From Ruegeria lacuscaerulensis ITI-1157 (lineage in GTDB: Bacteria; Pseudomonadota; Alphaproteobacteria; Rhodobacterales; Rhodobacteraceae): 64,000 nt of DNA. A program made the position numbers and the translations under genes. The stretch is taken from contig GG704596.1 in assembly GCA_000161775.1 (NCBI GenBank), positions 1,573,593-1,637,592 of the forward strand, read 5' to 3'. How positions within the stretch are numbered: the first letter of the stretch is position 1; each line of letters starts with the position of its first letter. The notes beneath the pieces are model-generated. The model searched no databases, was not told the DNA's origin, and saw nothing but the letters and a program-made list of their open reading frames with translations. Below, in pieces: positions 1 through 64,000 of the stretch.

Positions 1-137
1 CGGTCGATGCTGAGCGGTTGCCCCTTCATCTCCTTGATGGCCAGCCATACACCTTCGCGGAGTGCCTGCGGGTGGTCCGGCTTGGGGTTCGCTATGACGC
101 CTGCAAGCGTTCGGAATTGTTCCTGGGCTGTCAGCAT
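1..137 (-). CDS. Phage early protein, N-terminal part only
   Basis: The gene runs off the left edge of the window, so only the first 45 or so residues are visible (start MLTAQEQFRTLAGVIANPK). They are hydrophilic and I recognise no family. The ATG at 137 is preceded on the minus strand by a GGGAGACAGG ribosome-binding site. A strong promoter lies upstream, inside an operator-like block that is duplicated in the immunity region, so this gene is probably controlled by the phage repressor. Function unknown. Confidence 0.6.
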   Translation of the reverse strand, partial: MLTAQEQFRTLAGVIANPKPDHPQALREGVWLAIKEMKGQPLSID

Positions 138-165
138 GTCCTGTCTCCCTCTGGGTGCGGGACAG

Positions 166-217
166 ATATTACTGACAGGAATATTAGTGTCAAGAATAAA
201 TATGACTGACAGGAATA
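166..217 (-). promoter_or_regulatory. Promoter/operator of the leftward early gene
   Basis: Reading the minus strand, TTGACA (193-188) and TAATAT (171-166) are separated by 16 bases, a near-consensus sigma70 promoter pointing at the gene that starts at 137. The -35 is embedded in a 26-base block (178-203) that matches 23 of 26 positions of the reverse complement of 1145-1170, the promoter of the Cro-like gene. A 13-base direct repeat, ACTGACAGGAATA, lies at 171-183 and 205-217. The shared block suggests one repressor controls both promoters (inference). Confidence 0.65.
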
Positions 218-348
218 GTGATGGAAGTGCGTTCTGCCCAGGTGGGCTTCTCGTGTGCCTCAGTCGTATCTTGCGTCCTCTGATCGAGTGATTTGTAACC
301 ACTTAATTCGGAATATGACGGTCGAATCTAGACGAATGCGGTAATGAA

Positions 349-889
349 ATGGAGCGCCGATCTGGAATCGTTCGTGACGCTGAAATAACCGTACGAATCC
401 TGTTGAGGCTGAAACAGGAGTACGGGGACCTGAATTGCGCACTGGTACACGAGTATATCCGCGCGTTCGGCCCCAGCAGTCAACGGGACATAGCACAACA
501 TATTGGGCTCCACAGGGATGTGGTCGCCCGATGCCTACAAGCGCGGCCGGATTCCGGCCACTAGGTTTGCAATTTATTCGGGAGCGGGCCTATGGTTTCA
601 GGGTGAGACTGTTTTTGCGGGATTCAAAAGTGAATCAATACAGGGGGTTACGCAGTTGAAGGCACACCGCAACATAATTCAACAGAAAAACAATGAGGCA
701 AAGCCCGGCGCCTTAAAGGTCGCCCAAACGAAGCGCGATGATGCCTTTGCGGATGCAATTCGGCAAATGGATCGGGCTCAGATTACGATTCTGATCGAGC
801 GTCTGTTTGAGAGCGGGCTAATACCGATTGAGCCATATCCTGCCAGCCGCGTTTTCGATCGTCAGACAGGGAACGATAAACCTCAATGA
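349..889 (+). pseudogene. Possible frameshifted winged-HTH early gene
   Basis: Two overlapping frames read as one broken gene. The first (349-564) contains a helix-turn-helix-like stretch (SQRDIAQHIGLHRDVV). The second, open from about 520 to 889, continues with YKRGRIPATRFAIYSG and a hydrophilic tail rich in Lys and Gln. The frame changes near 520-545. The 3' end overlaps the convergent repressor gene tail to tail. It may instead be two small genes, or the upstream frame may be non-coding; I assign no role. Confidence 0.3.
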
Positions 890-1088
890 TCCTGATCTCG
901 GCGTCAGATACATCGTCCAGAAATAGCTGGTAGGTGGGGACACCCAGCGCTTGGGCGATGTAATTCAAGTTCCGCAGCGTCGCACCATCCCACCCGTTTT
1001 CGATTTTGGATATGGTCGATTGCTCCAGGCCGGCCGCTTCGGCCAACATGGTTTGGTTCCAACCTTTTAGTTTTCTGAGGCGTTTCAT
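783..1088 (-). CDS. XRE-family HTH regulator, probable prophage repressor
   Basis: A 101-residue protein with an N-terminal Cro/C1-type helix-turn-helix (about residues 1-60: LRKLKGWNQTMLAEAAGLEQ, then STISKIENG). The C-terminal 40 residues are charged and show no peptidase (LexA/CI-type) motif. A Met three codons upstream (1097) is possible, but GAGG sits 9 bases before the ATG at 1088 and only 2 before the other. It is transcribed divergently from a second HTH gene, the classic layout of a phage immunity region. As a short repressor without a self-cleavage domain, its induction route cannot be read from the sequence. Confidence 0.75.
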   Translation of the reverse strand: MKRLRKLKGWNQTMLAEAAGLEQSTISKIENGWDGATLRNLNYIAQALGVPTYQLFLDDVSDAEIRIIEVYRSLSDDRKRGWQDMAQSVLARSQTDARSES

Positions 1089-1142
1089 CGCTTCCATACC
1101 TCATTGTCACATGGCGGACTTTCTCAAGCAAAGTCGGCACCG

Positions 1143-1181
1143 GAATAGTTATTCTTGACAATCATATTCCCCTCCGGAATA
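1143..1181 (+). promoter_or_regulatory. Immunity-region promoter with two operator dyads
   Basis: A consensus -35 TTGACA (1155-1160) and a weak -10 near 1177-1182 drive the HTH gene starting at 1190. Two perfect dyads flank or overlap these elements: GAATA-GT-TATTC (1143-1154) and TATTCC-N5-GGAATA (1165-1181). The second covers the -10. They share the GGAATA half-site with the left promoter region at 178-217. This is what a Cro/CI-type operator pair should look like; which protein binds is not known. Confidence 0.65.
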
Positions 1182-1189
1182 AGAAGAGA

Positions 1190-1411
1190 ATGCACACACT
1201 GAAATCATACCGGCAGGCAAACGGCATTCGTCAGGCCGACTTGGCCAGCAGTATTGGAGTCGAGCAGGCCACAATCTCCAAGCTGGAGTCCGGGTCGTTC
1301 CGTCCTGGCTTGGAGTTGGCAATCAAAATTGAGGACGCAACGGGTGGGGCAGTTCCAGCCCGTTCGTGGTTGGCGCCCGAATTTACTCCGTCTGCGGAGG
1401 CCGCCGAATGA
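1190..1411 (+). CDS. Cro-like HTH DNA-binding protein
   Basis: A 73-residue protein that is almost entirely a lambda-repressor-type helix-turn-helix (YRQANGIRQADLASSIGVEQ followed by ATISKLESG), plus a short Ala/Glu tail. Small size, divergent orientation to the larger XRE protein and a start only about 8 bases after the -10 all fit a Cro-type early regulator. The transcript would have almost no leader. Its TGA overlaps the ATG of the next small gene (ATGA), so the two are probably translationally coupled. Confidence 0.75.
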   Translation: MHTLKSYRQANGIRQADLASSIGVEQATISKLESGSFRPGLELAIKIEDATGGAVPARSWLAPEFTPSAEAAE

Positions 1412-1524
1412 CCACCGCCGGTGAAATGATTTCGTTCTCAAATCGACTGTCTCAAACATGCTCCCAGCATGGCAGCAGTCAGATCAATGCTGCACGGCAA
1501 ATCATCGGGAATTCTTTGACATGA
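1408..1524 (+). CDS. 38-residue coupled small protein
   Basis: A short frame (MTTAGEMISFSNRLSQ at the start) that joins its neighbours by ATGA overlaps at both ends: its ATG overlaps the stop of the Cro-like gene (1408-1411), and its TGA overlaps the ATG of the next gene (1521-1524). That double coupling is the main reason to believe it. The C-terminal half (INAARQIIGNSL) could form a single amphipathic helix. No family recognised. Confidence 0.45.
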   Translation: MTTAGEMISFSNRLSQTCSQHGSSQINAARQIIGNSLT

Positions 1525-1985
1525 GGAACAATCGGCCGGATTCCATTCAAGAAGCGGTGCGCGCCTCGATCAAGGCCGCCGGTGGCTTGGAGGCCGCCAG
1601 CAATGATCTGGGGCTGTCGGTATCCAGCTTGTCGCGCGCCTCTGGAAGCGACGAAGATCGTCCCGGTGGTTTGGGTGTGAACTACCTGCATACGTTGGGG
1701 CGGGTGGTTCCCGCGGCGGCCGTTCCCATCGCCGCTCACTTTTCCAGGTTGGCCGGCGGTGTCTTTCAGCCGTTGCCGGACAAGGGGCCGTTGTTGGCCA
1801 ACATCAACACGCTGATGCATGAGTTCTCGGACGTATTGGACGTACACGCCCACGCACATTCAGAGCGGTCCGATGATCCAAGCGATTTCACGCGTGAGGA
1901 AGCAGCGAAAGCGATCAAAGAGGTTGATGAGCTGGTTCAGGCCGCCTTGGTGTACCGGGCCGCGCTGGTGGAGAAGTTGGGATGA
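1521..1985 (+). CDS. Phage early regulatory-type protein, unknown
   Basis: 154 residues from the ATG at 1521, chosen because it overlaps the upstream stop; the frame extends 21 codons further upstream without a ribosome-binding site. Residues 5-60 have HTH-like character (IQEAVRASIKAAGGLEAASN, then DLGLSVSSLSRAS), as in CII-like or DUF2513-type activators, and the C-terminal third is acidic and helical. Its place right after the Cro-like gene is where lambdoid phages carry cII. The CII assignment is inference from position only. Confidence 0.55.
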   Translation: MRNNRPDSIQEAVRASIKAAGGLEAASNDLGLSVSSLSRASGSDEDRPGGLGVNYLHTLGRVVPAAAVPIAAHFSRLAGGVFQPLPDKGPLLANINTLMHEFSDVLDVHAHAHSERSDDPSDFTREEAAKAIKEVDELVQAALVYRAALVEKLG

Positions 1986-2005
1986 TGACCGTTGGTGCCG
2001 TGCAG

Positions 2006-2809
2006 TCAGGGGGCGTTGGTGTGGGCCCAATCGAGCTCAGCCAAGAATTCTTCCTCTTCGGGGGCGAGTTTTCTGTCGGCCGCCACCAGTCTGGTCAGGT
2101 ACTTCTTAAATCTTTCGTACCGCTGTTCGTCAAACTGCAGCACTCCCTGAATGTGCTTCTCCAAACTGCTTCGGTGGGGGCGCATAGACCGAACGACACG
2201 TTGCATGGCGTCGAGATCGGACAGTCCGATGTCAAAACTGGCCGCAGCTTCCGAGGCCGCCTCGGCTTCGATGTACTGGCAAATTACGTCCATCTCCTCA
2301 GGATGGAAATTTCCGTCGCTCTTGGCGGCGAGAATCAAGATCGAGAGGGCTGGTCTGAGATATTCTCGAAACTCGGCAACCTTGTCGGCAGTTTTGGCAA
2401 CCGCCTTTTGAGAGTGTGCCAGGTCAATCATCAGCGTTTCGCGAAAGAATGTTTCCGTGTCTTCCACGACGCCGTCTATGTCGTAGACCCACTTGATGCG
2501 ATCGCACCTGAAGTGACGAATGGCGCGGCGTTCGTGGCAAACGGCCTTCAGGATCGGTGCGTTCGGCCCAGGAGCAACAGACCGCATGGTGATCCTGCGG
2601 CGTGTTTCATGGCCGTTGGCATCCCGATAGTCGATCATGCAAAAGATTTCTTCCAGTTCGATCGGCTGATCAATAATCGCAAGTTCTGGTTCGTCCGGCT
2701 CATCCTGAGCCGGGCTGGGCAGTTCAACCGCCCATTCGGGAAGAAGGATCAATGGCGCCGGGGACGTCTCGGTCGGTGCTATGTCGCAGAGCCAATTGTG
2801 GTGGGTCAT
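2006..2809 (-). CDS. WYL-domain and TerB-like protein
   Basis: 267 residues from the ATG at 2809 (an upstream in-frame Met would add 38 basic residues with no support). Residues about 55-135 read as a WYL domain: IDYRDANGHETRRRI, then KAVCHERRAIRHFRCDRI. WYL domains usually sense ligands or nucleic acids in regulators of DNA damage and phage defence. The C-terminal half resembles a TerB/DjlA-type helical domain (LILAAKSDGNFHPEEMDVIC). No DNA-binding HTH is present, so it is not a classical WYL repressor. It lies opposite to the early operon and converges with the gene ending at 1985. Its role in the phage is unknown. Confidence 0.65.
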   Translation of the reverse strand: MTHHNWLCDIAPTETSPAPLILLPEWAVELPSPAQDEPDEPELAIIDQPIELEEIFCMIDYRDANGHETRRRITMRSVAPGPNAPILKAVCHERRAIRHFRCDRIKWVYDIDGVVEDTETFFRETLMIDLAHSQKAVAKTADKVAEFREYLRPALSILILAAKSDGNFHPEEMDVICQYIEAEAASEAAASFDIGLSDLDAMQRVVRSMRPHRSSLEKHIQGVLQFDEQRYERFKKYLTRLVAADRKLAPEEEEFLAELDWAHTNAP

Positions 2810-3006
2810 TTCAATTCTCGACGTAAAACAAAGGTGCGTTCTCAAACTTGTCGGCAGGTTACACAGCGCGACGGCGATCTGTCTAGCTGTCGGTCGATCG
2901 GCAATTGGCAACCGATATCTCATCCCGACCGTGCCGGGGTCAGCACGGATACCTCCCTGTCAACTGCCCTGGCCTTCGGGCCGGGGTCCTTTCGGGGGGT
3001 GGTGTG

Positions 3007-3546
3007 ATGAATGAGACGCAGCTTCCCGTCCGGCGCGACTGGCGATCACCGGTGCTAGGCCACTACATTGAAGCGGCGATGCTGGTGCGGGATGCCACAG
3101 TGGCTGATGTCGTCTCCAGGTGCCGGTCGCGCCTCTGCTATCTTGCGACCCCATACACAAAGATCGCAAGGCATCCCGATGGCGGGTATTGCCCGACAAG
3201 GTCATTGGAAGCTGCCACCAAGGCCGCCCGGTGGGCCCGTCTGTTGGCCCTCGAGGGGATCACGGCGGTTTCGCCGATCGTGCAATCTGTCGAAATGGTC
3301 AATGCCGACTTGATCAATGGCGAACTAGACCCGCTGGATCAGGATTTCTGGGAAAACTGGTGTCGCGCCTTGCTGCGCGCCTCGGCAGTTGTCGTGGTGC
3401 CGCCGATTCCCGGGTGGGACGAAAGCGACGGGATTTGGACGGAAGTGCTTCTGGCGCTCGAGTGGCAGATGCAGGTTCTGCTGATCCGTCATGGTGAGCA
3501 GCACGATACATCCATTCTGATCGGAGGCATGCATCATGGTGGCTAG
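3007..3546 (+). CDS. DUF1937-family phage protein
   Basis: 179 residues from the ATG at 3007. The frame is open 34 codons further upstream, but that part is Gly/Arg-rich and carries no start signal. The CYLATPYTK segment, the conserved AARWARLLALEGITAVSPI block and the hydrophobic AVVVVPPIPGWDESDGIW segment match DUF1937, a Rossmann-like phage family related to nucleoside 2-deoxyribosyltransferases. Catalytic activity is not established for the family. It heads a tightly packed rightward early operon that runs to about 6550. Confidence 0.65.
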   Translation: MNETQLPVRRDWRSPVLGHYIEAAMLVRDATVADVVSRCRSRLCYLATPYTKIARHPDGGYCPTRSLEAATKAARWARLLALEGITAVSPIVQSVEMVNADLINGELDPLDQDFWENWCRALLRASAVVVVPPIPGWDESDGIWTEVLLALEWQMQVLLIRHGEQHDTSILIGGMHHGG

Positions 3547-3757
3547 TCGTCGGGATGATGAGATCGCGTTGCAGATACTGCATTTGCGGGACACGACAGA
3601 TCTGACCGCCGAGCAAATCGGTCGCCGCGTGGGAAAGACGCGCAGTGCCGTTCTCGGGATCGTGAAGCGCATTCGCGATGAGCCAATTGCGCCCTGCGAA
3701 TGCCAGCGCCCGAAAAACAGGGATGGCGGCATGCCGCCGCGATGGTGGTCCAGATGA
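3536..3757 (+). CDS. Small HTH protein (GcrA/sigma-like)
   Basis: 73 residues, overlapping the previous gene by 11 bases, with GGAGG at 3523-3527. Residues 5-50 form a clear helix-turn-helix of the type seen in GcrA and in small phage regulators (LRDTTDLTAEQIGRRVGKTR, then SAVLGIVKRI). The C-terminus is basic and Pro-rich. Likely a DNA-binding regulator of the early operon; the target is unknown. Confidence 0.6.
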   Translation: MVASRRDDEIALQILHLRDTTDLTAEQIGRRVGKTRSAVLGIVKRIRDEPIAPCECQRPKNRDGGMPPRWWSR

Positions 3758-3999
3758 GCATGGAGCCAAATTTCGATATTCTCCCAGCCGTCCGATCGCA
3801 GATCGAACAAGCTGAAGAGAAACTTCAGGTCGCCTGTCGTCTGCTGCGCGAAAACGGGTGGCCTGAGAACTCGGACGAATTGGTGCGATCGCTCAAGCAT
3901 GTACGGGTCTGGACGCAGCGTGATGGTTGGCTGGACATACTGGCTCGGCAGGATGCCAGGTTTATTTGGGATTGCCGCGCTGAACGGAGGTCCAAATGA
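3754..3999 (+). CDS. Hypothetical phage early protein
   Basis: 81 residues starting at an ATG that overlaps the upstream stop (ATGA at 3754). The frame is open further upstream, but that part overlaps the previous gene. It contains a helical EQAEEKLQVACRLLRENGW segment and several Trp residues. No family recognised. It is coupled by ATGA to the DnaA-C-like gene downstream, so it may act with replication or its control. Confidence 0.5.
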   Translation: MSMEPNFDILPAVRSQIEQAEEKLQVACRLLRENGWPENSDELVRSLKHVRVWTQRDGWLDILARQDARFIWDCRAERRSK

Positions 4000-4433
4000 A
4001 CTTTGGCCAGGCGCTTCTTCACGCGGAATCAACGACCCAAGAGCGCGTTGCAAAGAGCGATGTGTGCAATGTCATAAAAGCGGCCGTTTGCGTGAGATTT
4101 CAGTTGAACTCGAAGGACCTGACAGGTCCGTCACGCATTCGGGTTCACTGTTGGCCTCGGTTCATCGCCATGTCCCTGATCAAAGAAAACACGCGCCTGA
4201 GCCTGCCTCAGATCGGGCGTTTGTTTGGCGGCCGCGATCACACAACCGTTCTCAATGCGTTGGAGCGGGCCAGATTTCTGAGAATGCACGACGATGTATT
4301 TGCGGAGGATTACAGGGCCGTTCAAGAATTGGTCGACTTGCGGGTGAAGGCGCATTTCATTCGTGGTGGGTCGGTCAGGCCAGTATTCCGCTCAGTCCGG
4401 GCCGGCGCGGGCAATGAGGTAGTTCGACCATGA
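3996..4433 (+). CDS. DnaA C-terminal-domain-like replication protein
   Basis: 145 residues. The middle carries the signature of DnaA domain IV, the DnaA-box-binding HTH: LSLPQIGRLFGGRDHTTVLN. It lacks the AAA+ domain of DnaA, so it can bind DNA but not remodel it. Phages and plasmids use such stand-alone domains near replication genes; here the next gene is DUF1376-like and a GTGAC repeat cluster follows. ATGA overlaps join it to the genes on both sides. A role in origin recognition, or in diverting host DnaA boxes, is inferred. Confidence 0.7.
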   Translation: MNFGQALLHAESTTQERVAKSDVCNVIKAAVCVRFQLNSKDLTGPSRIRVHCWPRFIAMSLIKENTRLSLPQIGRLFGGRDHTTVLNALERARFLRMHDDVFAEDYRAVQELVDLRVKAHFIRGGSVRPVFRSVRAGAGNEVVRP

Positions 4434-5095
4434 CCCAGAGACCGGCCGTCATAGAAGGGATGTTGTGGCCGCTGCGCCGCGGTGAGACCTTGTCGAACCA
4501 CGACTGGTTTCCATTCTACACGCACAGGTTCCTGTCGTCTGGTTTCGTCAACCAGGTGACCCTGGGCAGCCGCTGTCGCGCGGACTTGGGCACGGCGCTG
4601 ATCCTGTGGGCGGAATCCATGCGACTGGACCCGGCTGGGACATTGCCGATCGACGATGTGGACTTGGCTGGTGCCGCACGGTTTCCGTCCGTCGATGCCT
4701 GGCTGGAGGCCAAGGAAGGCGCCCTGTACGGATGGGAGCCGGTCGATGTTGAAGACGAGCGGACTGGCGACGTGATCAAGCGCCTTGGGCACCCGTTCAC
4801 GCTCGAGGTCGTCTCGGAGATGATGAGTCGCGCCAAGGCCCGCAGGGCTGCGCGAACGGCCGGGGCTGATCGCAAGAGGTCTGAGCGGATCCGAAAGAAG
4901 TTGAAGGGCCTCGGGCTGCCAAAGCACATCACCGAGAGCGAGGAAATCGTGGCGCGGTTGCAGCGACACTTCAGCTTGGCGGACATCTTCATCACCGATG
5001 AAAACGTGCGCGCGGCCTTGTCGGAGGTCATCGGTTACACGAGCGACGTGGTGCCGCTCGGACGGCAATCCAGAAAAGGAAAATCAACGGGTTAG
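4430..5095 (+). CDS. DUF1376-like phage replication protein
   Basis: 221 residues. The N-terminus (HDWFPFYTHRFLSS) resembles the DUF1376 domain found in phage primosome or helicase-loader proteins, and the middle is a basic helical segment (SRAKARRAARTAGADRKRSE). The C-terminus ends abruptly in a Lys/Ser-rich tail just before the GTGAC repeat cluster. In related proteins the frame often continues through Val/Thr repeats encoded by such a cluster. Here that reading (GVTVTVVTVSVTV) is in a different frame, so a recent frameshift is possible. Confidence 0.5.
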   Translation: MTQRPAVIEGMLWPLRRGETLSNHDWFPFYTHRFLSSGFVNQVTLGSRCRADLGTALILWAESMRLDPAGTLPIDDVDLAGAARFPSVDAWLEAKEGALYGWEPVDVEDERTGDVIKRLGHPFTLEVVSEMMSRAKARRAARTAGADRKRSERIRKKLKGLGLPKHITESEEIVARLQRHFSLADIFITDENVRAALSEVIGYTSDVVPLGRQSRKGKSTG

Positions 5096-5097
5096 CG

Positions 5098-5190
5098 GTG
5101 TCACTGTGACAGTTGTGACGGTGTCCGTGACAGTTTGTGACAGTTTGAAAGTGTCACGCACCTACAGGACAGAACAGGACAGGACAGAAC
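5098..5190. repeat. GTGAC repeat cluster, possible replication origin
   Basis: GTGAC occurs at 5106, 5115, 5127 and 5137 in one orientation (spacings 9, 12 and 10), flanked by GTCAC at 5100 and 5153 in the other. It is followed by overlapping GGACAGAACA repeats to about 5190. The cluster falls between a DUF1376-like replication gene and the next early gene, after a DnaA-C-like gene. That is the place where many phages carry iterons or an internal origin. Function inferred from position and repetition. Confidence 0.5.
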
Positions 5191-5277
5191 ACCCTTCCTG
5201 GCCACCGAATGACAGAAACGGAAACGCGGTGTCACGCGTCGACCGTCGCGCAGGTGCAGAGAAAAGGAGCAGGGCCA

Positions 5278-5865
5278 ATGCATGCGAAGGAGCAGAAGGC
5301 AGGCGAGAAGAGGGTAATGGAACTGTTGGTCAGGCCATTGCTCGAGGGAGGGCTGAGCAAACCCAAGGGGTTTTCGAAACAGGCCGACTTCGATGCCATG
5401 GTTGAGAAGTCGTTGTGTCCGAAGCTTGCTTACATGACCGAGATGAACCTGCGTGCACTTGAGGAACAGATCGCGGCTCATCCAGAGGGGCGCGATCGGG
5501 ACCAGATGCCCATACCCAACAAGATCCTCTCCATGGCCGCGAATATCCAGGAACCCGGCGATGAGGCATCGCCTCTGTTGTTGGCGGTCTTCGCCGCCCA
5601 GCTGGGATCGGATGCGTTGGCCGGTGGTTGGGCGCCGGAACTGCGTCGGTTCCTGAAGAGGGAACGCAAGTGGCCGCGTGCAAATGAGGTCGCGCTGATC
5701 AAGGCAGATGCCGAGGTGGCATGGCGGCGTGTTCAAGACATCCAGGCAAGATCAGCGGCAGGTCAGACTGTTCCGGAGGTCGAGCAACGGTGGTTGGCGT
5801 CCAGGCAAGCGGCCAAGCAAAAATGCGAGGAAATCCGAACATTGGCTCGGGGAGGGGATCAGTGA
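5278..5865 (+). CDS. Hypothetical phage early protein
   Basis: 195 residues from the ATG at 5278, which has AAAAGGAGC upstream; a longer frame from 5209 would read through the repeats. The protein is mostly helical and charged, with a central hydrophobic patch (ASPLLLAVFAAQLGS). I recognise no domain. It lies between the origin-like repeats and the last gene of the early operon. Confidence 0.5.
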   Translation: MHAKEQKAGEKRVMELLVRPLLEGGLSKPKGFSKQADFDAMVEKSLCPKLAYMTEMNLRALEEQIAAHPEGRDRDQMPIPNKILSMAANIQEPGDEASPLLLAVFAAQLGSDALAGGWAPELRRFLKRERKWPRANEVALIKADAEVAWRRVQDIQARSAAGQTVPEVEQRWLASRQAAKQKCEEIRTLARGGDQ

Positions 5866-5870
5866 CAGTG

Positions 5871-6551
5871 ATGATGACCAGATTGGAGGCTGCGCGGCCG
5901 TTGCGAACGTGTTCGCGTAAACGCGAAATCAGCATCCGTGGGCTGCTTGAGTGGGCCTTCCAAAAGGAGCTGGCCAGCCTCGATTTTGATGAAGCGGCAC
6001 GGGAAACCGGGGCGGCGGTCGGAGTCGGCATGGAGTGGATCATGATGGAGCGCGCCAAATTGGGGTGCCGCGTCGATGGCGGCGGCCGGTCCGAACCTCA
6101 TCACGATGCTGACATTGTTGCTGGTGCGTTGGCGGTCCTGCCGGAGTCGTGCGGCGGCAGGCGGATGGCCATTTGGATCGCCGAGTTGGCACGGTCAGGG
6201 CTCACGCCGGACTGGATGCCATACGCTCGGCCGCGATGCGAGCCGTTGGATTGGAGGACCTGCAAGCACGGTCGGTATGCACAGCGCGAGTTTTGCCGAG
6301 CGTTGGGGCAGCGTTGGCCATCGCATCAAATCACTGGAAAGGACTGGGGGTATTGGTGCCCGGTCGTGTATCAGGACACGGCGATGGAAGTCGCGCGCGC
6401 CAGGAGGGAATACACCGAGTGGCGGTTGGCGTTGCTGGAACTCAGAAACACCTTCCAGGTATGGCGGAATCTAACGGCCTTCGAAGTCACCGACGAGTTG
6501 CCGGATCGAGCGCCGTGGACGAAGGGCTTGACAAGAACGTCACTCTGTTGA
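5871..6551 (+). CDS. Hypothetical phage protein, end of early operon
   Basis: 226 residues. Start candidates are GTG 5862 (overlapping the previous stop), GTG 5868 and ATG 5871; the AGGGGAT site at 5853-5859 best suits 5871. The first half is helical. The second has conserved-looking aromatic and Cys residues (CEPLDWRTCKHGRYAQREFC), and the segment GQRWPSHQITGKDWGYWCPV. The position before a terminator fits an antiterminator or late-gene regulator, but nothing in the sequence proves it. Confidence 0.5.
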   Translation: MMTRLEAARPLRTCSRKREISIRGLLEWAFQKELASLDFDEAARETGAAVGVGMEWIMMERAKLGCRVDGGGRSEPHHDADIVAGALAVLPESCGGRRMAIWIAELARSGLTPDWMPYARPRCEPLDWRTCKHGRYAQREFCRALGQRWPSHQITGKDWGYWCPVVYQDTAMEVARARREYTEWRLALLELRNTFQVWRNLTAFEVTDELPDRAPWTKGLTRTSLC

Positions 6552-6573
6552 CATCTTGCAGGCGACCGAATTG

Positions 6574-6612
6574 CGCCCGGAGCAGGAACACTGCCTCGGG
6601 CGTTTCCTTTTC
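6574..6612 (+). terminator. Intrinsic terminator of the early operon
   Basis: CGCCCG (6574-6579) pairs with CGGGCG (6597-6602) around a loop that can extend the stem slightly, followed by TTTCCTTTTC. It sits 20 bases after the last early gene, before the convergent lipoprotein gene. Confidence 0.6.
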
Positions 6613-6692
6613 TGGAGGATGAAAATGCATTGGGCCGGGGAAAGCCTGGCGGGTATTGCAGGGGCGCTGTGGCGACTGCAGCCTCTGCCCAA

Positions 6693-7031
6693 TCAATCAC
6701 ACTGGTAGAAGACCTCGTAGTTCGGTTTGAGAACCAACTGCGATTTCGTGATGACGCACCGCCGGCCAGTCGACGCCAAGTAGGCCTGTACCGCACGTTC
6801 GTAGTGAACCTGTGGACTGGATGTCCCACCGAACGTAGCACCAGAGGCAAATGACGCGCCAAACGTTGGCGTCACAAGCGCTCGGTTCCGATCTGCATGC
6901 TCAAATATGTTGAAGGTGCGATCGCCGTAGCTGGAGCGCACTGGAAGCACATCAGGGTACTCGTCGTTGACATAGTCGATGCCGGCGCAGCCGGTCGTGA
7001 CGGCCAATAGTACCAATACCAATCGTTTCAT
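6693..7031 (-). CDS. Small lipoprotein
   Basis: 112 residues from the ATG at 7031, which has GGAGACA 6 bases upstream (an ATG five codons earlier is possible). The N-terminus is a lipoprotein signal: KR, hydrophobic LVLVLLAVTT, then the lipobox Cys at residue 15. The mature part is short, Tyr-rich and ends in Cys-Asp. It is the only leftward gene between the early and packaging modules, a common place for genes expressed in the lysogen. A role in superinfection exclusion or surface modification is possible but unproven. Confidence 0.55.
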   Translation of the reverse strand: MKRLVLVLLAVTTGCAGIDYVNDEYPDVLPVRSSYGDRTFNIFEHADRNRALVTPTFGASFASGATFGGTSSPQVHYERAVQAYLASTGRRCVITKSQLVLKPNYEVFYQCD

Positions 7032-7198
7032 TTTCGGTGTCTCCAATCTGGAATTTCGTGATGATCGTCAATGCTGACACTAACCGCAACTCGCCCCCCA
7101 CCTTGGGTCCTTCCTGATGTTTTATCGTATACGGGGCGGCGAAGCCCATACGTTTTGCGTCCCTAAACCAAATTGAAAGCCTAAACCAAACCCTAAAC

Positions 7199-7816
7199 AT
7201 GACCGGTCTTAACGCTACACAACTCGCTGCAAAGCTGAACCTCTCGAAAGGGCGCATCAGCCAGTTGGTCAGCGATGGAACCTTCGACAACTGTTACGAG
7301 GGAGTCGGGCGCGCACGGCGTTTCGACGTGAAGAAGTGCATCGCGGCGTACAAAGGGCTGGATCCTGGGCAGCGGCTTGGGAACGGCGCAAAAACCGAAC
7401 AGGCGATAGCCAGGCAAGGGCTGGACGCGAACGATGACCTGCTGCCCAAGGGCGGCGGGGCGCAGTCTCTGAAGTCGGAAGACGATTCCGGCTATCAGAT
7501 GGCGCGGACGCAGAAGGCGATCGAGGAAGCGCGGCGACTGCGACGGCAAAACGCCGAAGCTGAAGGCACGTATGTCCTGGCGTCCGAGGCTGCTCTTCAG
7601 GTGAAAAAACTGTTGGGGCAGGAAATCGCGGAATTCGAGGGTGTCCTGCGGGATGGCGCCCGCCAGATCGCCGACGAGCTCGGTGTCGACTTCAAACAGG
7701 TCAGAGCTCTGCTTCTGGCAAAATGGAGGGATCACCGGTCCCGCCGAAGCCAAAAGCTGTCAGAGAGCGCGGCCACCGCTGAATTGTCCGAAGCAGAGCG
7801 CGAGGCAGATATCTGA
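7199..7816 (+). CDS. Terminase small subunit (Nu1-like)
   Basis: 205 residues. The N-terminal 45 residues are a MerR/Nu1-type winged HTH (LNATQLAAKLNLSKGRISQL). A basic helical linker (EEARRLRRQNAEAEGTYVLA) follows, as in lambda Nu1 and its relatives, where it dimerises and contacts the large subunit. It sits directly before the large terminase with a 1-base overlap, as expected for the DNA-recognition subunit that starts genome packaging. Confidence 0.75.
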   Translation: MTGLNATQLAAKLNLSKGRISQLVSDGTFDNCYEGVGRARRFDVKKCIAAYKGLDPGQRLGNGAKTEQAIARQGLDANDDLLPKGGGAQSLKSEDDSGYQMARTQKAIEEARRLRRQNAEAEGTYVLASEAALQVKKLLGQEIAEFEGVLRDGARQIADELGVDFKQVRALLLAKWRDHRSRRSQKLSESAATAELSEAEREADI

Positions 7817-9837
7817 TGGGCTTCCTCGCATCATCCGCCGCGGTTACCCAAGCGGCACTGGCAGCCGTGATGCGTCCTCCGCCGCCGCCTGATATCACGC
7901 GGTGGTGCGAAGAGAACATCGTGTTCGATGAGCGTTCCCCGATGCCCGGACCGTTCAACATCGACCGGTTTCCGTTCCTTCGGGAGATCCACGAAGTTTT
8001 GTCGCCCGAGCATCCGTGCAGGGAGGTGACGATCAAGGGGTCGGCCCAGTGGGGCAAGACGGTCTCTATCATTCAGCCGACTCTCGGTGCGTGGCATGAG
8101 TATTGCCCGCTGGACAGCCTGGTGGTTCACCCCACCTCATCTGCAGCGACGGAATGGGTCGACAACAAGTGGAAGCCAATGCGGCGGCAGGCGCCAAGCC
8201 TTCGCGCGATCTTCGGACTCGGCACCGGCGACAACCGGGATCAAAAGTTCAATCAGGAAACCCTCGACAAGAACGGTTCCCTGAAGGTGGCCTCGGCCGG
8301 GTCGCCGGCGGACCTGACGGGAACCAGTCGCCGGCTGGTTATCATGGACGACCTGGCCAAGTTCGAGATGTCTGACAAGGGCGATCCCGAGGCGTTGGCG
8401 GAAAGTCGGGCGTCCGGATTCGAAGATGCGAAGATCCTGCGGGTTTCCACCGCAATGATCAAAGGGACGTGCCGGATCAGCAGGGCGTATGCCCGCAGCG
8501 ATCAGCGTGTCTACGAGGTGCCGTGCCCGCACTGTGGGAACATGGCGCCGCTGACATGGGAGAATTTTCGGGAGAATATCGATCCGGAGAACCTGGCGGC
8601 TGCCTGTTTCCGCTGCGATGCGTGCGATCAGCCAATACGCCACAGCCACAAGACTGCAATCGTTGGGCGGGGTCGCTGGGTCGCAAGAAATCCGAACGGA
8701 GACCATCCGGGGTTCTTCCTGTGGCGAGCCTACGCACCTCAGCGGGATTGGGCATCGATCGCCCATGAGTATGCGCGGCTGATGGGCTGGACACGGATCG
8801 AGTCCAGCAGCGTGACCGCCGCAGACGTTCAGAGGACAGTGGAGGCGGAAACCGAGCAGACATTCTACAACGATGTCCTGGGCCTCGAATATGAGCAGGC
8901 AAATGACGCCCCGGATTGGGAAGCCTTGCGCGATCGGACGGAAAGAGCGGATGAACGGGCCGGGCCAGATGAACATGGGATCAAGCCACTGTCGCCCGGG
9001 GTACTTCCGGCGACAGGGTTTCTGTTCACCGCGGGTGTCGATTGCCAGGATGACCGGATGGAGGTGCACTTCAAGGCATTCGGTCGGAACCGGAAGCGCT
9101 GGACGATCGATTACAAGGTCATTCCGCACCACATCGGTTCGGAAGAAGGCCGGGCCGCTCTGAATGCCTACCTGAAACAGGACTGGAAAACAGAGCTCGG
9201 GTTTCCCGTGAAGCTCGATGCTCTCGCCATCGATGGCGGTACCTATACCGATGACGTGTGGAGTTGGGCCAAGACACATCCTTGGTCGCGCGTCATCATC
9301 GTGAAGGGTGGTTCGACTCAGAACGGCCCGTTGATGGTGCCGATGAAGTTCGAGCGCCGTAACGATGGAAGGGCCAAACGTCGCCAGAAGCGGGCGTTTA
9401 TCGTGAATGTCTCGCTGTTGAAGGGTCAATTCTACACCTGGGTCCGCCAGGAGGATCCGGAAGAGCGGGGGTATTGCCAGTTCGCCAGAGGTCTGGGCGA
9501 CGAGTACTACCGGCAAATTACCTCGGAAGTTCGCGTTCTGACCCGCCAGAGGTCCGGCGTTGTCACCGCCAAATGGGAACTGGTCGAACCGACCCGCCGG
9601 AATGAGGCGCTGGACACGGAACTGTATGCCGAGGCGGCCGCCCGCCGGAAGGGCTGGGCGTCCATGACTGATGATCAGTGGGATGCGCTGGAAGCTGAAC
9701 GGGGCCAGCCCGCGCCAGATGTTCAGGGCGATCTCTTTGACAAAACAGTTCAGCCAGTTCCGTCAAATGAAGAGTCGAAGGACGCGCCACGCGACCGCGA
9801 CAACTGGCTGGGCACAAAGAAAGGGCAATGGTTCTAG
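7816..9837 (+). CDS. Terminase large subunit, GpA family
   Basis: 673 residues, typical for lambda GpA-like terminases. The ATPase domain shows a Walker A variant (KGSAQWGKT, about residue 77) and Walker B (RLVIMDDLAKFE, about residue 177). A zinc-ribbon insert follows (CPHCGNMAPLTW, then CFRCDACDQP). The C-terminal half holds the RNase-H-like nuclease, with acidic residues in TAGVDCQDDRMEV and LDALAIDGGTYTDDVW. It cuts concatemers and drives DNA into the prohead together with the small subunit. A cos-type mechanism is usual for GpA relatives; I did not identify the cos site. Confidence 0.9.
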   Translation: MGFLASSAAVTQAALAAVMRPPPPPDITRWCEENIVFDERSPMPGPFNIDRFPFLREIHEVLSPEHPCREVTIKGSAQWGKTVSIIQPTLGAWHEYCPLDSLVVHPTSSAATEWVDNKWKPMRRQAPSLRAIFGLGTGDNRDQKFNQETLDKNGSLKVASAGSPADLTGTSRRLVIMDDLAKFEMSDKGDPEALAESRASGFEDAKILRVSTAMIKGTCRISRAYARSDQRVYEVPCPHCGNMAPLTWENFRENIDPENLAAACFRCDACDQPIRHSHKTAIVGRGRWVARNPNGDHPGFFLWRAYAPQRDWASIAHEYARLMGWTRIESSSVTAADVQRTVEAETEQTFYNDVLGLEYEQANDAPDWEALRDRTERADERAGPDEHGIKPLSPGVLPATGFLFTAGVDCQDDRMEVHFKAFGRNRKRWTIDYKVIPHHIGSEEGRAALNAYLKQDWKTELGFPVKLDALAIDGGTYTDDVWSWAKTHPWSRVIIVKGGSTQNGPLMVPMKFERRNDGRAKRRQKRAFIVNVSLLKGQFYTWVRQEDPEERGYCQFARGLGDEYYRQITSEVRVLTRQRSGVVTAKWELVEPTRRNEALDTELYAEAAARRKGWASMTDDQWDALEAERGQPAPDVQGDLFDKTVQPVPSNEESKDAPRDRDNWLGTKKGQWF

Positions 9838-10047
9838 ATGGCATGGACACAGGCAGAACTTGACGCGCTCAAATCGGCGTATGCCCAGGGAACACTGCGG
9901 GTTTCCTACGAGGGCAAGTTGGTAGAATACGACTCGGAAGCTGGCTTGTTGCGGCGCATTCGGACGATCGAGGGCGAGATTGCGGCGTCTGGCGGTGGAA
10001 AAAAGCCAAAGGTTGGCTTTGCGAAATTCGACCGGAGGGGACCATGA
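9838..10047 (+). CDS. Head completion protein gpW-like
   Basis: 69 residues, located between terminase and portal exactly like lambda W. The sequence WTQAELDALKSAYAQGTLRV, then GKLVEYDSEAGLLRRIRTIE, fits the gpW fold, which plugs the portal after packaging and provides the tail docking surface. It starts directly after the terminase stop and overlaps the portal gene by 4 bases. Confidence 0.75.
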   Translation: MAWTQAELDALKSAYAQGTLRVSYEGKLVEYDSEAGLLRRIRTIEGEIAASGGGKKPKVGFAKFDRRGP

Positions 10048-11555
10048 CAAAATCTGTCACCCCGGTGCGCTGGTCATGGATTGATACCGCGATTTCCGCG
10101 TTTTCGCCGTCCCGGGCCATGAAGCGATACACGGCCCGCGCGACCATCGCCAACCTGCGCCGAATGTATGAGGCTGGAGATCGTGGCCGTGGCGCCGCTG
10201 GTTGGTCCTCGACCAACAGGTCCGCTGATTCCGAAATTGCCGCGGCCGGTAGCATCCTGCGGGATCGGTCGCGCGATCTGGTGCGCAACAACCCTCTAGC
10301 GGCTTCGGCCGTGCAGGTTCTGGTGAACAACATTGTCGGGCCGGGCATCCGTCCACGTGCCGCTTCTCGGAACAAGCGGCTGAACCAGCGCGTGAACGAT
10401 TTGTTCCTGGAATGGTCCAAGCGTTGCGATGCCCATGGCCACACCGACTTTCACGGCATCCTTGCGTTGGCTGTACGTGAGATGGTCGAGGGTGGTGAGG
10501 TTCTGGCGGTCAAGCGCATGCGCAACAACGGCCCAGGTGTCGTTCCCTTGGCCGTCGAGCTGCGCGAGGCTGACCATCTGGATGACTACAAACAGTCGCT
10601 GTCGGGAGACGAGGGTCGAATTGCGTCCGGGATCCAGTATGACCGCAACGGCCGGCGCACTGGGTATTGGATGTTTCCGGATCACCCGGGCGACAACCTG
10701 AACACCTTCGGTCGCCGCCATGCATCCGTTTTCGTTCCGGACAGCATGGTTGCGCACATGTTCGAGCGGCAGCGCGTGCAGTCTCGCGGCGTACCGTGGG
10801 CCGCGCCCGCGATGCGCGCTTTGCAGGATCTGGGTGACTGGCAGGTTGCCGAGATGGTCCGGAAGAAAACCGAGGCGTGCATGGTCGGCGTGGTGGTAGG
10901 CGATGATGAGGTTGGTGATACGTCTGTTGGCCCAACGGTCGAGGACGAGAATGGCAATGTGATCGAGAGTTTTTCGCCAGGCATGATCGCCTATGCGCGC
11001 AACGGCAAGACGATCGAGTTCAACAACCCCCCGCATGCCGGCGGTGTGCAGGAATGGAACCGGGTGCAACAGCATCTTATCGCAGCCGGTTTCCGTGTTC
11101 CGTATGCCGTGATGACCGGTGATCTGAGCCAGGCCAATTTCTCGAGCAACCGGGCCGGTCTCAACGAGTTTCGTCGCATGGTCGATCAGATTCAATGGAC
11201 CGTGGTTATCCCGATGTTCTGCGACCGCATCTGGTCGTGGTTCATCGAGGCGGCCTATGCCGATGGGCTGATCGATACGAACAACGTTCCGGTCGAGTGG
11301 GCACCGCCTGCTTTCGAGAGCGTGAATCCTTGGCAGGACGCGCAAACGGACCTGTTGGAGACACGTGCCGGGTTCCGGTCAATTTCGCACCAGATCGCCA
11401 AGCGCGGATATGATGCGGATCAGGTGTTCACCGAACTGGCGGAAGACCTGACAAAGGCGGCCGATCTGGGCCTGGTCCTCGATAGCGATCCCGCCAAGAT
11501 GACGACGGCCGGGCAGGCGCAATCAACCACACCGGACGACAATCAGAAGGAATGA
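10044..11555 (+). CDS. Portal protein, lambda GpB family
   Basis: 503 residues. Hallmarks of the lambda-type portal are visible: an N-terminal ARATIANLRRMYEAGDRGRG block, NNPLAASAVQVLVNNIVGPG, the EGGEVLAVKRM segment, and a central HMFERQRVQSRGVPW block. A C-terminal FSSNRAGLNEFRRMVDQIQW segment precedes the helical crown. It forms the dodecameric DNA entry channel and the site of terminase and gpW binding. Confidence 0.9.
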   Translation: MTKSVTPVRWSWIDTAISAFSPSRAMKRYTARATIANLRRMYEAGDRGRGAAGWSSTNRSADSEIAAAGSILRDRSRDLVRNNPLAASAVQVLVNNIVGPGIRPRAASRNKRLNQRVNDLFLEWSKRCDAHGHTDFHGILALAVREMVEGGEVLAVKRMRNNGPGVVPLAVELREADHLDDYKQSLSGDEGRIASGIQYDRNGRRTGYWMFPDHPGDNLNTFGRRHASVFVPDSMVAHMFERQRVQSRGVPWAAPAMRALQDLGDWQVAEMVRKKTEACMVGVVVGDDEVGDTSVGPTVEDENGNVIESFSPGMIAYARNGKTIEFNNPPHAGGVQEWNRVQQHLIAAGFRVPYAVMTGDLSQANFSSNRAGLNEFRRMVDQIQWTVVIPMFCDRIWSWFIEAAYADGLIDTNNVPVEWAPPAFESVNPWQDAQTDLLETRAGFRSISHQIAKRGYDADQVFTELAEDLTKAADLGLVLDSDPAKMTTAGQAQSTTPDDNQKE

Positions 11556-11559
11556 TTTC

Positions 11560-13653
11560 ATGGCCAAGGACATGATGGAACTGCCCCTTATCGGGCGGGA
11601 CGCTTCGGTGCGTCCGGAAAGCATCAACGCGGAGGAACGCACGATTGAGATCGTCTGGACCACCGGCGCGACCGTTCAGCGGGTTCGCTGGGAAGGGTGG
11701 GATGATCGGGTCGAGTATGACGAAGAACTCGAGGTCAGCCCCGGCGCGGTGCGTCTCGAGAGACTGGATGCAGGAGCGCCGTTCCTGAATTCCCACAGCG
11801 CCTGGCGGCTGGAAAGTGTGCTTGGCTCTGTCGTGCCTGGTTCCGTGCGCATCGAGGGCGGCAAGGGCTATGCCGAGATCCGGCTCACGGATGCCGAAGA
11901 CGCCGCGGGGATCGTAAAGCGCATCCTCGAGGGCACGGTTCGGAACGTGTCTGTCGGCTATCGCGTCCACAAATACAAGATCACGAAAAAGGACGGAGCG
12001 CGTGAACACTGGCGTGCCGTCGATTGGGAACCCATGGAGATTTCGGCAGTGGCCATCCCTGCCGATCCCGGAGCGCAGACCCGTGCGGCTGAGACGCCGG
12101 GCTTGCTGAACCCCTGCGTGCTTGTTCGCGCGCAGGACCACGCCGCGCCAGCGGCTATTTCAAAGGAGGCTACTGATATGAGTGGCAAGAAGCAGAGCGG
12201 CGCGGACGAGCTGAAAGACGTTCGCAAAGACGATGAAAAGTCGATCGAAACCCGCTCGAACGAATCCGGTGGCGAAACGCCCACCACCCCCGAAACCACC
12301 ACGGCGCCCACCGCCCAGGAAACGCGCAGCGCGCCGAACCCGGCAGACGCGGCTCGTGAAGCCATCGCGGCCGAGCGTGCGCGCACCAGCGAGATCACCA
12401 AGCTGTGCCGCCGGCATGGTCTGGACGGTGATTTCTCGGCCGACCTGGTCGAGCGTGGTGTGAGTGTCGAACAGGCCCGCGCGGCGATCCTGGACAAACT
12501 GGCGGAGGCTGACCCGCTTGAGGGACGTGTTCACGAACCGTCCCACGCCCAGGCACGCGGAGATGGGGCACGTGAAGTGCAGTATCGCGATGCAATCACC
12601 AATGCGCTTCAGCACCGCCACAATCCCGGCGCCGTGCAGCTGACCGACGACGGGCGCGAGTTCCGTGGCCTGACCCTGCTGGAAATCGCCCGCGTGTCGC
12701 TGGAACGTCGTGGTGTGAGCACCCGCGGAATGTCGAAGATGGAGCTGGCCAAGGCGGCCTTCGAACAGCGTGCGGCCGGCTATCATTCGACGTCGGATTT
12801 CCCGATCATCCTGGCAAACGTGGCGAACAAGACGCTGCGGGATGCCTATGAAAGCACCATGCGGACGTTTATGGTTTGGGCGCGGCGCGCAACCATCACC
12901 GACTTCAAGCCGGTGGATCGCGTTCAGCTGGGCGGTGCCCCGGACCTGGAAAAGGTTCTGGAATCCGGTGAGTTCAAATACGGCACCATTGGTGAAGGCA
13001 AGGAAACCTACGCGCTGGCAACCTACGGCAAGATCATTTCGATCACCCGGCAGGCTGTCATCAACGACGACCTGGATGCATTCACCCGCATTCCGGCGGC
13101 GTTTGGCGCATCGGCGGCCGATCTGGAAAGCGACATCGTTTATGCGATCCTGAACCAGAACCCGGACATGGCGGACGGCGATGCGCTGTTCCATGCCAAT
13201 CACGGCAACCTGGGCACCGGCGCGGCGATCAACGAGACCTCTCTGTCCGCCGCCTATCGGGCGTTCGGCCAGCAGAAAGGCATCGAGGGTCGACTGGTCT
13301 CGGTTCAGCCGCGGTTCATCATCACGCCGCCGGGTTCGCGCAGCGTCGAGGCGCGCAAGCAGGTCACCGCGACGACCCCGAACAGCACTGCTGACGTGAA
13401 CCCGTATGCCGGCCGCCTGGAGCCGATCGAAGAGCCGCGCCTTATTCCGGCGTCGGGCAACGATCCGTGGTTCCTGGCCGCTGACCCGGCCCGGATCGAC
13501 ACCATCGAATACGCCTACCTTGAAGGTCAGGACGGTGTGTTCACCGAAACCCGGCAGGGCTTCGAGGTGGACGGTATCGAGATCAAGGCCCGCCACGACT
13601 TTGCGGCCAAGGCGATCGACTATCGCGGCCTGTACAAGAACCCCGGCGCATAA
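11560..13653 (+). CDS. Prohead protease/major capsid protein fusion
   Basis: 697 residues made of two proteins that are usually separate. Residues 1-200 resemble an HK97-type (U35) prohead protease, with FLNSHSAWRLESVLGSV carrying the probable catalytic His, and the RNVSVGYRVHKYK and MEISAVAIPADPGAQTR blocks. Residues about 205-320 are a charged, helical scaffold-like linker. From about 400 onward the sequence follows the Mu gpT-type major capsid: KYGTIGEGKETYALATYGKI and LFHANHGNLGTGAAINE. There is no stop or start between the parts. The protease presumably cleaves itself and the linker away during maturation. I know fusions of this kind from other alphaproteobacterial phages. Confidence 0.85.
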   Translation: MAKDMMELPLIGRDASVRPESINAEERTIEIVWTTGATVQRVRWEGWDDRVEYDEELEVSPGAVRLERLDAGAPFLNSHSAWRLESVLGSVVPGSVRIEGGKGYAEIRLTDAEDAAGIVKRILEGTVRNVSVGYRVHKYKITKKDGAREHWRAVDWEPMEISAVAIPADPGAQTRAAETPGLLNPCVLVRAQDHAAPAAISKEATDMSGKKQSGADELKDVRKDDEKSIETRSNESGGETPTTPETTTAPTAQETRSAPNPADAAREAIAAERARTSEITKLCRRHGLDGDFSADLVERGVSVEQARAAILDKLAEADPLEGRVHEPSHAQARGDGAREVQYRDAITNALQHRHNPGAVQLTDDGREFRGLTLLEIARVSLERRGVSTRGMSKMELAKAAFEQRAAGYHSTSDFPIILANVANKTLRDAYESTMRTFMVWARRATITDFKPVDRVQLGGAPDLEKVLESGEFKYGTIGEGKETYALATYGKIISITRQAVINDDLDAFTRIPAAFGASAADLESDIVYAILNQNPDMADGDALFHANHGNLGTGAAINETSLSAAYRAFGQQKGIEGRLVSVQPRFIITPPGSRSVEARKQVTATTPNSTADVNPYAGRLEPIEEPRLIPASGNDPWFLAADPARIDTIEYAYLEGQDGVFTETRQGFEVDGIEIKARHDFAAKAIDYRGLYKNPGA

Positions 13654-13670
13654 CCGCGCCAACGTCAGTT

Positions 13671-13701
13671 GCCCGCGCCACTCACGGCGCGGGCTTTCTT
13701 T
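13671..13701 (+). terminator. Intrinsic terminator after the capsid gene
   Basis: A perfect 9-bp stem, GCCCGCGCC (13671-13679) with GGCGCGGGC (13686-13694), six-base loop, then TTTCTTT. It lies between the capsid gene and the decoration gene and probably lowers, rather than stops, downstream late transcription. Confidence 0.7.
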
Positions 13702-13724
13702 CCCCATCCTGAAAGGACGGAACA

Positions 13725-14063
13725 ATGAAAAACTTCAAGGCCCATGGCGATTCCATGGAATTCACCGCCGCGGCGGACCTGTCATCCGGCGACGGCGTTC
13801 TGATCGGCTCGATCTTCGGTGTCGTCGCTGGCGACGTGCTGACCGGCGCGACCGGCGTTGCCAAACTGACCGGCATCTTCAACATGACCAAGGCCCCCTC
13901 GCAGGCGTGGGCTGAAGGCGCAAAGGTGTACTGGGACGACACCAACAAACGCTGCACGACCGCGGCATCCGGCAACACTCTGATCGGTGTTGCGGCTGCG
14001 GCTGTTGGTGGCGGTGCGGGTGACACCATGGGCGACGTGCGCCTGAACGGCTCGGCGGCCTGA
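13725..14063 (+). CDS. DUF2190 capsid decoration/cement protein
   Basis: 112 residues, Gly/Ala/Val-rich, with the small beta-barrel pattern of DUF2190 (LSSGDGVLIGSIFGVVAGDV, then GAKVYWDDTNKRCTT and NTLIGVAAAAV). In Mu-like and related phages this family sits directly after the major capsid gene and binds the outside of the shell, like lambda gpD. A strong AAAGGAC site precedes it. Confidence 0.75.
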   Translation: MKNFKAHGDSMEFTAAADLSSGDGVLIGSIFGVVAGDVLTGATGVAKLTGIFNMTKAPSQAWAEGAKVYWDDTNKRCTTAASGNTLIGVAAAAVGGGAGDTMGDVRLNGSAA

Positions 14064-14065
14064 TC

Positions 14066-14401
14066 ATGTTTGCTGCCGCTGTTGATGCCCTGTTTGCGAA
14101 CCCGATGCTGGCGCGCGATGCGCTGTATCGGGTTCAGTGGCACAGCGGCAGCAAGCCCGTCCGCATCATCATGCGGGCCCCTGATGACGTGTCTGAATTC
14201 AATGGCCGTCAGTACGTATCTGACACCATGTTCATTGACGTGCGCGTTTCTGAAGCTCCGGACGTGATGCAGGGTAGTGTATTCGAACTGCTGGACCATG
14301 CTGGCCAGCCGACGGGCGAGTCCTTCGAGGTTCAGGATGAACCACGGCGGGACGGAGAGCGTTTGGTCTGGAAGGCCGAGGCGGTGCGGCGTGAAGTTTG
14401 A
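14066..14401 (+). CDS. Head-tail attachment protein (gpFII-like)
   Basis: 111 residues, two bases after the cement protein. The beta-rich sequence (RIIMRAPDDVSEFNGRQYVS, SVFELLDHAGQPTGESFEVQ) and the position between capsid and tail-completion genes match the small connector that caps the head for tail joining. The family is diverse, so the call rests partly on gene order. Confidence 0.6.
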   Translation: MFAAAVDALFANPMLARDALYRVQWHSGSKPVRIIMRAPDDVSEFNGRQYVSDTMFIDVRVSEAPDVMQGSVFELLDHAGQPTGESFEVQDEPRRDGERLVWKAEAVRREV

Positions 14402-15035
14402 CTTCGGTGTCATTGGCGACCCGGAGGAAGTCCTGCTGCGCGAAATCCGGAACGGTGAGCGTGCAGTGACACGCGGCGTTGCTGCAGCTGGACGTGGGCT
14501 CAAGGCGGATTGGCGCAACCAGATCAAGGGCGCCGGGCTCGGAACGCGTCTTGGTAAAACCATCCGGGCCAATGTTTACCCGGAGGGCACCGAAAGCCTG
14601 AATGCTGCGGCCCTGGTATTCAGTCGGGCGTCAAAAATCGTGGACGCACACGAGCGCGGCGCGTTGATCCGGTCGAGGGACGGTTTCTGGCTGGCCATCC
14701 CGATTGCCGAGGTGGCCAGGATGCGCGGCCGGGGCAACAAGCGGATCACTCCGCATCTTTGGGAACAGAAGACCGGCAAAAAGTTGCGCTTCGTCTACCG
14801 CCGGGGGCGCCCGTCGCTGCTGGTGACCGATGGCGAGGCACTTCAGCGTAGCATCGCGGATCCCGTGCGCTGGCAAAGTTCAGCGTCGAGGCGGCGGCGC
14901 AGGTCGAAGGTCACGAAGCCGATCTTCATCCTCGTTCCGCAGGTGAAGCTGCGCAAGCGGCTGGATCTGGACCGGGATGCCAACAAGTGGGCAGGCCGAC
15001 TGCCCGGGCTGATCGTTGAGCGGTGGAAGGACTGA
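14391..15035 (+). CDS. DUF6441 tail-completion-type protein
   Basis: 214 residues from the GTG at 14391, overlapping the previous gene by 11 bases; the frame extends further upstream but only inside the neighbour. Segments such as GLKADWRNQIKGAGLGTRLG, RSRDGFWLAIPIAE, KLRFVYRRGRPSLL and FILVPQVKLRKRLDLDRDAN match what I know as DUF6441, found in this slot in rhodobacterial siphophages. Gene order equates it with lambda gpZ, a minor tail/tail-completion protein. Confidence 0.7.
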   Translation: MKFDFGVIGDPEEVLLREIRNGERAVTRGVAAAGRGLKADWRNQIKGAGLGTRLGKTIRANVYPEGTESLNAAALVFSRASKIVDAHERGALIRSRDGFWLAIPIAEVARMRGRGNKRITPHLWEQKTGKKLRFVYRRGRPSLLVTDGEALQRSIADPVRWQSSASRRRRRSKVTKPIFILVPQVKLRKRLDLDRDANKWAGRLPGLIVERWKD

Positions 15036-15036
15036 T

Positions 15037-15477
15037 ATGGCAGACAGCAAATCAGAACAGGTCCTGAAAGCCCTGGCGGCGGCCATAAAGGGCAGTCTGA
15101 CCGCATCCTCGAAATTCGAACGCAACGGCACCCTGCCAAGCCGCATCCCGGCCGGCGGGTTCGTGACGCTTCATGACGGCGATCCGGGTCAGCCGGAAGT
15201 CACGCTGTCCCCGACCGAATACATCTACGAGCATCGCGCCGAGGTGGATATCGTCGTGCAGGGCGCAAAAAGCGCGACCCGCGATGCAACATTTGATGAC
15301 CTGAAGCAGTCGATCGGCACGGCCCTGGCGGCCGACCGAACGCTTGGCGGCCTGTGCGACTATGTGATCGGCGAGGCTCCCGCGCCCCTGGACCTGCCTA
15401 TCGAGGGCGCCCAGGACCTGAAAGCGGCAACCATCGGTGTGATCCTGACGTATGGCACGTCGGACCCACTGACCTGA
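15037..15477 (+). CDS. Tail terminator-like protein (gpU-type)
   Basis: 146 residues from the ATG at 15037, one base after the previous stop. The fold pattern (helix KSEQVLKALAAAIKGS, then HRAEVDIVVQGAKS, and a C-terminal LKAATIGVILTYGTSDPL) and its position before the tube gene match the small protein that closes the tail tube end facing the head. Confidence 0.65.
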   Translation: MADSKSEQVLKALAAAIKGSLTASSKFERNGTLPSRIPAGGFVTLHDGDPGQPEVTLSPTEYIYEHRAEVDIVVQGAKSATRDATFDDLKQSIGTALAADRTLGGLCDYVIGEAPAPLDLPIEGAQDLKAATIGVILTYGTSDPLT

Positions 15478-15500
15478 ACCACTCCTGAAAGGACAAAAAC

Positions 15501-16457
15501 ATGGCACGCGCACAAGGCGCGCGGTCGCAGATGGCGGTCGCGTTTGAATCTGTTTACGGCACCGCGCCCGCTTCGGGCTCATACTGGAAAATGCCATTCT
15601 CGCGCTCCACATTGGGCAGCGAACAGAACTTGATCGAGGATGATCTGCTGGGACTGGGCCGCGATGCGCAACCACCCAGCCGGGATGCCATCACCGCTGA
15701 TGGTGAAATCAACGTTCCGATGGACGTTCGCTATATCGGCGTGTGGCTGAAGGCGCTGTTCGGTGATCCCGTGACCACCGGAACCGGCCCGTACACGCAT
15801 GTGTTCACCAGCGGGTCCTGGGCGCTGCCCAGTTTCTCGGCCGAGATCGGCATGCCGGACGTTCCGTATTACGCGATGGTCTCCGGGTGCAAACTCGACT
15901 CCATGTCGTTCCAGATGCAGCGCTCGGGCTTGGTGACGGCCACGATGAGCGTGATCGCCCAGGGCGAGACCACCGGCACTGTGTCCAATGTCGGGACGAT
16001 GCAACAGGAAGCCGTCACCCGGTTCGGGTCGTTCACGGGCTCGATCAGCCGCAACGGTTCGCAATTGGCGAACGTTGTGCAGGGTCAGGTGACCTACAAC
16101 AACAGCCTGGATCGCGTCGAGACCATCCGGGCCGACGGCAAGATCGACGGCGTTGATCCAGGCAAGTCGATGATGTCCGGCACGATCGACGTGCGTTTCG
16201 CAGACACGACCCTGCTTGATCAGGCGATCAGCGGCGCGGCATGTGAACTGGCGTTCAAGTACCAGATCGACGCGTCCAACAGCCTCGAGATCGTCGCGCA
16301 CGACGTGTTCCTGCCGAAGCCGAAGATCTCGATCGAGGGCCCCGCCGGCGTGCAGGCTTCGTTTGCTTGGCAGGCCGCTTACGACAGTGTTGCGGGCCAG
16401 ATGGCGACGGCCACGCTGATCAACGATCTCGCCGACTACGACAACCCGAGCAACTAA
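15501..16457 (+). CDS. Major tail tube protein
   Basis: 318 residues, preceded by GAAAGGAC. Repeated beta segments (SKPSFSAEIG-like WALPSFSAEIGMPDV, GLVTATMSVIAQGETTG, MSGTIDVRFADTTLLDQAI) match phage tail tube proteins of the TTP/gpV superfamily. The N-terminal ARAQGARSQMAVAFESVYGT stretch is typical of the subfamily in rhodobacterial phages. It polymerises around the tape measure to form the non-contractile tail tube. Confidence 0.8.
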   Translation: MARAQGARSQMAVAFESVYGTAPASGSYWKMPFSRSTLGSEQNLIEDDLLGLGRDAQPPSRDAITADGEINVPMDVRYIGVWLKALFGDPVTTGTGPYTHVFTSGSWALPSFSAEIGMPDVPYYAMVSGCKLDSMSFQMQRSGLVTATMSVIAQGETTGTVSNVGTMQQEAVTRFGSFTGSISRNGSQLANVVQGQVTYNNSLDRVETIRADGKIDGVDPGKSMMSGTIDVRFADTTLLDQAISGAACELAFKYQIDASNSLEIVAHDVFLPKPKISIEGPAGVQASFAWQAAYDSVAGQMATATLINDLADYDNPSN

Positions 16458-16468
16458 GGAAGCTGCCC

Positions 16469-16978
16469 ATGCGAATCTCCCTGAACCCAAAGGCCGAGTG
16501 GTACTATCTGGTGCCAGGCCATATCCGCGTTCTCGCTGAGCCTGCGCTCGACGTCGTGTTCGAGCAGGCAGCGCAGGACCAGCGCATTGTCGATCTGCGC
16601 CAGCAGGTGGAAGAAGCGACCGAGGCGGAAAACCTCGACGCTGCGGCTGATCTCCAGCGCGAAATCGGCAAAATGATGAACCTGGTCGTTGCCGAGCTTG
16701 TCATCGTGGAATGGGAGGGCATCGAGGACGACAAGGGCAAGCCGGCGCCCGTCGAGCCCGCCTATATCAACGCCGCCCTGCGCATGCCGGTCCTGGCGTC
16801 GGCATGGGATCAGAACTACATGGCCCGCTGGTTGGGGTTGAGCGACATGCTCAGCGCGGAAAAAAACGGCTCTGCGCCCTCGCTGAATGGCACTTCGGCG
16901 GCGGCGCGCAATACTGCGAAGCCTGCCCGTCGCTCTGCGACGCCTGCCCAAACAAAGAAAACCGGCCGGAAACGCTAG
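16469..16978 (+). CDS. Tail assembly chaperone, short form (gpG-like)
   Basis: 169 residues from the ATG at 16469. Predominantly helical and acidic (FEQAAQDQRIVDLRQQVEEA), ending in an Ala/Thr/Lys-rich tail. Its position between tube and tape measure is that of lambda G. A slippery heptamer at 16861-16867 allows a fraction of ribosomes to shift -1 and make the longer GT form. As in lambda, G and GT would coat the tape measure during assembly and are absent from the mature tail. Confidence 0.8.
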   Translation: MRISLNPKAEWYYLVPGHIRVLAEPALDVVFEQAAQDQRIVDLRQQVEEATEAENLDAAADLQREIGKMMNLVVAELVIVEWEGIEDDKGKPAPVEPAYINAALRMPVLASAWDQNYMARWLGLSDMLSAEKNGSAPSLNGTSAAARNTAKPARRSATPAQTKKTGRKR

Positions 16979-17193
16979 AGGGCGCACGGCTGTGGGACTT
17001 GGTCCTGCGTCTCGAAAGTCAAATCCGGTACGTCAGCCTGCCGGATGGCATCAGGGCCGCAGGTTTTGATCAGGCGTCAGCCCTGCGCCTGGCCGACGCC
17101 CTGGGGGTCAATCAGACGCTGGTGGCGTTGGTGTTGCCAGCGATCGAGGCAATTGCCTGCGCGAAAATCAATGAGCAGATGAGGGAAAGCTGA
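16469..17193 (+). CDS. Tail assembly chaperone, frameshifted long form (GT)
   Basis: Predicted 241-residue product: 133 residues of the G frame to the slippery site, then about 108 residues in the -1 frame. The T part begins RLCALAEWHFGGGAQYCEAC and contains several closely spaced Cys (CEACPSLCDACP), which look like a small metal-binding motif. It then has a helical segment ending INEQMRES, two bases before the tape measure. The T frame has no plausible start of its own at that place, so frameshifting is the likely way it is made. Confidence 0.75.
16861..16867 (+). promoter_or_regulatory. -1 programmed frameshift site A AAA AAC
   Basis: In the zero frame the codons are GAA AAA AAC GGC (16859-16870), giving the canonical heptamer A AAA AAC with correct phasing. 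After a -1 slip, reading continues CGG CTC TGC and stays open to 17193. GC-rich sequence follows the site. The arrangement is the G/GT frameshift of siphophages. Confidence 0.85.
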
Positions 17194-17194
17194 G

Positions 17195-19285
17195 ATGGCC
17201 GAAAAGAAGGTGTCCGTCCGGCTGGCGGCCGTGGGCGGCAAGGAACTCAAGGGCGAGTTTGTCGCTATCGGCGCCGCGGCGAAGGACGCGCTGGCCGGGA
17301 TCGGCGCAAACTCGAACTCCGCCGAAGCTGGCATGAACTCAGTGGAGGCCGCAGCCGAGCGTGCGCGGCGTTCCTTCGAGGAATTGTCCGTCAAGGCGGC
17401 CAACAGCGCCGCTGCCATGCGCACGACAGCGGCGGCCGCATCTCCGATGGTCGATCAGATCAACCGGTTGACCGGTGTCACGCCCGCAATCGGGCAAACG
17501 ACGGCTGAGTATCTGCAACAGGGTCAGGCTCTCGACCAGCTGCGCGCGAAATACAACCCTGTCTATGCGGCGATCCAGCGCTATCGAAATACCGTGTCAG
17601 AGGTGAAATCTGCGCATTTGCAGGGTGCGATTTCCGCGCAGGAAATGGCGGCAGCGATCCAGCGTGAGCGCCGCGTTACGCTCGACAGCATCGCCGCGAT
17701 CAAGGGGCGCACGACCGCGATCATGGGCATGTCTCAGGCGACCGGCGTTGCCCGGTTCCGAACCCAGCAGATGTTCTTCCAACTGAACGACATTGGCGTT
17801 TCCTTGGCGGGCGGCATGAACCCGTTCGTGGTCATGGCGCAGCAGGGCACGCAGATCGCGCAGATCTACGGGTTCGGCAACGGGGGAGTCGGCGCAGCAC
17901 TGCGCGATGTGAGCGGACTGGTGAGCGGCCTTGTGCGCCGCTTCTGGCCGGTCGCTGCTGCTGTGGGGGCGGTCAGTGCAGTGATCGGAGGGCTGACACG
18001 GGAAATCAACAACACCACGGATGCAACGGTGACCTTTGGGGACACGGCCAAGGCAATCTGGCAGACGGTGATCAGTGGGCTTGATACGCTTCTCCGCCCT
18101 GCCATCGAGGCGATCTCCGAATGGTTCTGGACGGCGTGGGATTGGGCCGTGGACGCGACGGTGTCGGCGGTGAATTCGATCATCAACAACGCCAAGATTC
18201 TCGTGCTGGGGATCAAGACCGCCATGGACACCGTGCCGGATTATTTCCGAGCGGCTTTCTCTCTGGCCGTGTCCTACGTCATCACCAAAATGCACGACAT
18301 GGTCTGGTATGTCGGGCAGGCGGTGAATGGCATCGCCGAGGGCCTGAACAGCGTATTCAACACCGACCTCAGCACCGACAACTTCTCGGGCATCCTGGAC
18401 ATGCTCAGCCAGAAAAGCGGCGAGGCATCCGAGGCGGCCACCGCAGCGGCCAACCGGGCAACCGCGGCTTGGGGAGAGTTCGGCGCCAAGGCGCAGGAAA
18501 TCGCCAATGAGAACCCCATGGGCGAGTTGTTCGACACCATCCGCGACAGGGCGATCGAGAACTCTTTGAACAGGATCAGCGACGGTCTCGACAAGGTGGG
18601 CGGTTCTGCGCGCCGGGCGGGTGAGCAAGTCAAGGAGGGCATGGACCAGATCAAGCAATCCTTGGCGGACTATGCGCGGGAAGCGCAGGATACCGGCAAG
18701 GGGTTGAGCGATGCCCTGACAAACGGGTTCAAGTCGGCCGAGAGCGCGTTCCGGAAGTTCACCGAAACCGGAAAGTTCGATTTTCGCGGCTTGGTGCAAT
18801 CAATTATTGCCGATCTTGCGACACTGACGTTCAAGGCAGGGGTTTTGGGACCGCTGGCCGAATGGCTGAGTGGCGCCATCGGGTCCGGTGGGGGCTTCCT
18901 GGGAACCCTATTCGGCTCAATCATGCACGACGGTGGTGTTGTGGGCGCCGGCGGGCCTCAGAGGGCAGTTCCGGCCGCGGCGTTTGCGGGTGCCGAGCGG
19001 TTCCACGGCGGCGGATGGCCCGGTTTGCGACCAGACGAGGTTCCGGTGATCGCCCAGCGTGGCGAGCGCATCTGGTCGCGGCGCGAGGTCGCGCAGGGCA
19101 TGGCGCAATCTCGGCGGACAGACGGGGCCGTCGACGTTCGGATCATGATGGAGGACGGGAACCTCGTACCGGTGATCGAGCGCGTGAGCGGGCGCGTGGC
19201 AGCGCGGGTCACGTCGGCGGGAATGCAGACGGTTCAGCGGAATTTCGGCAATAGCCTGGACAACCATTTCGCGCGGAGGGACTGA
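17195..19285 (+). CDS. Tail tape measure protein
   Basis: 696 residues, Ala-rich and helical, with a central hydrophobic part (RFWPVAAAVGAVSAVIGGL) and a C-terminal basic region ending NSLDNHFARRD. The block ARFRTQQMFFQLNDIGVSLA, then GGMNPFVVMAQQGTQIAQIY, is the diagnostic motif of lambda gpH-like tape measures. It sets tail length; at the usual 0.15 nm per residue, about 100 nm (inference). Its stop overlaps the next ATG (TGATG). Confidence 0.9.
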   Translation: MAEKKVSVRLAAVGGKELKGEFVAIGAAAKDALAGIGANSNSAEAGMNSVEAAAERARRSFEELSVKAANSAAAMRTTAAAASPMVDQINRLTGVTPAIGQTTAEYLQQGQALDQLRAKYNPVYAAIQRYRNTVSEVKSAHLQGAISAQEMAAAIQRERRVTLDSIAAIKGRTTAIMGMSQATGVARFRTQQMFFQLNDIGVSLAGGMNPFVVMAQQGTQIAQIYGFGNGGVGAALRDVSGLVSGLVRRFWPVAAAVGAVSAVIGGLTREINNTTDATVTFGDTAKAIWQTVISGLDTLLRPAIEAISEWFWTAWDWAVDATVSAVNSIINNAKILVLGIKTAMDTVPDYFRAAFSLAVSYVITKMHDMVWYVGQAVNGIAEGLNSVFNTDLSTDNFSGILDMLSQKSGEASEAATAAANRATAAWGEFGAKAQEIANENPMGELFDTIRDRAIENSLNRISDGLDKVGGSARRAGEQVKEGMDQIKQSLADYAREAQDTGKGLSDALTNGFKSAESAFRKFTETGKFDFRGLVQSIIADLATLTFKAGVLGPLAEWLSGAIGSGGGFLGTLFGSIMHDGGVVGAGGPQRAVPAAAFAGAERFHGGGWPGLRPDEVPVIAQRGERIWSRREVAQGMAQSRRTDGAVDVRIMMEDGNLVPVIERVSGRVAARVTSAGMQTVQRNFGNSLDNHFARRD

Positions 19286-19956
19286 TGCAGCGTCCGGTCA
19301 TTACCATCCCGCACGGCCTGCTGCGACACCTGAACTGCGACTGGGGTATCGACTGGCGCGGTCAGGCGTCAGGTGAGAGCAACGCGGGAATTACGCAGAT
19401 TGTGAACACTGCGTTCCCCCGTTGGATGGGCTCCCCAAGAATCCATCTGCACAACACGGAAATCGCACAATGGCAGGCGATCCGGGCGCAGGCGCAGGGT
19501 CAGGTCGGAATCTACGTTGTCCAGATGTTCGACCCAGTTGGGTTTCCCGTCGCTAATCCATTCCCCTCTGGGGTTCCGTTCGACACGGGCCAGCCGTTTA
19601 GCACCGGTGTCGGGTTTGAGTGGGACCCGGTTTGCACGGCTGAGCAGGACGCCTCGGCTGGCGCGACACAGATCCGGGTCAATACCACTGGTGAGGGGAT
19701 CGCGCCGAACGTCGGGCAGATTATGAGCCACAATGACTGGCCGTTCCGGGTGACGTGGGTGCTGGAGGTGTCGGCCAATCTCTACGACCTCGGCGTTCAA
19801 ATGCCGATGCGGTCTGCCATCACGGCTGGCGACATTATCCACTATCGCGGTCGCGGTCGGTTCGAGGCTGTCGAGGGTGGCATGGGGAATGCGGCCTATG
19901 AGCATCAGAAATTCAGCCGCCCGACGCTGCAATTTCGCGAGGTCCTCACTCGATGA
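19285..19956 (+). CDS. Minor tail/distal tail protein (gpM-position)
   Basis: 223 residues, beta-rich and aromatic, with a Pro/Phe/Gly-rich middle (FPVANPFPSGVPFDTGQPF) and a C-terminal DIIHYRGRGRFEAVEGG. It is translationally coupled to the tape measure and to the next gene (4-base overlap). Position right after the tape measure equals lambda gpM or the distal tail hub, but sequence similarity to those is not evident to me. Confidence 0.55.
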   Translation: MQRPVITIPHGLLRHLNCDWGIDWRGQASGESNAGITQIVNTAFPRWMGSPRIHLHNTEIAQWQAIRAQAQGQVGIYVVQMFDPVGFPVANPFPSGVPFDTGQPFSTGVGFEWDPVCTAEQDASAGATQIRVNTTGEGIAPNVGQIMSHNDWPFRVTWVLEVSANLYDLGVQMPMRSAITAGDIIHYRGRGRFEAVEGGMGNAAYEHQKFSRPTLQFREVLTR

Positions 19957-20540
19957 GTTTTTTCCCGCCTGATTTTGACCCGACCGCTGATGTGGTCGGG
20001 GTTCTGGAGTTGTGCGAGATCGACACCCCGGATGGCCCCGCACGTTTCATCATCGGCACAGATGGTGTGTTTACCGATGTGAGCGGCAATCAGTGGTGGG
20101 GGTCGCAGCTGATTGGGGTCGGCAGTCTGGCGTCCGCGCTGAACGGCGAGGCCCCGGCCGGCAGCGTCACGCTGTCGTTTTTCCAGGACCCCGACGCTGA
20201 CGACCTGATCGCGCAGATCCGGGAGTTGGGCGATGACTACGTCAAAAATCGTCCAATCACGCTGTTCAAACAACATTTCGGCAGCATGTCCGAGATGTAC
20301 GCGCCGAAAACGGCCCCTGTGCCGTGGCTGCAGCGCACGATGAAAACCATCAGCTATCAATTCAGCGGCGCGCAGGATCGCTCGATTGTCGTTGGATTTG
20401 AGGCCGTGACGGAGAACCGCCGCGCGGCGCGTCGCATCATTCTGAACACTGTCGGCCATTCGCAACTGCTTGGGTACGAAAACCCGAGCCTCGAGTACGC
20501 GCCGACCACTGATTACGAAGAAGGAAAGTTGTTCGGATGA
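19953..20540 (+). CDS. Minor tail protein (gpL-position)
   Basis: 195 residues. The start VVGVLELCEIDTPDGPARFI and the QLIGVGSLASALNGEAPAGS segment are typical of the tail-hub proteins that precede the NlpC-like protein in rhodobacterial phages. No Cys cluster of the lambda gpL type is visible. It overlaps both neighbours by 4 bases. Confidence 0.6.
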   Translation: MSFFPPDFDPTADVVGVLELCEIDTPDGPARFIIGTDGVFTDVSGNQWWGSQLIGVGSLASALNGEAPAGSVTLSFFQDPDADDLIAQIRELGDDYVKNRPITLFKQHFGSMSEMYAPKTAPVPWLQRTMKTISYQFSGAQDRSIVVGFEAVTENRRAARRIILNTVGHSQLLGYENPSLEYAPTTDYEEGKLFG

Positions 20541-20959
20541 CCCCTCTCTATCAGGAAATTCACCGCTGGATGGGCCTGCCGTTCGTCTGGGGAGAGACCG
20601 ACTGTATGTTGGTCTGCGCCGACTGGATCGAGCGTGTGCGCGGGCAGGACCCGGCAGCGCATGTGCGCGGCACCTATGACAGCCGGGGATCGTGCCAACG
20701 TGAAATCGGCTATCTGCGCGACCCGGTTGGGGCCGTGGAGTCATGCCTCGCCACAATCGGCGGGCTGGACCGCGTGGATGAGCCGCAGAAAGGCGACATG
20801 GCAGTTGTAATGGCGCGTGACCCTGACGGGCGCGTCTCGCCATGTGGTGCCATCTGGACGGGGGTTGCGTGGGCCTGCAAGGGGCCGACTGGAACGACGA
20901 CCCTGCACCCGCACGAGGTCGAGGTATTGGCGATTTGGAGTGTCGGCTATGAGGAATAG
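20537..20959 (+). CDS. DUF6950/NlpC-P60-like tail assembly protein
   Basis: 140 residues with the motif PFVWGETDCMLVCADWI near the N-terminus, holding the probable catalytic Cys, and ACKGPTGTTTLHPHEV near the C-terminus. This matches DUF6950, a papain-like family in the slot of lambda gpK, thought to open peptidoglycan for the tail tip. An SPCGAIWTG segment may carry another active-site element. Overlaps the tip protein gene by 11 bases. Confidence 0.7.
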   Translation: MTPLYQEIHRWMGLPFVWGETDCMLVCADWIERVRGQDPAAHVRGTYDSRGSCQREIGYLRDPVGAVESCLATIGGLDRVDEPQKGDMAVVMARDPDGRVSPCGAIWTGVAWACKGPTGTTTLHPHEVEVLAIWSVGYEE

Positions 20960-23060
20960 GCTGCTGCTGCTGGCGTTCCTCGGCACGACCGCACTGACGC
21001 CGCGCCCCGCTGAGGCCGCGCCCGTGGTTGGGTTCGTGGCGGGCGCGCTGGGTATTTCAGCATCTGCTGCTGCTGCGGCTGGGATCAGCGCCGGATTCGC
21101 GGCAGGCGCTACGTTCGGTGGGTCACTGATCGGTGGTTTTGTCGTGAAAACCGTTGTTGCGGTCGGGCTGTCCAAAATCGCGCAGAAATTGCGTGGAACC
21201 CCCTCGAGCGGGCAATACACCCCCGCTACGCGCATGGCGAATTTCGCGCAGCCCGTTTCCTACGCGGAAACCGTCTATGGCCGCACCCGCAAAGGTGGCC
21301 CGCTGGGGTTCACCGGGTTCAAAAACAGCCGCCGCTATTATGTGCCGATCCTCGCTGCACATCAGATCGAGGGTATCGCTGAGCATTGGCTGGACGAGCG
21401 GCAGGTCACGCTGAATAGCAATACCGGGTTCAGCAACCCGAATATCGACACATTCCCGATGCGGCAATATGGTCGCATCGAGCCATTCCTTGGTGCGCCT
21501 GGGCAGGCCGCGAATGCAGGCCTCATGTCGGTGTTCCCGGAAATCACGTCCGCGCATGACTTCGCTGGGCTTGCAGGGGCAGTTGTGTGGGCGAAAAAAC
21601 CGCCGGACGCTGAATTTTCGGACGTTTACCCGCGCGGTCGGCAATGGGCCTATACGCCCGTCATTGATGGCAAAAACACCATCTATGACCCGCGCACGGA
21701 CACGACCGGATACACCAACAACGCCGCGTTGGTCATAGCTGACTGGATCGTGAACATCCTCGGTGTCGGCGTCGATTGGGACGAGGTGGCCGCAGAGGCC
21801 GATATTTGTGACGAGTTGGTCACGAATGCAGAGGGCGGCACCCAGCCACGCTGGACGATCAACGGCACCATTTCGGACGACCAGGAGTTCGAGGAACAGC
21901 GCGCCATTCTGGGCGGGGCCTGCGATGCGTATTTCTACGAACGTCCTGATGGGAAATTGGGGTTCCGGGTTGGACGCTGGATCGAGCCGGACGTCACGCT
22001 GGGCGCCCTCGATCTGAAATCCTTCGAACTGTCATCCGGCCAATGGGGCGCAGACGCACCGACTGAGGTGTCAGTCGTCTATACCGAGCCTGAGAATGGA
22101 TGGCGCGAAACGCCATCGGGCGCGTGGGTGGAGAGTACGACCGAGCGTCAGAAGCGCGAAGAACTCCAGGTCTTCACGATCACCAGCCACAACCAGGCTG
22201 CACGAATTGCAAAGCGGCTGGCAAAAACAAAGCGGTCGAAATACAGCCTGCGGGGCGAAATCGGACTGCGCGGCTATGACCTTCTGGGAAAGCGGTTTTT
22301 CCGCATGGTGCAGCCGGAAATCGGTTTCGACCAGTATTTCGAGATCGGCAGTCTGACCCGCGATGGTATCGCACGGTTTACCATCGAGGCGAATTCCGTT
22401 GAGCCAGAGGATTTCGAATTTGACGCGGCCATAGAGGAACCGACCCGCCCGACCTATTTGAAGGTGAGCGAGGACGCTACCCCGCCGGATTCACAAATAC
22501 TGAATGTCGGAAGTTCCGGTGCAAATTCGGTGGACTTCATTTTCGCGCCGCTTGGCACCCACAAGCAGCGCCTCCGCATACGCCGGGTCGGTACAGCCCT
22601 ATGGCGCAAGCACACGCTTCTGGAGGGTGATGAGCTGCTGCGGGTCACGGGCCTTATCGACGGGGCCGCGTATAAGTATCAGGCGCGGCCAATTGGTGCC
22701 AATGCCGCCGAAAAATTGTGGCTCCCCGACCCACCGGCGACGGTGACTGTCGTTGACAACCCCACCGCACCAGCGGCGCACGAGGCATTCTCGGCTATCC
22801 TCACCGGCGCGAACATTGACGTTCTGTTCACGGCCCCGAACGACCCGAACTATTTTGCGACACGCATTTACAGGGCGCTGAACAGCACGAATTTCGGCAG
22901 CGCGACACTGGTTCATACCGAATACGGCATCCCGTCGAACAATGACTCGTGGACGGACGTGGCCCCGGCCTCTGGCGACCAGAGTTATTGGATCGAGCCG
23001 ATCAATTCGTCCGGTGTCGCGGGCCCGCGCACCGGCCCGCAGACAGTCACAATTCCATAA
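20949..23060 (+). CDS. Tail tip/host specificity protein (gpJ-like)
   Basis: 703 residues from the ATG at 20949. The N-terminus is hydrophobic (RNRLLLLAFLGTTALT, then an Ala/Gly-rich segment). It is followed by YAETVYGRTRKGGPLGFTG and the conserved TNNAALVIADWIVNILGVGV block of gpJ/hub proteins. The last 200 residues read as fibronectin-type repeats (PEDFEFDAAIEEPTRPTYL onward). It forms the tail tip and probably the primary receptor contact. A Sec-like hydrophobic start on a tip protein is unusual. Confidence 0.75.
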   Translation: MRNRLLLLAFLGTTALTPRPAEAAPVVGFVAGALGISASAAAAAGISAGFAAGATFGGSLIGGFVVKTVVAVGLSKIAQKLRGTPSSGQYTPATRMANFAQPVSYAETVYGRTRKGGPLGFTGFKNSRRYYVPILAAHQIEGIAEHWLDERQVTLNSNTGFSNPNIDTFPMRQYGRIEPFLGAPGQAANAGLMSVFPEITSAHDFAGLAGAVVWAKKPPDAEFSDVYPRGRQWAYTPVIDGKNTIYDPRTDTTGYTNNAALVIADWIVNILGVGVDWDEVAAEADICDELVTNAEGGTQPRWTINGTISDDQEFEEQRAILGGACDAYFYERPDGKLGFRVGRWIEPDVTLGALDLKSFELSSGQWGADAPTEVSVVYTEPENGWRETPSGAWVESTTERQKREELQVFTITSHNQAARIAKRLAKTKRSKYSLRGEIGLRGYDLLGKRFFRMVQPEIGFDQYFEIGSLTRDGIARFTIEANSVEPEDFEFDAAIEEPTRPTYLKVSEDATPPDSQILNVGSSGANSVDFIFAPLGTHKQRLRIRRVGTALWRKHTLLEGDELLRVTGLIDGAAYKYQARPIGANAAEKLWLPDPPATVTVVDNPTAPAAHEAFSAILTGANIDVLFTAPNDPNYFATRIYRALNSTNFGSATLVHTEYGIPSNNDSWTDVAPASGDQSYWIEPINSSGVAGPRTGPQTVTIP

Positions 23061-23072
23061 CGAGGCGTAATC

Positions 23073-24398
23073 ATGGCACTACCCCCGCAGACAATCATTC
23101 AGGGCAACCCGCCCACGGCATCGCACCAGCCCAATCCGACCGAGTTGGTGACGTGGATGGACGAGATCGAGGCCACCAGGGCGCAGTTGGACACCGCTGG
23201 CGGGCTGTCGTTGGCAGATGGCCCGTTCTACAAATCCGAGGGCGCGGACCCGTCCACCGGGCCGAAAGCGGCGCGCGCGGATCGCGTGTTTGTCGGCGGG
23301 TCCAAAGACCTGGCTGGCTCACCTCGTTCGACCACGACAAGCGGTGACAATTATCTTACCGGATCGTGGCTGCAGCAGGGCGACGAGGGGGACAATCTCG
23401 GGACCGGCCCGGCCGGTTCTCGCCTGCAATACATCGAGACCCATGCGGCGCTGGCAGCATCGGTTGGTGACGCTGGTTCGTTCGGGCAGATTGGCGTGGC
23501 CGGGGCCGCGAAAGCCACCTCCGGCCTGATGGGGCTTGGCACGGTCGGCGTGGCACGTCTGGATGATCCGCTCTCCGTCAACGCCTGGGGCGGGTATTTT
23601 GAAGCGGTTCGCGGCAATGGAACGGGCGGCAATGCTGGGTGCTGGGGCGTCGAAATCGGCGTGATGAATTTCGACAACACGTCGATCACGCCCACCAACC
23701 CGATGGACCCGAGTTTCGCAGGCTTCACCAAGGGCCTGATGATCAACAGCGGTGGCGGGAATACCAACGCATTTACCGCCGACACCGCTTTCCAGATCCG
23801 TGGTGAATACGACGACGGCGGCACGATCAAGGGCGCGCGGTTCAATTCCGGCATCGTCATCACAGACGGCGCGCTGACTGCAAATACTGTGACGAACGGT
23901 ATCCCGAACGTAAAACGCGCGGTGTGGTTGCCGCCGGATGCTGGTATTATCTGGGCCAATTCCACCCGGACGCACAACACCGAGATGATGGCCAGCGAGG
24001 TGGGGACCATTGTCCTCAACCGGCGCGGCACAACCAACCCATTCTTCTTTGATTTCCGGGTGGATAACACCACAGTCGGCGCGATCAGATACGACGGCAC
24101 GAACACCGTGTTCCAAACCACGTCCGACCGGGCGCTGAAAGAGAACATCGCCCCCGCCGGTGACGCGGGCGCGATCATCGACGCGCTTGAGGTGGTCCAG
24201 CACGATTGGATTGCCAACGGCGCGCACACGTCTTTCGGCGTGATTGCGCAGGACGTGCATGAGGTATTCCCGGACGCTGTTTCGCCTGCATCCGAGGACA
24301 CCGAGTTCTGGATGGTCGATTACTCCCGCTTTACCCCGCTACTGCTGCAAGAGGTCAAGGCCCTGCGGCGGCGCGTTGCAGCATTGGAGGCCGCATAA
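23073..24398 (+). CDS. Tail fibre with C-terminal S74 chaperone
   Basis: 441 residues. The N-terminal 80 residues are a linker/attachment part (PPQTIIQGNPPTASHQPNPT) and the middle is Gly/Asn-rich and beta-like. The last 100 residues are an intramolecular chaperone of endosialidase (peptidase S74): SDRALKENI carries the Ser-Lys catalytic pair, followed by FGVIAQDVHEVFPDA and a terminal coiled coil (LLLQEVKALRRRVAALEAA). The chaperone trimerises the fibre, then cuts itself off. Confidence 0.85.
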   Translation: MALPPQTIIQGNPPTASHQPNPTELVTWMDEIEATRAQLDTAGGLSLADGPFYKSEGADPSTGPKAARADRVFVGGSKDLAGSPRSTTTSGDNYLTGSWLQQGDEGDNLGTGPAGSRLQYIETHAALAASVGDAGSFGQIGVAGAAKATSGLMGLGTVGVARLDDPLSVNAWGGYFEAVRGNGTGGNAGCWGVEIGVMNFDNTSITPTNPMDPSFAGFTKGLMINSGGGNTNAFTADTAFQIRGEYDDGGTIKGARFNSGIVITDGALTANTVTNGIPNVKRAVWLPPDAGIIWANSTRTHNTEMMASEVGTIVLNRRGTTNPFFFDFRVDNTTVGAIRYDGTNTVFQTTSDRALKENIAPAGDAGAIIDALEVVQHDWIANGAHTSFGVIAQDVHEVFPDAVSPASEDTEFWMVDYSRFTPLLLQEVKALRRRVAALEAA

Positions 24399-24553
24399 TG
24401 GACCAGAAAACAGAGACATATGAACTGCCAGAGGGCCTGATGGACGCCATCACCAGGTACCTGTCGCAAATGCCATACGGTCAGGTGCATGGGCTGATGG
24501 GCGGTCTGTCGCAGGCGCGGAAAATTGAGGCCAAAGCCGAGGGCAAGAAGTGA
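24398..24553 (+). CDS. Small phage protein of 51 residues
   Basis: Starts at the A of the previous TAA (TAATG) and ends in TGATG with the next gene, so it is coupled on both sides. The sequence begins MDQKTETYELPEGLMDAI and ends in a Lys-rich tail. No family recognised; the gap-free placement supports it being real. Confidence 0.6.
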   Translation: MDQKTETYELPEGLMDAITRYLSQMPYGQVHGLMGGLSQARKIEAKAEGKK

Positions 24554-24885
24554 TGTTCCTGATGCGCTTCTTCCGGTCTCCCACGGCCTACTATGACCAG
24601 CCGTGGAAATATGCGCTGAATCAGATCGGCCATGCGTACATCGTCGGCTTCGTTCCGGTGTTTCTTTTCGGTTGGATGGCGGTTCCGTTCCTGGCCGTTG
24701 GCTATGCCGCGTGGGAATACGCGCAGATGCGACTGTTCCATGCGGTGCTGAGTGATGCACTGGAGGATCTGGGACATGTCCTGATGGGGGCGGTCGCGGC
24801 GCTGTTCCCGTGGGTGATCGTGCCTCACCTGATCCTGATTGCATCAGGGTACTTTCTGCGCCGAGAGACGGCAGGGCGTTTCTGA
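24553..24885 (+). CDS. Membrane protein, three predicted segments
   Basis: 110 residues with hydrophobic segments at about 28-52 (AYIVGFVPVFLFGWMAVPFL), 72-88 and 86-104 (WVIVPHLILIASGYFL). Coupled by TGATG to both neighbours. Located between the fibre gene and the lysis block; it could be a host-takeover or lysis accessory protein. No family recognised. Confidence 0.55.
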   Translation: MFLMRFFRSPTAYYDQPWKYALNQIGHAYIVGFVPVFLFGWMAVPFLAVGYAAWEYAQMRLFHAVLSDALEDLGHVLMGAVAALFPWVIVPHLILIASGYFLRRETAGRF

Positions 24886-25223
24886 TGTTCACCTATCGCG
24901 CCACAGTCACGTCCGTTTACGACGCAGACACGATCACGGTTGACGTGGATCTCGGTTTTCGGGCGTGGCTACGGGGCGTGAAGATCAGGCTCTACGGTAT
25001 CGACGCGCCGGAAATGCGCGGCTCGGAGCGGGCCGAGGGCATCAAGTCGCGGGACTGGCTTCGCGAACAGATCCTTGGCCGCGAGATCGTCATGCGGACC
25101 TATCACGACAAGACCGGCAAATACGGGCGCTGGCTGGCATCCCTGTACCGGGCCGAGAGCGACGAAACCAGCATCAACCAGGAACTTGTGACGCTCGGGC
25201 TGGCACGGCCTGCGTTCTACTAG
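24885..25223 (+). CDS. Thermonuclease (SNase-like) phage protein
   Basis: 112 residues from the ATG overlapping the previous stop. It carries the staphylococcal-nuclease core: VYDADTITVDVDLGF with the Ca-binding Asp, KIRLYGIDAPEMRG with the catalytic Arg in RLYGID, and DKTGKYGRWLASLY with the second conserved Arg region. This compact OB-fold nuclease cuts DNA and RNA with Ca2+. There is no signal peptide, so it would act in the cytoplasm unless released by lysis. Its place just before the lysis cassette suggests late-stage host DNA degradation. Confidence 0.8.
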   Translation: MFTYRATVTSVYDADTITVDVDLGFRAWLRGVKIRLYGIDAPEMRGSERAEGIKSRDWLREQILGREIVMRTYHDKTGKYGRWLASLYRAESDETSINQELVTLGLARPAFY

Positions 25224-25228
25224 CGGGG

Positions 25229-25447
25229 ATGTCCATGACCGAAGATGAACACGACATGATCAAAGAGGTGCATGACTTCCTGTTCAAGCCGCCGTTGGAG
25301 GGCAAGTCAAGCCGCGCCGAGCAGCTGGACGAGATCATGAGCGCGGTGCGCGCGGGGAAAATGGGAACGCGCATTCTCCTGTGGCTGGCCGGTGTTGTCG
25401 CCGCCGTGTCAGCGATTCTGGTGCAATTCAAGGGGCGCGGCCAATGA
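25229..25447 (+). CDS. Small tail-anchored membrane protein
   Basis: 72 residues; ATG at 25229 or 25235. The N-terminal 45 residues are charged (EDEHDMIKEVHDFLFKPPLE) and the C-terminus is one hydrophobic segment (RILLWLAGVVAAVSAILVQF) followed by basic residues. This one-segment layout is common among small phage membrane proteins next to endolysins. Ends in ATGA with the next gene. A pinholin or antiholin role is only a possibility. Confidence 0.55.
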   Translation: MSMTEDEHDMIKEVHDFLFKPPLEGKSSRAEQLDEIMSAVRAGKMGTRILLWLAGVVAAVSAILVQFKGRGQ

Positions 25448-25989
25448 AACGCATTCTCCGAACAGCCGATATTCTGAGCCTGATCCTCGTCGGTTGGATG
25501 GGCTTGGCGTTCGTGCCGGTGAACTGGGTGTGGTTCGATCCGGGGGACGTGTTCATTTCGGACGGGTCCAGAGATCGGGTCCCTGAAATCACCTTCGATC
25601 GGGTGATCAAGCGCAAGGTCGAAATGACCTACCAGGTCGTGATCCGATCCCTCGATGGCAACACCGTTGTGTGCGATCCGAAGAACGGGCCGTTTCCCTA
25701 CCGGCCAGACGCCAAACTTCCCGAACACCCCGATCTGGTCTGGTGGACCGGTGGCGATGAGCGGTGCTGGCCGCGTGAACCAGGCTCCTACATAGCCGAC
25801 ACCTGCTGGACCGTCGTGCGCCCGTTCTGGGGGTTGGTTCCGCCGAAAACCATCTGCCGCCGTAGCAACGTGTTCACCGTGCGGTCGATCTCGCCCGAGG
25901 ACGCGGAGCGGGTCATGGAGCGACAGCAGCAGATCGAGCAGACCGTCGAGGGCATCCAGCGTGATCTGCGCAGCCTGGAGGACAACTGA
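25444..25989 (+). CDS. Membrane-anchored phage protein, coiled-coil end
   Basis: 181 residues: one N-terminal membrane segment (ILSLILVGWMGLAFVPVNWV) and a periplasm-type middle with four Cys (VCDPKNGPF, ERCWPRE, ADTCWTV, KTICRRS) that could form disulfides. The C-terminal helix is Gln/Glu-rich (ERVMERQQQIEQTVEGIQRD). It directly precedes the endolysin. The layout resembles an inner-membrane spanin with a coiled coil, but no lipoprotein partner of Rz1 type was found next to it. Confidence 0.5.
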   Translation: MKRILRTADILSLILVGWMGLAFVPVNWVWFDPGDVFISDGSRDRVPEITFDRVIKRKVEMTYQVVIRSLDGNTVVCDPKNGPFPYRPDAKLPEHPDLVWWTGGDERCWPREPGSYIADTCWTVVRPFWGLVPPKTICRRSNVFTVRSISPEDAERVMERQQQIEQTVEGIQRDLRSLEDN

Positions 25990-25990
25990 T

Positions 25991-26677
25991 ATGCGCAGCA
26001 ATTACCCGCAGATACAGGACTGGATCGGGCTGTCAGAGGGCGGCTATGTCAATCACCCGGAAGATCCCGGCGGCGCAACCGATCGCGGCATCACCCAGCG
26101 GACCTATGATGCATGGAATGACCGGCTGGGGCGGCCGCGCCGCACCGTGCGCGGGATCAGCAAGGCCGAGGCGGAAAAGATCATCGAGTTCCAGTATCTG
26201 GACGCGGTTCGGGCTGACGTTCTTCCGTCCGGCCTCGACTATGCGATGGGCGACTATGCGGTGAACTCCGGCCCGGCCAAGGCGGCCATGGACCTGCAGC
26301 GGGTGCTTGGCGTCCGGGTGGACGGCGTGATCGGGCTGCAGACTCTGGCGGCGGTGCAGGCCGCCAACACGCAGGACGTGATCGTGAAACTGTGCCAGCG
26401 CCGCATGTCCTTCCTGAAATCTCTGCGCACCTGGCGCGTGTTCGGCAAGGGCTGGACCCGCCGCGTCATGGGCGACCTGCCGGGCGTTCAGACCGGTGAC
26501 ATCGGCGTGATCGACCGGGCGGTGCGCATGGCGCGCGAGAGCGGCCAACCGATCCCCGCGCCGAAGCAGTCGGCCCCGGGCAAGGCAGAACCGGGCACCG
26601 AGCGGCTGTTCGCGCTCATTCTCCAATTCATCCAGCGGCTGTTCCAGTCGCTCACATCGAAAGGACAGACGGTATGA
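25991..26677 (+). CDS. GH108 endolysin with peptidoglycan-binding domain
   Basis: 228 residues. The N-terminal domain has the GH108 catalytic motif: SEGGYVNHPEDPGGATDRGI, where the Glu is the general acid, followed by the conserved NSGPAKAAMDLQRVLGVRVD, then GVIGLQTLAAV of the PG-binding-3 half. No signal peptide is seen, so it needs a holin. The C-terminal hydrophobic segment (RLFALILQFIQRLFQSL) may associate with membranes. It cleaves the glycan backbone of the host wall at lysis. Confidence 0.85.
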   Translation: MRSNYPQIQDWIGLSEGGYVNHPEDPGGATDRGITQRTYDAWNDRLGRPRRTVRGISKAEAEKIIEFQYLDAVRADVLPSGLDYAMGDYAVNSGPAKAAMDLQRVLGVRVDGVIGLQTLAAVQAANTQDVIVKLCQRRMSFLKSLRTWRVFGKGWTRRVMGDLPGVQTGDIGVIDRAVRMARESGQPIPAPKQSAPGKAEPGTERLFALILQFIQRLFQSLTSKGQTV

Positions 26678-26871
26678 TGCTCTACATTCGCATGGCGCTC
26701 TACGCGCTGTTTGCAGGACTGGCAGGCGCGGCGATCGGTGACTTCGAGGCCGCGACGGGCACCTACACGATCACCGTGGATCAGCTGCTGGAAATCGTCG
26801 GCCCGATCATCGGCTTTATCGCCACGTTCATCGCCAGCCGGGTTGCCAAGAAGCGCGGCGGGGCGACCTGA
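26674..26871 (+). CDS. Holin candidate, two membrane segments
   Basis: 65 residues, coupled by ATGA to the endolysin gene. Hydrophobic segments at about 5-22 (IRMALYALFAGLAGAAIGD) and 36-56 (LLEIVGPIIGFIATFIASRV) with a basic C-terminus (AKKRGGAT). Size, topology and position match class II holins, which form the membrane holes that release the endolysin. Confidence 0.7.
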   Translation: MMLYIRMALYALFAGLAGAAIGDFEAATGTYTITVDQLLEIVGPIIGFIATFIASRVAKKRGGAT

Positions 26872-27239
26872 TGCTGCGCTTCATCCTGACCTGGCTGACA
26901 TCTGGCCCGCTCGATCGGGTTCTGGACACGGTGGATCGCCGGGTGGCGGCCGAGACCGACCGGGAAAAGATCAAGGGCGATCTGATCCAAGAGCATTACC
27001 GCCAACGCGGCGACTGGATGCGGGCGGGCGGTCTGGTCCTGACGCTGCTGTTTGCTGTCCCGCTGGCGTTCTGGTTCGGCGCTGTGGTGGTCTACAGCGT
27101 GTTCTGGTGCCACGGCTGCGCCTATCCGCAGGGATGGACAATCGCGGCACTGCCAGCGCCTCTGGATGAATGGGCGGGTCTCATCATCATCAGCATTTTC
27201 GGCGTGATCGGCGTGACCGGATACCGTGGGCGGAAATGA
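26871..27239 (+). CDS. Holin-like membrane protein (3TM-type family)
   Basis: 122 residues with an amphipathic charged N-terminus (DTVDRRVAAETDREKIKGDL) and two strong membrane segments (GGLVLTLLFAVPLAFWFGAV and GLIIISIFGVIGVTGYRG). The WCHGCAYPQGW loop with two Cys lies between them. The charged start and late hydrophobic pair resemble holins described in gene transfer agents and rhodobacterial phages. It overlaps the preceding holin candidate by one base, so one may be the antiholin. Confidence 0.6.
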   Translation: MLRFILTWLTSGPLDRVLDTVDRRVAAETDREKIKGDLIQEHYRQRGDWMRAGGLVLTLLFAVPLAFWFGAVVVYSVFWCHGCAYPQGWTIAALPAPLDEWAGLIIISIFGVIGVTGYRGRK

Positions 27240-27535
27240 CGCGCCTGCTGCTGTCCGTCCTGGCCCTGATCTTCATTCCTGCGGTCGTGGCCGCCCAGAA
27301 CTGCGTCCTGCGCCCGGACATCACCGATCGGCTGACTGACATGTTCGGAGAACATCAGCGCGGCGTTGGGCTGGCTACGCAGAACGGAAACCCGATCATT
27401 ATCGAATTGTGGGTGGCGGAGGAAACCGGCTCGTTCACGATCCTGATCACCCACCCGAGCGGCATGTCCTGCATGGTCGCCGCCGGGGAAAACTATTCGG
27501 ATGTCGCCGCGCCGCTGCTCGGTGATCCGATGTAA
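27236..27535 (+). CDS. Small exported protein of the lysis block
   Basis: 99 residues, coupled by ATGA. A clear signal peptide (TRLLLSVLALIFIPAVVA, cleavage near AAQ) precedes a mature domain of about 80 residues with two Cys (QNCVLRP and GMSCMVA), which could pair. It ends at the first copy of an 18-bp repeat. Similar exported proteins occur beside holins in this family; function unknown. Confidence 0.6.
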   Translation: MTRLLLSVLALIFIPAVVAAQNCVLRPDITDRLTDMFGEHQRGVGLATQNGNPIIIELWVAEETGSFTILITHPSGMSCMVAAGENYSDVAAPLLGDPM

Positions 27536-27552
27536 TCCCGGCGCCGGGGTTC
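27535..27552. repeat. 18-bp direct repeat, left copy
   Basis: ATCCCGGCGCCGGGGTTC, whose core CCCGGCGCCGGG is a perfect palindrome. An identical copy lies at 30428-30445. The two copies follow the stop codons of the genes at 27236-27535 and 30108-30428 and bound the fibre cassette. Confidence 0.8.
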
Positions 27553-27579
27553 GGCGCAAATCCTGAAATGGAGACACCC

Positions 27580-28089
27580 ATGAGAAATTTCATGTTGGCC
27601 GCTCTCGCGGCTCTTTTCGCGTGTGCGTTCGTTTTCGGTCTGACCGGCACAGCAGCTGCGCAGTCTAAATCTGACGCGCTGGAAAACGATGTGCTGGCTC
27701 TGCTGTTCAACGGCACGGCCATTGCTGATCTGGCAGAAAACGACACCACGTCGCCATCCACCAACCTGTACCTGTCGCTGCATTCGGCCAACCCCGGTGA
27801 GGCTGGCGACCAATCAACCAGCGAGTGCGCCTATACCGGGTATGCCCGTGTTGCTGTCGCCAGAAATTCTAGCGGCTTTACCGTCGCAGGAAATTCCGTC
27901 TCTCTGGCCGCGCCGGTAGATTTCCCAGCAGCCACAGGCGGCACCTGCACCGCAACGCATTTTGCCATCGGCACAGGCGCATCTGGGGCCACTGAGATTT
28001 TGTATTACGGCACCATCAGCCCGACGATCTCGATATCGTCTGGTGTGACCCCGCGCCTCGGTACAGGCACCACCATCACCGAGGACTGA
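27580..28089 (+). CDS. Phage structural-type protein with signal peptide
   Basis: 169 residues from the ATG at 27580 (GGAGACACCC upstream). The first 28 residues are a textbook signal peptide (MLAALAALFACAFVFGL, cleavage after AAA). The mature part contains STNLYLSLHSANPGEAGDQS followed by ECAYTGYARVAV, a pattern I know from phage tail-fibre-type proteins, which normally carry no signal. Either the domain was recruited for export, or the phage displays it on the host surface. Confidence 0.55.
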   Translation: MRNFMLAALAALFACAFVFGLTGTAAAQSKSDALENDVLALLFNGTAIADLAENDTTSPSTNLYLSLHSANPGEAGDQSTSECAYTGYARVAVARNSSGFTVAGNSVSLAAPVDFPAATGGTCTATHFAIGTGASGATEILYYGTISPTISISSGVTPRLGTGTTITED

Positions 28090-28151
28090 TCTCGGACAAC
28101 AGAACGGCCTCGCCAATGGTGGCGGGGTCGGCAGATTGATGGAGGTGACTT

Positions 28152-28655
28152 ATGTCTGGAATTGCACTTTATGATCTGAGCGGCGCTTTGAATGATGGCG
28201 TCCGACGTGTGAGTATCGTCTATGACAGGTGTCAGGAGGTCAGAACCGCGTTGCAGTCTGGGCCTTTTCGAGCGGATCGTCTGATTTCGTTTCTAGGGGA
28301 GGTTGATGCTGCGTCCAGCGTGTTCCAGAAATTCGGCGCTTTGCCAAAAATGGCCGAATATGCAGCACTGCATCTGTACCCGTACAATGATGAAGCAGCC
28401 GGTGCCGGTAAGGATATTTCTGCGGATTTTTACGTTCTGATCAGCGCTTGTGAGGCAGTGGTGACGTGGATCACCGATAACATCCCGGCGCATGATGTGG
28501 ACGGTGTGCGTTATCTGTTGATCAGTTATTTTGGCGACCCAAACGGGCGAACGCCGCAGCAGCGCGAGTTCTCCACAGTGGAAACTGCGCCGCTTGTTGC
28601 GCTGATTGACGATCTGTTGGCAGCTATCGAAAACATCGTAGCGCAACCTGTTTAG
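28152..28655 (+). CDS. Hypothetical phage protein
   Basis: 167 residues with a GGAGGTGACTT site. Mixed helical sequence (SSVFQKFGALPKMAEYAALH, then AHDVDGVRYLLISYFGDPNG). Similar small proteins accompany fibre genes in siphophages, but I recognise no named family. It lies between the exported protein and the repetitive fibre. Confidence 0.5.
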   Translation: MSGIALYDLSGALNDGVRRVSIVYDRCQEVRTALQSGPFRADRLISFLGEVDAASSVFQKFGALPKMAEYAALHLYPYNDEAAGAGKDISADFYVLISACEAVVTWITDNIPAHDVDGVRYLLISYFGDPNGRTPQQREFSTVETAPLVALIDDLLAAIENIVAQPV

Positions 28656-28665
28656 GGGCTGACAC

Positions 28666-30108
28666 ATGGCCGCCCCCACAATAGACGCCTCTCTTTTCGC
28701 CGGTAATTTCGGATCGAGTTCTACGATCAGCCTGCCGACACACTCGGCGGGCGATCTGCTTATTGAGGTATTCCAACGCCAAAACACGGTCGCGCCAGAC
28801 ACGACGCCAGCCGACGATGGCTGGACGTTGCGGTATTCGGATCAATCAAAAACAAACACGTCGTTTTTCACGCACTCGAAAACCGCCGGGGCCTCTGAGG
28901 CGGCGACTGGATATTCATTCACCGACAGCAACAAACAACAAGCGTGGGGCGTCCTTGCCATCAGCGGCCACAATGGCGTTGATGATATTCAGGGCGATGT
29001 CACGGGGTTCACGTCTACCGTGAATGTGCCGTCTGCTACGGCGTCAGCAGCTGACAGCCTATCTGTCATTGCCATCGGGCATAGCGACAATGACACAGTG
29101 ACCACATCTCCCAGCGGCTACACGCTGATCGGTGAAGAAGTGCGCGGCGCGGCGACTGTCCAGGTCTGGGCAAAAACGGTCGGGGCAGGCGCGACTGGCA
29201 CACAACAGTTCACCTATAGCGGAAACTCGTTTTATGTTGCCGCGCACTATATCATTGCGCCTGCGGTTGGTGGGGGTAGCATTGTCTCTGGCGATGGGGC
29301 ATCCACAGGCACATCCACGGCGACCGGGGCCGGATCGAGCGTGGCCGAGGCGGATGGCGTGGCAGGTGGCACCGCAACAGCGTCTGGCTCTGGTCAATCA
29401 ACGGCGGAATCCAGCGGCACATCTGGCGGCACATCCGGCGCCACGGGTCAGGGGCAGATCGGCGGCAGCGTTGCAGAGGGCGATGGATCGTCATCTGGCG
29501 CGTCAACGGCATCCGGCGCAGGCGAGGCCACAGCCAGCGGTGACGGCGCTGCGTCCGGCGCATCGAGTGGCGCAGGCGAGGGCTATGCAACCGCCACGGG
29601 TGATGGATCGTCCGCTGGTGCGTCCACAGCGTCCGGCCAGGGTGAGACCGCAGGCGAGAGCGTCGGGCAGTCTGATGGCACATCCTCAGCCACAGGCGAT
29701 GGGCAATCAACCGCAGAGGCTGACGGATCGTCGGGTGGCGCTGCGACCACATCCGGGCAGGGCGCGGCCGTTGCCGAGGGGCAGGGCGCATCTGCTGGCT
29801 CATCCACGGCCTCGGGCGTTGGATCTGACGCAACCGAGAACGTCGGGCAGTCCGACGGGTCGTCCACGGCCACGGGCGAAGGGCAGGCTACGTCTGAGGG
29901 CGTGGGTACGTCTGGCGGGTCCGGTGCGGCCACAGGCGATGGCGCGGCGACGGTCGAGGCAGACGGATCGTCAGGCGGCTCATCCGCAGCCACAGGTCAG
30001 GGCCAATCGTCCGGCGGCAATCTCAGCCGGGGGCGCGTGGCACTCCCAGCGGACAGCAAAAACATCGGCGTCGTATTGAACCCCAACAACATCTGCAGGA
30101 AAATCTAA
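28666..30108 (+). CDS. Repetitive Gly/Ser/Ala/Thr-rich tail fibre
   Basis: 480 residues. Residues 1-200 form a beta-rich globular head (LPTHSAGDLLIEVFQRQNTV) of the type found in phage and surface proteins. Residues about 205-460 are roughly twelve tandem units of 18-23 residues with the consensus xDGxSxGxSTAxGxGxxxAE, close to silk- or collagen-like low-complexity shafts. The last 25 residues (LPADSKNIGVVLNPNNICRK) form a short cap. Most likely an extended fibre or fibre shaft. It overlaps the following gene by 1 base. Confidence 0.7.
   Translation: MAAPTIDASLFAGNFGSSSTISLPTHSAGDLLIEVFQRQNTVAPDTTPADDGWTLRYSDQSKTNTSFFTHSKTAGASEAATGYSFTDSNKQQAWGVLAISGHNGVDDIQGDVTGFTSTVNVPSATASAADSLSVIAIGHSDNDTVTTSPSGYTLIGEEVRGAATVQVWAKTVGAGATGTQQFTYSGNSFYVAAHYIIAPAVGGGSIVSGDGASTGTSTATGAGSSVAEADGVAGGTATASGSGQSTAESSGTSGGTSGATGQGQIGGSVAEGDGSSSGASTASGAGEATASGDGAASGASSGAGEGYATATGDGSSAGASTASGQGETAGESVGQSDGTSSATGDGQSTAEADGSSGGAATTSGQGAAVAEGQGASAGSSTASGVGSDATENVGQSDGSSTATGEGQATSEGVGTSGGSGAATGDGAATVEADGSSGGSSAATGQGQSSGGNLSRGRVALPADSKNIGVVLNPNNICRKI
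29281..30030 (+). repeat. Tandem coding repeats in the fibre shaft
   Basis: About twelve imperfect units of 54-69 bases, each encoding GDGxSxGxSTA-type peptide. Units differ by synonymous and conservative changes, so the array is old enough to have diverged. Such arrays expand and contract by slippage, changing fibre length. Confidence 0.75.
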
Positions 30109-30428
30109 TGGCCGAGACGTTCACCATCAAGCGGGACGACACCAGCCCCGCGATCCAATTCCAACTGACGCTCGGGACAGGGCAGACGCTGGTCGGGGCA
30201 ACCGCCACATTCAAAATGGCGTCCCTGAACGGCGGGGCGCTCAAAATCGACAGCCCCGCAGCGGTCGATTCCGCTCAGAACATCCTCAGCTACCAATGGG
30301 ACGCTGGGGATACTGACACGGCGGGGGTTTATCGCGCTGAATTTGAGGTCACATATTCAGACGGGAAGATCGAGACATTCCCAAACAGCGAATACATCCA
30401 GATCAATGTCCTCGAGGACTTGGACTGA
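30108..30428 (+). CDS. BppU-N-like baseplate/fibre adaptor domain
   Basis: 106 residues: TFTIKRDDTSPAIQFQLTLG, GATATFKMASLNGGALKID and GVYRAEFEVTYSDGKIETFP match the small beta-sandwich found at the N-terminus of BppU-type baseplate proteins. Here it stands alone as the last phage gene. It probably links or caps a receptor-binding component. The second 18-bp repeat follows immediately. Confidence 0.6.
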   Translation: MAETFTIKRDDTSPAIQFQLTLGTGQTLVGATATFKMASLNGGALKIDSPAAVDSAQNILSYQWDAGDTDTAGVYRAEFEVTYSDGKIETFPNSEYIQINVLEDLD

Positions 30429-30445
30429 TCCCGGCGCCGGGGTTC
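30428..30445. repeat. 18-bp direct repeat, right copy
   Basis: Identical to 27535-27552, beginning at the last base of the stop codon of the preceding gene. About 2.9 kb separates the copies, which enclose the four fibre-cassette genes. Confidence 0.8.
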
Positions 30446-30509
30446 AGGCGCGATACCATCAAAACAAGGAGAGAACCCAGATCATCAAACGCCTATTCTG
30501 ACCCTACTG

Positions 30510-30540
30510 CCCCGGCCCGAGCGGTCGGGGATTTTTCCTT
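30510..30540 (+). terminator. Terminator at the end of the prophage late region
   Basis: CCCCG (30510-30514) pairs with CGGGG (30526-30530), extended inward by CC/GG, then ATTTTTCC. It follows the last late gene by about 80 bases and marks the right end of recognisable phage coding. Confidence 0.75.
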
Positions 30541-31152
30541 TTGTGCTGCAAATTATTCACAATTCCATTCTGGACGACCGCGCGGGCCGGTTGTAACCCT
30601 GTGAATGCCACAGGGTAGGGCGACAAGGGAGAGACACGTCACATTCCCCAAAGCCCAAAACCTCGACGCGGTGACGGCGATCGTTGACCCTGTGGCGCCC
30701 ATTTCACCTGAACACTTGGTCATGTAACCCCTTGAGAAATATAGGGCGCGATTTCTGTTCAGGATTTGGATTTGCCCATATTTTACAAAGATTTTGGTGT
30801 TCCTCCTCGGTCCGCCACTTGGTAACCTTCCGAAAACACACATTTCCGGGCCCACTCGGCGTATCTCCGGGCAGTTGATGGGTCGGTTTCCGGCGCTTTG
30901 CCCGTGGCGCCGTTCGGTCATGCTGACGATCCGTGAAATCATTCGGGCAAACTGATTTTCCTGGCACCACCCCAAGGGCGCAAAGCGCCCTTCGCGCGTC
31001 ACAAGGTTGACGATGCGGGATGAGGCGCAGGCCGGTCAGGGGCAGGCCGCGCTCTTGTGCGCACATCGGTTCATGCGTGCGCATTGCGTGCCGTAGGCGA
31101 AAGCCGCCCGCCGAGGGGGGCGGCAGCACTCTTTGTACCAGATGGCGGGAAC
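30541..31152. other. Gene-poor junction between prophage and zinc genes
   Basis: Over 600 bases with no convincing gene. Two overlapping leftward frames exist (30553-31002 and 30704-31129), but their proteins are Arg/Pro-rich without a recognisable domain. A strong dyad, ACCCTGTG-N5-CACAGGGT, lies at 30596-30616, and ACCCTGTG recurs near 30687. The right attachment site of the prophage should be here; I could not identify it because the left end is outside the window. Confidence 0.5.
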
Positions 31153-31950
31153 CTAGGTTCGGCGCTGAGCGCTCAGGCCAAAAAGACTGAGGCCGGCAAA
31201 AATTATCGCGGCCACGCAGACAATCGAAGGTCCAGCCGGCGTATCGAGGATATATGCCGCTCTCAATCCAACCACGGTGGCGACCGTGCCTATTGCCGCT
31301 GCGGACACGGCCATCGACTCTGGTGATCGCGCGAGGCTTCGTGCGGCCGCGGCCGGTATGATCAACATCGCAGCGATCAGCAGAACACCCACGACCTTGA
31401 TTGCAACGGCAACCGTCACTGCAAGGGAAACGGTCAGGATCAGTTGCTCGCGCCTGGGGTCGAACCCGCTGGCATAGGCCAGTTCCTCATTCAGAGTCCC
31501 GGTCAGAAGCTGGGACCAGCGCCAGGCGACCAGGGCCACGACAAGTGCGGCACCGCCCCAGATCACAAGCAGATCCGAGCGTGACACCGCAAGGATGTCG
31601 CCGAACAGATAAGCCATGAGGTCGATGCGAATTCCGGACAGAAACGAAACCGCAACCAGCCCGAATGCCAGGGATGAATGCGCCATGACACCCAACAACG
31701 TGTCCATTGCATAGCCGCGCTGGGACAGGAGCGTGACTGCAAACGCCATCAACAGGGCGACAACCAGGGCGCCCGCGAAGATGGACATCTGGAACGCCAA
31801 TGAAAGCGCCACGCCCAGGATCGCCGCATGGGCAGTGGCGTCGCCGAAATATGCCATCCGACGCCAGACGACGAAACAACCAAGCGGTGCAGCGGCAAAG
31901 GCAACGCCAATTCCCGCCAGCGTTGCGCGCATCATGAAATCATCAAGCAT
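31153..31950 (-). CDS. znuB: Zinc ABC transporter permease ZnuB
   Basis: 265 residues with about eight hydrophobic segments, as in metal-type ABC-3 permeases. The MAYFGDATAHAAILGVALS segment near the N-terminus is the family's conserved cytoplasmic contact for the ATPase. Its ATG overlaps the stop of the ATPase gene by one base. With ZnuA and ZnuC it imports zinc across the inner membrane. Confidence 0.9.
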   Translation of the reverse strand: MLDDFMMRATLAGIGVAFAAAPLGCFVVWRRMAYFGDATAHAAILGVALSLAFQMSIFAGALVVALLMAFAVTLLSQRGYAMDTLLGVMAHSSLAFGLVAVSFLSGIRIDLMAYLFGDILAVSRSDLLVIWGGAALVVALVAWRWSQLLTGTLNEELAYASGFDPRREQLILTVSLAVTVAVAIKVVGVLLIAAMLIIPAAAARSLARSPESMAVSAAAIGTVATVVGLRAAYILDTPAGPSIVCVAAIIFAGLSLFGLSAQRRT

Positions 31951-32690
31951 TATTCGGCGGCTTCCTTCGGGTCTTCACAGTGGTCGTGATCATGGTCGTG
32001 ATCATGACGGTAGAGGGCAAGCGCGCCGCCGGTGCCGGTTCCGAACAGCGCTCGATATTCGGGGGCCGACGCCACCACGGCCGGCGAGCCCTCGCAGCAT
32101 ACATGGCCGTTGAGGCAGATAACCCGATCCGAGGCGCTCATGACCACATGCAATTCGTGGCTCACCATCAGGATGGCGCAGCCGGTTTCCCGCCGCACAT
32201 CTTCGATCTGGCGGTAGAAGGCCGCCGAACCGGGTTGATCCAGACCCTGGGTCGCTTCGTCCAACAACAGAAGGTCCGGCCGATTTATCAACGCATGCGC
32301 CAAAAGAACTCTTTGAAATTGTCCGCCGGACAATTGTGACATCTGACGTTCCGGCAGGTCTGGAACGCCGGCCGTTTGCAGGGCTGCGGCACAGTCTCTT
32401 GGCGACACGCGATGGGTCAGCCGCATGAACCGCGCGACCGAGATCGGAAGCGTCGGATCGATGTGCAGTTTTTGCGGCACATATCCTATTCTCAGGCCCG
32501 GTTTGCGTATCACCTGTCCTTCTGCCGGCTTGGCGGCGCCAATGATGGCCCGCAAAAGGCTGGTTTTCCCAGATCCGTTGGGTCCGACGATGGTGACGAT
32601 CTCGCCGGGTTTGATCGCCATGTCCACATGGCGCAAAACGGTGTTCGCCCCATAGCGAATGGTGAGATTTTCGACAGTGACAAGGTTCAT
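31950..32690 (-). CDS. znuC: Zinc ABC transporter ATPase ZnuC
   Basis: 246 residues from the ATG at 32690, overlapping the zur stop by 4 bases. Walker A GPNGSGKT, signature LSGGQFQRV, Walker B LLLLDEATQ and switch SHELHV are all present. The C-terminus has alternating His and Asp (HDHDHDHDHCEDP), a feature common in ZnuC proteins and likely metal-binding. Confidence 0.93.
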   Translation of the reverse strand: MNLVTVENLTIRYGANTVLRHVDMAIKPGEIVTIVGPNGSGKTSLLRAIIGAAKPAEGQVIRKPGLRIGYVPQKLHIDPTLPISVARFMRLTHRVSPRDCAAALQTAGVPDLPERQMSQLSGGQFQRVLLAHALINRPDLLLLDEATQGLDQPGSAAFYRQIEDVRRETGCAILMVSHELHVVMSASDRVICLNGHVCCEGSPAVVASAPEYRALFGTGTGGALALYRHDHDHDHDHCEDPKEAAE

Positions 32691-33205
32691 TTCCGTGCCT
32701 TCTTGGTGCAGTCGGGGCAAAGCCCTTCGGCTTCTACAACGGTTCGCTCGATCTCGAAACCCGCTGCGCGTGCCGCAGCCCCCAAACTTCCCTTGGCAGT
32801 CGATGCCTGCGCCTCGGCGACCGCATCGCATTTTCTGCAAATCATGAAAGCCGGCGAATGGGTCGCGCCGGGATGCGAGCAGGCCACGAAGGCGTTCAAC
32901 CGTTCGATCTTGTGCACAAAGCCATTCCGGACAAGAAAGTCCAGCGCGCGATAGGCCACCGGTGGCTGTGACCCGAACCCTTCTTCGCGCAGGCGGTCAA
33001 GAATGGCATAAGCGCCAAGTGCGCGATGCTCCTGCAGCAACATCTCAAGAACCTTGCGGCGGACCGGGGTCAGGCGCAGGCCGTTTTCTCTACACAGTTG
33101 TTCAGCGGAAGTCAGGGCGTTCTCGACGCATGTGTCGTGGTCATGGTCGCCGAAGCCGATCGGAGCCATATGATCTTCCGGTACGGGGCGCATTCCACTT
33201 GTCAT
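32687..33205 (-). CDS. zur: Zinc uptake regulator Zur (Fur family)
   Basis: 172 residues from the ATG at 33205, which has GGAATAAC upstream; a start at 33220 is possible. Fur-family features: the recognition helix region LRLTPVRRKVLEMLL, and zinc ligands in FVACSHPGATHSPAFMICRK, then C-xx-C near the C-terminus (CPDC). The N-terminus has a HDHD stretch. As first gene of the leftward zur-znuC-znuB operon it would repress its own operon and znuA when zinc is sufficient. Confidence 0.88.
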   Translation of the reverse strand: MTSGMRPVPEDHMAPIGFGDHDHDTCVENALTSAEQLCRENGLRLTPVRRKVLEMLLQEHRALGAYAILDRLREEGFGSQPPVAYRALDFLVRNGFVHKIERLNAFVACSHPGATHSPAFMICRKCDAVAEAQASTAKGSLGAAARAAGFEIERTVVEAEGLCPDCTKKARK

Positions 33206-33231
33206 GTTATTCCATATCATATATCCGGTCG

Positions 33232-33249
33232 GAAATGTTATAAAATCAC
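33232..33249. promoter_or_regulatory. Zur box between zur and znuA
   Basis: GAAATGTTATAAAATCAC, a close match to the AT-rich palindromic Zur operator seen in alphaproteobacteria, centred on ATGTTATAA. It lies in the 56-base space between the divergent starts, so one dyad could control both transcripts. A weaker related stretch (ATGTTATTCCATATCAT) overlaps the zur start. Confidence 0.75.
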
Positions 33250-33261
33250 GTTGAGGGTCTG

Positions 33262-34290
33262 ATGTCCAGAAAGCTTCTTCTTGTACCGATTGCCGCCGGT
33301 TTTTTTGGTGGGGTGGCCTTTGCCGATGTTCCACGGGTTGCGGTCGACATCGCGCCGGTTCATTCCTTGGTCGCGCGGGTCATGGCGGGCGTTGGGGCCC
33401 CCGATCTGATTGTTCAGCCGGGCGCGACGCCGCATGAATACAACCTGCGCCCATCTGATGCGGCGGCTTTGCAGGCGGCAGATCTGGTTTTCTGGATGGG
33501 TGAGGATCTTACGCCCTGGATGGACGATGCATTGGGAACGCTGGCCGACAGGGCGACCGTGACAAGCTTGCTGCACGCGGACGGCACGGTACTTCTGGAC
33601 TTTCGTGAAGGCGCCTTGTTCGAGGCACATGATCACGGAGGCGAAGACGAGCATGGGCACGATGAACACGCCGAAGACGAGGGGCACGACCATGGCGATG
33701 AGGCAGCCCACGAAAACGGCCATGATCATGCCAAGCACGATGATGACCATCATGACGATCATGACAAGCACGCGCATGGCGAACATGACCCTCACGCCTG
33801 GCTGTCGCCAGCCAATGCCGAAGTCTGGTTGAATCTGATCGCGGCAAAGCTCTCGGCCGCGGATCCGGAAAATGCTGGAGTTTACTTCGCCAACGCTGCG
33901 GCGGCACGCGAAGAGCTGGTGGCATTGCAGGCCGAGGTTGCCGCAATACTCGAACCTGTTCGCGGGGGGCGCTTCATCGTGTTCCATGACGCGTACCAAT
34001 ATTTCGAGGACGCGTTTGAATTCCCGGCTTCGGGTGCGATCTCGCTTAGTGATGCATCCGACCCGAGCCCAGCCCGCGTGGCTGAAATCCGGGCGCGCAT
34101 TCGCGAGGAAGGTGTGGATTGCGTTCTGGCTGAACCCCAATTCAACCCAGGTCTCGTGAATACCGTACTGGAAGGCACGGAGGCCAGAATCGGTGTGATC
34201 GATCCGCTCGGTTCGGGCATCGAACCCGGCGCGGATCTTTATCCTCAGGTCGTTCGCAATATGGCCACGACCCTGGCCAACTGCCTGTGA
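33262..34290 (+). CDS. znuA: Zinc ABC transporter substrate-binding protein ZnuA
   Basis: 342 residues with GTTGAGGG upstream. Signal peptide (LLLVPIAAGFFGGVAFA), then the cluster A-1 fold with metal-ligand regions VHSLVARVMAG, GATPHEYNLRPSDA and FVFHDAYQYF-type FIVFHDAYQYFEDAF. Between them lies a long His/Asp/Glu-rich loop (from about residue 118 to 175), the zinc-scavenging loop typical of ZnuA. It captures periplasmic zinc and hands it to ZnuB. Confidence 0.93.
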   Translation: MSRKLLLVPIAAGFFGGVAFADVPRVAVDIAPVHSLVARVMAGVGAPDLIVQPGATPHEYNLRPSDAAALQAADLVFWMGEDLTPWMDDALGTLADRATVTSLLHADGTVLLDFREGALFEAHDHGGEDEHGHDEHAEDEGHDHGDEAAHENGHDHAKHDDDHHDDHDKHAHGEHDPHAWLSPANAEVWLNLIAAKLSAADPENAGVYFANAAAAREELVALQAEVAAILEPVRGGRFIVFHDAYQYFEDAFEFPASGAISLSDASDPSPARVAEIRARIREEGVDCVLAEPQFNPGLVNTVLEGTEARIGVIDPLGSGIEPGADLYPQVVRNMATTLANCL

Positions 34291-34298
34291 TCCTGGCT

Positions 34299-34332
34299 GG
34301 GTCCAGTCACGGACAAGTTTTTTGCTGGACCC
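34299..34332. repeat. Inverted repeat after znuA
   Basis: GGGTCCAG (34299-34306) and CTGGACCC (34325-34332) form a perfect 8-bp stem with an 18-base loop that contains a TTTTTT run. It may help end znuA transcription, although the T-run lies in the loop rather than after the stem. Confidence 0.4.
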
Positions 34333-34479
34333 GGCGGACCGGAAGCACCGCGTTCTCTTGGCGGTCGCTGGATGACCTCGCCGTTGCCGTATCCTGTCTG
34401 AGGTCAGGCCCAATGGGACAGTTTAGGGCGATTTGATAAGAGAGGGTTTCTGGCACATCGTAGCCACCAAGGAGTGGAG

Positions 34480-34545
34480 ATGAGACAGAAACCCGGAACC
34501 AAGCAGAGCCACGGCGAGAAGGTCGTCAAAGATATCCGCCTGTCC
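34480..34545 (+). pseudogene. IS3-family orfA, 5' fragment
   Basis: A good GGAGTGGAG site precedes ATGs encoding MRQKPGTKQSHGEKVVKDIR, the conserved start of the small IS3-family ORF A. Homology then breaks off. The fragment lies opposite to, and next to, the 3' part of an ORF B, so this is a rearranged element and not a simple deletion. Confidence 0.6.
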
Positions 34546-34609
34546 GTCGTCAGGGATTTTGGAACAGATAGCGGCCTGATCAAAGAGAGGGTCTGGCTCA
34601 TCTGGTTGT

Positions 34610-34908
34610 TCTGATGATGCGGCGGATTTGCGGTGAAGCAAGCGTCGCGTTTCGATGGTCTTCCGTTTGATCCTTTCTCGTTGTTTCAAGATTGTCTCGC
34701 CGCGGCCGAAGTAGACATCGGCAGGCGTGAGGTTCTGCAAGCTCTCGTGATAGCGTTTGTGGTTGTAGTGATCGACGAAGGCGTCGATCTGCTGTCGAAG
34801 ATCGCCCGGCAGATAGTAGTTTTCCAGCAGGATGCGGTTCTTGAGGGTCTGGTGCCAGCGCTCGATCTTGCCTTGGGTCTGCGGGTGATTGGGCCTGACG
34901 TCAGACAC
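34610..34908 (-). pseudogene. IS3-family transposase orfB, 3' fragment
   Basis: Encodes the last part of the DDE integrase core: NHPQTQGKIERWHQTLKNRI, including the final catalytic Glu, and HYNHKRYHESLQNLTPADVY. The first two thirds with both Asp residues are missing. The frame runs on into sequence antisense to the orfA fragment. Its 5' side is joined directly to the truncated integrase, so the insertion and later deletion removed the integrase end. Confidence 0.75.
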
Positions 34909-34909
34909 A

Positions 34910-36197
34910 GTTCGTCTGTTGGTGCCTGGGCCGCAATGTGCCGTTGTATCTCCTTGTAGGACAGAACTGCGGGTGGTTCGACGCCGAGGTCGGAGACACT
35001 TTTGAACAGGCGATTCAAACCATCCCGATCCCGCTTGATCCTGGCAAAAGTTCGCCTCGGGACCAGTCTCTCGCCGAGAAGCGCCCGCTTTTCCGCAACC
35101 GAGATGTCATCTCTTTCCCGGAGCTCTTCGGTCACCATCATATCATTGGCATCGGCATCCGAGATTTCCTCAGATTTCGAGCGGATCTTGCCGACCTTGT
35201 TGAAACGGTTCTTGCCATGAGCTTTGCCCTGAACCCGCGGCAAGCGGGCCTGCCAGGCGAAGAACTGTTTCTGACGCTCCTTGGTGATCGCGGTGACTGG
35301 GATGTCGCCGAAAAACTCCAACATGAGATTTTCCAGTGCGTTGATATTCCCCTGCATCGATGGCTTGGGGTAGTTCACCCGCACCTGGGCAAAGGCCCGG
35401 GACACCAGGACAGGAGCTTTGACGAAGGCGTCAAAGTCAGAAATGCCCTGCTCGGAAATAAGGGAACGGTTTGCGTGCCGGACGTCATCACCCTCGATTA
35501 CGTCGAGTTCGACATCGTTGATCCGGCGCTTGAGTGAACTTGCCTGACGCCCCAAGTCGCTCGAAATTTGCTGTGGGAGGGAGATCGCGATCAGCGTGCT
35601 TGCCTTTTCGAGAAGTTCCTGAACGCTGCTCCAGTTTTCACTGCGCGCGGCCCGGCGCAGCATTCTGTTTTCTTCTTCGAGTTCCGCGATGCGATGGTCG
35701 AGTTCCACATCAGAAGTTTCGCCTGCCTGGTTCTGTGCGGCCAGGATACGTCCCAGTTCCGCGCGCAGAACCTCTGTCAGCAGGGCCTTGGTGTCAGCTG
35801 CGGTGAGGGTTTCGGCGTTCTTTTCCATCAGGTCTTGTTCCTTCTGCTCAAGAGCAGTGAGCAGCCTCGCGGCCCGCTTCACGGCTTCGAGCGGAAGGTC
35901 GGTGCGGAGGGAAAGGCACAGAAACAGGTTTGAATGCTTGTTTGAGACCCATGTCGGCAATCGCTTTCTGAAGTAGAAGACCCGGCCCCGGCGGAGGAGG
36001 TAGGGACCGGCACGATGTCGGGGTTTCCGACGGCGCGAGTCGACGGCCCGGCGGGCATATCGCGCGACGTCTTGTGTTACAGCCTGTGTCACAGTTTCTT
36101 CGGATTGTGACACAGCGCGCGATGAGGGACGACCGAAGTCGTTGATTTCATTGCGCTGTCTGGAAAAGGTGGCTGGGGTGGTAGGAAACTCAGCCAA
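34910..36197 (-). pseudogene. Truncated tyrosine integrase of a first island
   Basis: About 425 residues remain. The N-terminal part PYLLRRGRVFYFRKRLPTWV parallels YLTRRRGIYFFRRRVPK of the complete integrase at 58129-60225 (DUF6538-like start). A helical segment and the core-binding domain follow (EERNRMLRR-type coiled coil, then FFGDIPVTAITKERQKQFFA). The whole catalytic domain is gone: the frame passes at about 34910 into IS3 sequence read out of frame. The frame's first codons overlap the tRNA-derived att core, so the native start is probably internal. Confidence 0.7.
36169..36186. repeat. Attachment-site copy of the tRNA-Gln 3' end
   Basis: GTGGCTGGGGTGGTAGGA, identical to 60392-60409 where it forms the 3' end of the tRNA-Gln gene (CCA and acceptor/T arm). 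It lies immediately upstream of the truncated integrase, in the same relation that the tRNA has to the complete integrase. This is the expected attachment-site duplication for an element inserted at the tRNA. Confidence 0.8.
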
Positions 36198-36249
36198 ATT
36201 CAGGGAGGGATGGTAAACCTTTAAAAAACAGTGTATCGTGGCTCCAAAT

Positions 36250-36486
36250 TCAGTCCTGAGCAGTGGTGTGTGTACCCATTTGTGTAACCTCTTGTGCCAC
36301 CATGAGTAGGGTAAGCATCTTGGTTTGTCTACAAAGCAAGGTGAAATCCCCGCTCTCGATTGCAGTCCTTAAACTCGGCCCGGACACCGTCAAAGCCAAC
36401 AGGAGCAGGTCGAACCGTCGGAGGGGCTTCTTGATCAGTGCTCTGTAGCAGCGTATTCGCGCCTTGGGGGTGAGAGTTTTCTGCAT
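36250..36486 (-). CDS. Possible small basic protein near the island end
   Basis: 78 residues from the ATG at 36486 (GGATGGAACCCCC upstream). The start is basic (QKTLTPKARIRCYRALIKKP), the middle hydrophobic (FDLLLLALTVSGPSL). No family recognised. The surrounding 400 bases otherwise hold nothing I can name. Coding status is uncertain. Confidence 0.3.
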   Translation of the reverse strand: MQKTLTPKARIRCYRALIKKPLRRFDLLLLALTVSGPSLRTAIESGDFTLLCRQTKMLTLLMVAQEVTQMGTHTTAQD

Positions 36487-36608
36487 TGTGGGGGTTCCAT
36501 CCTGCCAAGCTAGTGATGCCAACATTGTTGCGTCTGTTCAGTGAAGAACCATAGAGGCCGCAAGGCGCCCATGGCGAATGGCGCGGCCACGGTTATCCAC
36601 ATAAGAGT

Positions 36609-38867
36609 TCATCCCGAACTTTCCGGCGGCCCCGGGTTGTGGATCGCGGGTTCGGGCTGGGCCGGCTTGGCGTTGTTCGGATGAAACCCCTCCACCACCT
36701 CCCTGCAACGCTCCTTCGACAACTCCCTCTCGGTCAGCAACGCCTCTGCGACGGCGGTCAACCTGTCGCGGTTCTGCCGAAGGATGCCGTGCGCCTGCTC
36801 CAGACACGTGCCGAGAACATCCTGCACGGCGCGGTCGACGGCATCGCCGGGCCGGAGGATGGCCCCGCTGGCCGGGAGGTGCGTCAGCCTGTCGCCCATG
36901 CCCCATTCGAAGCGCATCCGACGCGCGAGGTCGGTGGCACGGGCGAGGTCCGAGCCCGGCCCATTTCCGGCGCCGCTGGAGACCTCGCCGAAGACCAGCC
37001 GTTCGGCGGCGTAGCCCGCCAGCAGGGTGCTCAGGCGGGACTGCGCGGTCTGGCGGGTTTCGATGCGGGGGCGCGGGTATTCGACCGATCCGCCATCCAC
37101 GGTGAGCACGGCGCGTTCGGGCAGGCCCAACCCGCAGGCCGTACCCACGACCATGTGGCCTGCTTCGTGGATTGCCGCGCGCCAGAGGAAATCCGTATCC
37201 GGCGGCGGCGCAATGCGACGGGCGGCGGCCTCGAGGTGGCGCTGCTGCAGGGGGTGACCTGCGGCCCGTGCCAGGCCGCGGGCATCCCGGACAAGTGCTG
37301 TGACCTGCGCGCCGGAGAGACCCAGCAGTTGGTCGGCGAGCGGGGAGAGGTTGAGGTCATCCGCATCGTCCCCAAGGGCCAGGCGCAAAATCCGGACAAG
37401 CGCTGCGCGGTCGGGATTACCCATCTCGAGCTTCAGGTCGAAGCGCCCGGGCCGAATGACGGCCGGGTCCACCATGTCCGGGAAATTGGTCGCGCCCAGA
37501 ACCACGACGCCGGCCGTGTCGTTGAGCCGCGAGAGATGCTCGAGCAACCCGTTCACCACGCCCACGATATAGTCCGACCGGCGATGCGCCGCGTTGCGGT
37601 GGGTGAAAGAATCGAGCTCGTCGAGAAAGAACACTGACGGCACCGACCGGATCGCCGCCTCGGCTTTTTCGGACAGAGCACGCAGCATGTCGCCCTGGTG
37701 GCCGTGCTTCTGGCAGTCCGAGTAGCTGGTGGCCACCAGCGGCCCGCCGATCGACCCGGCGATGGCCGAGGCAAGGAGCGTCTTGCCGTTGCCCGGCGGC
37801 CCGAACAGCAAGACCGAGGAACTGACCTCGTCCCAGCCCAACTGTCCGGACATCCAAGCCCGGACATCGGCCACCAGCCGGTCGATGGGTTCCTGCACCT
37901 CGGCGTTCAGTACCACGTCGGCAAGGGTGATCCCCGCAGGCCGCCGCATCCGCGCGGCGGCGTCGGCCAGGGCATCCGCAACCGCCAGCGTGGTAGTTTC
38001 GCAGTAGGCCCCTTCGATGACCGGCAGTGGCAGCGCGGCCAGCGCGCCGTCGGCGGGCAGCCGGTCGCGCAGGGCGTCCTCGGCGACCCGACCGGTGGCG
38101 GAATGGGTCGCGCGCAGGATCTCGATGCAGATCTCGCGCGACAGCGGCGGCAGGGTGAAGATGCGCCGGCAGAGCGCCCGCTCGATCTCGGACATGGAAC
38201 CGGTGTCGGGAAGGAAACAGATGGCCTTGCGGCCCTGACGGACGGAAGAGGCGACGGCATTGCGTCCGTCGACACCCCGCCTGGGCGCGCGATCGCGCTC
38301 GGTCGCGCTCGGGATCGGCGTGTCGATGCCGCGCCAGCGGGCACCGCCCGGAGCGTCGAGATCCGCAAGCCAGCCGAGGATGGAATCCATCTGGGCCCAC
38401 ATCAGCCGGCGATCCTCCGAACTGGGGGCGACAATTACCGTCAACGCCCGGTCCCCGGTGACGGCGGCTACGTCCTCGGGGCTGTCGAACAGCGCGGCAA
38501 AACGGGCGGCGGCGACCATCGCGTCGATCGGAGGGTCGGGCAGCCGGTTGATCTGGCCGGTGCCGTCCGCCTCGGCCCAGGGGTCTCGGCCGTCGGCGAT
38601 CGCACGGGTGATGTCGCGGTCGCGCATCCCATGCGCTGCGGGCGTGGCGCTATAAGGCTCATCCATGCGTAGGAACGGCGGCAAGGATCGCACGTCAGGG
38701 CGGGCCGGGCCGGTGTCGGACTCGTCGTCGTCAGGGCCGTTGTCCGATTGGAGATCGGCGCTCAGATCACGGTGCCACAGGGCGATGCGGCGCAGCAGCG
38801 GGCGCAGGAGCGAGAGGGCATGCGGAGACAGCGCGCCGGCGGGCGCGGGGCGTGGGGTCTGGGGCAT
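36609..38867 (-). CDS. Soluble FtsH-like AAA+ ATPase/M41 protease
   Basis: 752 residues from the ATG at 38867. Residues 1-330 are an unfamiliar N-terminal region without membrane segments. The AAA+ module follows: Walker A GPPGNGKT (about 356), Walker B SVFFLDELDS (about 411), and GATNFPDMVDPAVIRPGRFD of the second region of homology. An M41 peptidase domain has the zinc motif HEAGH (about 567) and a later GPGSDLARATDLARRM with the probable third ligand Asp. FtsH itself is membrane-bound; this one is predicted cytosolic. It is the last gene of a leftward operon with a GIY-YIG protein. Substrates unknown. Confidence 0.8.
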   Translation of the reverse strand: MPQTPRPAPAGALSPHALSLLRPLLRRIALWHRDLSADLQSDNGPDDDESDTGPARPDVRSLPPFLRMDEPYSATPAAHGMRDRDITRAIADGRDPWAEADGTGQINRLPDPPIDAMVAAARFAALFDSPEDVAAVTGDRALTVIVAPSSEDRRLMWAQMDSILGWLADLDAPGGARWRGIDTPIPSATERDRAPRRGVDGRNAVASSVRQGRKAICFLPDTGSMSEIERALCRRIFTLPPLSREICIEILRATHSATGRVAEDALRDRLPADGALAALPLPVIEGAYCETTTLAVADALADAAARMRRPAGITLADVVLNAEVQEPIDRLVADVRAWMSGQLGWDEVSSSVLLFGPPGNGKTLLASAIAGSIGGPLVATSYSDCQKHGHQGDMLRALSEKAEAAIRSVPSVFFLDELDSFTHRNAAHRRSDYIVGVVNGLLEHLSRLNDTAGVVVLGATNFPDMVDPAVIRPGRFDLKLEMGNPDRAALVRILRLALGDDADDLNLSPLADQLLGLSGAQVTALVRDARGLARAAGHPLQQRHLEAAARRIAPPPDTDFLWRAAIHEAGHMVVGTACGLGLPERAVLTVDGGSVEYPRPRIETRQTAQSRLSTLLAGYAAERLVFGEVSSGAGNGPGSDLARATDLARRMRFEWGMGDRLTHLPASGAILRPGDAVDRAVQDVLGTCLEQAHGILRQNRDRLTAVAEALLTERELSKERCREVVEGFHPNNAKPAQPEPAIHNPGPPESSG

Positions 38868-38926
38868 CAGGAGAACTCCGGACAAGGTGGAGAATGGGGG
38901 CCGCCGCTTGGCGGCCCCGGATCGGA

Positions 38927-39895
38927 TCAGGCGGCGGCGTTGTCCGGAGACTCGGAGGCGCTGGGGTCCCAGCCCGCCGCGACCGCCTCCAGCAGCGCCT
39001 GGATGTAGGACCGGGCGTGATGGTGATAGATCTCGGAGGTCGTCCGGATCGGGCCCCGGAACAGGTCGGGCGGCACGATCAGGTCCGGGCGATGCGCCTT
39101 GATATGCGCGTGCAGGGCCTTCTCGATGCAGATGGCGCGATGTCCGGACTCCATCGGCACGACGCGCAACAGCTTGCCCTTCGTCTGTCCGGGATCCCGC
39201 TGCACCTGGCGCAGGCGGAAGGCAGGGTTCGAGCTGAACCCGAGCTTGATCACAGGCAGATCGGGCAGGGTGAAGGACAGAAGATAGATCTGGCTCGGCT
39301 TCGACGCCCAGCTCTCGCCGCAGCCCGCGCAATCGACATCGCCATGGCGCATGTTGGCCACCGCCACGTCCTGCTGATGCCCGCAGGCATGGGCGTAGCG
39401 GCGATAGCTGGGGTGACGCCGCCGCGCCTGGCCGATCAGCTCCCAGCCCTGCGCCTCTGCCTCGGCGGCGTGGCGCTCCTCGGTGCAGGTCTCGCAGCTC
39501 AGTCCGTGCCCACCATCGGCGGCCCGTTCGACCCGGTGGTGCTGACGGCGGCCAGTATGGCCACAGGCAAATTCATAGACCCCGTAATGCCGGTCACCTT
39601 CGGGGTCCGGCCCGATCAGCCGGGCGCCCATCTTCCGGGCGGCCTTTGCGCGGCGGGCGGCGATGCAGTGGGGGCATTCGGGCGCGTGATCGCGCACCAC
39701 ATTGATGCGTTTGAGCGTGGGCTGGCCGCAGGCATGGCAGCCGAGGACCACATGCAGGCGATCCACCGCGCGGCCGATCAGCGAGAATCCTTTGCGCTCG
39801 GCGGCGGCGGTCCAGTGACGTTTGACAGGGCCGAGGAAGACGGGATGGAATGCCCCATCGATGGGGAACGGGAACAGCGTGGTGCTGGTGGGCAT
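38927..39895 (-). CDS. Zinc-ribbon GIY-YIG nuclease-like protein
   Basis: 322 residues from the ATG at 39895 (CCGGAG upstream). Residues about 50-205 contain three zinc-ribbon-like repeats with paired Cys: CHACGQ to CPHC, FACGHTG to CETC, and HACGHQQ to CAGC. The C-terminal 110 residues resemble a GIY-YIG/T5orf172-type fold: QIYLLSFTLPDLPVIKLGFS, then NPAFRLRQVQRDPG with the conserved Arg, and ICIEKALHAHIKAHRP with the conserved Glu. Likely a DNA-binding nuclease or a decayed relative. Leader sequence TGTCCGGAGTT is shared with the protease gene. Confidence 0.7.
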   Translation of the reverse strand: MPTSTTLFPFPIDGAFHPVFLGPVKRHWTAAAERKGFSLIGRAVDRLHVVLGCHACGQPTLKRINVVRDHAPECPHCIAARRAKAARKMGARLIGPDPEGDRHYGVYEFACGHTGRRQHHRVERAADGGHGLSCETCTEERHAAEAEAQGWELIGQARRRHPSYRRYAHACGHQQDVAVANMRHGDVDCAGCGESWASKPSQIYLLSFTLPDLPVIKLGFSSNPAFRLRQVQRDPGQTKGKLLRVVPMESGHRAICIEKALHAHIKAHRPDLIVPPDLFRGPIRTTSEIYHHHARSYIQALLEAVAAGWDPSASESPDNAAA

Positions 39896-40038
39896 GGAAA
39901 AAAACTCCGGACAGAGTCCACCCAAGGCCCGCAGAGCCTGCGGGCGGGTGGAGAGGAAAAGAAAGGGATGAAGACAGGCCGGCGGGGCCTGTCCGGGAAA
40001 CCCGGACAGGGAAAAGGGTGCAGGCCGGTCGGGAAAGC

Positions 40039-40509
40039 TCAGGCGGCGCGCGGCAGACCCATGAGGGCGAGATTGCCACGCCAAGCCTCGATCAGGGCCT
40101 GCGCCTCCATCAGCAGCGCATGGAGATCGGGCGCGGCTGCCTTCTGCGACCGGGCCAGATCAAAGAGCGCGCCGGACAACTGGAGCAGGTCGGACTGGTT
40201 CGGCATTCCGTCTTCCACTGCCCGCAGCATCTGCCCGGCGGCAGTCCGCAGGTCGGGATGCGCGGCGCGCATATCCCGGACAGCCCGCAGCCCGGCGCTG
40301 GCCAGCGACCAGGCGCTGGCGGCGGTGTCGCCCAGCTCCATGCCCGGCTCAGAATTCAGATCGGCCCGGGTCTCGTACAGCAGCCAGTCCGCGCGCAGGG
40401 CGACGAAAAGCTGGTCGAGCGCGGCGCGGAAAGCGAGCTTGTCCGAAGAAATGAGCGCGTTCAGCGGTTCAGCCGCGGGATGCGGCGTGCTAGAGGGCGT
40501 GTCAGCCAT
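40039..40509 (-). CDS. Hypothetical helical protein, first gene of AAA-M41 operon
   Basis: 156 residues, almost all helix and Ala/Leu-rich (RAALDQLFVALRADWLLYET, LALMGLPRAA at the end). No domain recognised. It is the first gene of the operon that continues with the GIY-YIG and AAA-M41 proteins, and lies divergent from a small ribbon-helix-helix gene. The 144 bases after it contain several perfect GC-rich hairpins. Confidence 0.6.
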   Translation of the reverse strand: MADTPSSTPHPAAEPLNALISSDKLAFRAALDQLFVALRADWLLYETRADLNSEPGMELGDTAASAWSLASAGLRAVRDMRAAHPDLRTAAGQMLRAVEDGMPNQSDLLQLSGALFDLARSQKAAAPDLHALLMEAQALIEAWRGNLALMGLPRAA

Positions 40510-40542
40510 AAGGATCTCCTAGCGATCGTTGTGGTCAGGGCG

Positions 40543-40612
40543 GAGGCAAGAGGGTAGGAGCTCTTGCTTCCGTCCGCTCAATATGGGACTATGCGATTAC
40601 GATGTCAACATC
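40543..40612. promoter_or_regulatory. Divergent operator region with two dyads
   Basis: In the 119 bases between the divergent genes, GCAAGAG (40546-40552) faces CTCTTGC (40561-40567), and GATGT-CA-ACATC (40601-40612) forms a second dyad just before the small regulator gene. These are natural sites for an autoregulating ribbon-helix-helix repressor. Confidence 0.45.
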
Positions 40613-40628
40613 ATAAAGCAGAAAAGTC

Positions 40629-40802
40629 ATGGCCCCACCGAAAAAAGACACCGAAGCCCTCACCCTACGCCTCCATCGCGACCTCATAACCCTGCTCGAC
40701 GACGCTCGCAGGCGCGAAGAGGACATACCGACCCGACCGGAGATGATACGCCGCATACTTGATGCATGGACCAGGGGAGAGGTGTATGGGGAACGGCAGT
40801 AG
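40629..40802 (+). CDS. 57-residue ribbon-helix-helix-like regulator
   Basis: A short protein (MAPPKKDTEALTLRLHRDLI, then LLDDARRREEDIPTRPEMIR and RILDAWTRG). The beta strand TEALTLRLHRDL followed by two helices is the classic ribbon-helix-helix layout of small repressors and antitoxins. It is divergent from the AAA-M41 operon with dyads between them, so it probably controls that operon. No toxin-like partner lies directly beside it. Confidence 0.6.
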   Translation: MAPPKKDTEALTLRLHRDLITLLDDARRREEDIPTRPEMIRRILDAWTRGEVYGERQ

Positions 40803-41086
40803 CTATTAGAGCGAAAAATCCGCAGGGGTCATATCACGGACACAATAGACAACAACGCTGTCACACTAGGGGCGGAAACTGGAAATTCGCTGCATTTGCC
40901 TCTAATGGCAGCTATGCGCGTAGAGTGGACTTTGAAAAACGCGTGATCTGTGTCCAAAATACTTCCGCTCACCTGAATGATCTTCCGATTACTGTCTGCA
41001 ATTTCTGAATCTGTGGTGGGTGGTGTCCAGAAAATACTTCTCCTATAAATTGTCTAGCGCGCACGGAGATTAGTTGAAGTAGATTG

Positions 41087-42133
41087 ATGAAAGAACTGTT
41101 GAGAACGATGCGTCACAGGATGACGTGGACGAATGCACGAATGCTTCTTCGGATGGGGGGAGTAGCGACCAGCCACGGGTGGGATCAAACTCTCAAAAAG
41201 GTAGAAGAGTCCGGAGTAGAAGTTGAGTACGGCAAGCTCGAAGATTGTCTGGTTGAGCATCTTTTGTGCGGTGAAAAGTTCACCAAATTGTACCCGGTTG
41301 ACCCCTCTCAGCGCGCGGCACTGCAAGCAAAAATTGTAGAGACTGAACTTAGTGAAGCGCCCTCTGCGAAGGCATATCCCTATTTGGTTCCCGACGATGT
41401 ATTGTCCGACGGTACGGGAGACCTGAATGTCGTTCGGGTTGAAAGCAACGAAGATGGCGTGGGCATTCTCTTCTCTTCCGTACTTTGGGTGAAGACGAGG
41501 GAAGAAATCTCATTCGAAGACTTCGGAGAACCAGAAGACATGCGTGGCAGGTACGAAGAGGTCATAGGCCTCGCCCGTAGGCCGGTGCAGATGTACCATG
41601 TTGTCTGGCTGCCGCACCATCGCGATTTCTTGGAAGTTCGGGTCGATTCACCTCGCGGCATCGTTGAAGCGGATATTCATGCTTTGCATTCTCGCCTCAA
41701 GGACGAAGTGAATTCGTGGGGGGTGGCTTCACTTGACGGGTCAGTAAATCTCTTTCCTGCTGTTCGTCCGTTCTACGATGACGCTACGGAAGGTACGGTC
41801 ACACAGATGACCTTCCAGACAACTACGGGAGCGATCAAAGACGAAAAGATGCCTCGCCGCAGGAGGGACTCCGATCAGCGAACCGAAGCGTACCATGTTG
41901 CTGGCAAGGAAGCGGTAGATGCGATTGCGATTTATAGGATCACAGTGGAGTGGGGCTTTCGGGAAGATGATCTGACTTTCAGTCCTTCCGTGACACTGGC
42001 CGCATCCGGCCCGTCTGGTGGCAACAGTAAGGACCCGTTGATAACTGGCGCTCTGATTAAAAACTGCGTACGTGCCTCTGATTACGAGTTCGCTATTGAA
42101 CGACTCGGAAAAAAGGCCAAACTTGAGCACTGA
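41087..42133 (+). CDS. Unknown protein, first gene of a three-gene operon
   Basis: 348 residues from the ATG at 41087; no strong ribbon site, and Met 41108 is an alternative. The N-terminal 80 residues are helical and Met-rich (LLRTMRHRMTWTNARMLLRM). The rest alternates strands and loops (VGILFSSVLWVKTREEISFE, PVQMYHVVWLPHHRDFLEVR). No domain recognised. It is followed after 12 bases by a 132-residue protein and then a PD-(D/E)XK-like protein. The lower GC of these three genes and their place in an island suggest horizontal transfer; a defence role is a guess. Confidence 0.55.
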   Translation: MKELLRTMRHRMTWTNARMLLRMGGVATSHGWDQTLKKVEESGVEVEYGKLEDCLVEHLLCGEKFTKLYPVDPSQRAALQAKIVETELSEAPSAKAYPYLVPDDVLSDGTGDLNVVRVESNEDGVGILFSSVLWVKTREEISFEDFGEPEDMRGRYEEVIGLARRPVQMYHVVWLPHHRDFLEVRVDSPRGIVEADIHALHSRLKDEVNSWGVASLDGSVNLFPAVRPFYDDATEGTVTQMTFQTTTGAIKDEKMPRRRRDSDQRTEAYHVAGKEAVDAIAIYRITVEWGFREDDLTFSPSVTLAASGPSGGNSKDPLITGALIKNCVRASDYEFAIERLGKKAKLEH

Positions 42134-42145
42134 GCGATATCGCGT

Positions 42146-42544
42146 ATGGGCATGGATATTGGAGAGTTCAGGGAGAGTCTGGCTTCGTCGGACTTGGAGC
42201 CTAAAACGCTAGGCGTATGCTTGGCGTTAACTGATATTCTTTCGAAAATTCGGCCCGGAGACGGCCAGCACCTTGGGTTGTCCTACTTTCGGGAAAGGCT
42301 TGATAAGGGTTCGCGGGCCGAGGAAATCTTACCAGCATTGAGTGTCTTGTGTACCTTCGAGGGCGCAATACTGGAAATGCATGGATATCTCGATGACGAC
42401 GACGAAGGTCAGTTGCACTTGGAAGACGAGGATTTTCAGGGCCTGCTTTTCACGGGCAAGTTGGCGCATCCTGTAACCGGGGACTTGGTTGACGATCCTC
42501 TCGAACACGTCAGGTTTTTCTATTCTTTGCGGAGTGACGCATAG
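42146..42544 (+). CDS. Unknown acidic protein, second gene of the operon
   Basis: 132 residues, strongly acidic (YLDDDDEGQLHLEDEDFQGL), with a helical N-terminal half (LASSDLEPKTLGVCLALTDI). ATG 42146 or 42152. No family recognised. It ends one base before the nuclease-like gene and would work as a partner subunit or an inhibitor of it; both are inferences from gene order and charge. Confidence 0.5.
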   Translation: MGMDIGEFRESLASSDLEPKTLGVCLALTDILSKIRPGDGQHLGLSYFRERLDKGSRAEEILPALSVLCTFEGAILEMHGYLDDDDEGQLHLEDEDFQGLLFTGKLAHPVTGDLVDDPLEHVRFFYSLRSDA

Positions 42545-42545
42545 G

Positions 42546-43166
42546 ATGGGGGCCGAAGATCTTTCAGTTCGAGATTTTCTGAACATTTTCGGGGATGACG
42601 AGGGGTTGCGAGGACTGCGGTGGAAGATCGCAAAGTGCTCGAAATTGCGCGTAGAGCTTATAGAAGAAGCTTTGGCGGACTTTTATGGTAGATTGGTGGA
42701 TGCCCGGAAAGACAAAGAGAAACTGGGTGAGAACACACTAACACGTCACTTGGCAGACATGCTCACTGCGTGTGGTATTCCCGCAAAACGTGAGGAGGAC
42801 GTGAACGGCCATTGCGATCTTGTGATCCGAGCAAGTGGCAACTTTCTATGGCTGGGTGAAGCTAAGGTTCACTCGGATTATGGATGGCTGGATGACGGGT
42901 TTCAGCAACTGTCGACTAGGTACGGCACTGCCATGGAAGGTCGCGATCACGGCGAACTGATAATTTATCACCGAGGTGGAGATAGTCGAAATGTCCTGCA
43001 AACTTGGAAGGAACGACTTGTCGCTGCAAATGACAATGTTGTCGTTTCCGAAGATATCGAAGATCAACGTCTATATTTTAGAACCGAACACAAATGTGCC
43101 AACTCCGGCTGCACTTTCTATACGCGGCATCACATTGTTCCCTTGATGCATGATCCCAAGAAATAG
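42546..43166 (+). CDS. PD-(D/E)XK nuclease-like protein
   Basis: 206 residues from the ATG at 42546. Residues 63-110 show a restriction-endonuclease-like core: TLTRHLADMLTACGIPAKRE (helix), GHCDLVIRASGNFLWLGEAK with Asp91, Glu105 and Lys107 as the D-(X)n-E-X-K triad, then WLDDGFQQLSTRYGTAMEGR. The C-terminal HKCANSGCTFYTRHHIVPLM has Cys and His residues that could bind zinc. It closes the three-gene operon. The triad is complete, so it may be an active nuclease; its target is unknown. Confidence 0.6.
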   Translation: MGAEDLSVRDFLNIFGDDEGLRGLRWKIAKCSKLRVELIEEALADFYGRLVDARKDKEKLGENTLTRHLADMLTACGIPAKREEDVNGHCDLVIRASGNFLWLGEAKVHSDYGWLDDGFQQLSTRYGTAMEGRDHGELIIYHRGGDSRNVLQTWKERLVAANDNVVVSEDIEDQRLYFRTEHKCANSGCTFYTRHHIVPLMHDPKK

Positions 43167-43354
43167 GTAAGTAGGAAGGCACGGTTTCGGCTGACACCGG
43201 TCCTAAGGGTAGGTCTGCTTAAACGGCAGCTCTGGGCCGTCCTTGCATCACATATCGACCGAGATCGGGCACGTCCCGCCCCATCCGAGGTCAGTTTCGA
43301 GCCCTTTCCTCCATTTGATTGACGAGTAATCTCACAGACGATAGCAAGTGTTTT

Positions 43355-43402
43355 ATGGAAAACACTACGATCATCGCAATGACTTGGTGGCTGGCCTCCT
43401 GA
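43355..43402 (+). CDS. Trp-rich leader peptide of trpS
   Basis: Encodes MENTTIIAMTWWLAS, 15 residues with tandem TGG TGG codons (43385-43390) ending in TGA 12 codons before the terminator stem. An internal ATG (43379) could give a 7-residue form. The ribosome-binding site is weak. Overall it resembles Trp leader peptides upstream of trpE in rhizobia. It is meaningful only together with the attenuator stems at 43393-43460. Confidence 0.7.
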   Translation: MENTTIIAMTWWLAS

Positions 43403-43460
43403 CAGGGTGGCCGGATGACCAAACGTATTCCGAGGCCGCCGCATGGGCGGCCTTTTGTTT
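43393..43460 (+). promoter_or_regulatory. Transcription attenuator in front of trpS
   Basis: Four mutually exclusive segments are visible. Segment 1, GGCCTCC (43393-43399), pairs with segment 2, GGTGGCC (43406-43412). Segment 2 can instead pair with segment 3, GGCCGCC (43434-43440). Segment 3 pairs with segment 4, GGCGGCC (43446-43452), which is followed by TTTTGTTT. The 3:4 stem is a strong intrinsic terminator. A ribosome stalled on the Trp codons would cover segment 1, favour 2:3 and allow read-through into trpS. Confidence 0.75.
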
Positions 43461-43506
43461 TCCGAGCCTCCTGATGCGCGGCCTCTCGTTTCAAGGGAAG
43501 ACGCAA

Positions 43507-44508
43507 ATGAACAAACCAACCATTCTGACAGGCGACCGCACCACGGGACCGCTTCACATTGGGCACTATGCAGGCTCGCTTGCCAATCGGCTGCGCTATC
43601 AGGGCAGCCATGAACAATTTCTGCTGCTGGCGGATACCCAAGCCCTAACCGACAACACCCATGACCGGGAGAAGGTGCGTCGCAGCGTGATGGAGGTTGC
43701 GCTGGATTATCTTGCCGTGGGCATTGATCCATCGCGAACTACGATCTGCCTGCAATCGCATCTTCCGGCGTTGGCCGAACTGTCGATGCTCTACCTGAAC
43801 TTCGTCACGGTAGCGCGGCTTGAACGGAATCCGACGATCAAGGACGAAATCCGCGCGCGCGGGTTCGGGCGCGATATTCCCGCCGGGTTTCTGTGTTATC
43901 CGGCAGCACAGGCGGCGGATATCACGGGCTTCAAGGCGACAGTCGTTCCGGTCGGCGAGGATCAGGCTCCGCTAATCGAGCAGACGAACGAGATCGTGCG
44001 GCGCATAAACGCAACCGCAGGTCGCCTCGTGTTGCCGGAAGCGCGGGCGATCATCCCCAACGCGGGCCGGTTGCCCGGGGTCGACGGCAAGGCAAAGATG
44101 TCGAAATCCGGAGGCAACGCCATTCCGCTCTCCGCTTCGCCCAACGAGATCCGAAATGCTATCAGGGCGATGTTCACAGATCCGAATCACCTGCGTGTCG
44201 AAGACCCAGGCCGTATAGAGGGCAATGTCGTCTTTAGCTATCTCGATGCATTCGACCCGGACCAAGACCGGCTCGCCGAACTTAAAGCGCACTATCAGCG
44301 CGGTGGACTTGGCGATGGCAAGATCAAGGCGCGTCTGGAAGCCATCCTACAGGAGCTCATAGCGCCAATTCGCGAGCGAAGGGCGCAGTTGTCCGAGGAC
44401 CAAGGATACGTTCTCGAGGTGATCAAAGAGGGCACGGAACGGGCGCGAGAGCGCACCGAGGCGACAAAGAACGAGGTGGTGAGCGCCTTGGGTCTGTTCC
44501 AGTTGTAG
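43507..44508 (+). CDS. trpS: Tryptophan-tRNA ligase
   Basis: 333 residues from the ATG at 43507, with AAGGGAAG upstream. Class I synthetase signatures: DRTTGPLHIGHYAG (HIGH motif, residues 7-20) and GKAKMSKSGGN (KMSKS, about 195). VVPVGEDQAPLIEQTNEIVR is characteristic of TrpRS. It charges tRNA-Trp. Its place on a mobilizable island, and the Trp-codon attenuator in front, suggest an auxiliary synthetase induced when Trp-tRNA runs low, possibly protecting against a natural TrpRS inhibitor such as indolmycin (inference; the housekeeping trpS would be elsewhere). Confidence 0.85.
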   Translation: MNKPTILTGDRTTGPLHIGHYAGSLANRLRYQGSHEQFLLLADTQALTDNTHDREKVRRSVMEVALDYLAVGIDPSRTTICLQSHLPALAELSMLYLNFVTVARLERNPTIKDEIRARGFGRDIPAGFLCYPAAQAADITGFKATVVPVGEDQAPLIEQTNEIVRRINATAGRLVLPEARAIIPNAGRLPGVDGKAKMSKSGGNAIPLSASPNEIRNAIRAMFTDPNHLRVEDPGRIEGNVVFSYLDAFDPDQDRLAELKAHYQRGGLGDGKIKARLEAILQELIAPIRERRAQLSEDQGYVLEVIKEGTERARERTEATKNEVVSALGLFQL

Positions 44509-44800
44509 ATGGCCAAAGGCGGGCGAGCCGGATGAAGGTCCGATTCGTCGGAGGTCCCTACCTCCAAACTGATTGCGATTTTGCGGTTGCAGCTAAAGTC
44601 TGGAATGCGGGCTGCGACCGCAGCATTTGAGAACCGTGCTCAAGGTCCGCTCAGGGCCGTCCCTGTCGGTGGGACCTGGGTCAATCCCCAATGATGTCGC
44701 GAGGCGGCTAACGGCAGGACTGAGCCCATATCTACGTGTTTGCCGCATCGCCGCGAAAGGCAGGTTCACGTCAGTTAGACAGAACTGAGGCCCCGCAAGA

Positions 44801-45433
44801 TCAACCCGGGTGCTTATACGATGACATTGCCTCCATCATCGTGGTTCGGTCCTGAACCGCACCTGTCTGCAGATACTCCATCGCTTTGAGCGCCGCCTCG
44901 TGTGCCTCCACTGACGAGCCGCCGACGCAATCCTCCGCCACGCGACAGAAGTAGTCAGACTGGTGCCCATCCACGAACGTGTAGTGGACACAAACATCTG
45001 TCAGTCCGCCGCACAGCAGCAGCGTATCGACTTTCAGGCCTCGTAATAGAATTTCAAAGTCAGTTCCGAAGAAAGCCGAATAACGCCGCTTGGGGATGAT
45101 ATAGTCGCCTTCGCGATATCCCATTTCCTCTTTGGCGACTTCCGTGCGCGGATCGCCCTCAAGGCAATGGACGTCCTCATCTCCGTCCAACTCTCGACCG
45201 AAATCGATCAGATCGGGACGATGGACTTCCTGGATGAAGATCACGGGGATATCGTTCTTATGAGCCGCATCGACCAGACCGCGCGCGGCGATCATGCGAT
45301 CCTTGTAACCCGGCATGTTGTCGATGGACCGCACTTCGCTGTTGTCAATGAACGTGCTTTTCTGAATATCGATTACGATGAGCGCGGGCCGACCCTCAAT
45401 CAGGTTTCTTGCTGTTTTCGTCTTTGTTGTCAT
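44801..45433 (-). CDS. Isochorismatase-family cysteine hydrolase
   Basis: 210 residues. The cysteine hydrolase triad is readable: Asp in ALIVIDIQKST (about residue 22), Lys in IIPKRRYSAFFGT (about 115), and Cys in CGGLTDVCVHYT (about 148). It lies 18 bases after the Gdx exporter gene under a guanidine-II riboswitch. Hydrolases of this superfamily cleave amide-like bonds, and members occur in guanidine-responsive operons. A guanidine-related amide or carbamoyl substrate is likely but unproven. Confidence 0.75.
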   Translation of the reverse strand: MTTKTKTARNLIEGRPALIVIDIQKSTFIDNSEVRSIDNMPGYKDRMIAARGLVDAAHKNDIPVIFIQEVHRPDLIDFGRELDGDEDVHCLEGDPRTEVAKEEMGYREGDYIIPKRRYSAFFGTDFEILLRGLKVDTLLLCGGLTDVCVHYTFVDGHQSDYFCRVAEDCVGGSSVEAHEAALKAMEYLQTGAVQDRTTMMEAMSSYKHPG

Positions 45434-45451
45434 TTTCCGTGTCCTTTCGCC

Positions 45452-45769
45452 TTAATGCGCATCTGAGCCGAGCAGGAACATCCCCGCAACCAGAAGTGCC
45501 AGACCAGCAATTCCGGACATGCTGAGGTTTTGATTGAAGGCCAACACGCCAACCAGCACCGATCCGACAGAGCCGATACCGGTCCAGATCGGATACGCGA
45601 TCCCAAGCGGGAGCCGGGTCATCGCGGCATAAAGGGCGACGATGCTGGCAATCATTGCGATTAGGGTCAGGACACCAAGTGTCCAATTGAAACCAATGCC
45701 GAGCTTCTTGACACCTGTTGCCCAAGCGACTTCAAGGGCACCTGCAATGAAAAGGTAAATCCAAGCCAT
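45452..45769 (-). CDS. gdx: Guanidinium exporter Gdx/SugE (SMR family)
   Basis: 105 residues, four membrane segments, the standard SMR size. The first helix WIYLFIAGALEVAWATGVKK carries the essential Glu13, and AYPIWTGIGSVGSVLVG matches the Gdx (SugE) subtype rather than EmrE-type multidrug pumps. GGAGGTCGAA precedes the ATG at 45769. It exports guanidinium in exchange for protons. A guanidine-II riboswitch lies directly upstream, which strongly supports the subtype. Confidence 0.9.
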   Translation of the reverse strand: MAWIYLFIAGALEVAWATGVKKLGIGFNWTLGVLTLIAMIASIVALYAAMTRLPLGIAYPIWTGIGSVGSVLVGVLAFNQNLSMSGIAGLALLVAGMFLLGSDAH

Positions 45770-45787
45770 TTCGACCTCCAGCTATCG

Positions 45788-45832
45788 CAGGTCGTCCTGA
45801 CAATTGCCCTTTCATGGCCGGGTCGTCCCGGC
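45788..45832 (-). ncRNA. Guanidine-II (mini-ykkC) riboswitch
   Basis: On the minus strand two short hairpins each present an ACGA loop: GCCGGG-ACGA-CCCGGC (45832-45817) and CAGG-ACGA-CCTG (45799-45788), separated by 17 bases. Two ACGR-loop stems in front of a ribosome-binding site define the guanidine-II class. Guanidinium binding in the loops is known to stabilise loop-loop pairing and expose the ribosome-binding site, here GGAGG before gdx. Confidence 0.88.
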
Positions 45833-46127
45833 AGGCTACTGGCCATGCGATAGATGTGGGATGTTGCGTTGTCAATCTTTCAGGCAACCAAGTGATAGCA
45901 TTGAAAGCGGACCTTTGCGCAGCCGCAGCGAACTAACGCTTCGTCCGCACTGTGCGAATTCGTCACCGTCAAGATTGAGCACGTGCAGCGAGTGTCTAGA
46001 AAGCAGGCTGCGCCTGCAGCATCCGGCATTGGCGCCGAGAGTCCGCTTAGGGCCGCCTGCGAAAGCTGTAAATCGGCATTCAAAAGTGCCCGTCCTGATA
46101 TTTCTGTTCAGAAGCTTCCTCACGAAT

Positions 46128-46320
46128 TTGATTGCGAAAATCAGGCGGGCGTGTTTCATACAGGGGAAGCCGATCAAGCAGATCTGCCGCGAGCTTCGGG
46201 TTTCTCGGAACACACTTCGCAACGTGGTGCGCTCCGGGGCAACAGAGTTCAGGTAAGACCGGTCCATGCAGTCCCGGCCCAAGATTGATCCCTGGCGGTC
46301 GGATCTTGATGAGATGCTTT
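46128..46320 (+). pseudogene. IS21-family istA, 5' fragment
   Basis: KIRRACFIQGKPIKQICREL followed by RVSRNTLRNVVRSGATEF is the HTH start of IstA. A frame change near 46255 leads to SRPKIDPWRSDLDEMLS, the next conserved part. The rest of the transposase and istB are missing. A relic of IS21 insertion between the guanidine operon and the lipoprotein gene. Confidence 0.65.
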
Positions 46321-46412
46321 CATGCGTTTCTGCTCCTCTCCCAGCCAAGGATTAGATGCGGAAGATTCTAACCATAATCGAGGGCGTTTCCGGGGGGCAC
46401 ATCAATTGTGCT

Positions 46413-47293
46413 CTACCGTTTTCCACCAAATGAGCCAGTGTGGCTAATGCCGCCAGATCCTGAAGTATGAAATGTTCCTCCAATTTCGTTAGCCTGCGGG
46501 CCGTAAAACATTCCAGATATGCTGCCGCTTGTTCCAGAACCAACGACATTGGCTGAAAAAGTTCCATCAGAGACACTCCCGGAGCCAATGAAGTCCAGTT
46601 CCGGCGCAGTTTTGATTGTACCGGTATTGATGTTAACAGCTTGCGTGTCCGCGCTGGTAAACGTCATGTCAGAAAAATCCGTGGCGACCGAGACTTTTGA
46701 ACTGGTCAAATACGTCTGACCGTCGGCAAGAGTTGCGACTCCAGTCGTAGCTCCACTGTACGTCGCGCTAATTCCGGTTGGCATGTTCCCCGCCCCAGTC
46801 TTTTTACCGAATGACCCGGCTCCCACTTTGCCAGAACTCGCGCCAAGTCCGGTCATCCAGGCTCCAAAGGTTTGATGTTCGTATCCGTGCGCGGAGGGGT
46901 CTGCAAAGATACCAATACTCTGCTTGTCGGCTGATTCAGCAAGTACAACACCTTTTTTCGCTGTGAACGTATCGCCTGTCATAGCGCTAAAAGTGACTGG
47001 CGTATTCGAGCCATTTGCGCTCCAACCAACTAAATCTGAATCCACGGTTGAAATATTAGCACTGCCTTGTTTCGGTGTGGTTACGCGGAAATAGTGGTTT
47101 TTCCCGAACTTAAGTCTTTTGTGAAGGAGGCTGAAACAGTTTGTCCATCAAGGCTTATTGTGAGTTTAGTGGGCACGGTAGGAAGGCCAGAGGAGGTAGG
47201 TACACTTGAAATGGTCTCACCACCACCAGAACAGGCGGACACGGACAACAGCGCCGTTGTTGAAAAGAAAAACCGAAGAGCAGTAGGCAGCAT
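46413..47293 (-). pseudogene. TbpB/HpuA-like surface lipoprotein, frameshifted
   Basis: Two frames make one protein of about 290 residues. The first (47293-47081) has a lipoprotein signal (FFFSTTALLSVSACSGGG). The second (to 46413) has a beta-rich Gly/Ser/Thr barrel ending in ANEIGGTFHTSGSGGISHTG, the C-terminal motif of TbpB-type barrels. The frames meet at TCG GGA AAA ACC near 47093, a G GGA AAA heptamer in phase for a -1 slip. It is therefore either a decayed gene or one that needs frameshifting. A SLAM translocator for such lipoproteins lies at 52783. Confidence 0.7.
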
Positions 47294-47523
47294 GGAAAGT
47301 CCCCTGTAAACGAGTCTAGAATCAACCTAGCTATCATAGGGTAAAGCTCTATTTACTAAATTGTCGTTACTTAGCCGCCGAGATTTCATATAACAAAGCG
47401 TGTTTGAAGAAATTTTTAGAAATTTTGGAGGTGAAGTTTAGTATCATATTTTTTGACTGTTTTTGATGAGTAGTGATTATCAAGATAGTTTGTCAGTGCC
47501 CGTCTTGGGAATCGGGAGAACAC

Positions 47524-49803
47524 ATGATGTCTTATAAATTTACACTCACTCCTGAACGCATTTCTAATGCCGTGAACATTGAGCATTTTGGTGCAAATTT
47601 TAGAGAAATGTTTCCAAACATAGGCGAGGCATATGACTTATTGGATGTTACGAACCTGCGTTATCCGGCTGGAGGTGCCCAAGAGCAAAATATAACCTTT
47701 ATGCCGGACAGAGAGCTGAATGAACGCCTTGTTGAATTTTTGGATTGGGTGGTGGACCGTGGCACCCCCTTTACACTAAGTATTCCTGTTGGAGAAAAGC
47801 TGGCTACACAAGAGCAAATGATTGAGTTTGTGGATGCTGTTTATCAAAAGCTTGGGCCTGATGGACATCTGTTGAAGAACTTTGAAATTGGCAATGAATA
47901 TTGGAGTTTTCAGGAGGCTTCCGAATATGGAAACGATGCTTCGAAAGCAGCGGAATACCTGTTTAATGCGATTGAAGCTTATAATAACCTATCACCAGCT
48001 TCCGACTATGATCCAAAGATTCTTGTTCAAACTGCGCCGCCCTGGCGCGTGGGGCAGGATAGTTCCATGGACAAAAAGAACATGGAGATCATCCGTCACT
48101 TTGACGCAAACCGTGACCTGAGTGATGGGCTTCAATCCACTGTAGCCAGCGAAGCAATAGACGGAATCGTATCTCATTATTACTATAATAAAGGCCATAA
48201 CGACGACAATTCTTTTTCTGGTGGATACTACGAATATCGCGCTATCGATTCTCGGCCGCGAATGTGGGAGAGCTTTTTTGGGAAAGAGCTCGATTACCAC
48301 GTAACCGAATGGAATGTAAAAAATTCAAACTTTGGCCAACAAGGTTTGAAGGCTGCCTCTGTAATTCTTGAGCAGTTCGAGAATATGATAAGTGCAGGTG
48401 TCGATGCCGCTGATGTTTGGTCTGTATTGAATAGAAACTACAATGCATTCGCCGGGGGCATAACGGAAGATAGCCCAGTTCACCTCTCGCCAGCCGGACA
48501 GGTTTTCGCTTGGATGAGGGAAAGCTTAATCGATGACAACGGTCAAGGTTTATCCCTTTTGGAGCTTGGAGGGATCCAAGAGAACCACAGGCCGATCGAG
48601 ATTAACGCATACACTAACGGCGTAAAGACCGTTCTTTATGTTTCGAGTAGAACAAATGACTTTGGGTCTCATGTCGGTTTAAACCTTTCCTATCTGGCTC
48701 CCTACAGCACTTTTGCAAAGATCCGAAAGATCGGAATACTGGAGGGTAGCTCTGATGGCCTCAGCGATCGAGCAGTGTATGACAATGAAGGACAATTAGT
48801 TCCAAACTCGCGGAATCAACTCCGAGTGATTGATGAGGCTGAAAAGCTGGAGCTAGAAAGACTGTTGAGTAATTTGTTTAAACTGGGGATTTTGGATAAC
48901 GGAGTTATTAGCCCCTATGAGGATGGAACTTTCCGTACATATTTACCACCACCGTCTACGATACTGCTTAAACCCGGCATCACTCCTAACACTGCGACAA
49001 GCCTTGACGATTTCTATTTCGCTGGTGAGGTTGATGTTACAGTTGAGGTGGAGGAGCATAATTTAGATAGTGTGTCCGACATAAACTTTGTCTTGGATCC
49101 ATACGAAGTTGTCGAAATTACCTTGGTCCCTGGCGATGTCTACTATGACAATTACAGCCCGGTGGCATTGATTCAGATTGCCAGTGTTGTTTCAGGTAAT
49201 GTCACCGGTGCCACGGATGGTAGTGGTGGCGGCTACGGCGTTGTCGGTACTAGTGGCGATGACGTGCTGAACGGCGGCGGTGGCGATGACATTATCCAAG
49301 GGGAAGTTGGGAACGACTCCGCGTTAGGAAGTGGCGGTGATGATTTTTTGTTTGGAGGTTTGGGCGATGACAGGCTCGACGGTGGTAGCGGAGATGACAC
49401 CCTATTGGCGGGAGATGGAGACGACTTTTTATTCGGTGGCGTTGGCCAAGATGTTCTTTCTGGAGGAGCGGGCGACGACTTGATTAAAGGGGGGGACGGA
49501 AACGACTTCATAGACGGAGGGGACAATAACGACATTTTAGAAGGTGGGAGAGGTAACGACACGCTAGTAGGAGGTAGTGGTGCTGACGTATTTGTTTTTC
49601 GCCCGGGAGAAGGTGTCGACACTATCCTCGATTTTGAGGAAGGTCTTGACCTAATCAGAATTGACCAGCCTGGGGTGAGTTTTGAGGATCTGACTATCAC
49701 CTCCCGGGATGGTTCTACCGTTGTAAGCCTTGATGATTCCCCGGTAGCAATAGTCGCAGGCGCGCCGATAAGCTTGTTGGCGGATGACTTTGTATTTATG
49801 TGA
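47524..49803 (+). CDS. RTX-secreted glycoside-hydrolase-like protein
   Basis: 759 residues from the ATG at 47524 (CGGGAGAACAC upstream). Residues 1-480 resemble a clan GH-A barrel: FEIGNEYW near residue 120 with the acid/base Glu, and DYHVTEWNVKNS near 260 with the probable nucleophile Glu, as in GH39/GH44/GH51-type enzymes. From about 577 to 700 run RTX nonapeptides (GGGGDDIIQG, GGLGDDRLDGGSGDD), ending in a hydrophobic DFVFM. This is a type I secretion signal with calcium-binding roll. Probably a secreted polysaccharide hydrolase; family number uncertain. AT-rich compared with flanks. Confidence 0.75.
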   Translation: MMSYKFTLTPERISNAVNIEHFGANFREMFPNIGEAYDLLDVTNLRYPAGGAQEQNITFMPDRELNERLVEFLDWVVDRGTPFTLSIPVGEKLATQEQMIEFVDAVYQKLGPDGHLLKNFEIGNEYWSFQEASEYGNDASKAAEYLFNAIEAYNNLSPASDYDPKILVQTAPPWRVGQDSSMDKKNMEIIRHFDANRDLSDGLQSTVASEAIDGIVSHYYYNKGHNDDNSFSGGYYEYRAIDSRPRMWESFFGKELDYHVTEWNVKNSNFGQQGLKAASVILEQFENMISAGVDAADVWSVLNRNYNAFAGGITEDSPVHLSPAGQVFAWMRESLIDDNGQGLSLLELGGIQENHRPIEINAYTNGVKTVLYVSSRTNDFGSHVGLNLSYLAPYSTFAKIRKIGILEGSSDGLSDRAVYDNEGQLVPNSRNQLRVIDEAEKLELERLLSNLFKLGILDNGVISPYEDGTFRTYLPPPSTILLKPGITPNTATSLDDFYFAGEVDVTVEVEEHNLDSVSDINFVLDPYEVVEITLVPGDVYYDNYSPVALIQIASVVSGNVTGATDGSGGGYGVVGTSGDDVLNGGGGDDIIQGEVGNDSALGSGGDDFLFGGLGDDRLDGGSGDDTLLAGDGDDFLFGGVGQDVLSGGAGDDLIKGGDGNDFIDGGDNNDILEGGRGNDTLVGGSGADVFVFRPGEGVDTILDFEEGLDLIRIDQPGVSFEDLTITSRDGSTVVSLDDSPVAIVAGAPISLLADDFVFM

Positions 49804-49878
49804 AGTGCATCTAGCGCAGACTTGCGAGGCTTATTCGGCAACTTTTTCTGGTCACAAATTTGTACGTCTGCAAGGCCA

Positions 49879-50388
49879 CTATCCGAGCGTCCAATTTGAT
49901 GTTGAAACAGCTGTCAAATTTTGACGGCAAGGCCAAAAGGCTGAACTGTTCCGCATGTGTTTGAAAATTGAGGATATTGATGCACTAATGTCATGCTTTC
50001 GTTTCGAGTCGAGTTTGGATTGTAGGCAAATAGGATTCTGATCCAAAAATCCATGGACTTCAGTTAATACACAAAATTGCATGTGTAAGCTGAATGCGTC
50101 TTCTACTTCGGAACTCTCTAGCACCAACGAAATTTCATCGGAAAGTGCTATAGCGAGCGTCTTAGCCAATTGGACGTCCATAGGTTTAGTAAGAACGGCT
50201 ATCAATATAGCCATTGCCACAACATCATAGAAATTTGGTGCCGTTTCAGCGCGGCCACTTCCGAAAACTACCTGTGTACCAAACTCCGCTTGTAGTAGCC
50301 TCCACGCGGCCTCCACGAAAGTTGCAGGTTTGCCCAAGGTTTCAACTGCGTCTTCGATACGAAACGGCGTTGTCGTTGTGCAAAACAT
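49879..50388 (-). CDS. Unknown protein divergent from luxI
   Basis: 169 residues from the ATG at 50388, chosen for GGGAG 9 bases upstream; longer starts are possible. Sequence includes LGKPATFVEAAWRLLQAEFG and VVAMAILIAVLTKPMDVQLA. No HTH or known domain is visible, so it is not a LuxR partner. It is transcribed away from luxI, and the two may share the upstream region. Confidence 0.5.
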   Translation of the reverse strand: MFCTTTTPFRIEDAVETLGKPATFVEAAWRLLQAEFGTQVVFGSGRAETAPNFYDVVAMAILIAVLTKPMDVQLAKTLAIALSDEISLVLESSEVEDAFSLHMQFCVLTEVHGFLDQNPICLQSKLDSKRKHDISASISSIFKHMRNSSAFWPCRQNLTAVSTSNWTLG

Positions 50389-50488
50389 CAAGAAGTCTCC
50401 CATTGGTTTCAGAGTACTTTTTCGAAAGTTTTGCAAAAAATGTCTTAACGGAGGGCAGGAAGAGTCAGTTTTTTGTTGCCAAGTGAGT

Positions 50489-50537
50489 GGTTAACAAAGT
50501 CCTAATTTTGGAGCCGCAGGATAGGAATTTGTTAACC
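50489..50537. promoter_or_regulatory. Inverted repeat upstream of luxI
   Basis: GGTTAACAAA (50489-50498) and TTTGTTAACC (50528-50537) form a perfect 10-bp inverted repeat 29 bases apart, ending 44 bases before the luxI start. The left arm also begins TTAACAAAGTCCTAA, one base away from the CtrA pattern TTAA-N7-TTAA. Either a LuxR-type or a CtrA-type regulator could bind here. Confidence 0.5.
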
Positions 50538-50581
50538 AAGATTTCCCATTGCTAGCCTTGTTTTCGAATCAAGGTGCAAGG

Positions 50582-51247
50582 ATGCTCAGGTACGTATTTG
50601 CGGAAGAATTGGATAAATTCCCCAAACTGGCAGAAGGAATGTTCCGGGATCGCGCGGATCAGTTCAAGACTCGGCTGGGGTGGGATGTCCGGGTCAACGA
50701 AAACGGAGAGGAACGGGATCAGTACGATGACTTGAACCCCCTTTATGTTATCTGGGAAGAAGAAGATGGCAGTCACGGTGGCTCCATGCGCGTTCTGCCG
50801 ACCACTGGACCTGTTATGGTGAATGAAGTGTTCGGACATCTAACCGGTGGAAAACTGATTTGCAGCCCGCTGATTTGGGAGGTTACACGCTTTTGTCTAT
50901 CGCGTACGGCCGGCCCCCAAACGGCGGGGGCCATCATGCTCAGTGGTGGTGAAATGATGGAAGGGTTTGGCTTGACCCATATTGCGGGTGTTTTTGATGC
51001 GCGTATGGTTCGGATTTACCGGCTGATCGGGTCTTCGCCCATTATCTTAGGCTCTGAAGGGAAGGGGCGCGATCAGATCTCAGTGGGGCTGTGGCCTTAT
51101 TCCGCTGAGGATTGCAACCGCGTCGCCGAACGTGCGGGCATTATGAGAAATCTGTCGCGGTTATGGTTCAAGGCATCTTTCGCTGGAAGAACGGACAGTT
51201 TTCCGAGTTGGGGGCATACGCAAAAAGGGCATCAGAGAATTGCGTAG
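50582..51247 (+). CDS. luxI: Acyl-homoserine lactone synthase, LuxI family
   Basis: 221 residues from the ATG at 50582. Conserved LuxI positions are present: Arg and Phe in FRDRADQFKTRLGWDV, Trp in LGWDV, Asp pair in ERDQYDDLNPLYVIW, and the SMRVLPTTGPVMVNEVF strand with the invariant Arg. It makes an acyl-homoserine lactone from SAM and an acyl carrier. No luxR gene lies within several kb; an IS5 element begins 10 bases after the stop, so a partner may have been lost or lies elsewhere. Confidence 0.88.
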   Translation: MLRYVFAEELDKFPKLAEGMFRDRADQFKTRLGWDVRVNENGEERDQYDDLNPLYVIWEEEDGSHGGSMRVLPTTGPVMVNEVFGHLTGGKLICSPLIWEVTRFCLSRTAGPQTAGAIMLSGGEMMEGFGLTHIAGVFDARMVRIYRLIGSSPIILGSEGKGRDQISVGLWPYSAEDCNRVAERAGIMRNLSRLWFKASFAGRTDSFPSWGHTQKGHQRIA

Positions 51248-51256
51248 GAGCCCATA

Positions 51257-52072
51257 GGGTCAGGACTCATAACCAGTAGATGACGATGGCGGCGAGTGTG
51301 ATTGCCGACAGGAAAACCTTTGGGCATCTGTTGTAACGGGTTGCAACCCGCCGCCAATCCTTGAGCCTTCCAAACATAATCTCAATTCGGTTGCGCCGTT
51401 TGTATCGGCGCTTGTCGTATTTCACCGGCTTCTTGCGTGTTTTCGCCCCGGGATCCAGAGCCGTATCCCTCTGTCTTTCAACGCTTCTCTGAACCAGTCG
51501 GCGTCGTAGCCGCGATCCCCGAGCAGCCAATCGACATCTGGCAGGCTGCTGAGCAACGCTCGTGCACCGATGTAGTCGCCGACCTGACCGGCGGTTACGT
51601 ACAGGTTGAGCGGACGTTCCCGGCTATCGCGGATGGCATGCAGTTTTGTGTTCATGCCGCCCTTGATCCGACCGATCAGGCGTCCACGCCCCCCCTTTTT
51701 CGCGGCCATGCTGGTCGCAGTGCGGTGTGCCTTCAAATAGGTCGCGTCGATCATCACAGTCTTTTCCTCGCCGTGTTCGGCAGCCAGGCCGACCAACATC
51801 TGCGCGAAGATGCGTTTCTCGCTCCAACGCTTCCATCGGTTGTAGAGCTTTTTGTGCGGGCCGTAGGCAGCGGGCACATCGCGCCAACAAAGAAGATAAT
51901 GCCGCTCAACGCGCGACGATCATCAACTCGTGGCTTGCCGTGGGACTTGGGAAAGAAGGGTCCAAGACGCGCCATCTGGCCGTCGGTCAGCCAGAAAAGA
52001 TCAGTTATGGTCACCGCTCGTTTTTAGAACCGTGAACCACGCCGCCGCGCGAAAATCAATGGGTCCTGACCC
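51257..52072 (-). mobile_element. IS5-family element (IS427 group), copy 1
   Basis: 816 bases with near-perfect terminal inverted repeats: GGGTCAGGACTCAT at the left and ATGGGTCCTGACCC at the right. A 2-bp target duplication TA flanks it (51255-51256 and 52073-52074). The right side abuts a truncated IS481 transposase, whose remainder is missing on the other side, so a deletion followed insertion. Confidence 0.8.
51267..52014 (-). pseudogene. IS5 transposase, disrupted
   Basis: Compared with copy 2, about 20 bases encoding part of INRNGLRWRDAP are missing near residue 40, and the frame shifts again near residue 220 (WIPGRKHARSR). The run at the normal frameshift site has seven G instead of six, which joins the middle part in frame. 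DDE-type motifs (MIDATYLKAH, WLLGDRGYDADWF) are intact in the middle. Non-functional as written. Confidence 0.75.
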
Positions 52073-52075
52073 TAG

Positions 52076-52625
52076 CCTGCGTGTGCTTTTCATAGACCTT
52101 CAGGGCACGCACGCATGTGGCATCATCGATTGCCGTGTATTGAAACCGGCGAACCTTTTCTCCTTTTTTGCCTTTAAATGTCAGGAATTCGACGTCCATT
52201 TGGAAATGATGCCCAGGAACCTGTTTCTGATACCGCTTCGTGTGAACCTTTCGCATGCGGGTGCCGCGCGGTAGACGGTTTAGCTCGTGGCGGCGGAGAA
52301 TGCGTGAAACCGTTGCATCCGAGACATTGATGCCGTGGTAGCGCTCCAGATACCAGACGATCCGCATTGGGCCGAGGTGGTATTTGCGACGAAGATACAG
52401 CACCTTCTCTTCACGCTCGGGCGCCGTTCTGTTGCCATGCCACTTGGCGATCGGCGACGCATTGATCAAACCGGTTTCACCGCGTTCGGCATAGGCTTGG
52501 CGCCATCGATAGAACGTAGACCGGGCGATCCCAAAGTATCGACAGGTTTTGGCAACATGGCCGTGTTCTTCTGCGTGGCGAAGGATGCGCAATTTGCACT
52601 GAATCTCGCGTTTGTTTGTGTTCAT
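52076..52625 (-). pseudogene. IS481-type transposase, 3' truncated
   Basis: About 183 residues of a DDE transposase: HTH start NTNKREIQCKLRILRHAEEH, then GLINASPIAKWHGNRTAPER and HHFQMDVEFLTFKGKKGEKV, with the first catalytic Asp. It stops at the IS5 boundary (52073) after KVYEKHTQA, so the second Asp and the Glu are missing. Inactive. Confidence 0.75.
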
Positions 52626-52782
52626 GAACATCTCCGTCGTCCCAAATTTGGGAGGTTAAAGAAAATGTCCCGCGAATACCGTCACATCTACACATATTTT
52701 AACGCCGCGTTTACCACAACGCCCTAAAGCTGATGCAAAAACCGTCGAAAGACTAGATGGATAAATTCGATTGCGCGGTAAA

Positions 52783-54048
52783 ATGCCTCCAATATCTCTG
52801 TTTTCCAGTTTTGGCAAAGCAATATTGCTGGTAGCGGTAGTTTGTGGTTCTGCCCTTGCCGGCGAAAAAGAATCTGGAATAACAAGGAAGCCGGATGAAA
52901 ATACCCGAATAGAGGACTCCTTTTTACAAGGAATGCGGTATTTGGATGAGGGGAAACCTGAGCTGGCGACTGAGCAATTTCTTCTAATACTTGCAAAGAA
53001 TCCTTCCTTGGTTCGAGTGCGCCTTGAGCTGGCTAGAGCGTATTTTCTCAATCGCCAGTGGAAACGGTCCCGAAATGAATTTTTCCGCGTGCTTTCTGGT
53101 GACCTTCCGGATTCCGTTCGGGCCAACGTCCTAGACTTTATTCGGGCCATTGATGCCAGAAGAGGGTTCGATTGGGATCTTGGTGTTGGTATAACTTCCG
53201 TTGGTGGGGCTAGGGACTACAAGACGGATGAAGTACTGTTAAGTCTCGGAGGAGTAGAGCTTCCTTTTGAGTTGGCGCGCAACAATTCAAGTGACATTGG
53301 CCTGAAGATAACTGGGTCTGCTAACTTCAGAAAACCTTGGCGATATCAATTGTTTGGAAAGGATGCCGCCTCATTCGCCTCAATATCCCTAGATCTACAG
53401 GAAGCAAGGGCTTCCTTAAACGACGACTACCGGGTATCTGCAAGGATGGGTATACGCATTTTGTCCCCGCGTACCACATTCTCCATTGGTCCGGTTATTT
53501 CTACGAGGGTTGTATCGAGAGAAGTTTTCGAGCACAGACATGCGTGGAATGCCACTTTCGAATATCGTGACTTGCTTGGTGGATCTTTCTTTGGATTTCT
53601 TAATTCTGCGAAACTCTACAGTCGACAGTCCAGTGACTTGGACGGGTACGAGACGGCTGGAGAGTTGGGATATCGACGGTCAGTTTCTGGTAGAAACGTG
53701 TTGGGTTTCAGTTTATTTTTTGAGGACAAAAACGTCGACTATAGCTTCGAAAACTATCTGATCCGCGGGATGCGATTCTTTGGCAGTTTCGAATTGCGTG
53801 GTGGATTAACAGTGTCACCGAGCATGTATATTTCCGAAAAGAGTTTTCGTAACGCTAGCCCTCTGTTGGTCGGAGATCCTGATGAGATTTCATATGGGTT
53901 GGTTGCCAGGGTGGAAAAGAGTAATGTGTTTTTTGGGAATGGCTTCTCGCCATTTGCTGAATTCAGATATGGTGAGACACTGTCTGGCATTGATGCGTTT
54001 AGTTTCAGGGAAAGCGCGTTCATCGCAGGTATGGAACGACGTTTCTAG
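52783..54048 (+). CDS. Surface lipoprotein assembly modifier (SLAM)
   Basis: 421 residues from the ATG at 52783 (a TTG 4 codons upstream is possible). Signal peptide (AILLVAVVCGSALAG), then TPR-like helices (MRYLDEGKPELATEQFLLIL, RVRLELARAYFLNRQWKRSR), then an outer-membrane barrel with alternating strands, ending in the Phe typical of OMPs (GMERRF). This is the SLAM/DUF560 layout, which moves lipoproteins such as TbpB to the cell surface. The stop codon TAG uses the TA of an IS5 target site. A TbpB-like cargo gene lies 5.5 kb upstream. Confidence 0.8.
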   Translation: MPPISLFSSFGKAILLVAVVCGSALAGEKESGITRKPDENTRIEDSFLQGMRYLDEGKPELATEQFLLILAKNPSLVRVRLELARAYFLNRQWKRSRNEFFRVLSGDLPDSVRANVLDFIRAIDARRGFDWDLGVGITSVGGARDYKTDEVLLSLGGVELPFELARNNSSDIGLKITGSANFRKPWRYQLFGKDAASFASISLDLQEARASLNDDYRVSARMGIRILSPRTTFSIGPVISTRVVSREVFEHRHAWNATFEYRDLLGGSFFGFLNSAKLYSRQSSDLDGYETAGELGYRRSVSGRNVLGFSLFFEDKNVDYSFENYLIRGMRFFGSFELRGGLTVSPSMYISEKSFRNASPLLVGDPDEISYGLVARVEKSNVFFGNGFSPFAEFRYGETLSGIDAFSFRESAFIAGMERRF

Positions 54049-54067
54049 GGTCAGGACTCATTGTCTA

Positions 54068-54924
54068 TCAAAGCCAGTAGATGACAAGAGCTGAGAGAGC
54101 TATGGCTGACAGGAAAACCTTTGGGCATCTGTCGTAACGGGTCGCCACGCGTCGCCAATCCTTGAGCCTGCCGAACATGATTTCGATCCTGTAGCGCCGT
54201 CTGTAGCGCCGCTTGTCGTGCTTCACCGGCTTCTTGCGTTGTTTTCTCCTTGGGATACATGCGCTTATCCCTCTGTCTTCTAAGGCTTCTCTGAACCAGT
54301 TGGCATCGTATCCGCGATCCCCGAGTAGCCAATCGGCGCTCGGCAGGCTGCTGAGCAGGGCCCGCGCGCCGACGTAGTCGCTGACCTGACCGGCGGTGAC
54401 GAACAGGTTGAGCGGTCGTCCTTGGCTATCGCAGATGGCATGCAGTTTTGTGTTCATGCCGCCCTTGATCCGACCGATCAGGCGTCCACGCCCCCCTTTT
54501 TCGCGGCCATGCTGGTCGCAGTGCGGTGTGCCTTCAAATAGGTCGCGTCGATCATCACAGTCTTTTCCTCGCCGTGTTCGGCAGCCAGGCCGACCAACAT
54601 CTGCGCGAAGATGCGTTTCTCGCTCCAACGCTTCCATCGACTGTACAGCGTCTTGTGCGGACCATTTTCCCGAGGAGCATCCCGCCAGCGCAACCCATTG
54701 CGGTTGAAGATGCGTTTCTCGCTCCAACGCTTCCATCGACTGTACAGCGTCTTGTGCGGACCATTTTCCCGAGGAGCATCCCGCCAGCGCAACCCATTGC
54801 GGTTGATGACGATAATCCGGCTCAACACCCGTCTGTCACCGACCCTTGGCTTGCCACTTGACTTCGGGAAGTAAGGGGTAAGTTCGGCCATCTGCTCGTC
54901 GGTCAGCAAGAAAAGCTCGGTCAT
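54068..54924 (-). CDS. IS5 transposase with frameshift site and internal duplication
   Basis: N-terminal frame (54924-54478: TELFLLTDEQMAELTPYFPK to AAKKGG) and C-terminal frame (to 54068: GRGRLIGRIKGGMNTKLHAI to ALVIYWL) meet at AAAAAGGGGGG near 54490-54500, the -1 frameshift site typical of the IS427 group. A 99-bp in-frame tandem duplication repeats 33 residues (NRNGLRWRDAPRENGPHKTL and the following 13). DDE motifs are intact; whether the duplicated enzyme works is doubtful. Confidence 0.65.
54607..54804. repeat. Perfect 99-bp tandem duplication
   Basis: 54607-54705 and 54706-54804 are identical as far as I can read. The unit is 33 codons and lies inside the transposase gene, keeping the frame. 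The perfect identity implies a recent event. Confidence 0.85.
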
Positions 54925-55107
54925 GTCACCGCTCCGTTTTCCGAGCTATGAAACACGCAGCGCGCCGAAAATTGACCTGCCCCCGCATCAAAAGGCATCG
55001 ATGAAGAAACAATTCCTGCCAGCGATGCCATCTTAGCCAAAATCAACCTCAATCTGATGTGGTTCTCAGTCTCATCACAACAACGATTGGCAGATAATTC
55101 AGGACAG

Positions 55108-55122
55108 TTAACCAGTTGTTAA
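55108..55122 (+). promoter_or_regulatory. CtrA-type binding motif
   Basis: TTAACCAGTTGTTAA matches TTAA-N7-TTAA exactly, the CtrA recognition pattern in alphaproteobacteria. It lies 53 bases before the start of a small gene at 55175. In roseobacters CtrA is connected with quorum sensing and motility; LuxI in the same island makes this worth noting. Confidence 0.55.
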
Positions 55123-55174
55123 GCAATACGCCTCAATTTTAACAAAATTCATTCACTGGCCTGGGGGGCGAGTC

Positions 55175-55348
55175 ATGGAAAACAATTTTTTAACGCATGC
55201 CAACGCGATCAAGTTGCGATTGGAGGCTGAGGGGATGGAACAAACAGCGCTTGCTATCGGGCAAGTCATCCAAGCGTATCGCACAGCGTTAGACGCAAAC
55301 CCCAAAAATGATCTTCTACGGGAGCCACAAAAATTGGCCAGCCATTAA
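55175..55348 (+). CDS. 57-residue protein behind a CtrA motif
   Basis: Begins MENNFLTHANAIKLRLEAEG and continues ALAIGQVIQAYRTALDANPK, a helical small protein, with a strong GGGGGGCG site 8 bases upstream. No family recognised. The good start signals and CtrA-type motif argue that it is expressed. The 570 bases after it hold only a phosphoesterase relic. Confidence 0.5.
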   Translation: MENNFLTHANAIKLRLEAEGMEQTALAIGQVIQAYRTALDANPKNDLLREPQKLASH

Positions 55349-55520
55349 GGCGCGATTGGCCAAGTTCGGAATAGCCCCCGGAAGTGGTTGACCAACTGGG
55401 ATAGTTTGTCCCGCAATCAAGCAGTTCCCTCGGTGTTGGACCGGCTTGGACGGACCAACACACGAACGGAGATACAGGCACGGCTTTCCAAGCGGTGCTG
55501 GCCGTCGACAGGGTCTTCGC

Positions 55521-55690
55521 TCAAGACGCGATATCTCCGATTGTGACGGGCACGTAGCCGCAGACATCCACGCCAACGTTCACCGCGTTGCGGCTGCCCA
55601 TCCAATTATTGTGGACGTGGCCGAAGAGGTGCAGCGCGCCCTGCCGGGCTCTGTGCCAGATGGCTATCGTGTAGCTCAATTTTTCTAGCG
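55521..55690 (-). pseudogene. Metallophosphoesterase, C-terminal relic
   Basis: On the minus strand SYTIAIWHRARQGALHLFGH, then VHNNWMGSRNAVNVGVDVCG, matches the final metal-binding GHxHxx block of calcineurin-like phosphoesterases. The first metal-binding motifs are missing, and sequence on both sides does not continue the family. A decayed fragment. Confidence 0.6.
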
Positions 55691-55917
55691 ACTTCCCTCG
55701 GAACGCGTTTGGGGGCGAGAAACTTGGCCATGTCTGGAAGGCGCGGTTCGACGGTGTCTCTGACACTGCATATTCTGTAATCGCCCCTCCGAAATCAGGT
55801 TATCCACATCTGTCTTCCGGCAGCCTCTGTTGATCGGCTTTTATTCACATAACTGCTGAGTTGAACGAACGATCAAGGCCCCTCAAGTGGGCCCAGATTT
55901 TGAGCAGAGGAAGCGGC

Positions 55918-56250
55918 ATGGGCGAGAATCCGGACAAACGCGACGTGCGGTTGAAGGTGAATGTGACGCCAGAAGAACGGGACCTGCTTGATGCAAAGGC
56001 AAGAGCCTCGGGTCAGACGCGTTCAGACTTCATGCGCGAAGCCGCCCTTGGTCGCCGCGCGACCGTCTCACCTGAGAAAATACTCGACGGCATCTGGGTC
56101 TTGAACCTCGTCTTGGGCCACCTCCAATCCATCGCTGAATTGCCGCCGACGGACGCGCCCGACTACGCTTTGATCCTCCTGGAGCTGCATCGGATTGAAA
56201 GTATGATCCTGATGTTTGCCCCCGTTGGTTTCACCGGGGAGGACGGCTGA
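55918..56250 (+). CDS. mobC: MobC-like relaxosome accessory protein
   Basis: 110 residues from the ATG at 55918 (GAGGAAGCGG upstream; an earlier in-frame Met at 55861 lacks a site). KRDVRLKVNVTPEERDLLDA, then KARASGQTRSDFMREAALGR, is the ribbon-helix-helix pattern of MobC/NikA proteins that bind oriT and help the relaxase. Its last base is the first base of the relaxase gene. An oriT would be expected upstream, in 55700-55900. Confidence 0.75.
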   Translation: MGENPDKRDVRLKVNVTPEERDLLDAKARASGQTRSDFMREAALGRRATVSPEKILDGIWVLNLVLGHLQSIAELPPTDAPDYALILLELHRIESMILMFAPVGFTGEDG

Positions 56251-58010
56251 TGTTGATCGGTTGGTCGAAACACCAGTCCAGTGAAAGTCTGCGCCAGCCA
56301 GCCTCATATCTGCTGGATCAGGAAGTTCGAAAGCCTGTCGGGTCAGCGGAAGTCGTTGAAAGGCGCGTACCCGTGCCGGAACTTCTGGTCGGCCATCCCG
56401 CGGTGTTTCAGAGCGCTGTCTTTGCGCTTCGCTTCAAGAGGAAATACCGGGTGACGACGCTTTCGTTTCATTGCGAAGACATCGACGTCCACGCTTTCAA
56501 TGAAGGTAATGAAGCCGCCAGGAGACAGGTGTCCGCCGCGATCGATCTGTTCCTCGAGGTCGCCTTTGCAGGAATTCCGGAACCATCCCGGCCGCCGGTC
56601 CTCGTCGGAACTCATACGCATCTTGACCGGTTGGAGATCAACGTCGCCATCCCGAGATTTATCAGGACTGCTGAAGGTTCAGTCCGCAGTTTCAACCCGC
56701 ATCCCCCGAAGCGGGGCAGCGGATTTCTGTGGGATGCACTGCGCGATGTGCTGAATTTCAGTTTCGGCTGGCGCAGCCCGAATGACGGGACCGCCGCTCA
56801 AGAGCTCCGGGGGCCTGACTGGGTTGAGAAGCGTCTTGCCGCCGCTGAGCGGCATGGAACGACCTTCGATCCTGCGAAGGACCCGAAGCCTTTCTTGCTG
56901 CAGGCTGCGAGGGTCATCGCGGCACACCATGCCGCGGATGCTTCGAACCCATACGGCAAGCCGTTTCCGGAGATCGTGGCGGACCTTGGATTCCGCATCG
57001 AGCACCGGAACAGGTTCTCGATGAGGCTGGTCCACCCCGATGATCCTCATCCGCTGCTTGTGCGTGGCCGGCGCCCCCTGAGCCACGGCGATATCGCGCC
57101 GGATCCCACCGAGGCGTTGGAGAGGCTGCGGCGTTACTGGACGCGGCGGGCGCAACAGAATTCGAAACGGTTCTCACAGGGAACATGGAGCGAACCTCAG
57201 CCGGACTGGGCGTCGCGGCTGGAAGCGCCCGAGGTCAGGATTCCGCCCTGCCATCCTGATTTCGCAGGCCCAAGCAGTGCTGTGCCCTCGCCGGGGATGC
57301 CCCTGCGGGTGAAGCCTCAGGTCTACCTCTCGGCCATGGCCAAGGCGCTCGGCGTCATGATGGCCGAAGCTCGAATCCTGCAGTACTTGTCGGCCGTCCC
57401 CGTGGCCCCCTTCAACTCACTGGCAAATAGATTGGAGAAACTGAATGCCGAATACGACCAAACCCGCCTCGATGGAGGCCCTGATGGAAGAACTGTGCGA
57501 TCTGCTCCGCCAGGTTCTCGGCCGCGGCGCGGACGCTCAGAGTTCGGCGCGGATCAACGAACTTCTTTCCGAGATCGGGCGGATCAGGGTCGCGATGGAG
57601 CGGCAGACCGAAAACCTGGAGGCGATTCGTCCGGGGCTTTCCGCTTTCGAGGCCATGAGCACCCGGCTGGAAAACGTGGAGAAGAACCAGCAGCAGATGC
57701 TGTCAGCTGTCGAGTGGTTCTGTCGGACCTTGGGACATCCGGCCTTTCACGAGGACGACTGATCGGCCTGATCGTGCGTGCTGCCCGGGGAGTTTTTCCC
57801 GGGAAGCTAGCTGCACTGGCAATGGATCAGGAGCGCAGGCTGCAAATCCGCATCGCCGATGTCATGATCCAATTTTGTCCGGATGGAACCGTGAGAGGCG
57901 TCGGTGATCCGGAGAGGGTCGGCGCGGTGGTTGACGCTTTAGCGGAGTATATTCCCATCCGCTCCGGAGAGGCGACTGCTCAAGTCAGTACGGATCAGCC
58001 AAGTCTGTGA
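56250..58010 (+). CDS. Relaxase/mobilization protein (MobP/VirD2-type)
   Basis: 586 residues. The N-terminal 300 residues are relaxase-like, with the metal-binding His motif VGTHTHLDRLEINVAIPRF near residue 120 and a possible active Tyr in SYLLDQEV. Residues about 400-505 are low-complexity Arg/Gly/Asp sequence coinciding with a nested gene in another frame. The last 80 residues look like real protein again (RIADVMIQFCPDGTVRGVGD). Together with MobC it would nick oriT; no mating-pore genes are present, so transfer needs a helper. Confidence 0.7.
   Translation: MLIGWSKHQSSESLRQPASYLLDQEVRKPVGSAEVVERRVPVPELLVGHPAVFQSAVFALRFKRKYRVTTLSFHCEDIDVHAFNEGNEAARRQVSAAIDLFLEVAFAGIPEPSRPPVLVGTHTHLDRLEINVAIPRFIRTAEGSVRSFNPHPPKRGSGFLWDALRDVLNFSFGWRSPNDGTAAQELRGPDWVEKRLAAAERHGTTFDPAKDPKPFLLQAARVIAAHHAADASNPYGKPFPEIVADLGFRIEHRNRFSMRLVHPDDPHPLLVRGRRPLSHGDIAPDPTEALERLRRYWTRRAQQNSKRFSQGTWSEPQPDWASRLEAPEVRIPPCHPDFAGPSSAVPSPGMPLRVKPQVYLSAMAKALGVMMAEARILQYLSAVPVAPFNSLANRLEKLNAEYDQTRLDGGPDGRTVRSAPPGSRPRRGRSEFGADQRTSFRDRADQGRDGAADRKPGGDSSGAFRFRGHEHPAGKRGEEPAADAVSCRVVLSDLGTSGLSRGRLIGLIVRAARGVFPGKLAALAMDQERRLQIRIADVMIQFCPDGTVRGVGDPERVGAVVDALAEYIPIRSGEATAQVSTDQPSL
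57445..57762 (+). CDS. Nested gene inside the relaxase frame
   Basis: 105 residues in the +1 frame of the relaxase gene, fully inside it. The protein looks more natural than the overlapping frame: helical, with a heptad-like segment (RIRVAMERQTENLEAIRPGL, STRLENVEKNQQQMLSAVEW). MobC/relaxase operons often have a small coiled-coil protein after the relaxase. The overlap may therefore mean that the relaxase originally ended near 57440 and now reads through by chance, or that both frames are used. Confidence 0.6.
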   Translation: MPNTTKPASMEALMEELCDLLRQVLGRGADAQSSARINELLSEIGRIRVAMERQTENLEAIRPGLSAFEAMSTRLENVEKNQQQMLSAVEWFCRTLGHPAFHEDD

Positions 58011-58128
58011 GCGTTTTCGCAGCCTTTTCGTCTTGCCCGATTTGCTTTCCGGGAGGCAAATCTGCGACGATCTGGTCTGCAGCGCGCGAAACGCCGCCAA
58101 CACAGCGTCCAAGACCGTTGCCGTCTCT

Positions 58129-60225
58129 CTAGGCCGAGGCTCCAAGGTCGATGCCGGAGATGAGCCTTGGCAGGAGTTGCACAGCGGCGTAGAGCGGCCC
58201 CAAGGGCTTCTCTTCCCGGCGATAGGTGCCAGTGTTCACGTCGATCTGTTTGTGTCCGAGAAGATCGCGGCGATCAATGTCGCTTACAAGCAAGGTCAGG
58301 CCGTCTTTTACGCGGGCGTTGATCAAGGTGTCATTGACGTAGTGGCGCAGGCTCTTGGTGCTGTATCTTAAGGGGTTGCCGTCAAGGCTGCGTGAAAGAC
58401 ACTCGCGCATAACATGATCGAGATTGTCACCGAACTTCGGATTGTAAGGTGGTGGCGGTGCATGCAGATCGAGGCACGCATCACGGATTTTTGCTGGAAC
58501 CGCCGCCGGAAACAAAACAAATTGCTGTTTCGATTTGATTGTCGCAACGAACTCCAGAAAGCCCAATTCGATCACTTCCGGATGAATCGGGATCCGACGT
58601 TTGCTGTGCTTGTTCTTGAGGCCGCGCAGGTGGTTGGCGCGAATGTAGATGTAGGGAATTCCATCTTCTTCAAGGACATCGGTGACCAAGAGACCTGCGA
58701 TCTCGGCGCGGCGTGCACCGGTATGTGCGAGCAGCAAATTAATCCAGTAATGATGATCCTTAAACAGCTTGTTCCCAGGTTTGTGCCGGTCACGGAAATT
58801 CTTGCACCCTGTCCAAAGTGGGTGGGCAAAGAGCCTCCGGACGTCGGGAACGGTGAAGACAGCGGTCTTTTCCGCGTCGGTTCGATCGTCCTCCGGAACC
58901 AGGTTTGCGACCTTTGGCGTTCGGAATACCGGGGTTCCTTCGTACTCGGCATGCTCTACGACTGATTTGATCGTCGTGAGGTGTCGCTCGATGGTTCCGG
59001 CCTCGAGCCCGATCTTGTCATCGGGAATGGTCTTGGCGTCGTCAAGAAGTTCTTTGAAGGTCAAAGCCCGCTGGCGCGGAGATTTCCAATAGTGTTTCGG
59101 CATCATTTTCGCCATTGCGTTGGCAAAGATTTCCAGGTGATGGGGCCGGATATCGGTCACCAGCTGAATGCCAGTGATGTAATCGAATAGCGTGACGGAT
59201 TTGAGGTGCTGGTTCTTGGTCTCAGCATTGCACTTCTTTTTTCGTGTCATCCGAACTGCGACACCGAACAGGTCGTTCCCGTAGACACGTTCGACCCTCG
59301 CGTCTTTGGCTTCGCCCGAAAACAGCGCTTCCTCCGGTTGCTGGAGCGCCTGATCGCGTTGTTGCGCAATCGAATCTGCCGTGATGCGACCTTTGATCAA
59401 CGGAACGCCGGGCGTGAGCACTGGGGCCGCCAGTTGGCGTGGTTCCGCTTGGCGCGAGCCCGACGTGCCGGGCACAACCGATGACTCCTCCGTGGATTGG
59501 GTCGTGCCGCTGTTGCCAAGGGCATCTTCGGCCGGTGTCGGGTGAGTGGGCCTGTCGGTTCCATCGACCAAAGTCTGCAGCATTGCTGCAGCTGCGCTGC
59601 GCGCGGCCGAGCTGGAATGAAGTGGCACGGTTTGCACGGCGTCATGCGCTGCCATGCGGGCTTCCACTGCGGCCCAGCGGAGACGCAGCTTTTCGTGCTG
59701 TGAAAGATGTTCGGGGCGCTTCAATTGAGCCGCGCGTTCTTGAACGCTTTGATTGAATGCCGGTGAAATGAATTCCCTGAATTTGGTTGCCTGGATACGC
59801 GCTGCGATCGGTCGCTCATCGATCGGAAGCTGAAGCAGCCGTTCCGTTGGCATCTCCTCGCGCAGGCCGTCCTCGACAAGGCTGCGAAGAACAAACGCTT
59901 CGAGGCGATGGTGGCGCGCGCGTTCCGCCGTCAGGGATCCATCCATTCGCTCGATCATCCGTGCATTTCGCAACTCGTCCAGATAGGCGCGGAGCTCGGC
60001 CTTGAAGAAGGCCGGAGCATCGACTTCTGGCAGCGTGAGATGTGCGTTTTTCTCGAGCATTCGATCCATGTGTGCGGTCAGTTGCACACAGGATCTATGA
60101 GCCGAGTTTCGATCCGTCGTCCCCAAGGACACCATTACCGGCGGCAAACATGTGGATAACTTGGGCACCCGCCTGCGAAAGAAGTAAATCCCGCGGCGTC
60201 GCGTCAGGTAAAGAGTGCCGTGCAT
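58129..60225 (-). CDS. int: Tyrosine integrase of the tRNA-Gln island
   Basis: 698 residues. N-terminus GTLYLTRRRGIYFFRRRVPK is DUF6538-like, followed by a long helical middle and the catalytic domain. Box I Arg is in AHTGARRAEIAGLL (about 503); box II reads KSLRHYVND, with Lys where most integrases have His before the conserved Arg; LLGHKQIDVNTGTY holds the third-box His and the nucleophile Tyr (about 663). It is encoded towards the island interior, starting 168 bases from the tRNA-Gln gene, and probably integrates and excises the 36.2-60.4 kb element. Confidence 0.85.
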   Translation of the reverse strand: MHGTLYLTRRRGIYFFRRRVPKLSTCLPPVMVSLGTTDRNSAHRSCVQLTAHMDRMLEKNAHLTLPEVDAPAFFKAELRAYLDELRNARMIERMDGSLTAERARHHRLEAFVLRSLVEDGLREEMPTERLLQLPIDERPIAARIQATKFREFISPAFNQSVQERAAQLKRPEHLSQHEKLRLRWAAVEARMAAHDAVQTVPLHSSSAARSAAAAMLQTLVDGTDRPTHPTPAEDALGNSGTTQSTEESSVVPGTSGSRQAEPRQLAAPVLTPGVPLIKGRITADSIAQQRDQALQQPEEALFSGEAKDARVERVYGNDLFGVAVRMTRKKKCNAETKNQHLKSVTLFDYITGIQLVTDIRPHHLEIFANAMAKMMPKHYWKSPRQRALTFKELLDDAKTIPDDKIGLEAGTIERHLTTIKSVVEHAEYEGTPVFRTPKVANLVPEDDRTDAEKTAVFTVPDVRRLFAHPLWTGCKNFRDRHKPGNKLFKDHHYWINLLLAHTGARRAEIAGLLVTDVLEEDGIPYIYIRANHLRGLKNKHSKRRIPIHPEVIELGFLEFVATIKSKQQFVLFPAAVPAKIRDACLDLHAPPPPYNPKFGDNLDHVMRECLSRSLDGNPLRYSTKSLRHYVNDTLINARVKDGLTLLVSDIDRRDLLGHKQIDVNTGTYRREEKPLGPLYAAVQLLPRLISGIDLGASA

Positions 60226-60391
60226 CGTGACCTCGATTCTGGGTCACTGCCAGGAACGTTGTCAGATCCGTCATCAGGCTGGTCGTCGGGAGGCTGTGCA
60301 ACCTCGTGTGTAACCAGCTGTGTAACCAAACCCTCAGCCCAACTGAGAGGATTTGTTCAGATGCCTGCTTTTAAACGATTTTTCCGGGAAC

Positions 60392-60409
60392 GTGGCTGGG
60401 GTGGTAGGA
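60392..60409. repeat. Attachment site at the 3' end of tRNA-Gln
   Basis: GTGGCTGGGGTGGTAGGA, covering the CCA end, discriminator, acceptor stem and part of the T arm of the tRNA gene. An identical copy at 36169-36186 marks the other end of the island. Confidence 0.8.
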
Positions 60410-60467
60410 TTCGAACCTACGATACACGGTACCAAAAACCGCTGCCTTACCACTTGGCTACACCCCA
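60393..60467 (-). tRNA. tRNA-Gln (anticodon TTG)
   Basis: Reading the minus strand from 60467: acceptor TGGGGTG, D arm TAGCCAAGTGGTAAGG, an anticodon arm with loop TTTTGGT and anticodon TTG, T arm with GGTTCGAATCC, acceptor CACCCCA, discriminator G and an encoded CCA. All arms pair. The gene is intact, and an island is attached to its 3' end. Confidence 0.93.
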
Positions 60468-60554
60468 ACGGTGAGCGGCTACTTACGATTGTTGTTGGCA
60501 GGGTTCAAGAGCCTTCCAACAAAAAAATGTGGCGACTGAAATTTTTTTGGCAGC

Positions 60555-61544
60555 CTAGTTCACCTTCACCAGAATGGCACCGGCCCTGTTTCCGTTCTGG
60601 ACGGCTTCATGCGCCAAGACGCAATCCTGCAACGAAAACACCGCCTGTATCGGACAGTTCAAGGCCCCGGCCGCCAGCGCCGAGTGAAGGTTTTCAATGG
60701 CGCGCGAGCGCTGAGGGGAGGGCAGCAGATAGACCAGGACCATCTCGAGCGTGACGGATTTGAACATCAACGGGTAGAAGGGCAACGTTGGGGCCATCTC
60801 CTGCGCAGATCCGTAGGCGTTGATTCTGCCGTTCTCGGCGATCACGGCAGTGTTGGTCAGAACATTCCTGCCAAACTCGACGTCCACGATCCGATCGATC
60901 GGGCGCCCAAGGTTCGCGTCAAGAATCCGATCGGCCAGGTCCGGAGCAGAGTAGTCGAGTACGGCTTCGGCGCCGGCAGCGCGGACGCGATCGAAGTTGT
61001 GCGGGCTGGCGGTGGCGATGACCCGTGCACCGCCCCATCTGGCCAGCTGCACGGCCAGGAATCCGACTGTTCCCGCGCCTCCCTGGACAAGTACGCTCTG
61101 GCCGGAAACCGGCCCGCCGGAGAACACCGTGTGGCTCGCCGTCAGCCCAGGAATGCCGAGAACGGCTCCGGTTTCCAGCGAGATGCCATCGGGCAATGGG
61201 ACGGCCTGATCGGCAGGCAGTGTGATCTGGGTGGCCGCGGTGCCGAAGGCGCGATTCCATTGGCCATTCCAGATCCAGACCCGTTGGCCGATCCGCGTTT
61301 CCGGCACACCCTGTCCGACAGCCGAGACCACGCCTGCGCCGTCGCTGTGCGGAATGATGACGGGGAAGGGCGGTTTGGTGACCCCAGGCCGCGCCCCTGC
61401 GCGGGCCTTCACATCCGAAGGATTCACGCCGGAATAGGCCAGATCTACGGTCAACTCTCCGGGGGCGGGGCGGGGAATCTCGATCTCGCGCAGGGTCAGA
61501 ACATCGGCGGCAGGGCCAAAGTGGCTGTAGGTGATGGCTTGCAT
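60555..61544 (-). CDS. NADPH:quinone oxidoreductase-type MDR enzyme
   Basis: 329 residues, the usual length of zeta-crystallin/QOR-type medium-chain reductases. Motifs: GVNPSDVKARAGARP near the N-terminus, PHSDGAGVVSAVGQGV, and the nucleotide-binding LVQGGAGTVGFLAVQLARWG. The catalytic and structural zinc ligands of alcohol dehydrogenases are absent. Likely reduces quinones or enones with NADPH. Host gene just outside the island. Confidence 0.8.
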   Translation of the reverse strand: MQAITYSHFGPAADVLTLREIEIPRPAPGELTVDLAYSGVNPSDVKARAGARPGVTKPPFPVIIPHSDGAGVVSAVGQGVPETRIGQRVWIWNGQWNRAFGTAATQITLPADQAVPLPDGISLETGAVLGIPGLTASHTVFSGGPVSGQSVLVQGGAGTVGFLAVQLARWGGARVIATASPHNFDRVRAAGAEAVLDYSAPDLADRILDANLGRPIDRIVDVEFGRNVLTNTAVIAENGRINAYGSAQEMAPTLPFYPLMFKSVTLEMVLVYLLPSPQRSRAIENLHSALAAGALNCPIQAVFSLQDCVLAHEAVQNGNRAGAILVKVN

Positions 61545-61634
61545 AAAGGGCCTCGGACATTGAACGGGGTGACGGGCACCCTATCGTCGCGCGGAAGAAA
61601 TGCTAGCCTGTTCCAGCCAGACGGAGGGTCGACG

Positions 61635-62195
61635 ATGAACGCCCTGCGTATACCGGGCCACAGTTTTGCGGATTTGGCCGACTTTTCATTTGCACCCAAA
61701 TTTCTTGCCGGGGGTGAGACCGAAGGCGGTGGGTTGTGTCTTTGGGCGGAAACGCCTGATCTGTTCGCGCGGATCGTGGTTGCAAACACGGCCTGCCGAC
61801 CGGGGATCGGCCAATATGAGAGGCCTCTGCTTCCTGGCTGCGGTTCAGTCAGGAAACGCCCGAGCTCCCGGCCTGGGCGCGCAGTCCAGGGTGGAACGGT
61901 CAGCACGCTGACCGAAGCCGAGATCGCGGCTCATGGCGCGTTTTTTCGCGAAGGGCCTTTCAAGGCCGGTGTTGACAGGGCATTCCCGAAGCGCTGCGCG
62001 GGAGCGGCCGGGCAGCCTCATGTGGTGCTGCCGAAAGCTGGTCATTTCCTTCAAGACGACGTCGCCGACGCTTTGGTCGAGGGCATATTGAGCCTTGTCC
62101 GGCTGACATTCTGGAGGCAGCTATTCTCGGATTTCGTTTGGGTCCACGCCCCACAGGCTGCTTTTAGGCGCCCAGCCGCCATATCCCCCAGCTGA
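61635..62195 (+). pseudogene. Haloalkane dehalogenase relic with in-frame deletions
   Basis: The frame starts MNALRIPGHSFADLADFSFA, the usual dehalogenase start. It then jumps to LFARIVVANTACRPG, to VQGGTVSTLTEAEIAAHGAF, and to GAAGQPHVVLPKAGHFLQDD with the catalytic His. The region with the nucleophile Asp and oxyanion hole is missing, yet the frame stays open; the last 50 residues overlap the antisense SH3 gene. It cannot be an active hydrolase of this family. Confidence 0.7.
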
Positions 62196-62642
62196 AATAC
62201 GGCACCAGTCGATCGTGCAACTGCCCAGACGGGCCACCACTCCGGATTCGAAATGCGCCTTTACCGGTGCGTTCGGATCGGGGCTGGTCCGCACGGGCAG
62301 CATATCCGACTCGACCAGAACGGTGCGCACGCCCGACAGCAGCGCGTAGTGCACCCAGCCGCCTGCGCCGTCACGGTCCTGGACCTTGCGCCAGTTGCCG
62401 TATTCGGCCACCACCTGCAACGGCATGCCGCGCCGCTTGAACACCCAGTCGATCCTGTGGGTCAGGGAGGGGCCGCGGCGTACGTTCCCCTCGGCGGCCT
62501 TCATCGATACATATCGGGGAATCGGCAGATTGGTGACGGACCCGCGATTTTCCTGCGCCTGCGCGCCCCACGCGAAAACAACAGCTGCAAACGCACATAC
62601 AAAACCCAGAATTGGGTGTTTCACCGTGAAAGAAGCACTCAC
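62121..62642 (-). CDS. Exported SH3-domain protein
   Basis: 173 residues, probably from the GTG at 62642 (GAGCAGGCA upstream). Signal peptide (PILGFVCAFAAVVFAWGAQA, cleavage before QEN). The mature protein has two bacterial SH3-type segments (SMKAAEGNVRRGPSLTHRID and LVESDMLPVRTSPDPNAPVK), two Cys (GSCTIDWCR) and the ending GGYGGWAPKSSLWGV. This matches the DUF1058/SH3_4 family of exported proteins that may bind the cell wall. Its gene is antisense to the end of the dehalogenase relic. Confidence 0.75.
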   Translation of the reverse strand: MSASFTVKHPILGFVCAFAAVVFAWGAQAQENRGSVTNLPIPRYVSMKAAEGNVRRGPSLTHRIDWVFKRRGMPLQVVAEYGNWRKVQDRDGAGGWVHYALLSGVRTVLVESDMLPVRTSPDPNAPVKAHFESGVVARLGSCTIDWCRISAGGYGGWAPKSSLWGVDPNEIRE

Positions 62643-62777
62643 TGCCTGCTCTTGCGCCTGTCGATCGGGTTTCAAAAAAAAGGTCGGAGCGATGCCCCGG
62701 GGGTTCTTGTGCCCCAACTGATCCTGCGCCACGATGCCATGGCGCGCGGCGGATTGCAAAGCGGTAGGAGGGCTAAG

Positions 62778-63764
62778 GTGCCGAGAGAACGTCTGAGTGT
62801 TGTTGTAACGCGACGATTGCCGGATGCCGTGGAGACACGGCTGAGCGAGCTGTTCGATGTCAGGCTGCGTGACGATGACACGCCCATGACGCGCGACGAA
62901 CTGGTGGCTGCGGTGAAAGAAGCCGACGTGCTGGTCCCGACGATCACCGATTCGATCGATGCGGGGCTTTTGGGCCAGGCCGGCGAGCGGCTTCGTCTGA
63001 TCGCGAATTACGGCGCCGGTGTGGATCATATCGATGTCGCCACCGCGCGGCAGCGCGGCATTCTGGTCTCGAACACCCCGGGCGTGCTGACCGACGACAC
63101 GGCCGATATGACGATGGCGTTGATTTTGGCGGTGACACGGCGGATTCCCGAAGGCCTTTCGGTCATGCAGACGGGTGAATGGGACGGATGGGCCCCGACC
63201 GCCTTGCTGGGCGGGCGCGTGGGTGGCCGGCGTCTGGGGATCCTGGGGATGGGGCGCATCGGTCAGGCCGTCGCGCGCCGCGCCGCGGCATTCGGCATGC
63301 AGATCCATTACCACAATCGTCGTCGCCTGCGCCCCGAAATCGAAGAGGAGCTGCAGGCCACCTATTGGGAAAGCCTCGATCAGATGGTGGCGCGAATGGA
63401 CGTGATCTCGATCAACTGCCCTTCGACCCCGTCCACCTTCCACCTGATGAATGCGCGCCGGTTGAAACTGATGAAACCAAGCGCGGTGATCGTGAACACG
63501 TCGCGCGGCGAGGTGCTGGACGAAAACGCCCTGACCCGCATGATCCGCGCCGGTGAGATCGCGGGCGCCGGTTTGGATGTTTATGAGAAAGGGACCGACG
63601 TGAACCCCCGGCTGCGCCAGTTGCCGAACGTCGTATTGCTGCCGCATATGGGCTCTGCCACGCTCGAAGGGCGGATCGAGATGGGCGAAAAGGTCATCAT
63701 CAACATCAAGACCTTCGAAGACGGGCATCGCCCGCCCGATCAGGTTGTGCCCGCGATGCTGTAA
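62778..63764 (+). CDS. D-2-hydroxyacid dehydrogenase (glyoxylate reductase type)
   Basis: 328 residues from the GTG at 62778, which has GGAGGGCTAAG upstream. Substrate-domain motif NYGAGVDHIDVATARQRGIL, NAD(P)-binding RRLGILGMGRIGQAVARRAA, and catalytic Arg (NTSRGEVLDENAL), Glu and His (LLPHMGSATLEGR) are all present. It would reduce glyoxylate or hydroxypyruvate, or oxidise D-glycerate. Well-conserved host gene. Confidence 0.88.
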   Translation: MPRERLSVVVTRRLPDAVETRLSELFDVRLRDDDTPMTRDELVAAVKEADVLVPTITDSIDAGLLGQAGERLRLIANYGAGVDHIDVATARQRGILVSNTPGVLTDDTADMTMALILAVTRRIPEGLSVMQTGEWDGWAPTALLGGRVGGRRLGILGMGRIGQAVARRAAAFGMQIHYHNRRRLRPEIEEELQATYWESLDQMVARMDVISINCPSTPSTFHLMNARRLKLMKPSAVIVNTSRGEVLDENALTRMIRAGEIAGAGLDVYEKGTDVNPRLRQLPNVVLLPHMGSATLEGRIEMGEKVIINIKTFEDGHRPPDQVVPAML

Positions 63765-63770
63765 ACTCTG

Positions 63771-63804
63771 CCCGGCCAGTCTTTTTGCGGCCGGGATTTT
63801 TTTG
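63771..63804 (+). terminator. Terminator after the dehydrogenase gene
   Basis: CCCGGCC (63771-63777) pairs with GGCCGGG (63789-63795), followed by ATTTTTTT. Six bases after the stop codon. Confidence 0.8.
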
Positions 63805-63858
63805 GTCCGCGGTCCCACGCGGCAAACAAGACAGTTTTAGGATCAGGAGGAATTCAAG

Positions 63859-64000
63859 ATGCGTGCCATGTTTTCAGGATTGACGCTTGCGGCGCTGGCT
63901 TTGGCCGGCCCCGGGTTTGCACAGGAAGCCGCCGATGCCGTGGCCCCCGAAGTCGCCTCGGAAGGTCAGGTTCAGGCACTGACCGATCAGGCCATGGCCG
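63859..64000 (+). CDS. Exported protein, N-terminus only
   Basis: The gene runs off the right edge after 47 codons. CAGGAGG lies 8 bases before the ATG. A signal peptide (RAMFSGLTLAALALAGPGFA, cleavage before QEA) is followed by an Ala/Glu-rich mature start (AADAVAPEVASEGQVQALTD). Too short to assign a family. Confidence 0.65.
   Translation, partial: MRAMFSGLTLAALALAGPGFAQEAADAVAPEVASEGQVQALTDQAMA

Follow-up and report, generated by a model that had tools for sequence, protein, structure and literature searches.

The window, a stretch of 64,000 nucleotides from Ruegeria lacuscaerulensis ITI-1157, contains a trpS gene on its + strand (43507..44508, ATG at 43507) encoding a tryptophanyl-tRNA synthetase (TrpRS) of 333 amino acids. 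The protein matched PF00579 (1.6e-50) and, over the cut-off, TIGR00233; it was assigned to the TrpRS II type, since its best PDB match was the TrpRS II structure 2a4m (E 3.3e-110), and the HIGH and KMSKS motifs were present. Upstream of it on the same strand, an open reading frame of 15 codons plus stop (43355..43402; ATG at 43355, TGA at 43400-43402) was read from the sequence, encoding the peptide MENTTIIAMTWWLAS with tandem Trp codons, TGGTGG, at 43385-43390. When about 2 kb were scanned for terminators, a terminator-like hairpin of 9 pairs was obtained at 43432-43454, followed by the tail TTGTTTTCCG; 5 terminator-like sites were seen in the scanned 2 kb, 2 of them being the trpS-leader terminator, versus 1.8 expected from shuffles. 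Judged by sequence only, an intrinsic terminator is present ahead of trpS. The order proposed in the earlier note, a 15-residue leader with tandem Trp codons, then a terminator and then trpS, agreed with the sequence, coordinates included.

The attenuator itself is composed of segment 1 (43385..43396, +), segment 2 (43406..43415, +), segment 3 (43429..43440, +), whose pairing partner is either segment 2 or segment 4, and segment 4 with the U run (43446..43461, +), the terminator spanning 43432-43461. Its structure was analyzed in an alignment of 18 homologous leaders, window included (A2). Homologous leader peptides include MENTMIIAMTWWLAS, MVNTSIIAMTWWLAS and MKRTIIIAHLWWLAC, and the residues preceding the two Trp vary widely among relatives. 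RNAalifold recovered the predicted 1:2 stem and the 3:4 stem unprompted. The 2:3 helix consists of 10 pairs, 4 of them with compensatory change, and its covariation score of 0.213 was reached by none of 500 shuffles, whereas slid versions scored 0.126 at most. The 3:4 helix was paired in 98.1% of the cells of the alignment and, because it is nearly invariant, no double compensatory changes were found in it among the 18 copies. Hence, of the three stems that had been proposed beforehand, 1:2 and 3:4 were returned by RNAalifold and 2:3 was backed by covariation. Folding of the window segment alone was only mildly better than that of shuffled sequences (z -2.03; 7 of 200 shuffles equally good); therefore, the strong evidence is the conservation.

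Furthermore, the effect of the position of the ribosome was modelled by folding transcripts truncated at the terminator loop, ahead of segment 4, for the 45 of 53 leaders whose hairpin was at least as stable as -10 kcal/mol. Segment 3 was predicted to be paired upstream with a probability of 0.78 when the ribosome was placed on the first Trp codon versus 0.07 when it was placed on the stop codon, and the corresponding values for the E. coli trp leader were 0.62 and 0.00. A difference in the same direction and larger than 0.1 was obtained at 41 of the 45 loci, and no separation was seen at the other four (L055, L125, L130 and L135). Covariation, RNAalifold and ribosome-position folding together showed an antiterminator (2:3) and a terminator (3:4) that exclude each other. 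Equilibrium folding was rejected as a proof of state-dependent termination: at most loci the terminator was favoured at any ribosome position, with little discrimination. Since the terminator is favoured in nearly all states, the outcome would have to be set by timing while the RNA is being made, as in textbook attenuation.

A segment located after the terminator (43474..43485, +) is complementary to segment 3, with a duplex of -21.5 kcal/mol that none of 200 shuffles equalled. This complementarity was good in most of the 18 copies, broken in L121, and matched or exceeded by more than 20 of 200 shuffles in L006, L131 and L165. A translational layer, in which this fifth segment would mask the Shine-Dalgarno (SD) site of trpS, was considered and discarded, the predicted accessibility of the SD site being barely dependent on the ribosome position in most of 25 loci and the complementarity being broken in L121.

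Conservation among alphaproteobacterial leaders pointed to a promoter at 43319..43347 (+), with TTGAC as the -35 element 36 nt upstream of the leader ATG and a weak -10 region. Of the 33 such leaders compared, with one locus counted twice, 17 have TTGAC 35 or 36 nt upstream of the leader ATG, 28 have CTTG or TTGA at -41 to -32, and one has an SD-like motif. This promoter was not among the predictions of a simple sigma-70 scan. The leader is probably translated without an SD site, and the promoter spacing is consistent with a leaderless transcript, as described for the leaderless ORF trpL of Sinorhizobium in the accessible portions of two publications (PMC10117765, PMC7298713).

The stretch shared with close relatives was short. 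Four genomes with TrpS proteins 90-92% identical were compared by blastn over 12-17 kb around trpS, and the matches, of about 1.25-1.35 kb, covered 43222-44563 (L183), 43296-44549 (L185), 43282-44549 (L186) and 43298-44549 (L187) of the window. The sole further match in the DNA compared was one of 311 nt to 34587-34893 (L187), outside the island described below, and the ten neighbouring proteins searched were different at each locus. Given that the similarity is limited to about 1.25 kb and that the neighbours differ, the conserved unit (43296..44549, +), consisting of the promoter, the leader with its attenuator, trpS and a 3' hairpin obtained by folding (44522..44549, +) at which the similarity ends, is smaller than the island. 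A protein flanking the L187 copy matched Pfam AtaL.

The island has a length of about 24 kb and is flanked by an exact 18-bp direct repeat of the 3' end of a tRNA-Gln gene, the left copy at 36169..36186 and the right one at 60392..60409, where it overlaps the end of the tRNA-Gln gene (60393-60467, -). In four genomes of the genus the similarity to the window breaks at 60392/60393, and no blastn match to the island was found in the 11-15 kb beyond the tRNA in them; a short match of L189 to 35837-36009 lies outside the left repeat. The island encodes a putative integrase with a DUF6538 domain (58129..60225, -; PF20172, 1.2e-7), in which no match to a catalytic integrase domain was obtained, a NikA-like accessory mobilization protein (55861..56250, +; PF21983, 1.6e-12) and, directly after it, an ORF of 586 amino acids (56250..58010, +) that gave no Pfam or NCBIfam match and, by its position, is a possible relaxase. 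The location of trpS on a mobilizable island, as suspected from the first inspection, is consistent with the tRNA-Gln repeats and with the NikA-like protein.

Several other features were recorded on the island and next to it. Adjoining trpS, a Guanidine-II riboswitch (45787-45834, -; 35.2 bits versus a gathering score of 32) lies upstream of genes for a small multidrug resistance transporter and an isochorismatase-like hydrolase (45452-45769 and 44801-45433, both -). Three consecutive ORFs just upstream of the trpS unit (41084-43166, +) gave no Pfam or PADLOC match. The island also encodes a protein of the autoinducer (acyl-homoserine-lactone) synthase family (50549-51247, +; Autoind_synth, 1.1e-22) and an AAA ATPase of 907 amino acids with an M41 peptidase domain (36609-39332, -), whose ATPase part matched PADLOC IetA models (best 1.9e-24). 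A second DUF6538 ORF (34686-36197, -), adjoining an ORF that looked transposase-like by eye, is located at the left repeat, which suggests tandem elements at the tRNA-Gln site. A prophage occupies about 7800-23100 (+) to the left of the island, with a GpA-type terminase, a capsid protein with protease, a tape measure protein and a tail protein.

The conservation of the leader was analyzed in the best 80 of 584 TrpS loci (GTDB contigs) together with family and class genomes. A TrpS match at E 1e-60 or better was present in 14 of the 394 genomes of the family sample and in 35 of the 385 of the class sample, the window's own genome being included in each; one relative with a partial gene (L133) was excluded, and one locus was entered twice (L008 and L132). 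A leader was scored when a compact ORF with TGGTGG at most 7 codons from its stop was found within 400 nt upstream of trpS. Such a tandem-Trp leader was present in 49 of 121 relatives: 9/9 at 80% TrpS identity or more, 22/26 at 70-80% (12/13 at 74.5-80% and 10/13 at 70-74.5%) and 18/86 below 70% (17/63 at 60-70% and 1/23 under 60%). In the chance control, 18 such ORFs were counted per 1,349,241 strand-bases of flanks, i.e., 0.005 per 400 nt; the leader upstream of trpS is not a product of chance. Of 91 plasmid records, nine were read, with hosts ranging from Roseibium to Klebsiella, E. coli and Salmonella, and each of the nine copies carried a leader with two adjacent Trp. On the plasmids of the last three hosts (L170-L173) the TrpRS II genes have WWLP leaders, and a predicted fosfomycin-resistance stretch lies near L171.

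A hairpin 3' of the leader, at -10 kcal/mol or better and with a T-containing tail, was found in 45 of 53 leaders (window included), the hairpin being weak in 3 and absent in 5. Copies closest to the window have a strong tail; that of the rhizobial copies is poor, without a good U run. Eleven copies with leaders ending in WWRSF, WWRST or WWRSV (L009, L010, L012, L018, L021, L022, L026, L043, L076, L137 and L139) retain segments 2 and 3, but their U run is poor; in leaders of this type the SD site was predicted to be partly paired, and the control may be partly translational. On the question of whether the leader and stems are conserved in orthologues, raised in the earlier note, both were found conserved in the closer relatives, with covariation in the 2:3 helix, and most relatives below 70% identity are without the leader (18/86 with it). 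The same note had described the attenuated trpS as island-borne: the gene does lie on an island, but the arrangement is not specific to that island and is the usual layout among the relatives examined at 70% identity or more.

Additionally, a covariance model, R1, was built from the 18 copies of A2 and searched in 39 sources totalling 299 kb, of which 35 contain a TrpRS II locus and 4 do not. At E 0.1 or below, 22 matches were obtained, window included, every one of them at a trpS leader. R1 matched 21 of the 34 other trpS loci, including rhizobial, beta- and gammaproteobacterial copies outside the training set, and missed 13; 7 of the 21 matches were weak (E 0.016 to 0.083). There were no matches away from leaders in the 299 kb and none in the 4 non-target sources. 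With stricter filters, R1 matched in 15 of 289 alphaproteobacterial genomes, and all three matches above 40 bits precede TrpRS II genes; this survey counts matches, not misses, and may or may not include the TrpRS II genomes G447, G514, G529 and G728. Other genes under an attenuator of this type were not recognised among the weaker matches: L195 (36.5 bits, E 2.0e-6) shows no Trp leader, and L205, the only one among the weaker matches with a tandem-Trp ORF, has a very short one located before an unrelated ORF. The Rfam model RF00513 (Trp_leader) matched 43379-43460 at 32.7 bits, under its gathering score of 41 bits, and at that score it was listed neither in the window nor in 12 relative loci. 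A second RF00513 match in the genome (L084, 30.4 bits) was rejected as a trpE leader: the ORF that follows it looked by eye like a short-chain dehydrogenase, and no tandem-Trp leader is seen there. No tandem-Trp leader was found upstream of the R. lacuscaerulensis trpE.

The genome contains a second TrpS (C1:581196) of type I, with 30% identity to that of the island, which supports the earlier proposal that the island gene encodes an extra, non-housekeeping TrpRS. No tandem-Trp leader was found at 13 other TrpS loci examined, this copy and 12 more. TrpS genes were counted for 65 of the 80 best loci, 15 of them from a first set of 16 (L006 was left out) and 50 from a second set, to which a limit of 1e-10 was applied, and a second match of 25.5 bits in two Cupriavidus genomes, which fails that limit, was not counted. 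Single-Trp leaders, recognised by eye in L037, L046, L049 and L063, were scored as lacking a tandem-Trp leader. By hand count, 34 of the 45 genomes with at least two TrpS genes have the tandem-Trp leader, and of the 20 with a single gene one does; the Fisher value of 6.9e-8 is too optimistic because the genomes are related to one another, so that it describes an association and is not a tree-aware test. At least 4 of the 11 two-gene genomes scored as negative are the single-Trp cases just named. The 20 single-copy genomes include 8 of Acinetobacter and 4 of Cupriavidus, and every alphaproteobacterial genome of the 65 has at least two TrpS genes. The tandem-Trp leader is thus associated with the spare-copy status of TrpRS II, which fits a role in sensing that the main enzyme has failed. 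The sequence parts, their conservation, the covariation and this association are the established part of the attenuator model.

These results argue, with a probability of about 0.87, for a Trp-codon, ribosome-mediated transcription attenuator that controls the gene of a spare TrpRS II. From its parts we infer a leaderless start, ribosome stalling, termination with read-through and the physiological signal. The transcript would start at or beside the leader AUG. When Trp-tRNA is sufficient, the ribosome would reach the stop codon and cover segment 2, the 3:4 hairpin would form and the RNA polymerase would halt at the U run. When charged tRNA-Trp is short, either through Trp shortage or because the housekeeping TrpRS is inhibited, the ribosome would stall on UGG UGG over segment 1; 2:3 would form first, 3:4 would come too late, and trpS would be transcribed. 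The spare TrpRS would thus probably be switched on only at a shortage of charged tryptophan tRNA.

Regarding the purpose of such a switch, the unit could confer inducible resistance to natural inhibitors of TrpRS, for example indolmycin: a blocked housekeeping enzyme would raise uncharged tRNA-Trp, which would turn on an insensitive TrpRS II. His43 of the Bacillus TrpRS contacts indolmycin, and its change to Asn gives resistance, as stated in the available part of PMC4899734. In an alignment of selected proteins (A1), this column held Gln45 in 8/8 TrpRS II rows and His in 2/2 type I rows, among them the second TrpS of this genome. Streptomyces also possesses an indolmycin-resistant second TrpRS (PMC9437257, in the part available), and the distribution of TrpRS II is patchy and mobile, with 14 of 394 family genomes, own included, and plasmid copies. 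Nevertheless, Gln45 also occurs in genomes in which no TrpRS other than TrpRS II was found (Cupriavidus L016, Acinetobacter L030), and therefore it is a family trait that by itself does not prove a role in resistance. Indolmycin resistance of the island enzyme is plausible, and we place this function a little below even odds. With the same attenuator mechanism, the spare TrpRS might instead be a reserve enzyme with other kinetics for general Trp scarcity, a reading to which we would give somewhat less than an even chance. The attenuator would respond to the level of charged tRNA irrespective of why it changes. No indolmycin-type gene cluster was recognised among the neighbours, of which few were seen per locus, although there is the AtaL match at L187 and the predicted fosfomycin-resistance stretch near L171. 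Against this reading, a presence as patchy as 14/394 genomes is more in keeping with a niche threat than with starvation, which is universal.

Two further functions were weighed. In Deinococcus, TrpRS II is a partner of nitric oxide synthase. Nitration of tryptophan by the two has been reported (PMC9437257, in the part available), and the closest solved relative of the island protein is a TrpRS II structure, 2a4m; nonetheless, a nitric oxide synthase (PF02898) was found in 0 of 10 TrpRS II host genomes tested, own included, versus 2 of 14 control genomes, and such a partnership is very improbable here. It is also unlikely that the terminated leader RNA and its peptide are the main product, acting in trans like rnTrpL and peTrpL of Sinorhizobium, with trpS read-through being secondary. 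The architecture is similar, and there was a weak match to the model of the sRNA RcsR1 (16.9 bits, cut-off 60, E 0.53), which we take to be the same RNA as rnTrpL; against this, the three strongest R1 matches in the 289 alphaproteobacterial genomes all precede TrpRS II genes, and the peptide residues before the two Trp are highly variable.

A regulatory device familiar from textbooks is here coupled to a mobile spare tRNA synthetase, and a simple rule is suggested: a leader accompanies those TrpRS II genes that are additional copies. Tentatively, and with more doubt than confidence, it may be proposed that a Trp-tRNA-sensing attenuator and a TrpRS II insensitive to inhibitors, moving horizontally as one compact unit across alpha-, beta- and gammaproteobacteria, form a self-inducing shield against natural products that block TrpRS, enterobacterial plasmids included, the attenuator being kept in spare copies and absent where TrpRS II is the sole synthetase. 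Inducible tolerance to TrpRS inhibitors may have here a reservoir that has gone unrecognised.

The kind of attenuator is already known from trp operons and from trpS of Streptomyces. Its pattern in proteobacteria, with mobile spare copies, did not appear in the openly licensed literature searched, in which no proteobacterial trpS with a Trp-codon attenuator was reported beyond the leader coding sequence of Caulobacter. There, an alphaproteobacterial trpS mRNA carries a putative small leader CDS (PMC4117421, in its accessible text), and the likeness is known as a small CDS alone. The trp operon leader RF00513 has its parts in the same order, and that of E. coli behaved alike in the ribosome-position model; the Ruegeria leader differs in scoring under the gathering threshold, in preceding a different gene and in being likely leaderless. 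The rhizobial trpE(G) attenuator (trpL/rnTrpL/peTrpL) also has a leader of 14-19 amino acids with consecutive Trp codons, leaderless in S. meliloti (PMC7298713 and PMC10117765, as excerpted). It controls trpE, whereas the Ruegeria leader precedes trpS and its own trpE is without such a leader. For Streptomyces, attenuation of the gene of an auxiliary indolmycin-resistant TrpRS was reportedly described by Vecchione and Sello in J Bacteriol in 2010. Attenuators of Streptomyces trpS genes include the predicted one of trpS2 in S. avermitilis (PMC1262725) and trpL2-trpS of S. lividans, seen by RNA-seq (PMC8079986), as far as the accessible parts of these sources go. In both cases a Trp-codon leader stands before trpS, the one of S. 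lividans being leaderless and monocistronic, and an auxiliary indolmycin-resistant TrpRS is known in the genus (PMC9437257, in part). The S. lividans leader is actinobacterial and, in the available text, has one Trp and no U-rich tract, in contrast to the tandem Trp and strong terminator of Ruegeria. Unlike those of Streptomyces, the Ruegeria unit is small and occurs in varied proteobacterial contexts.
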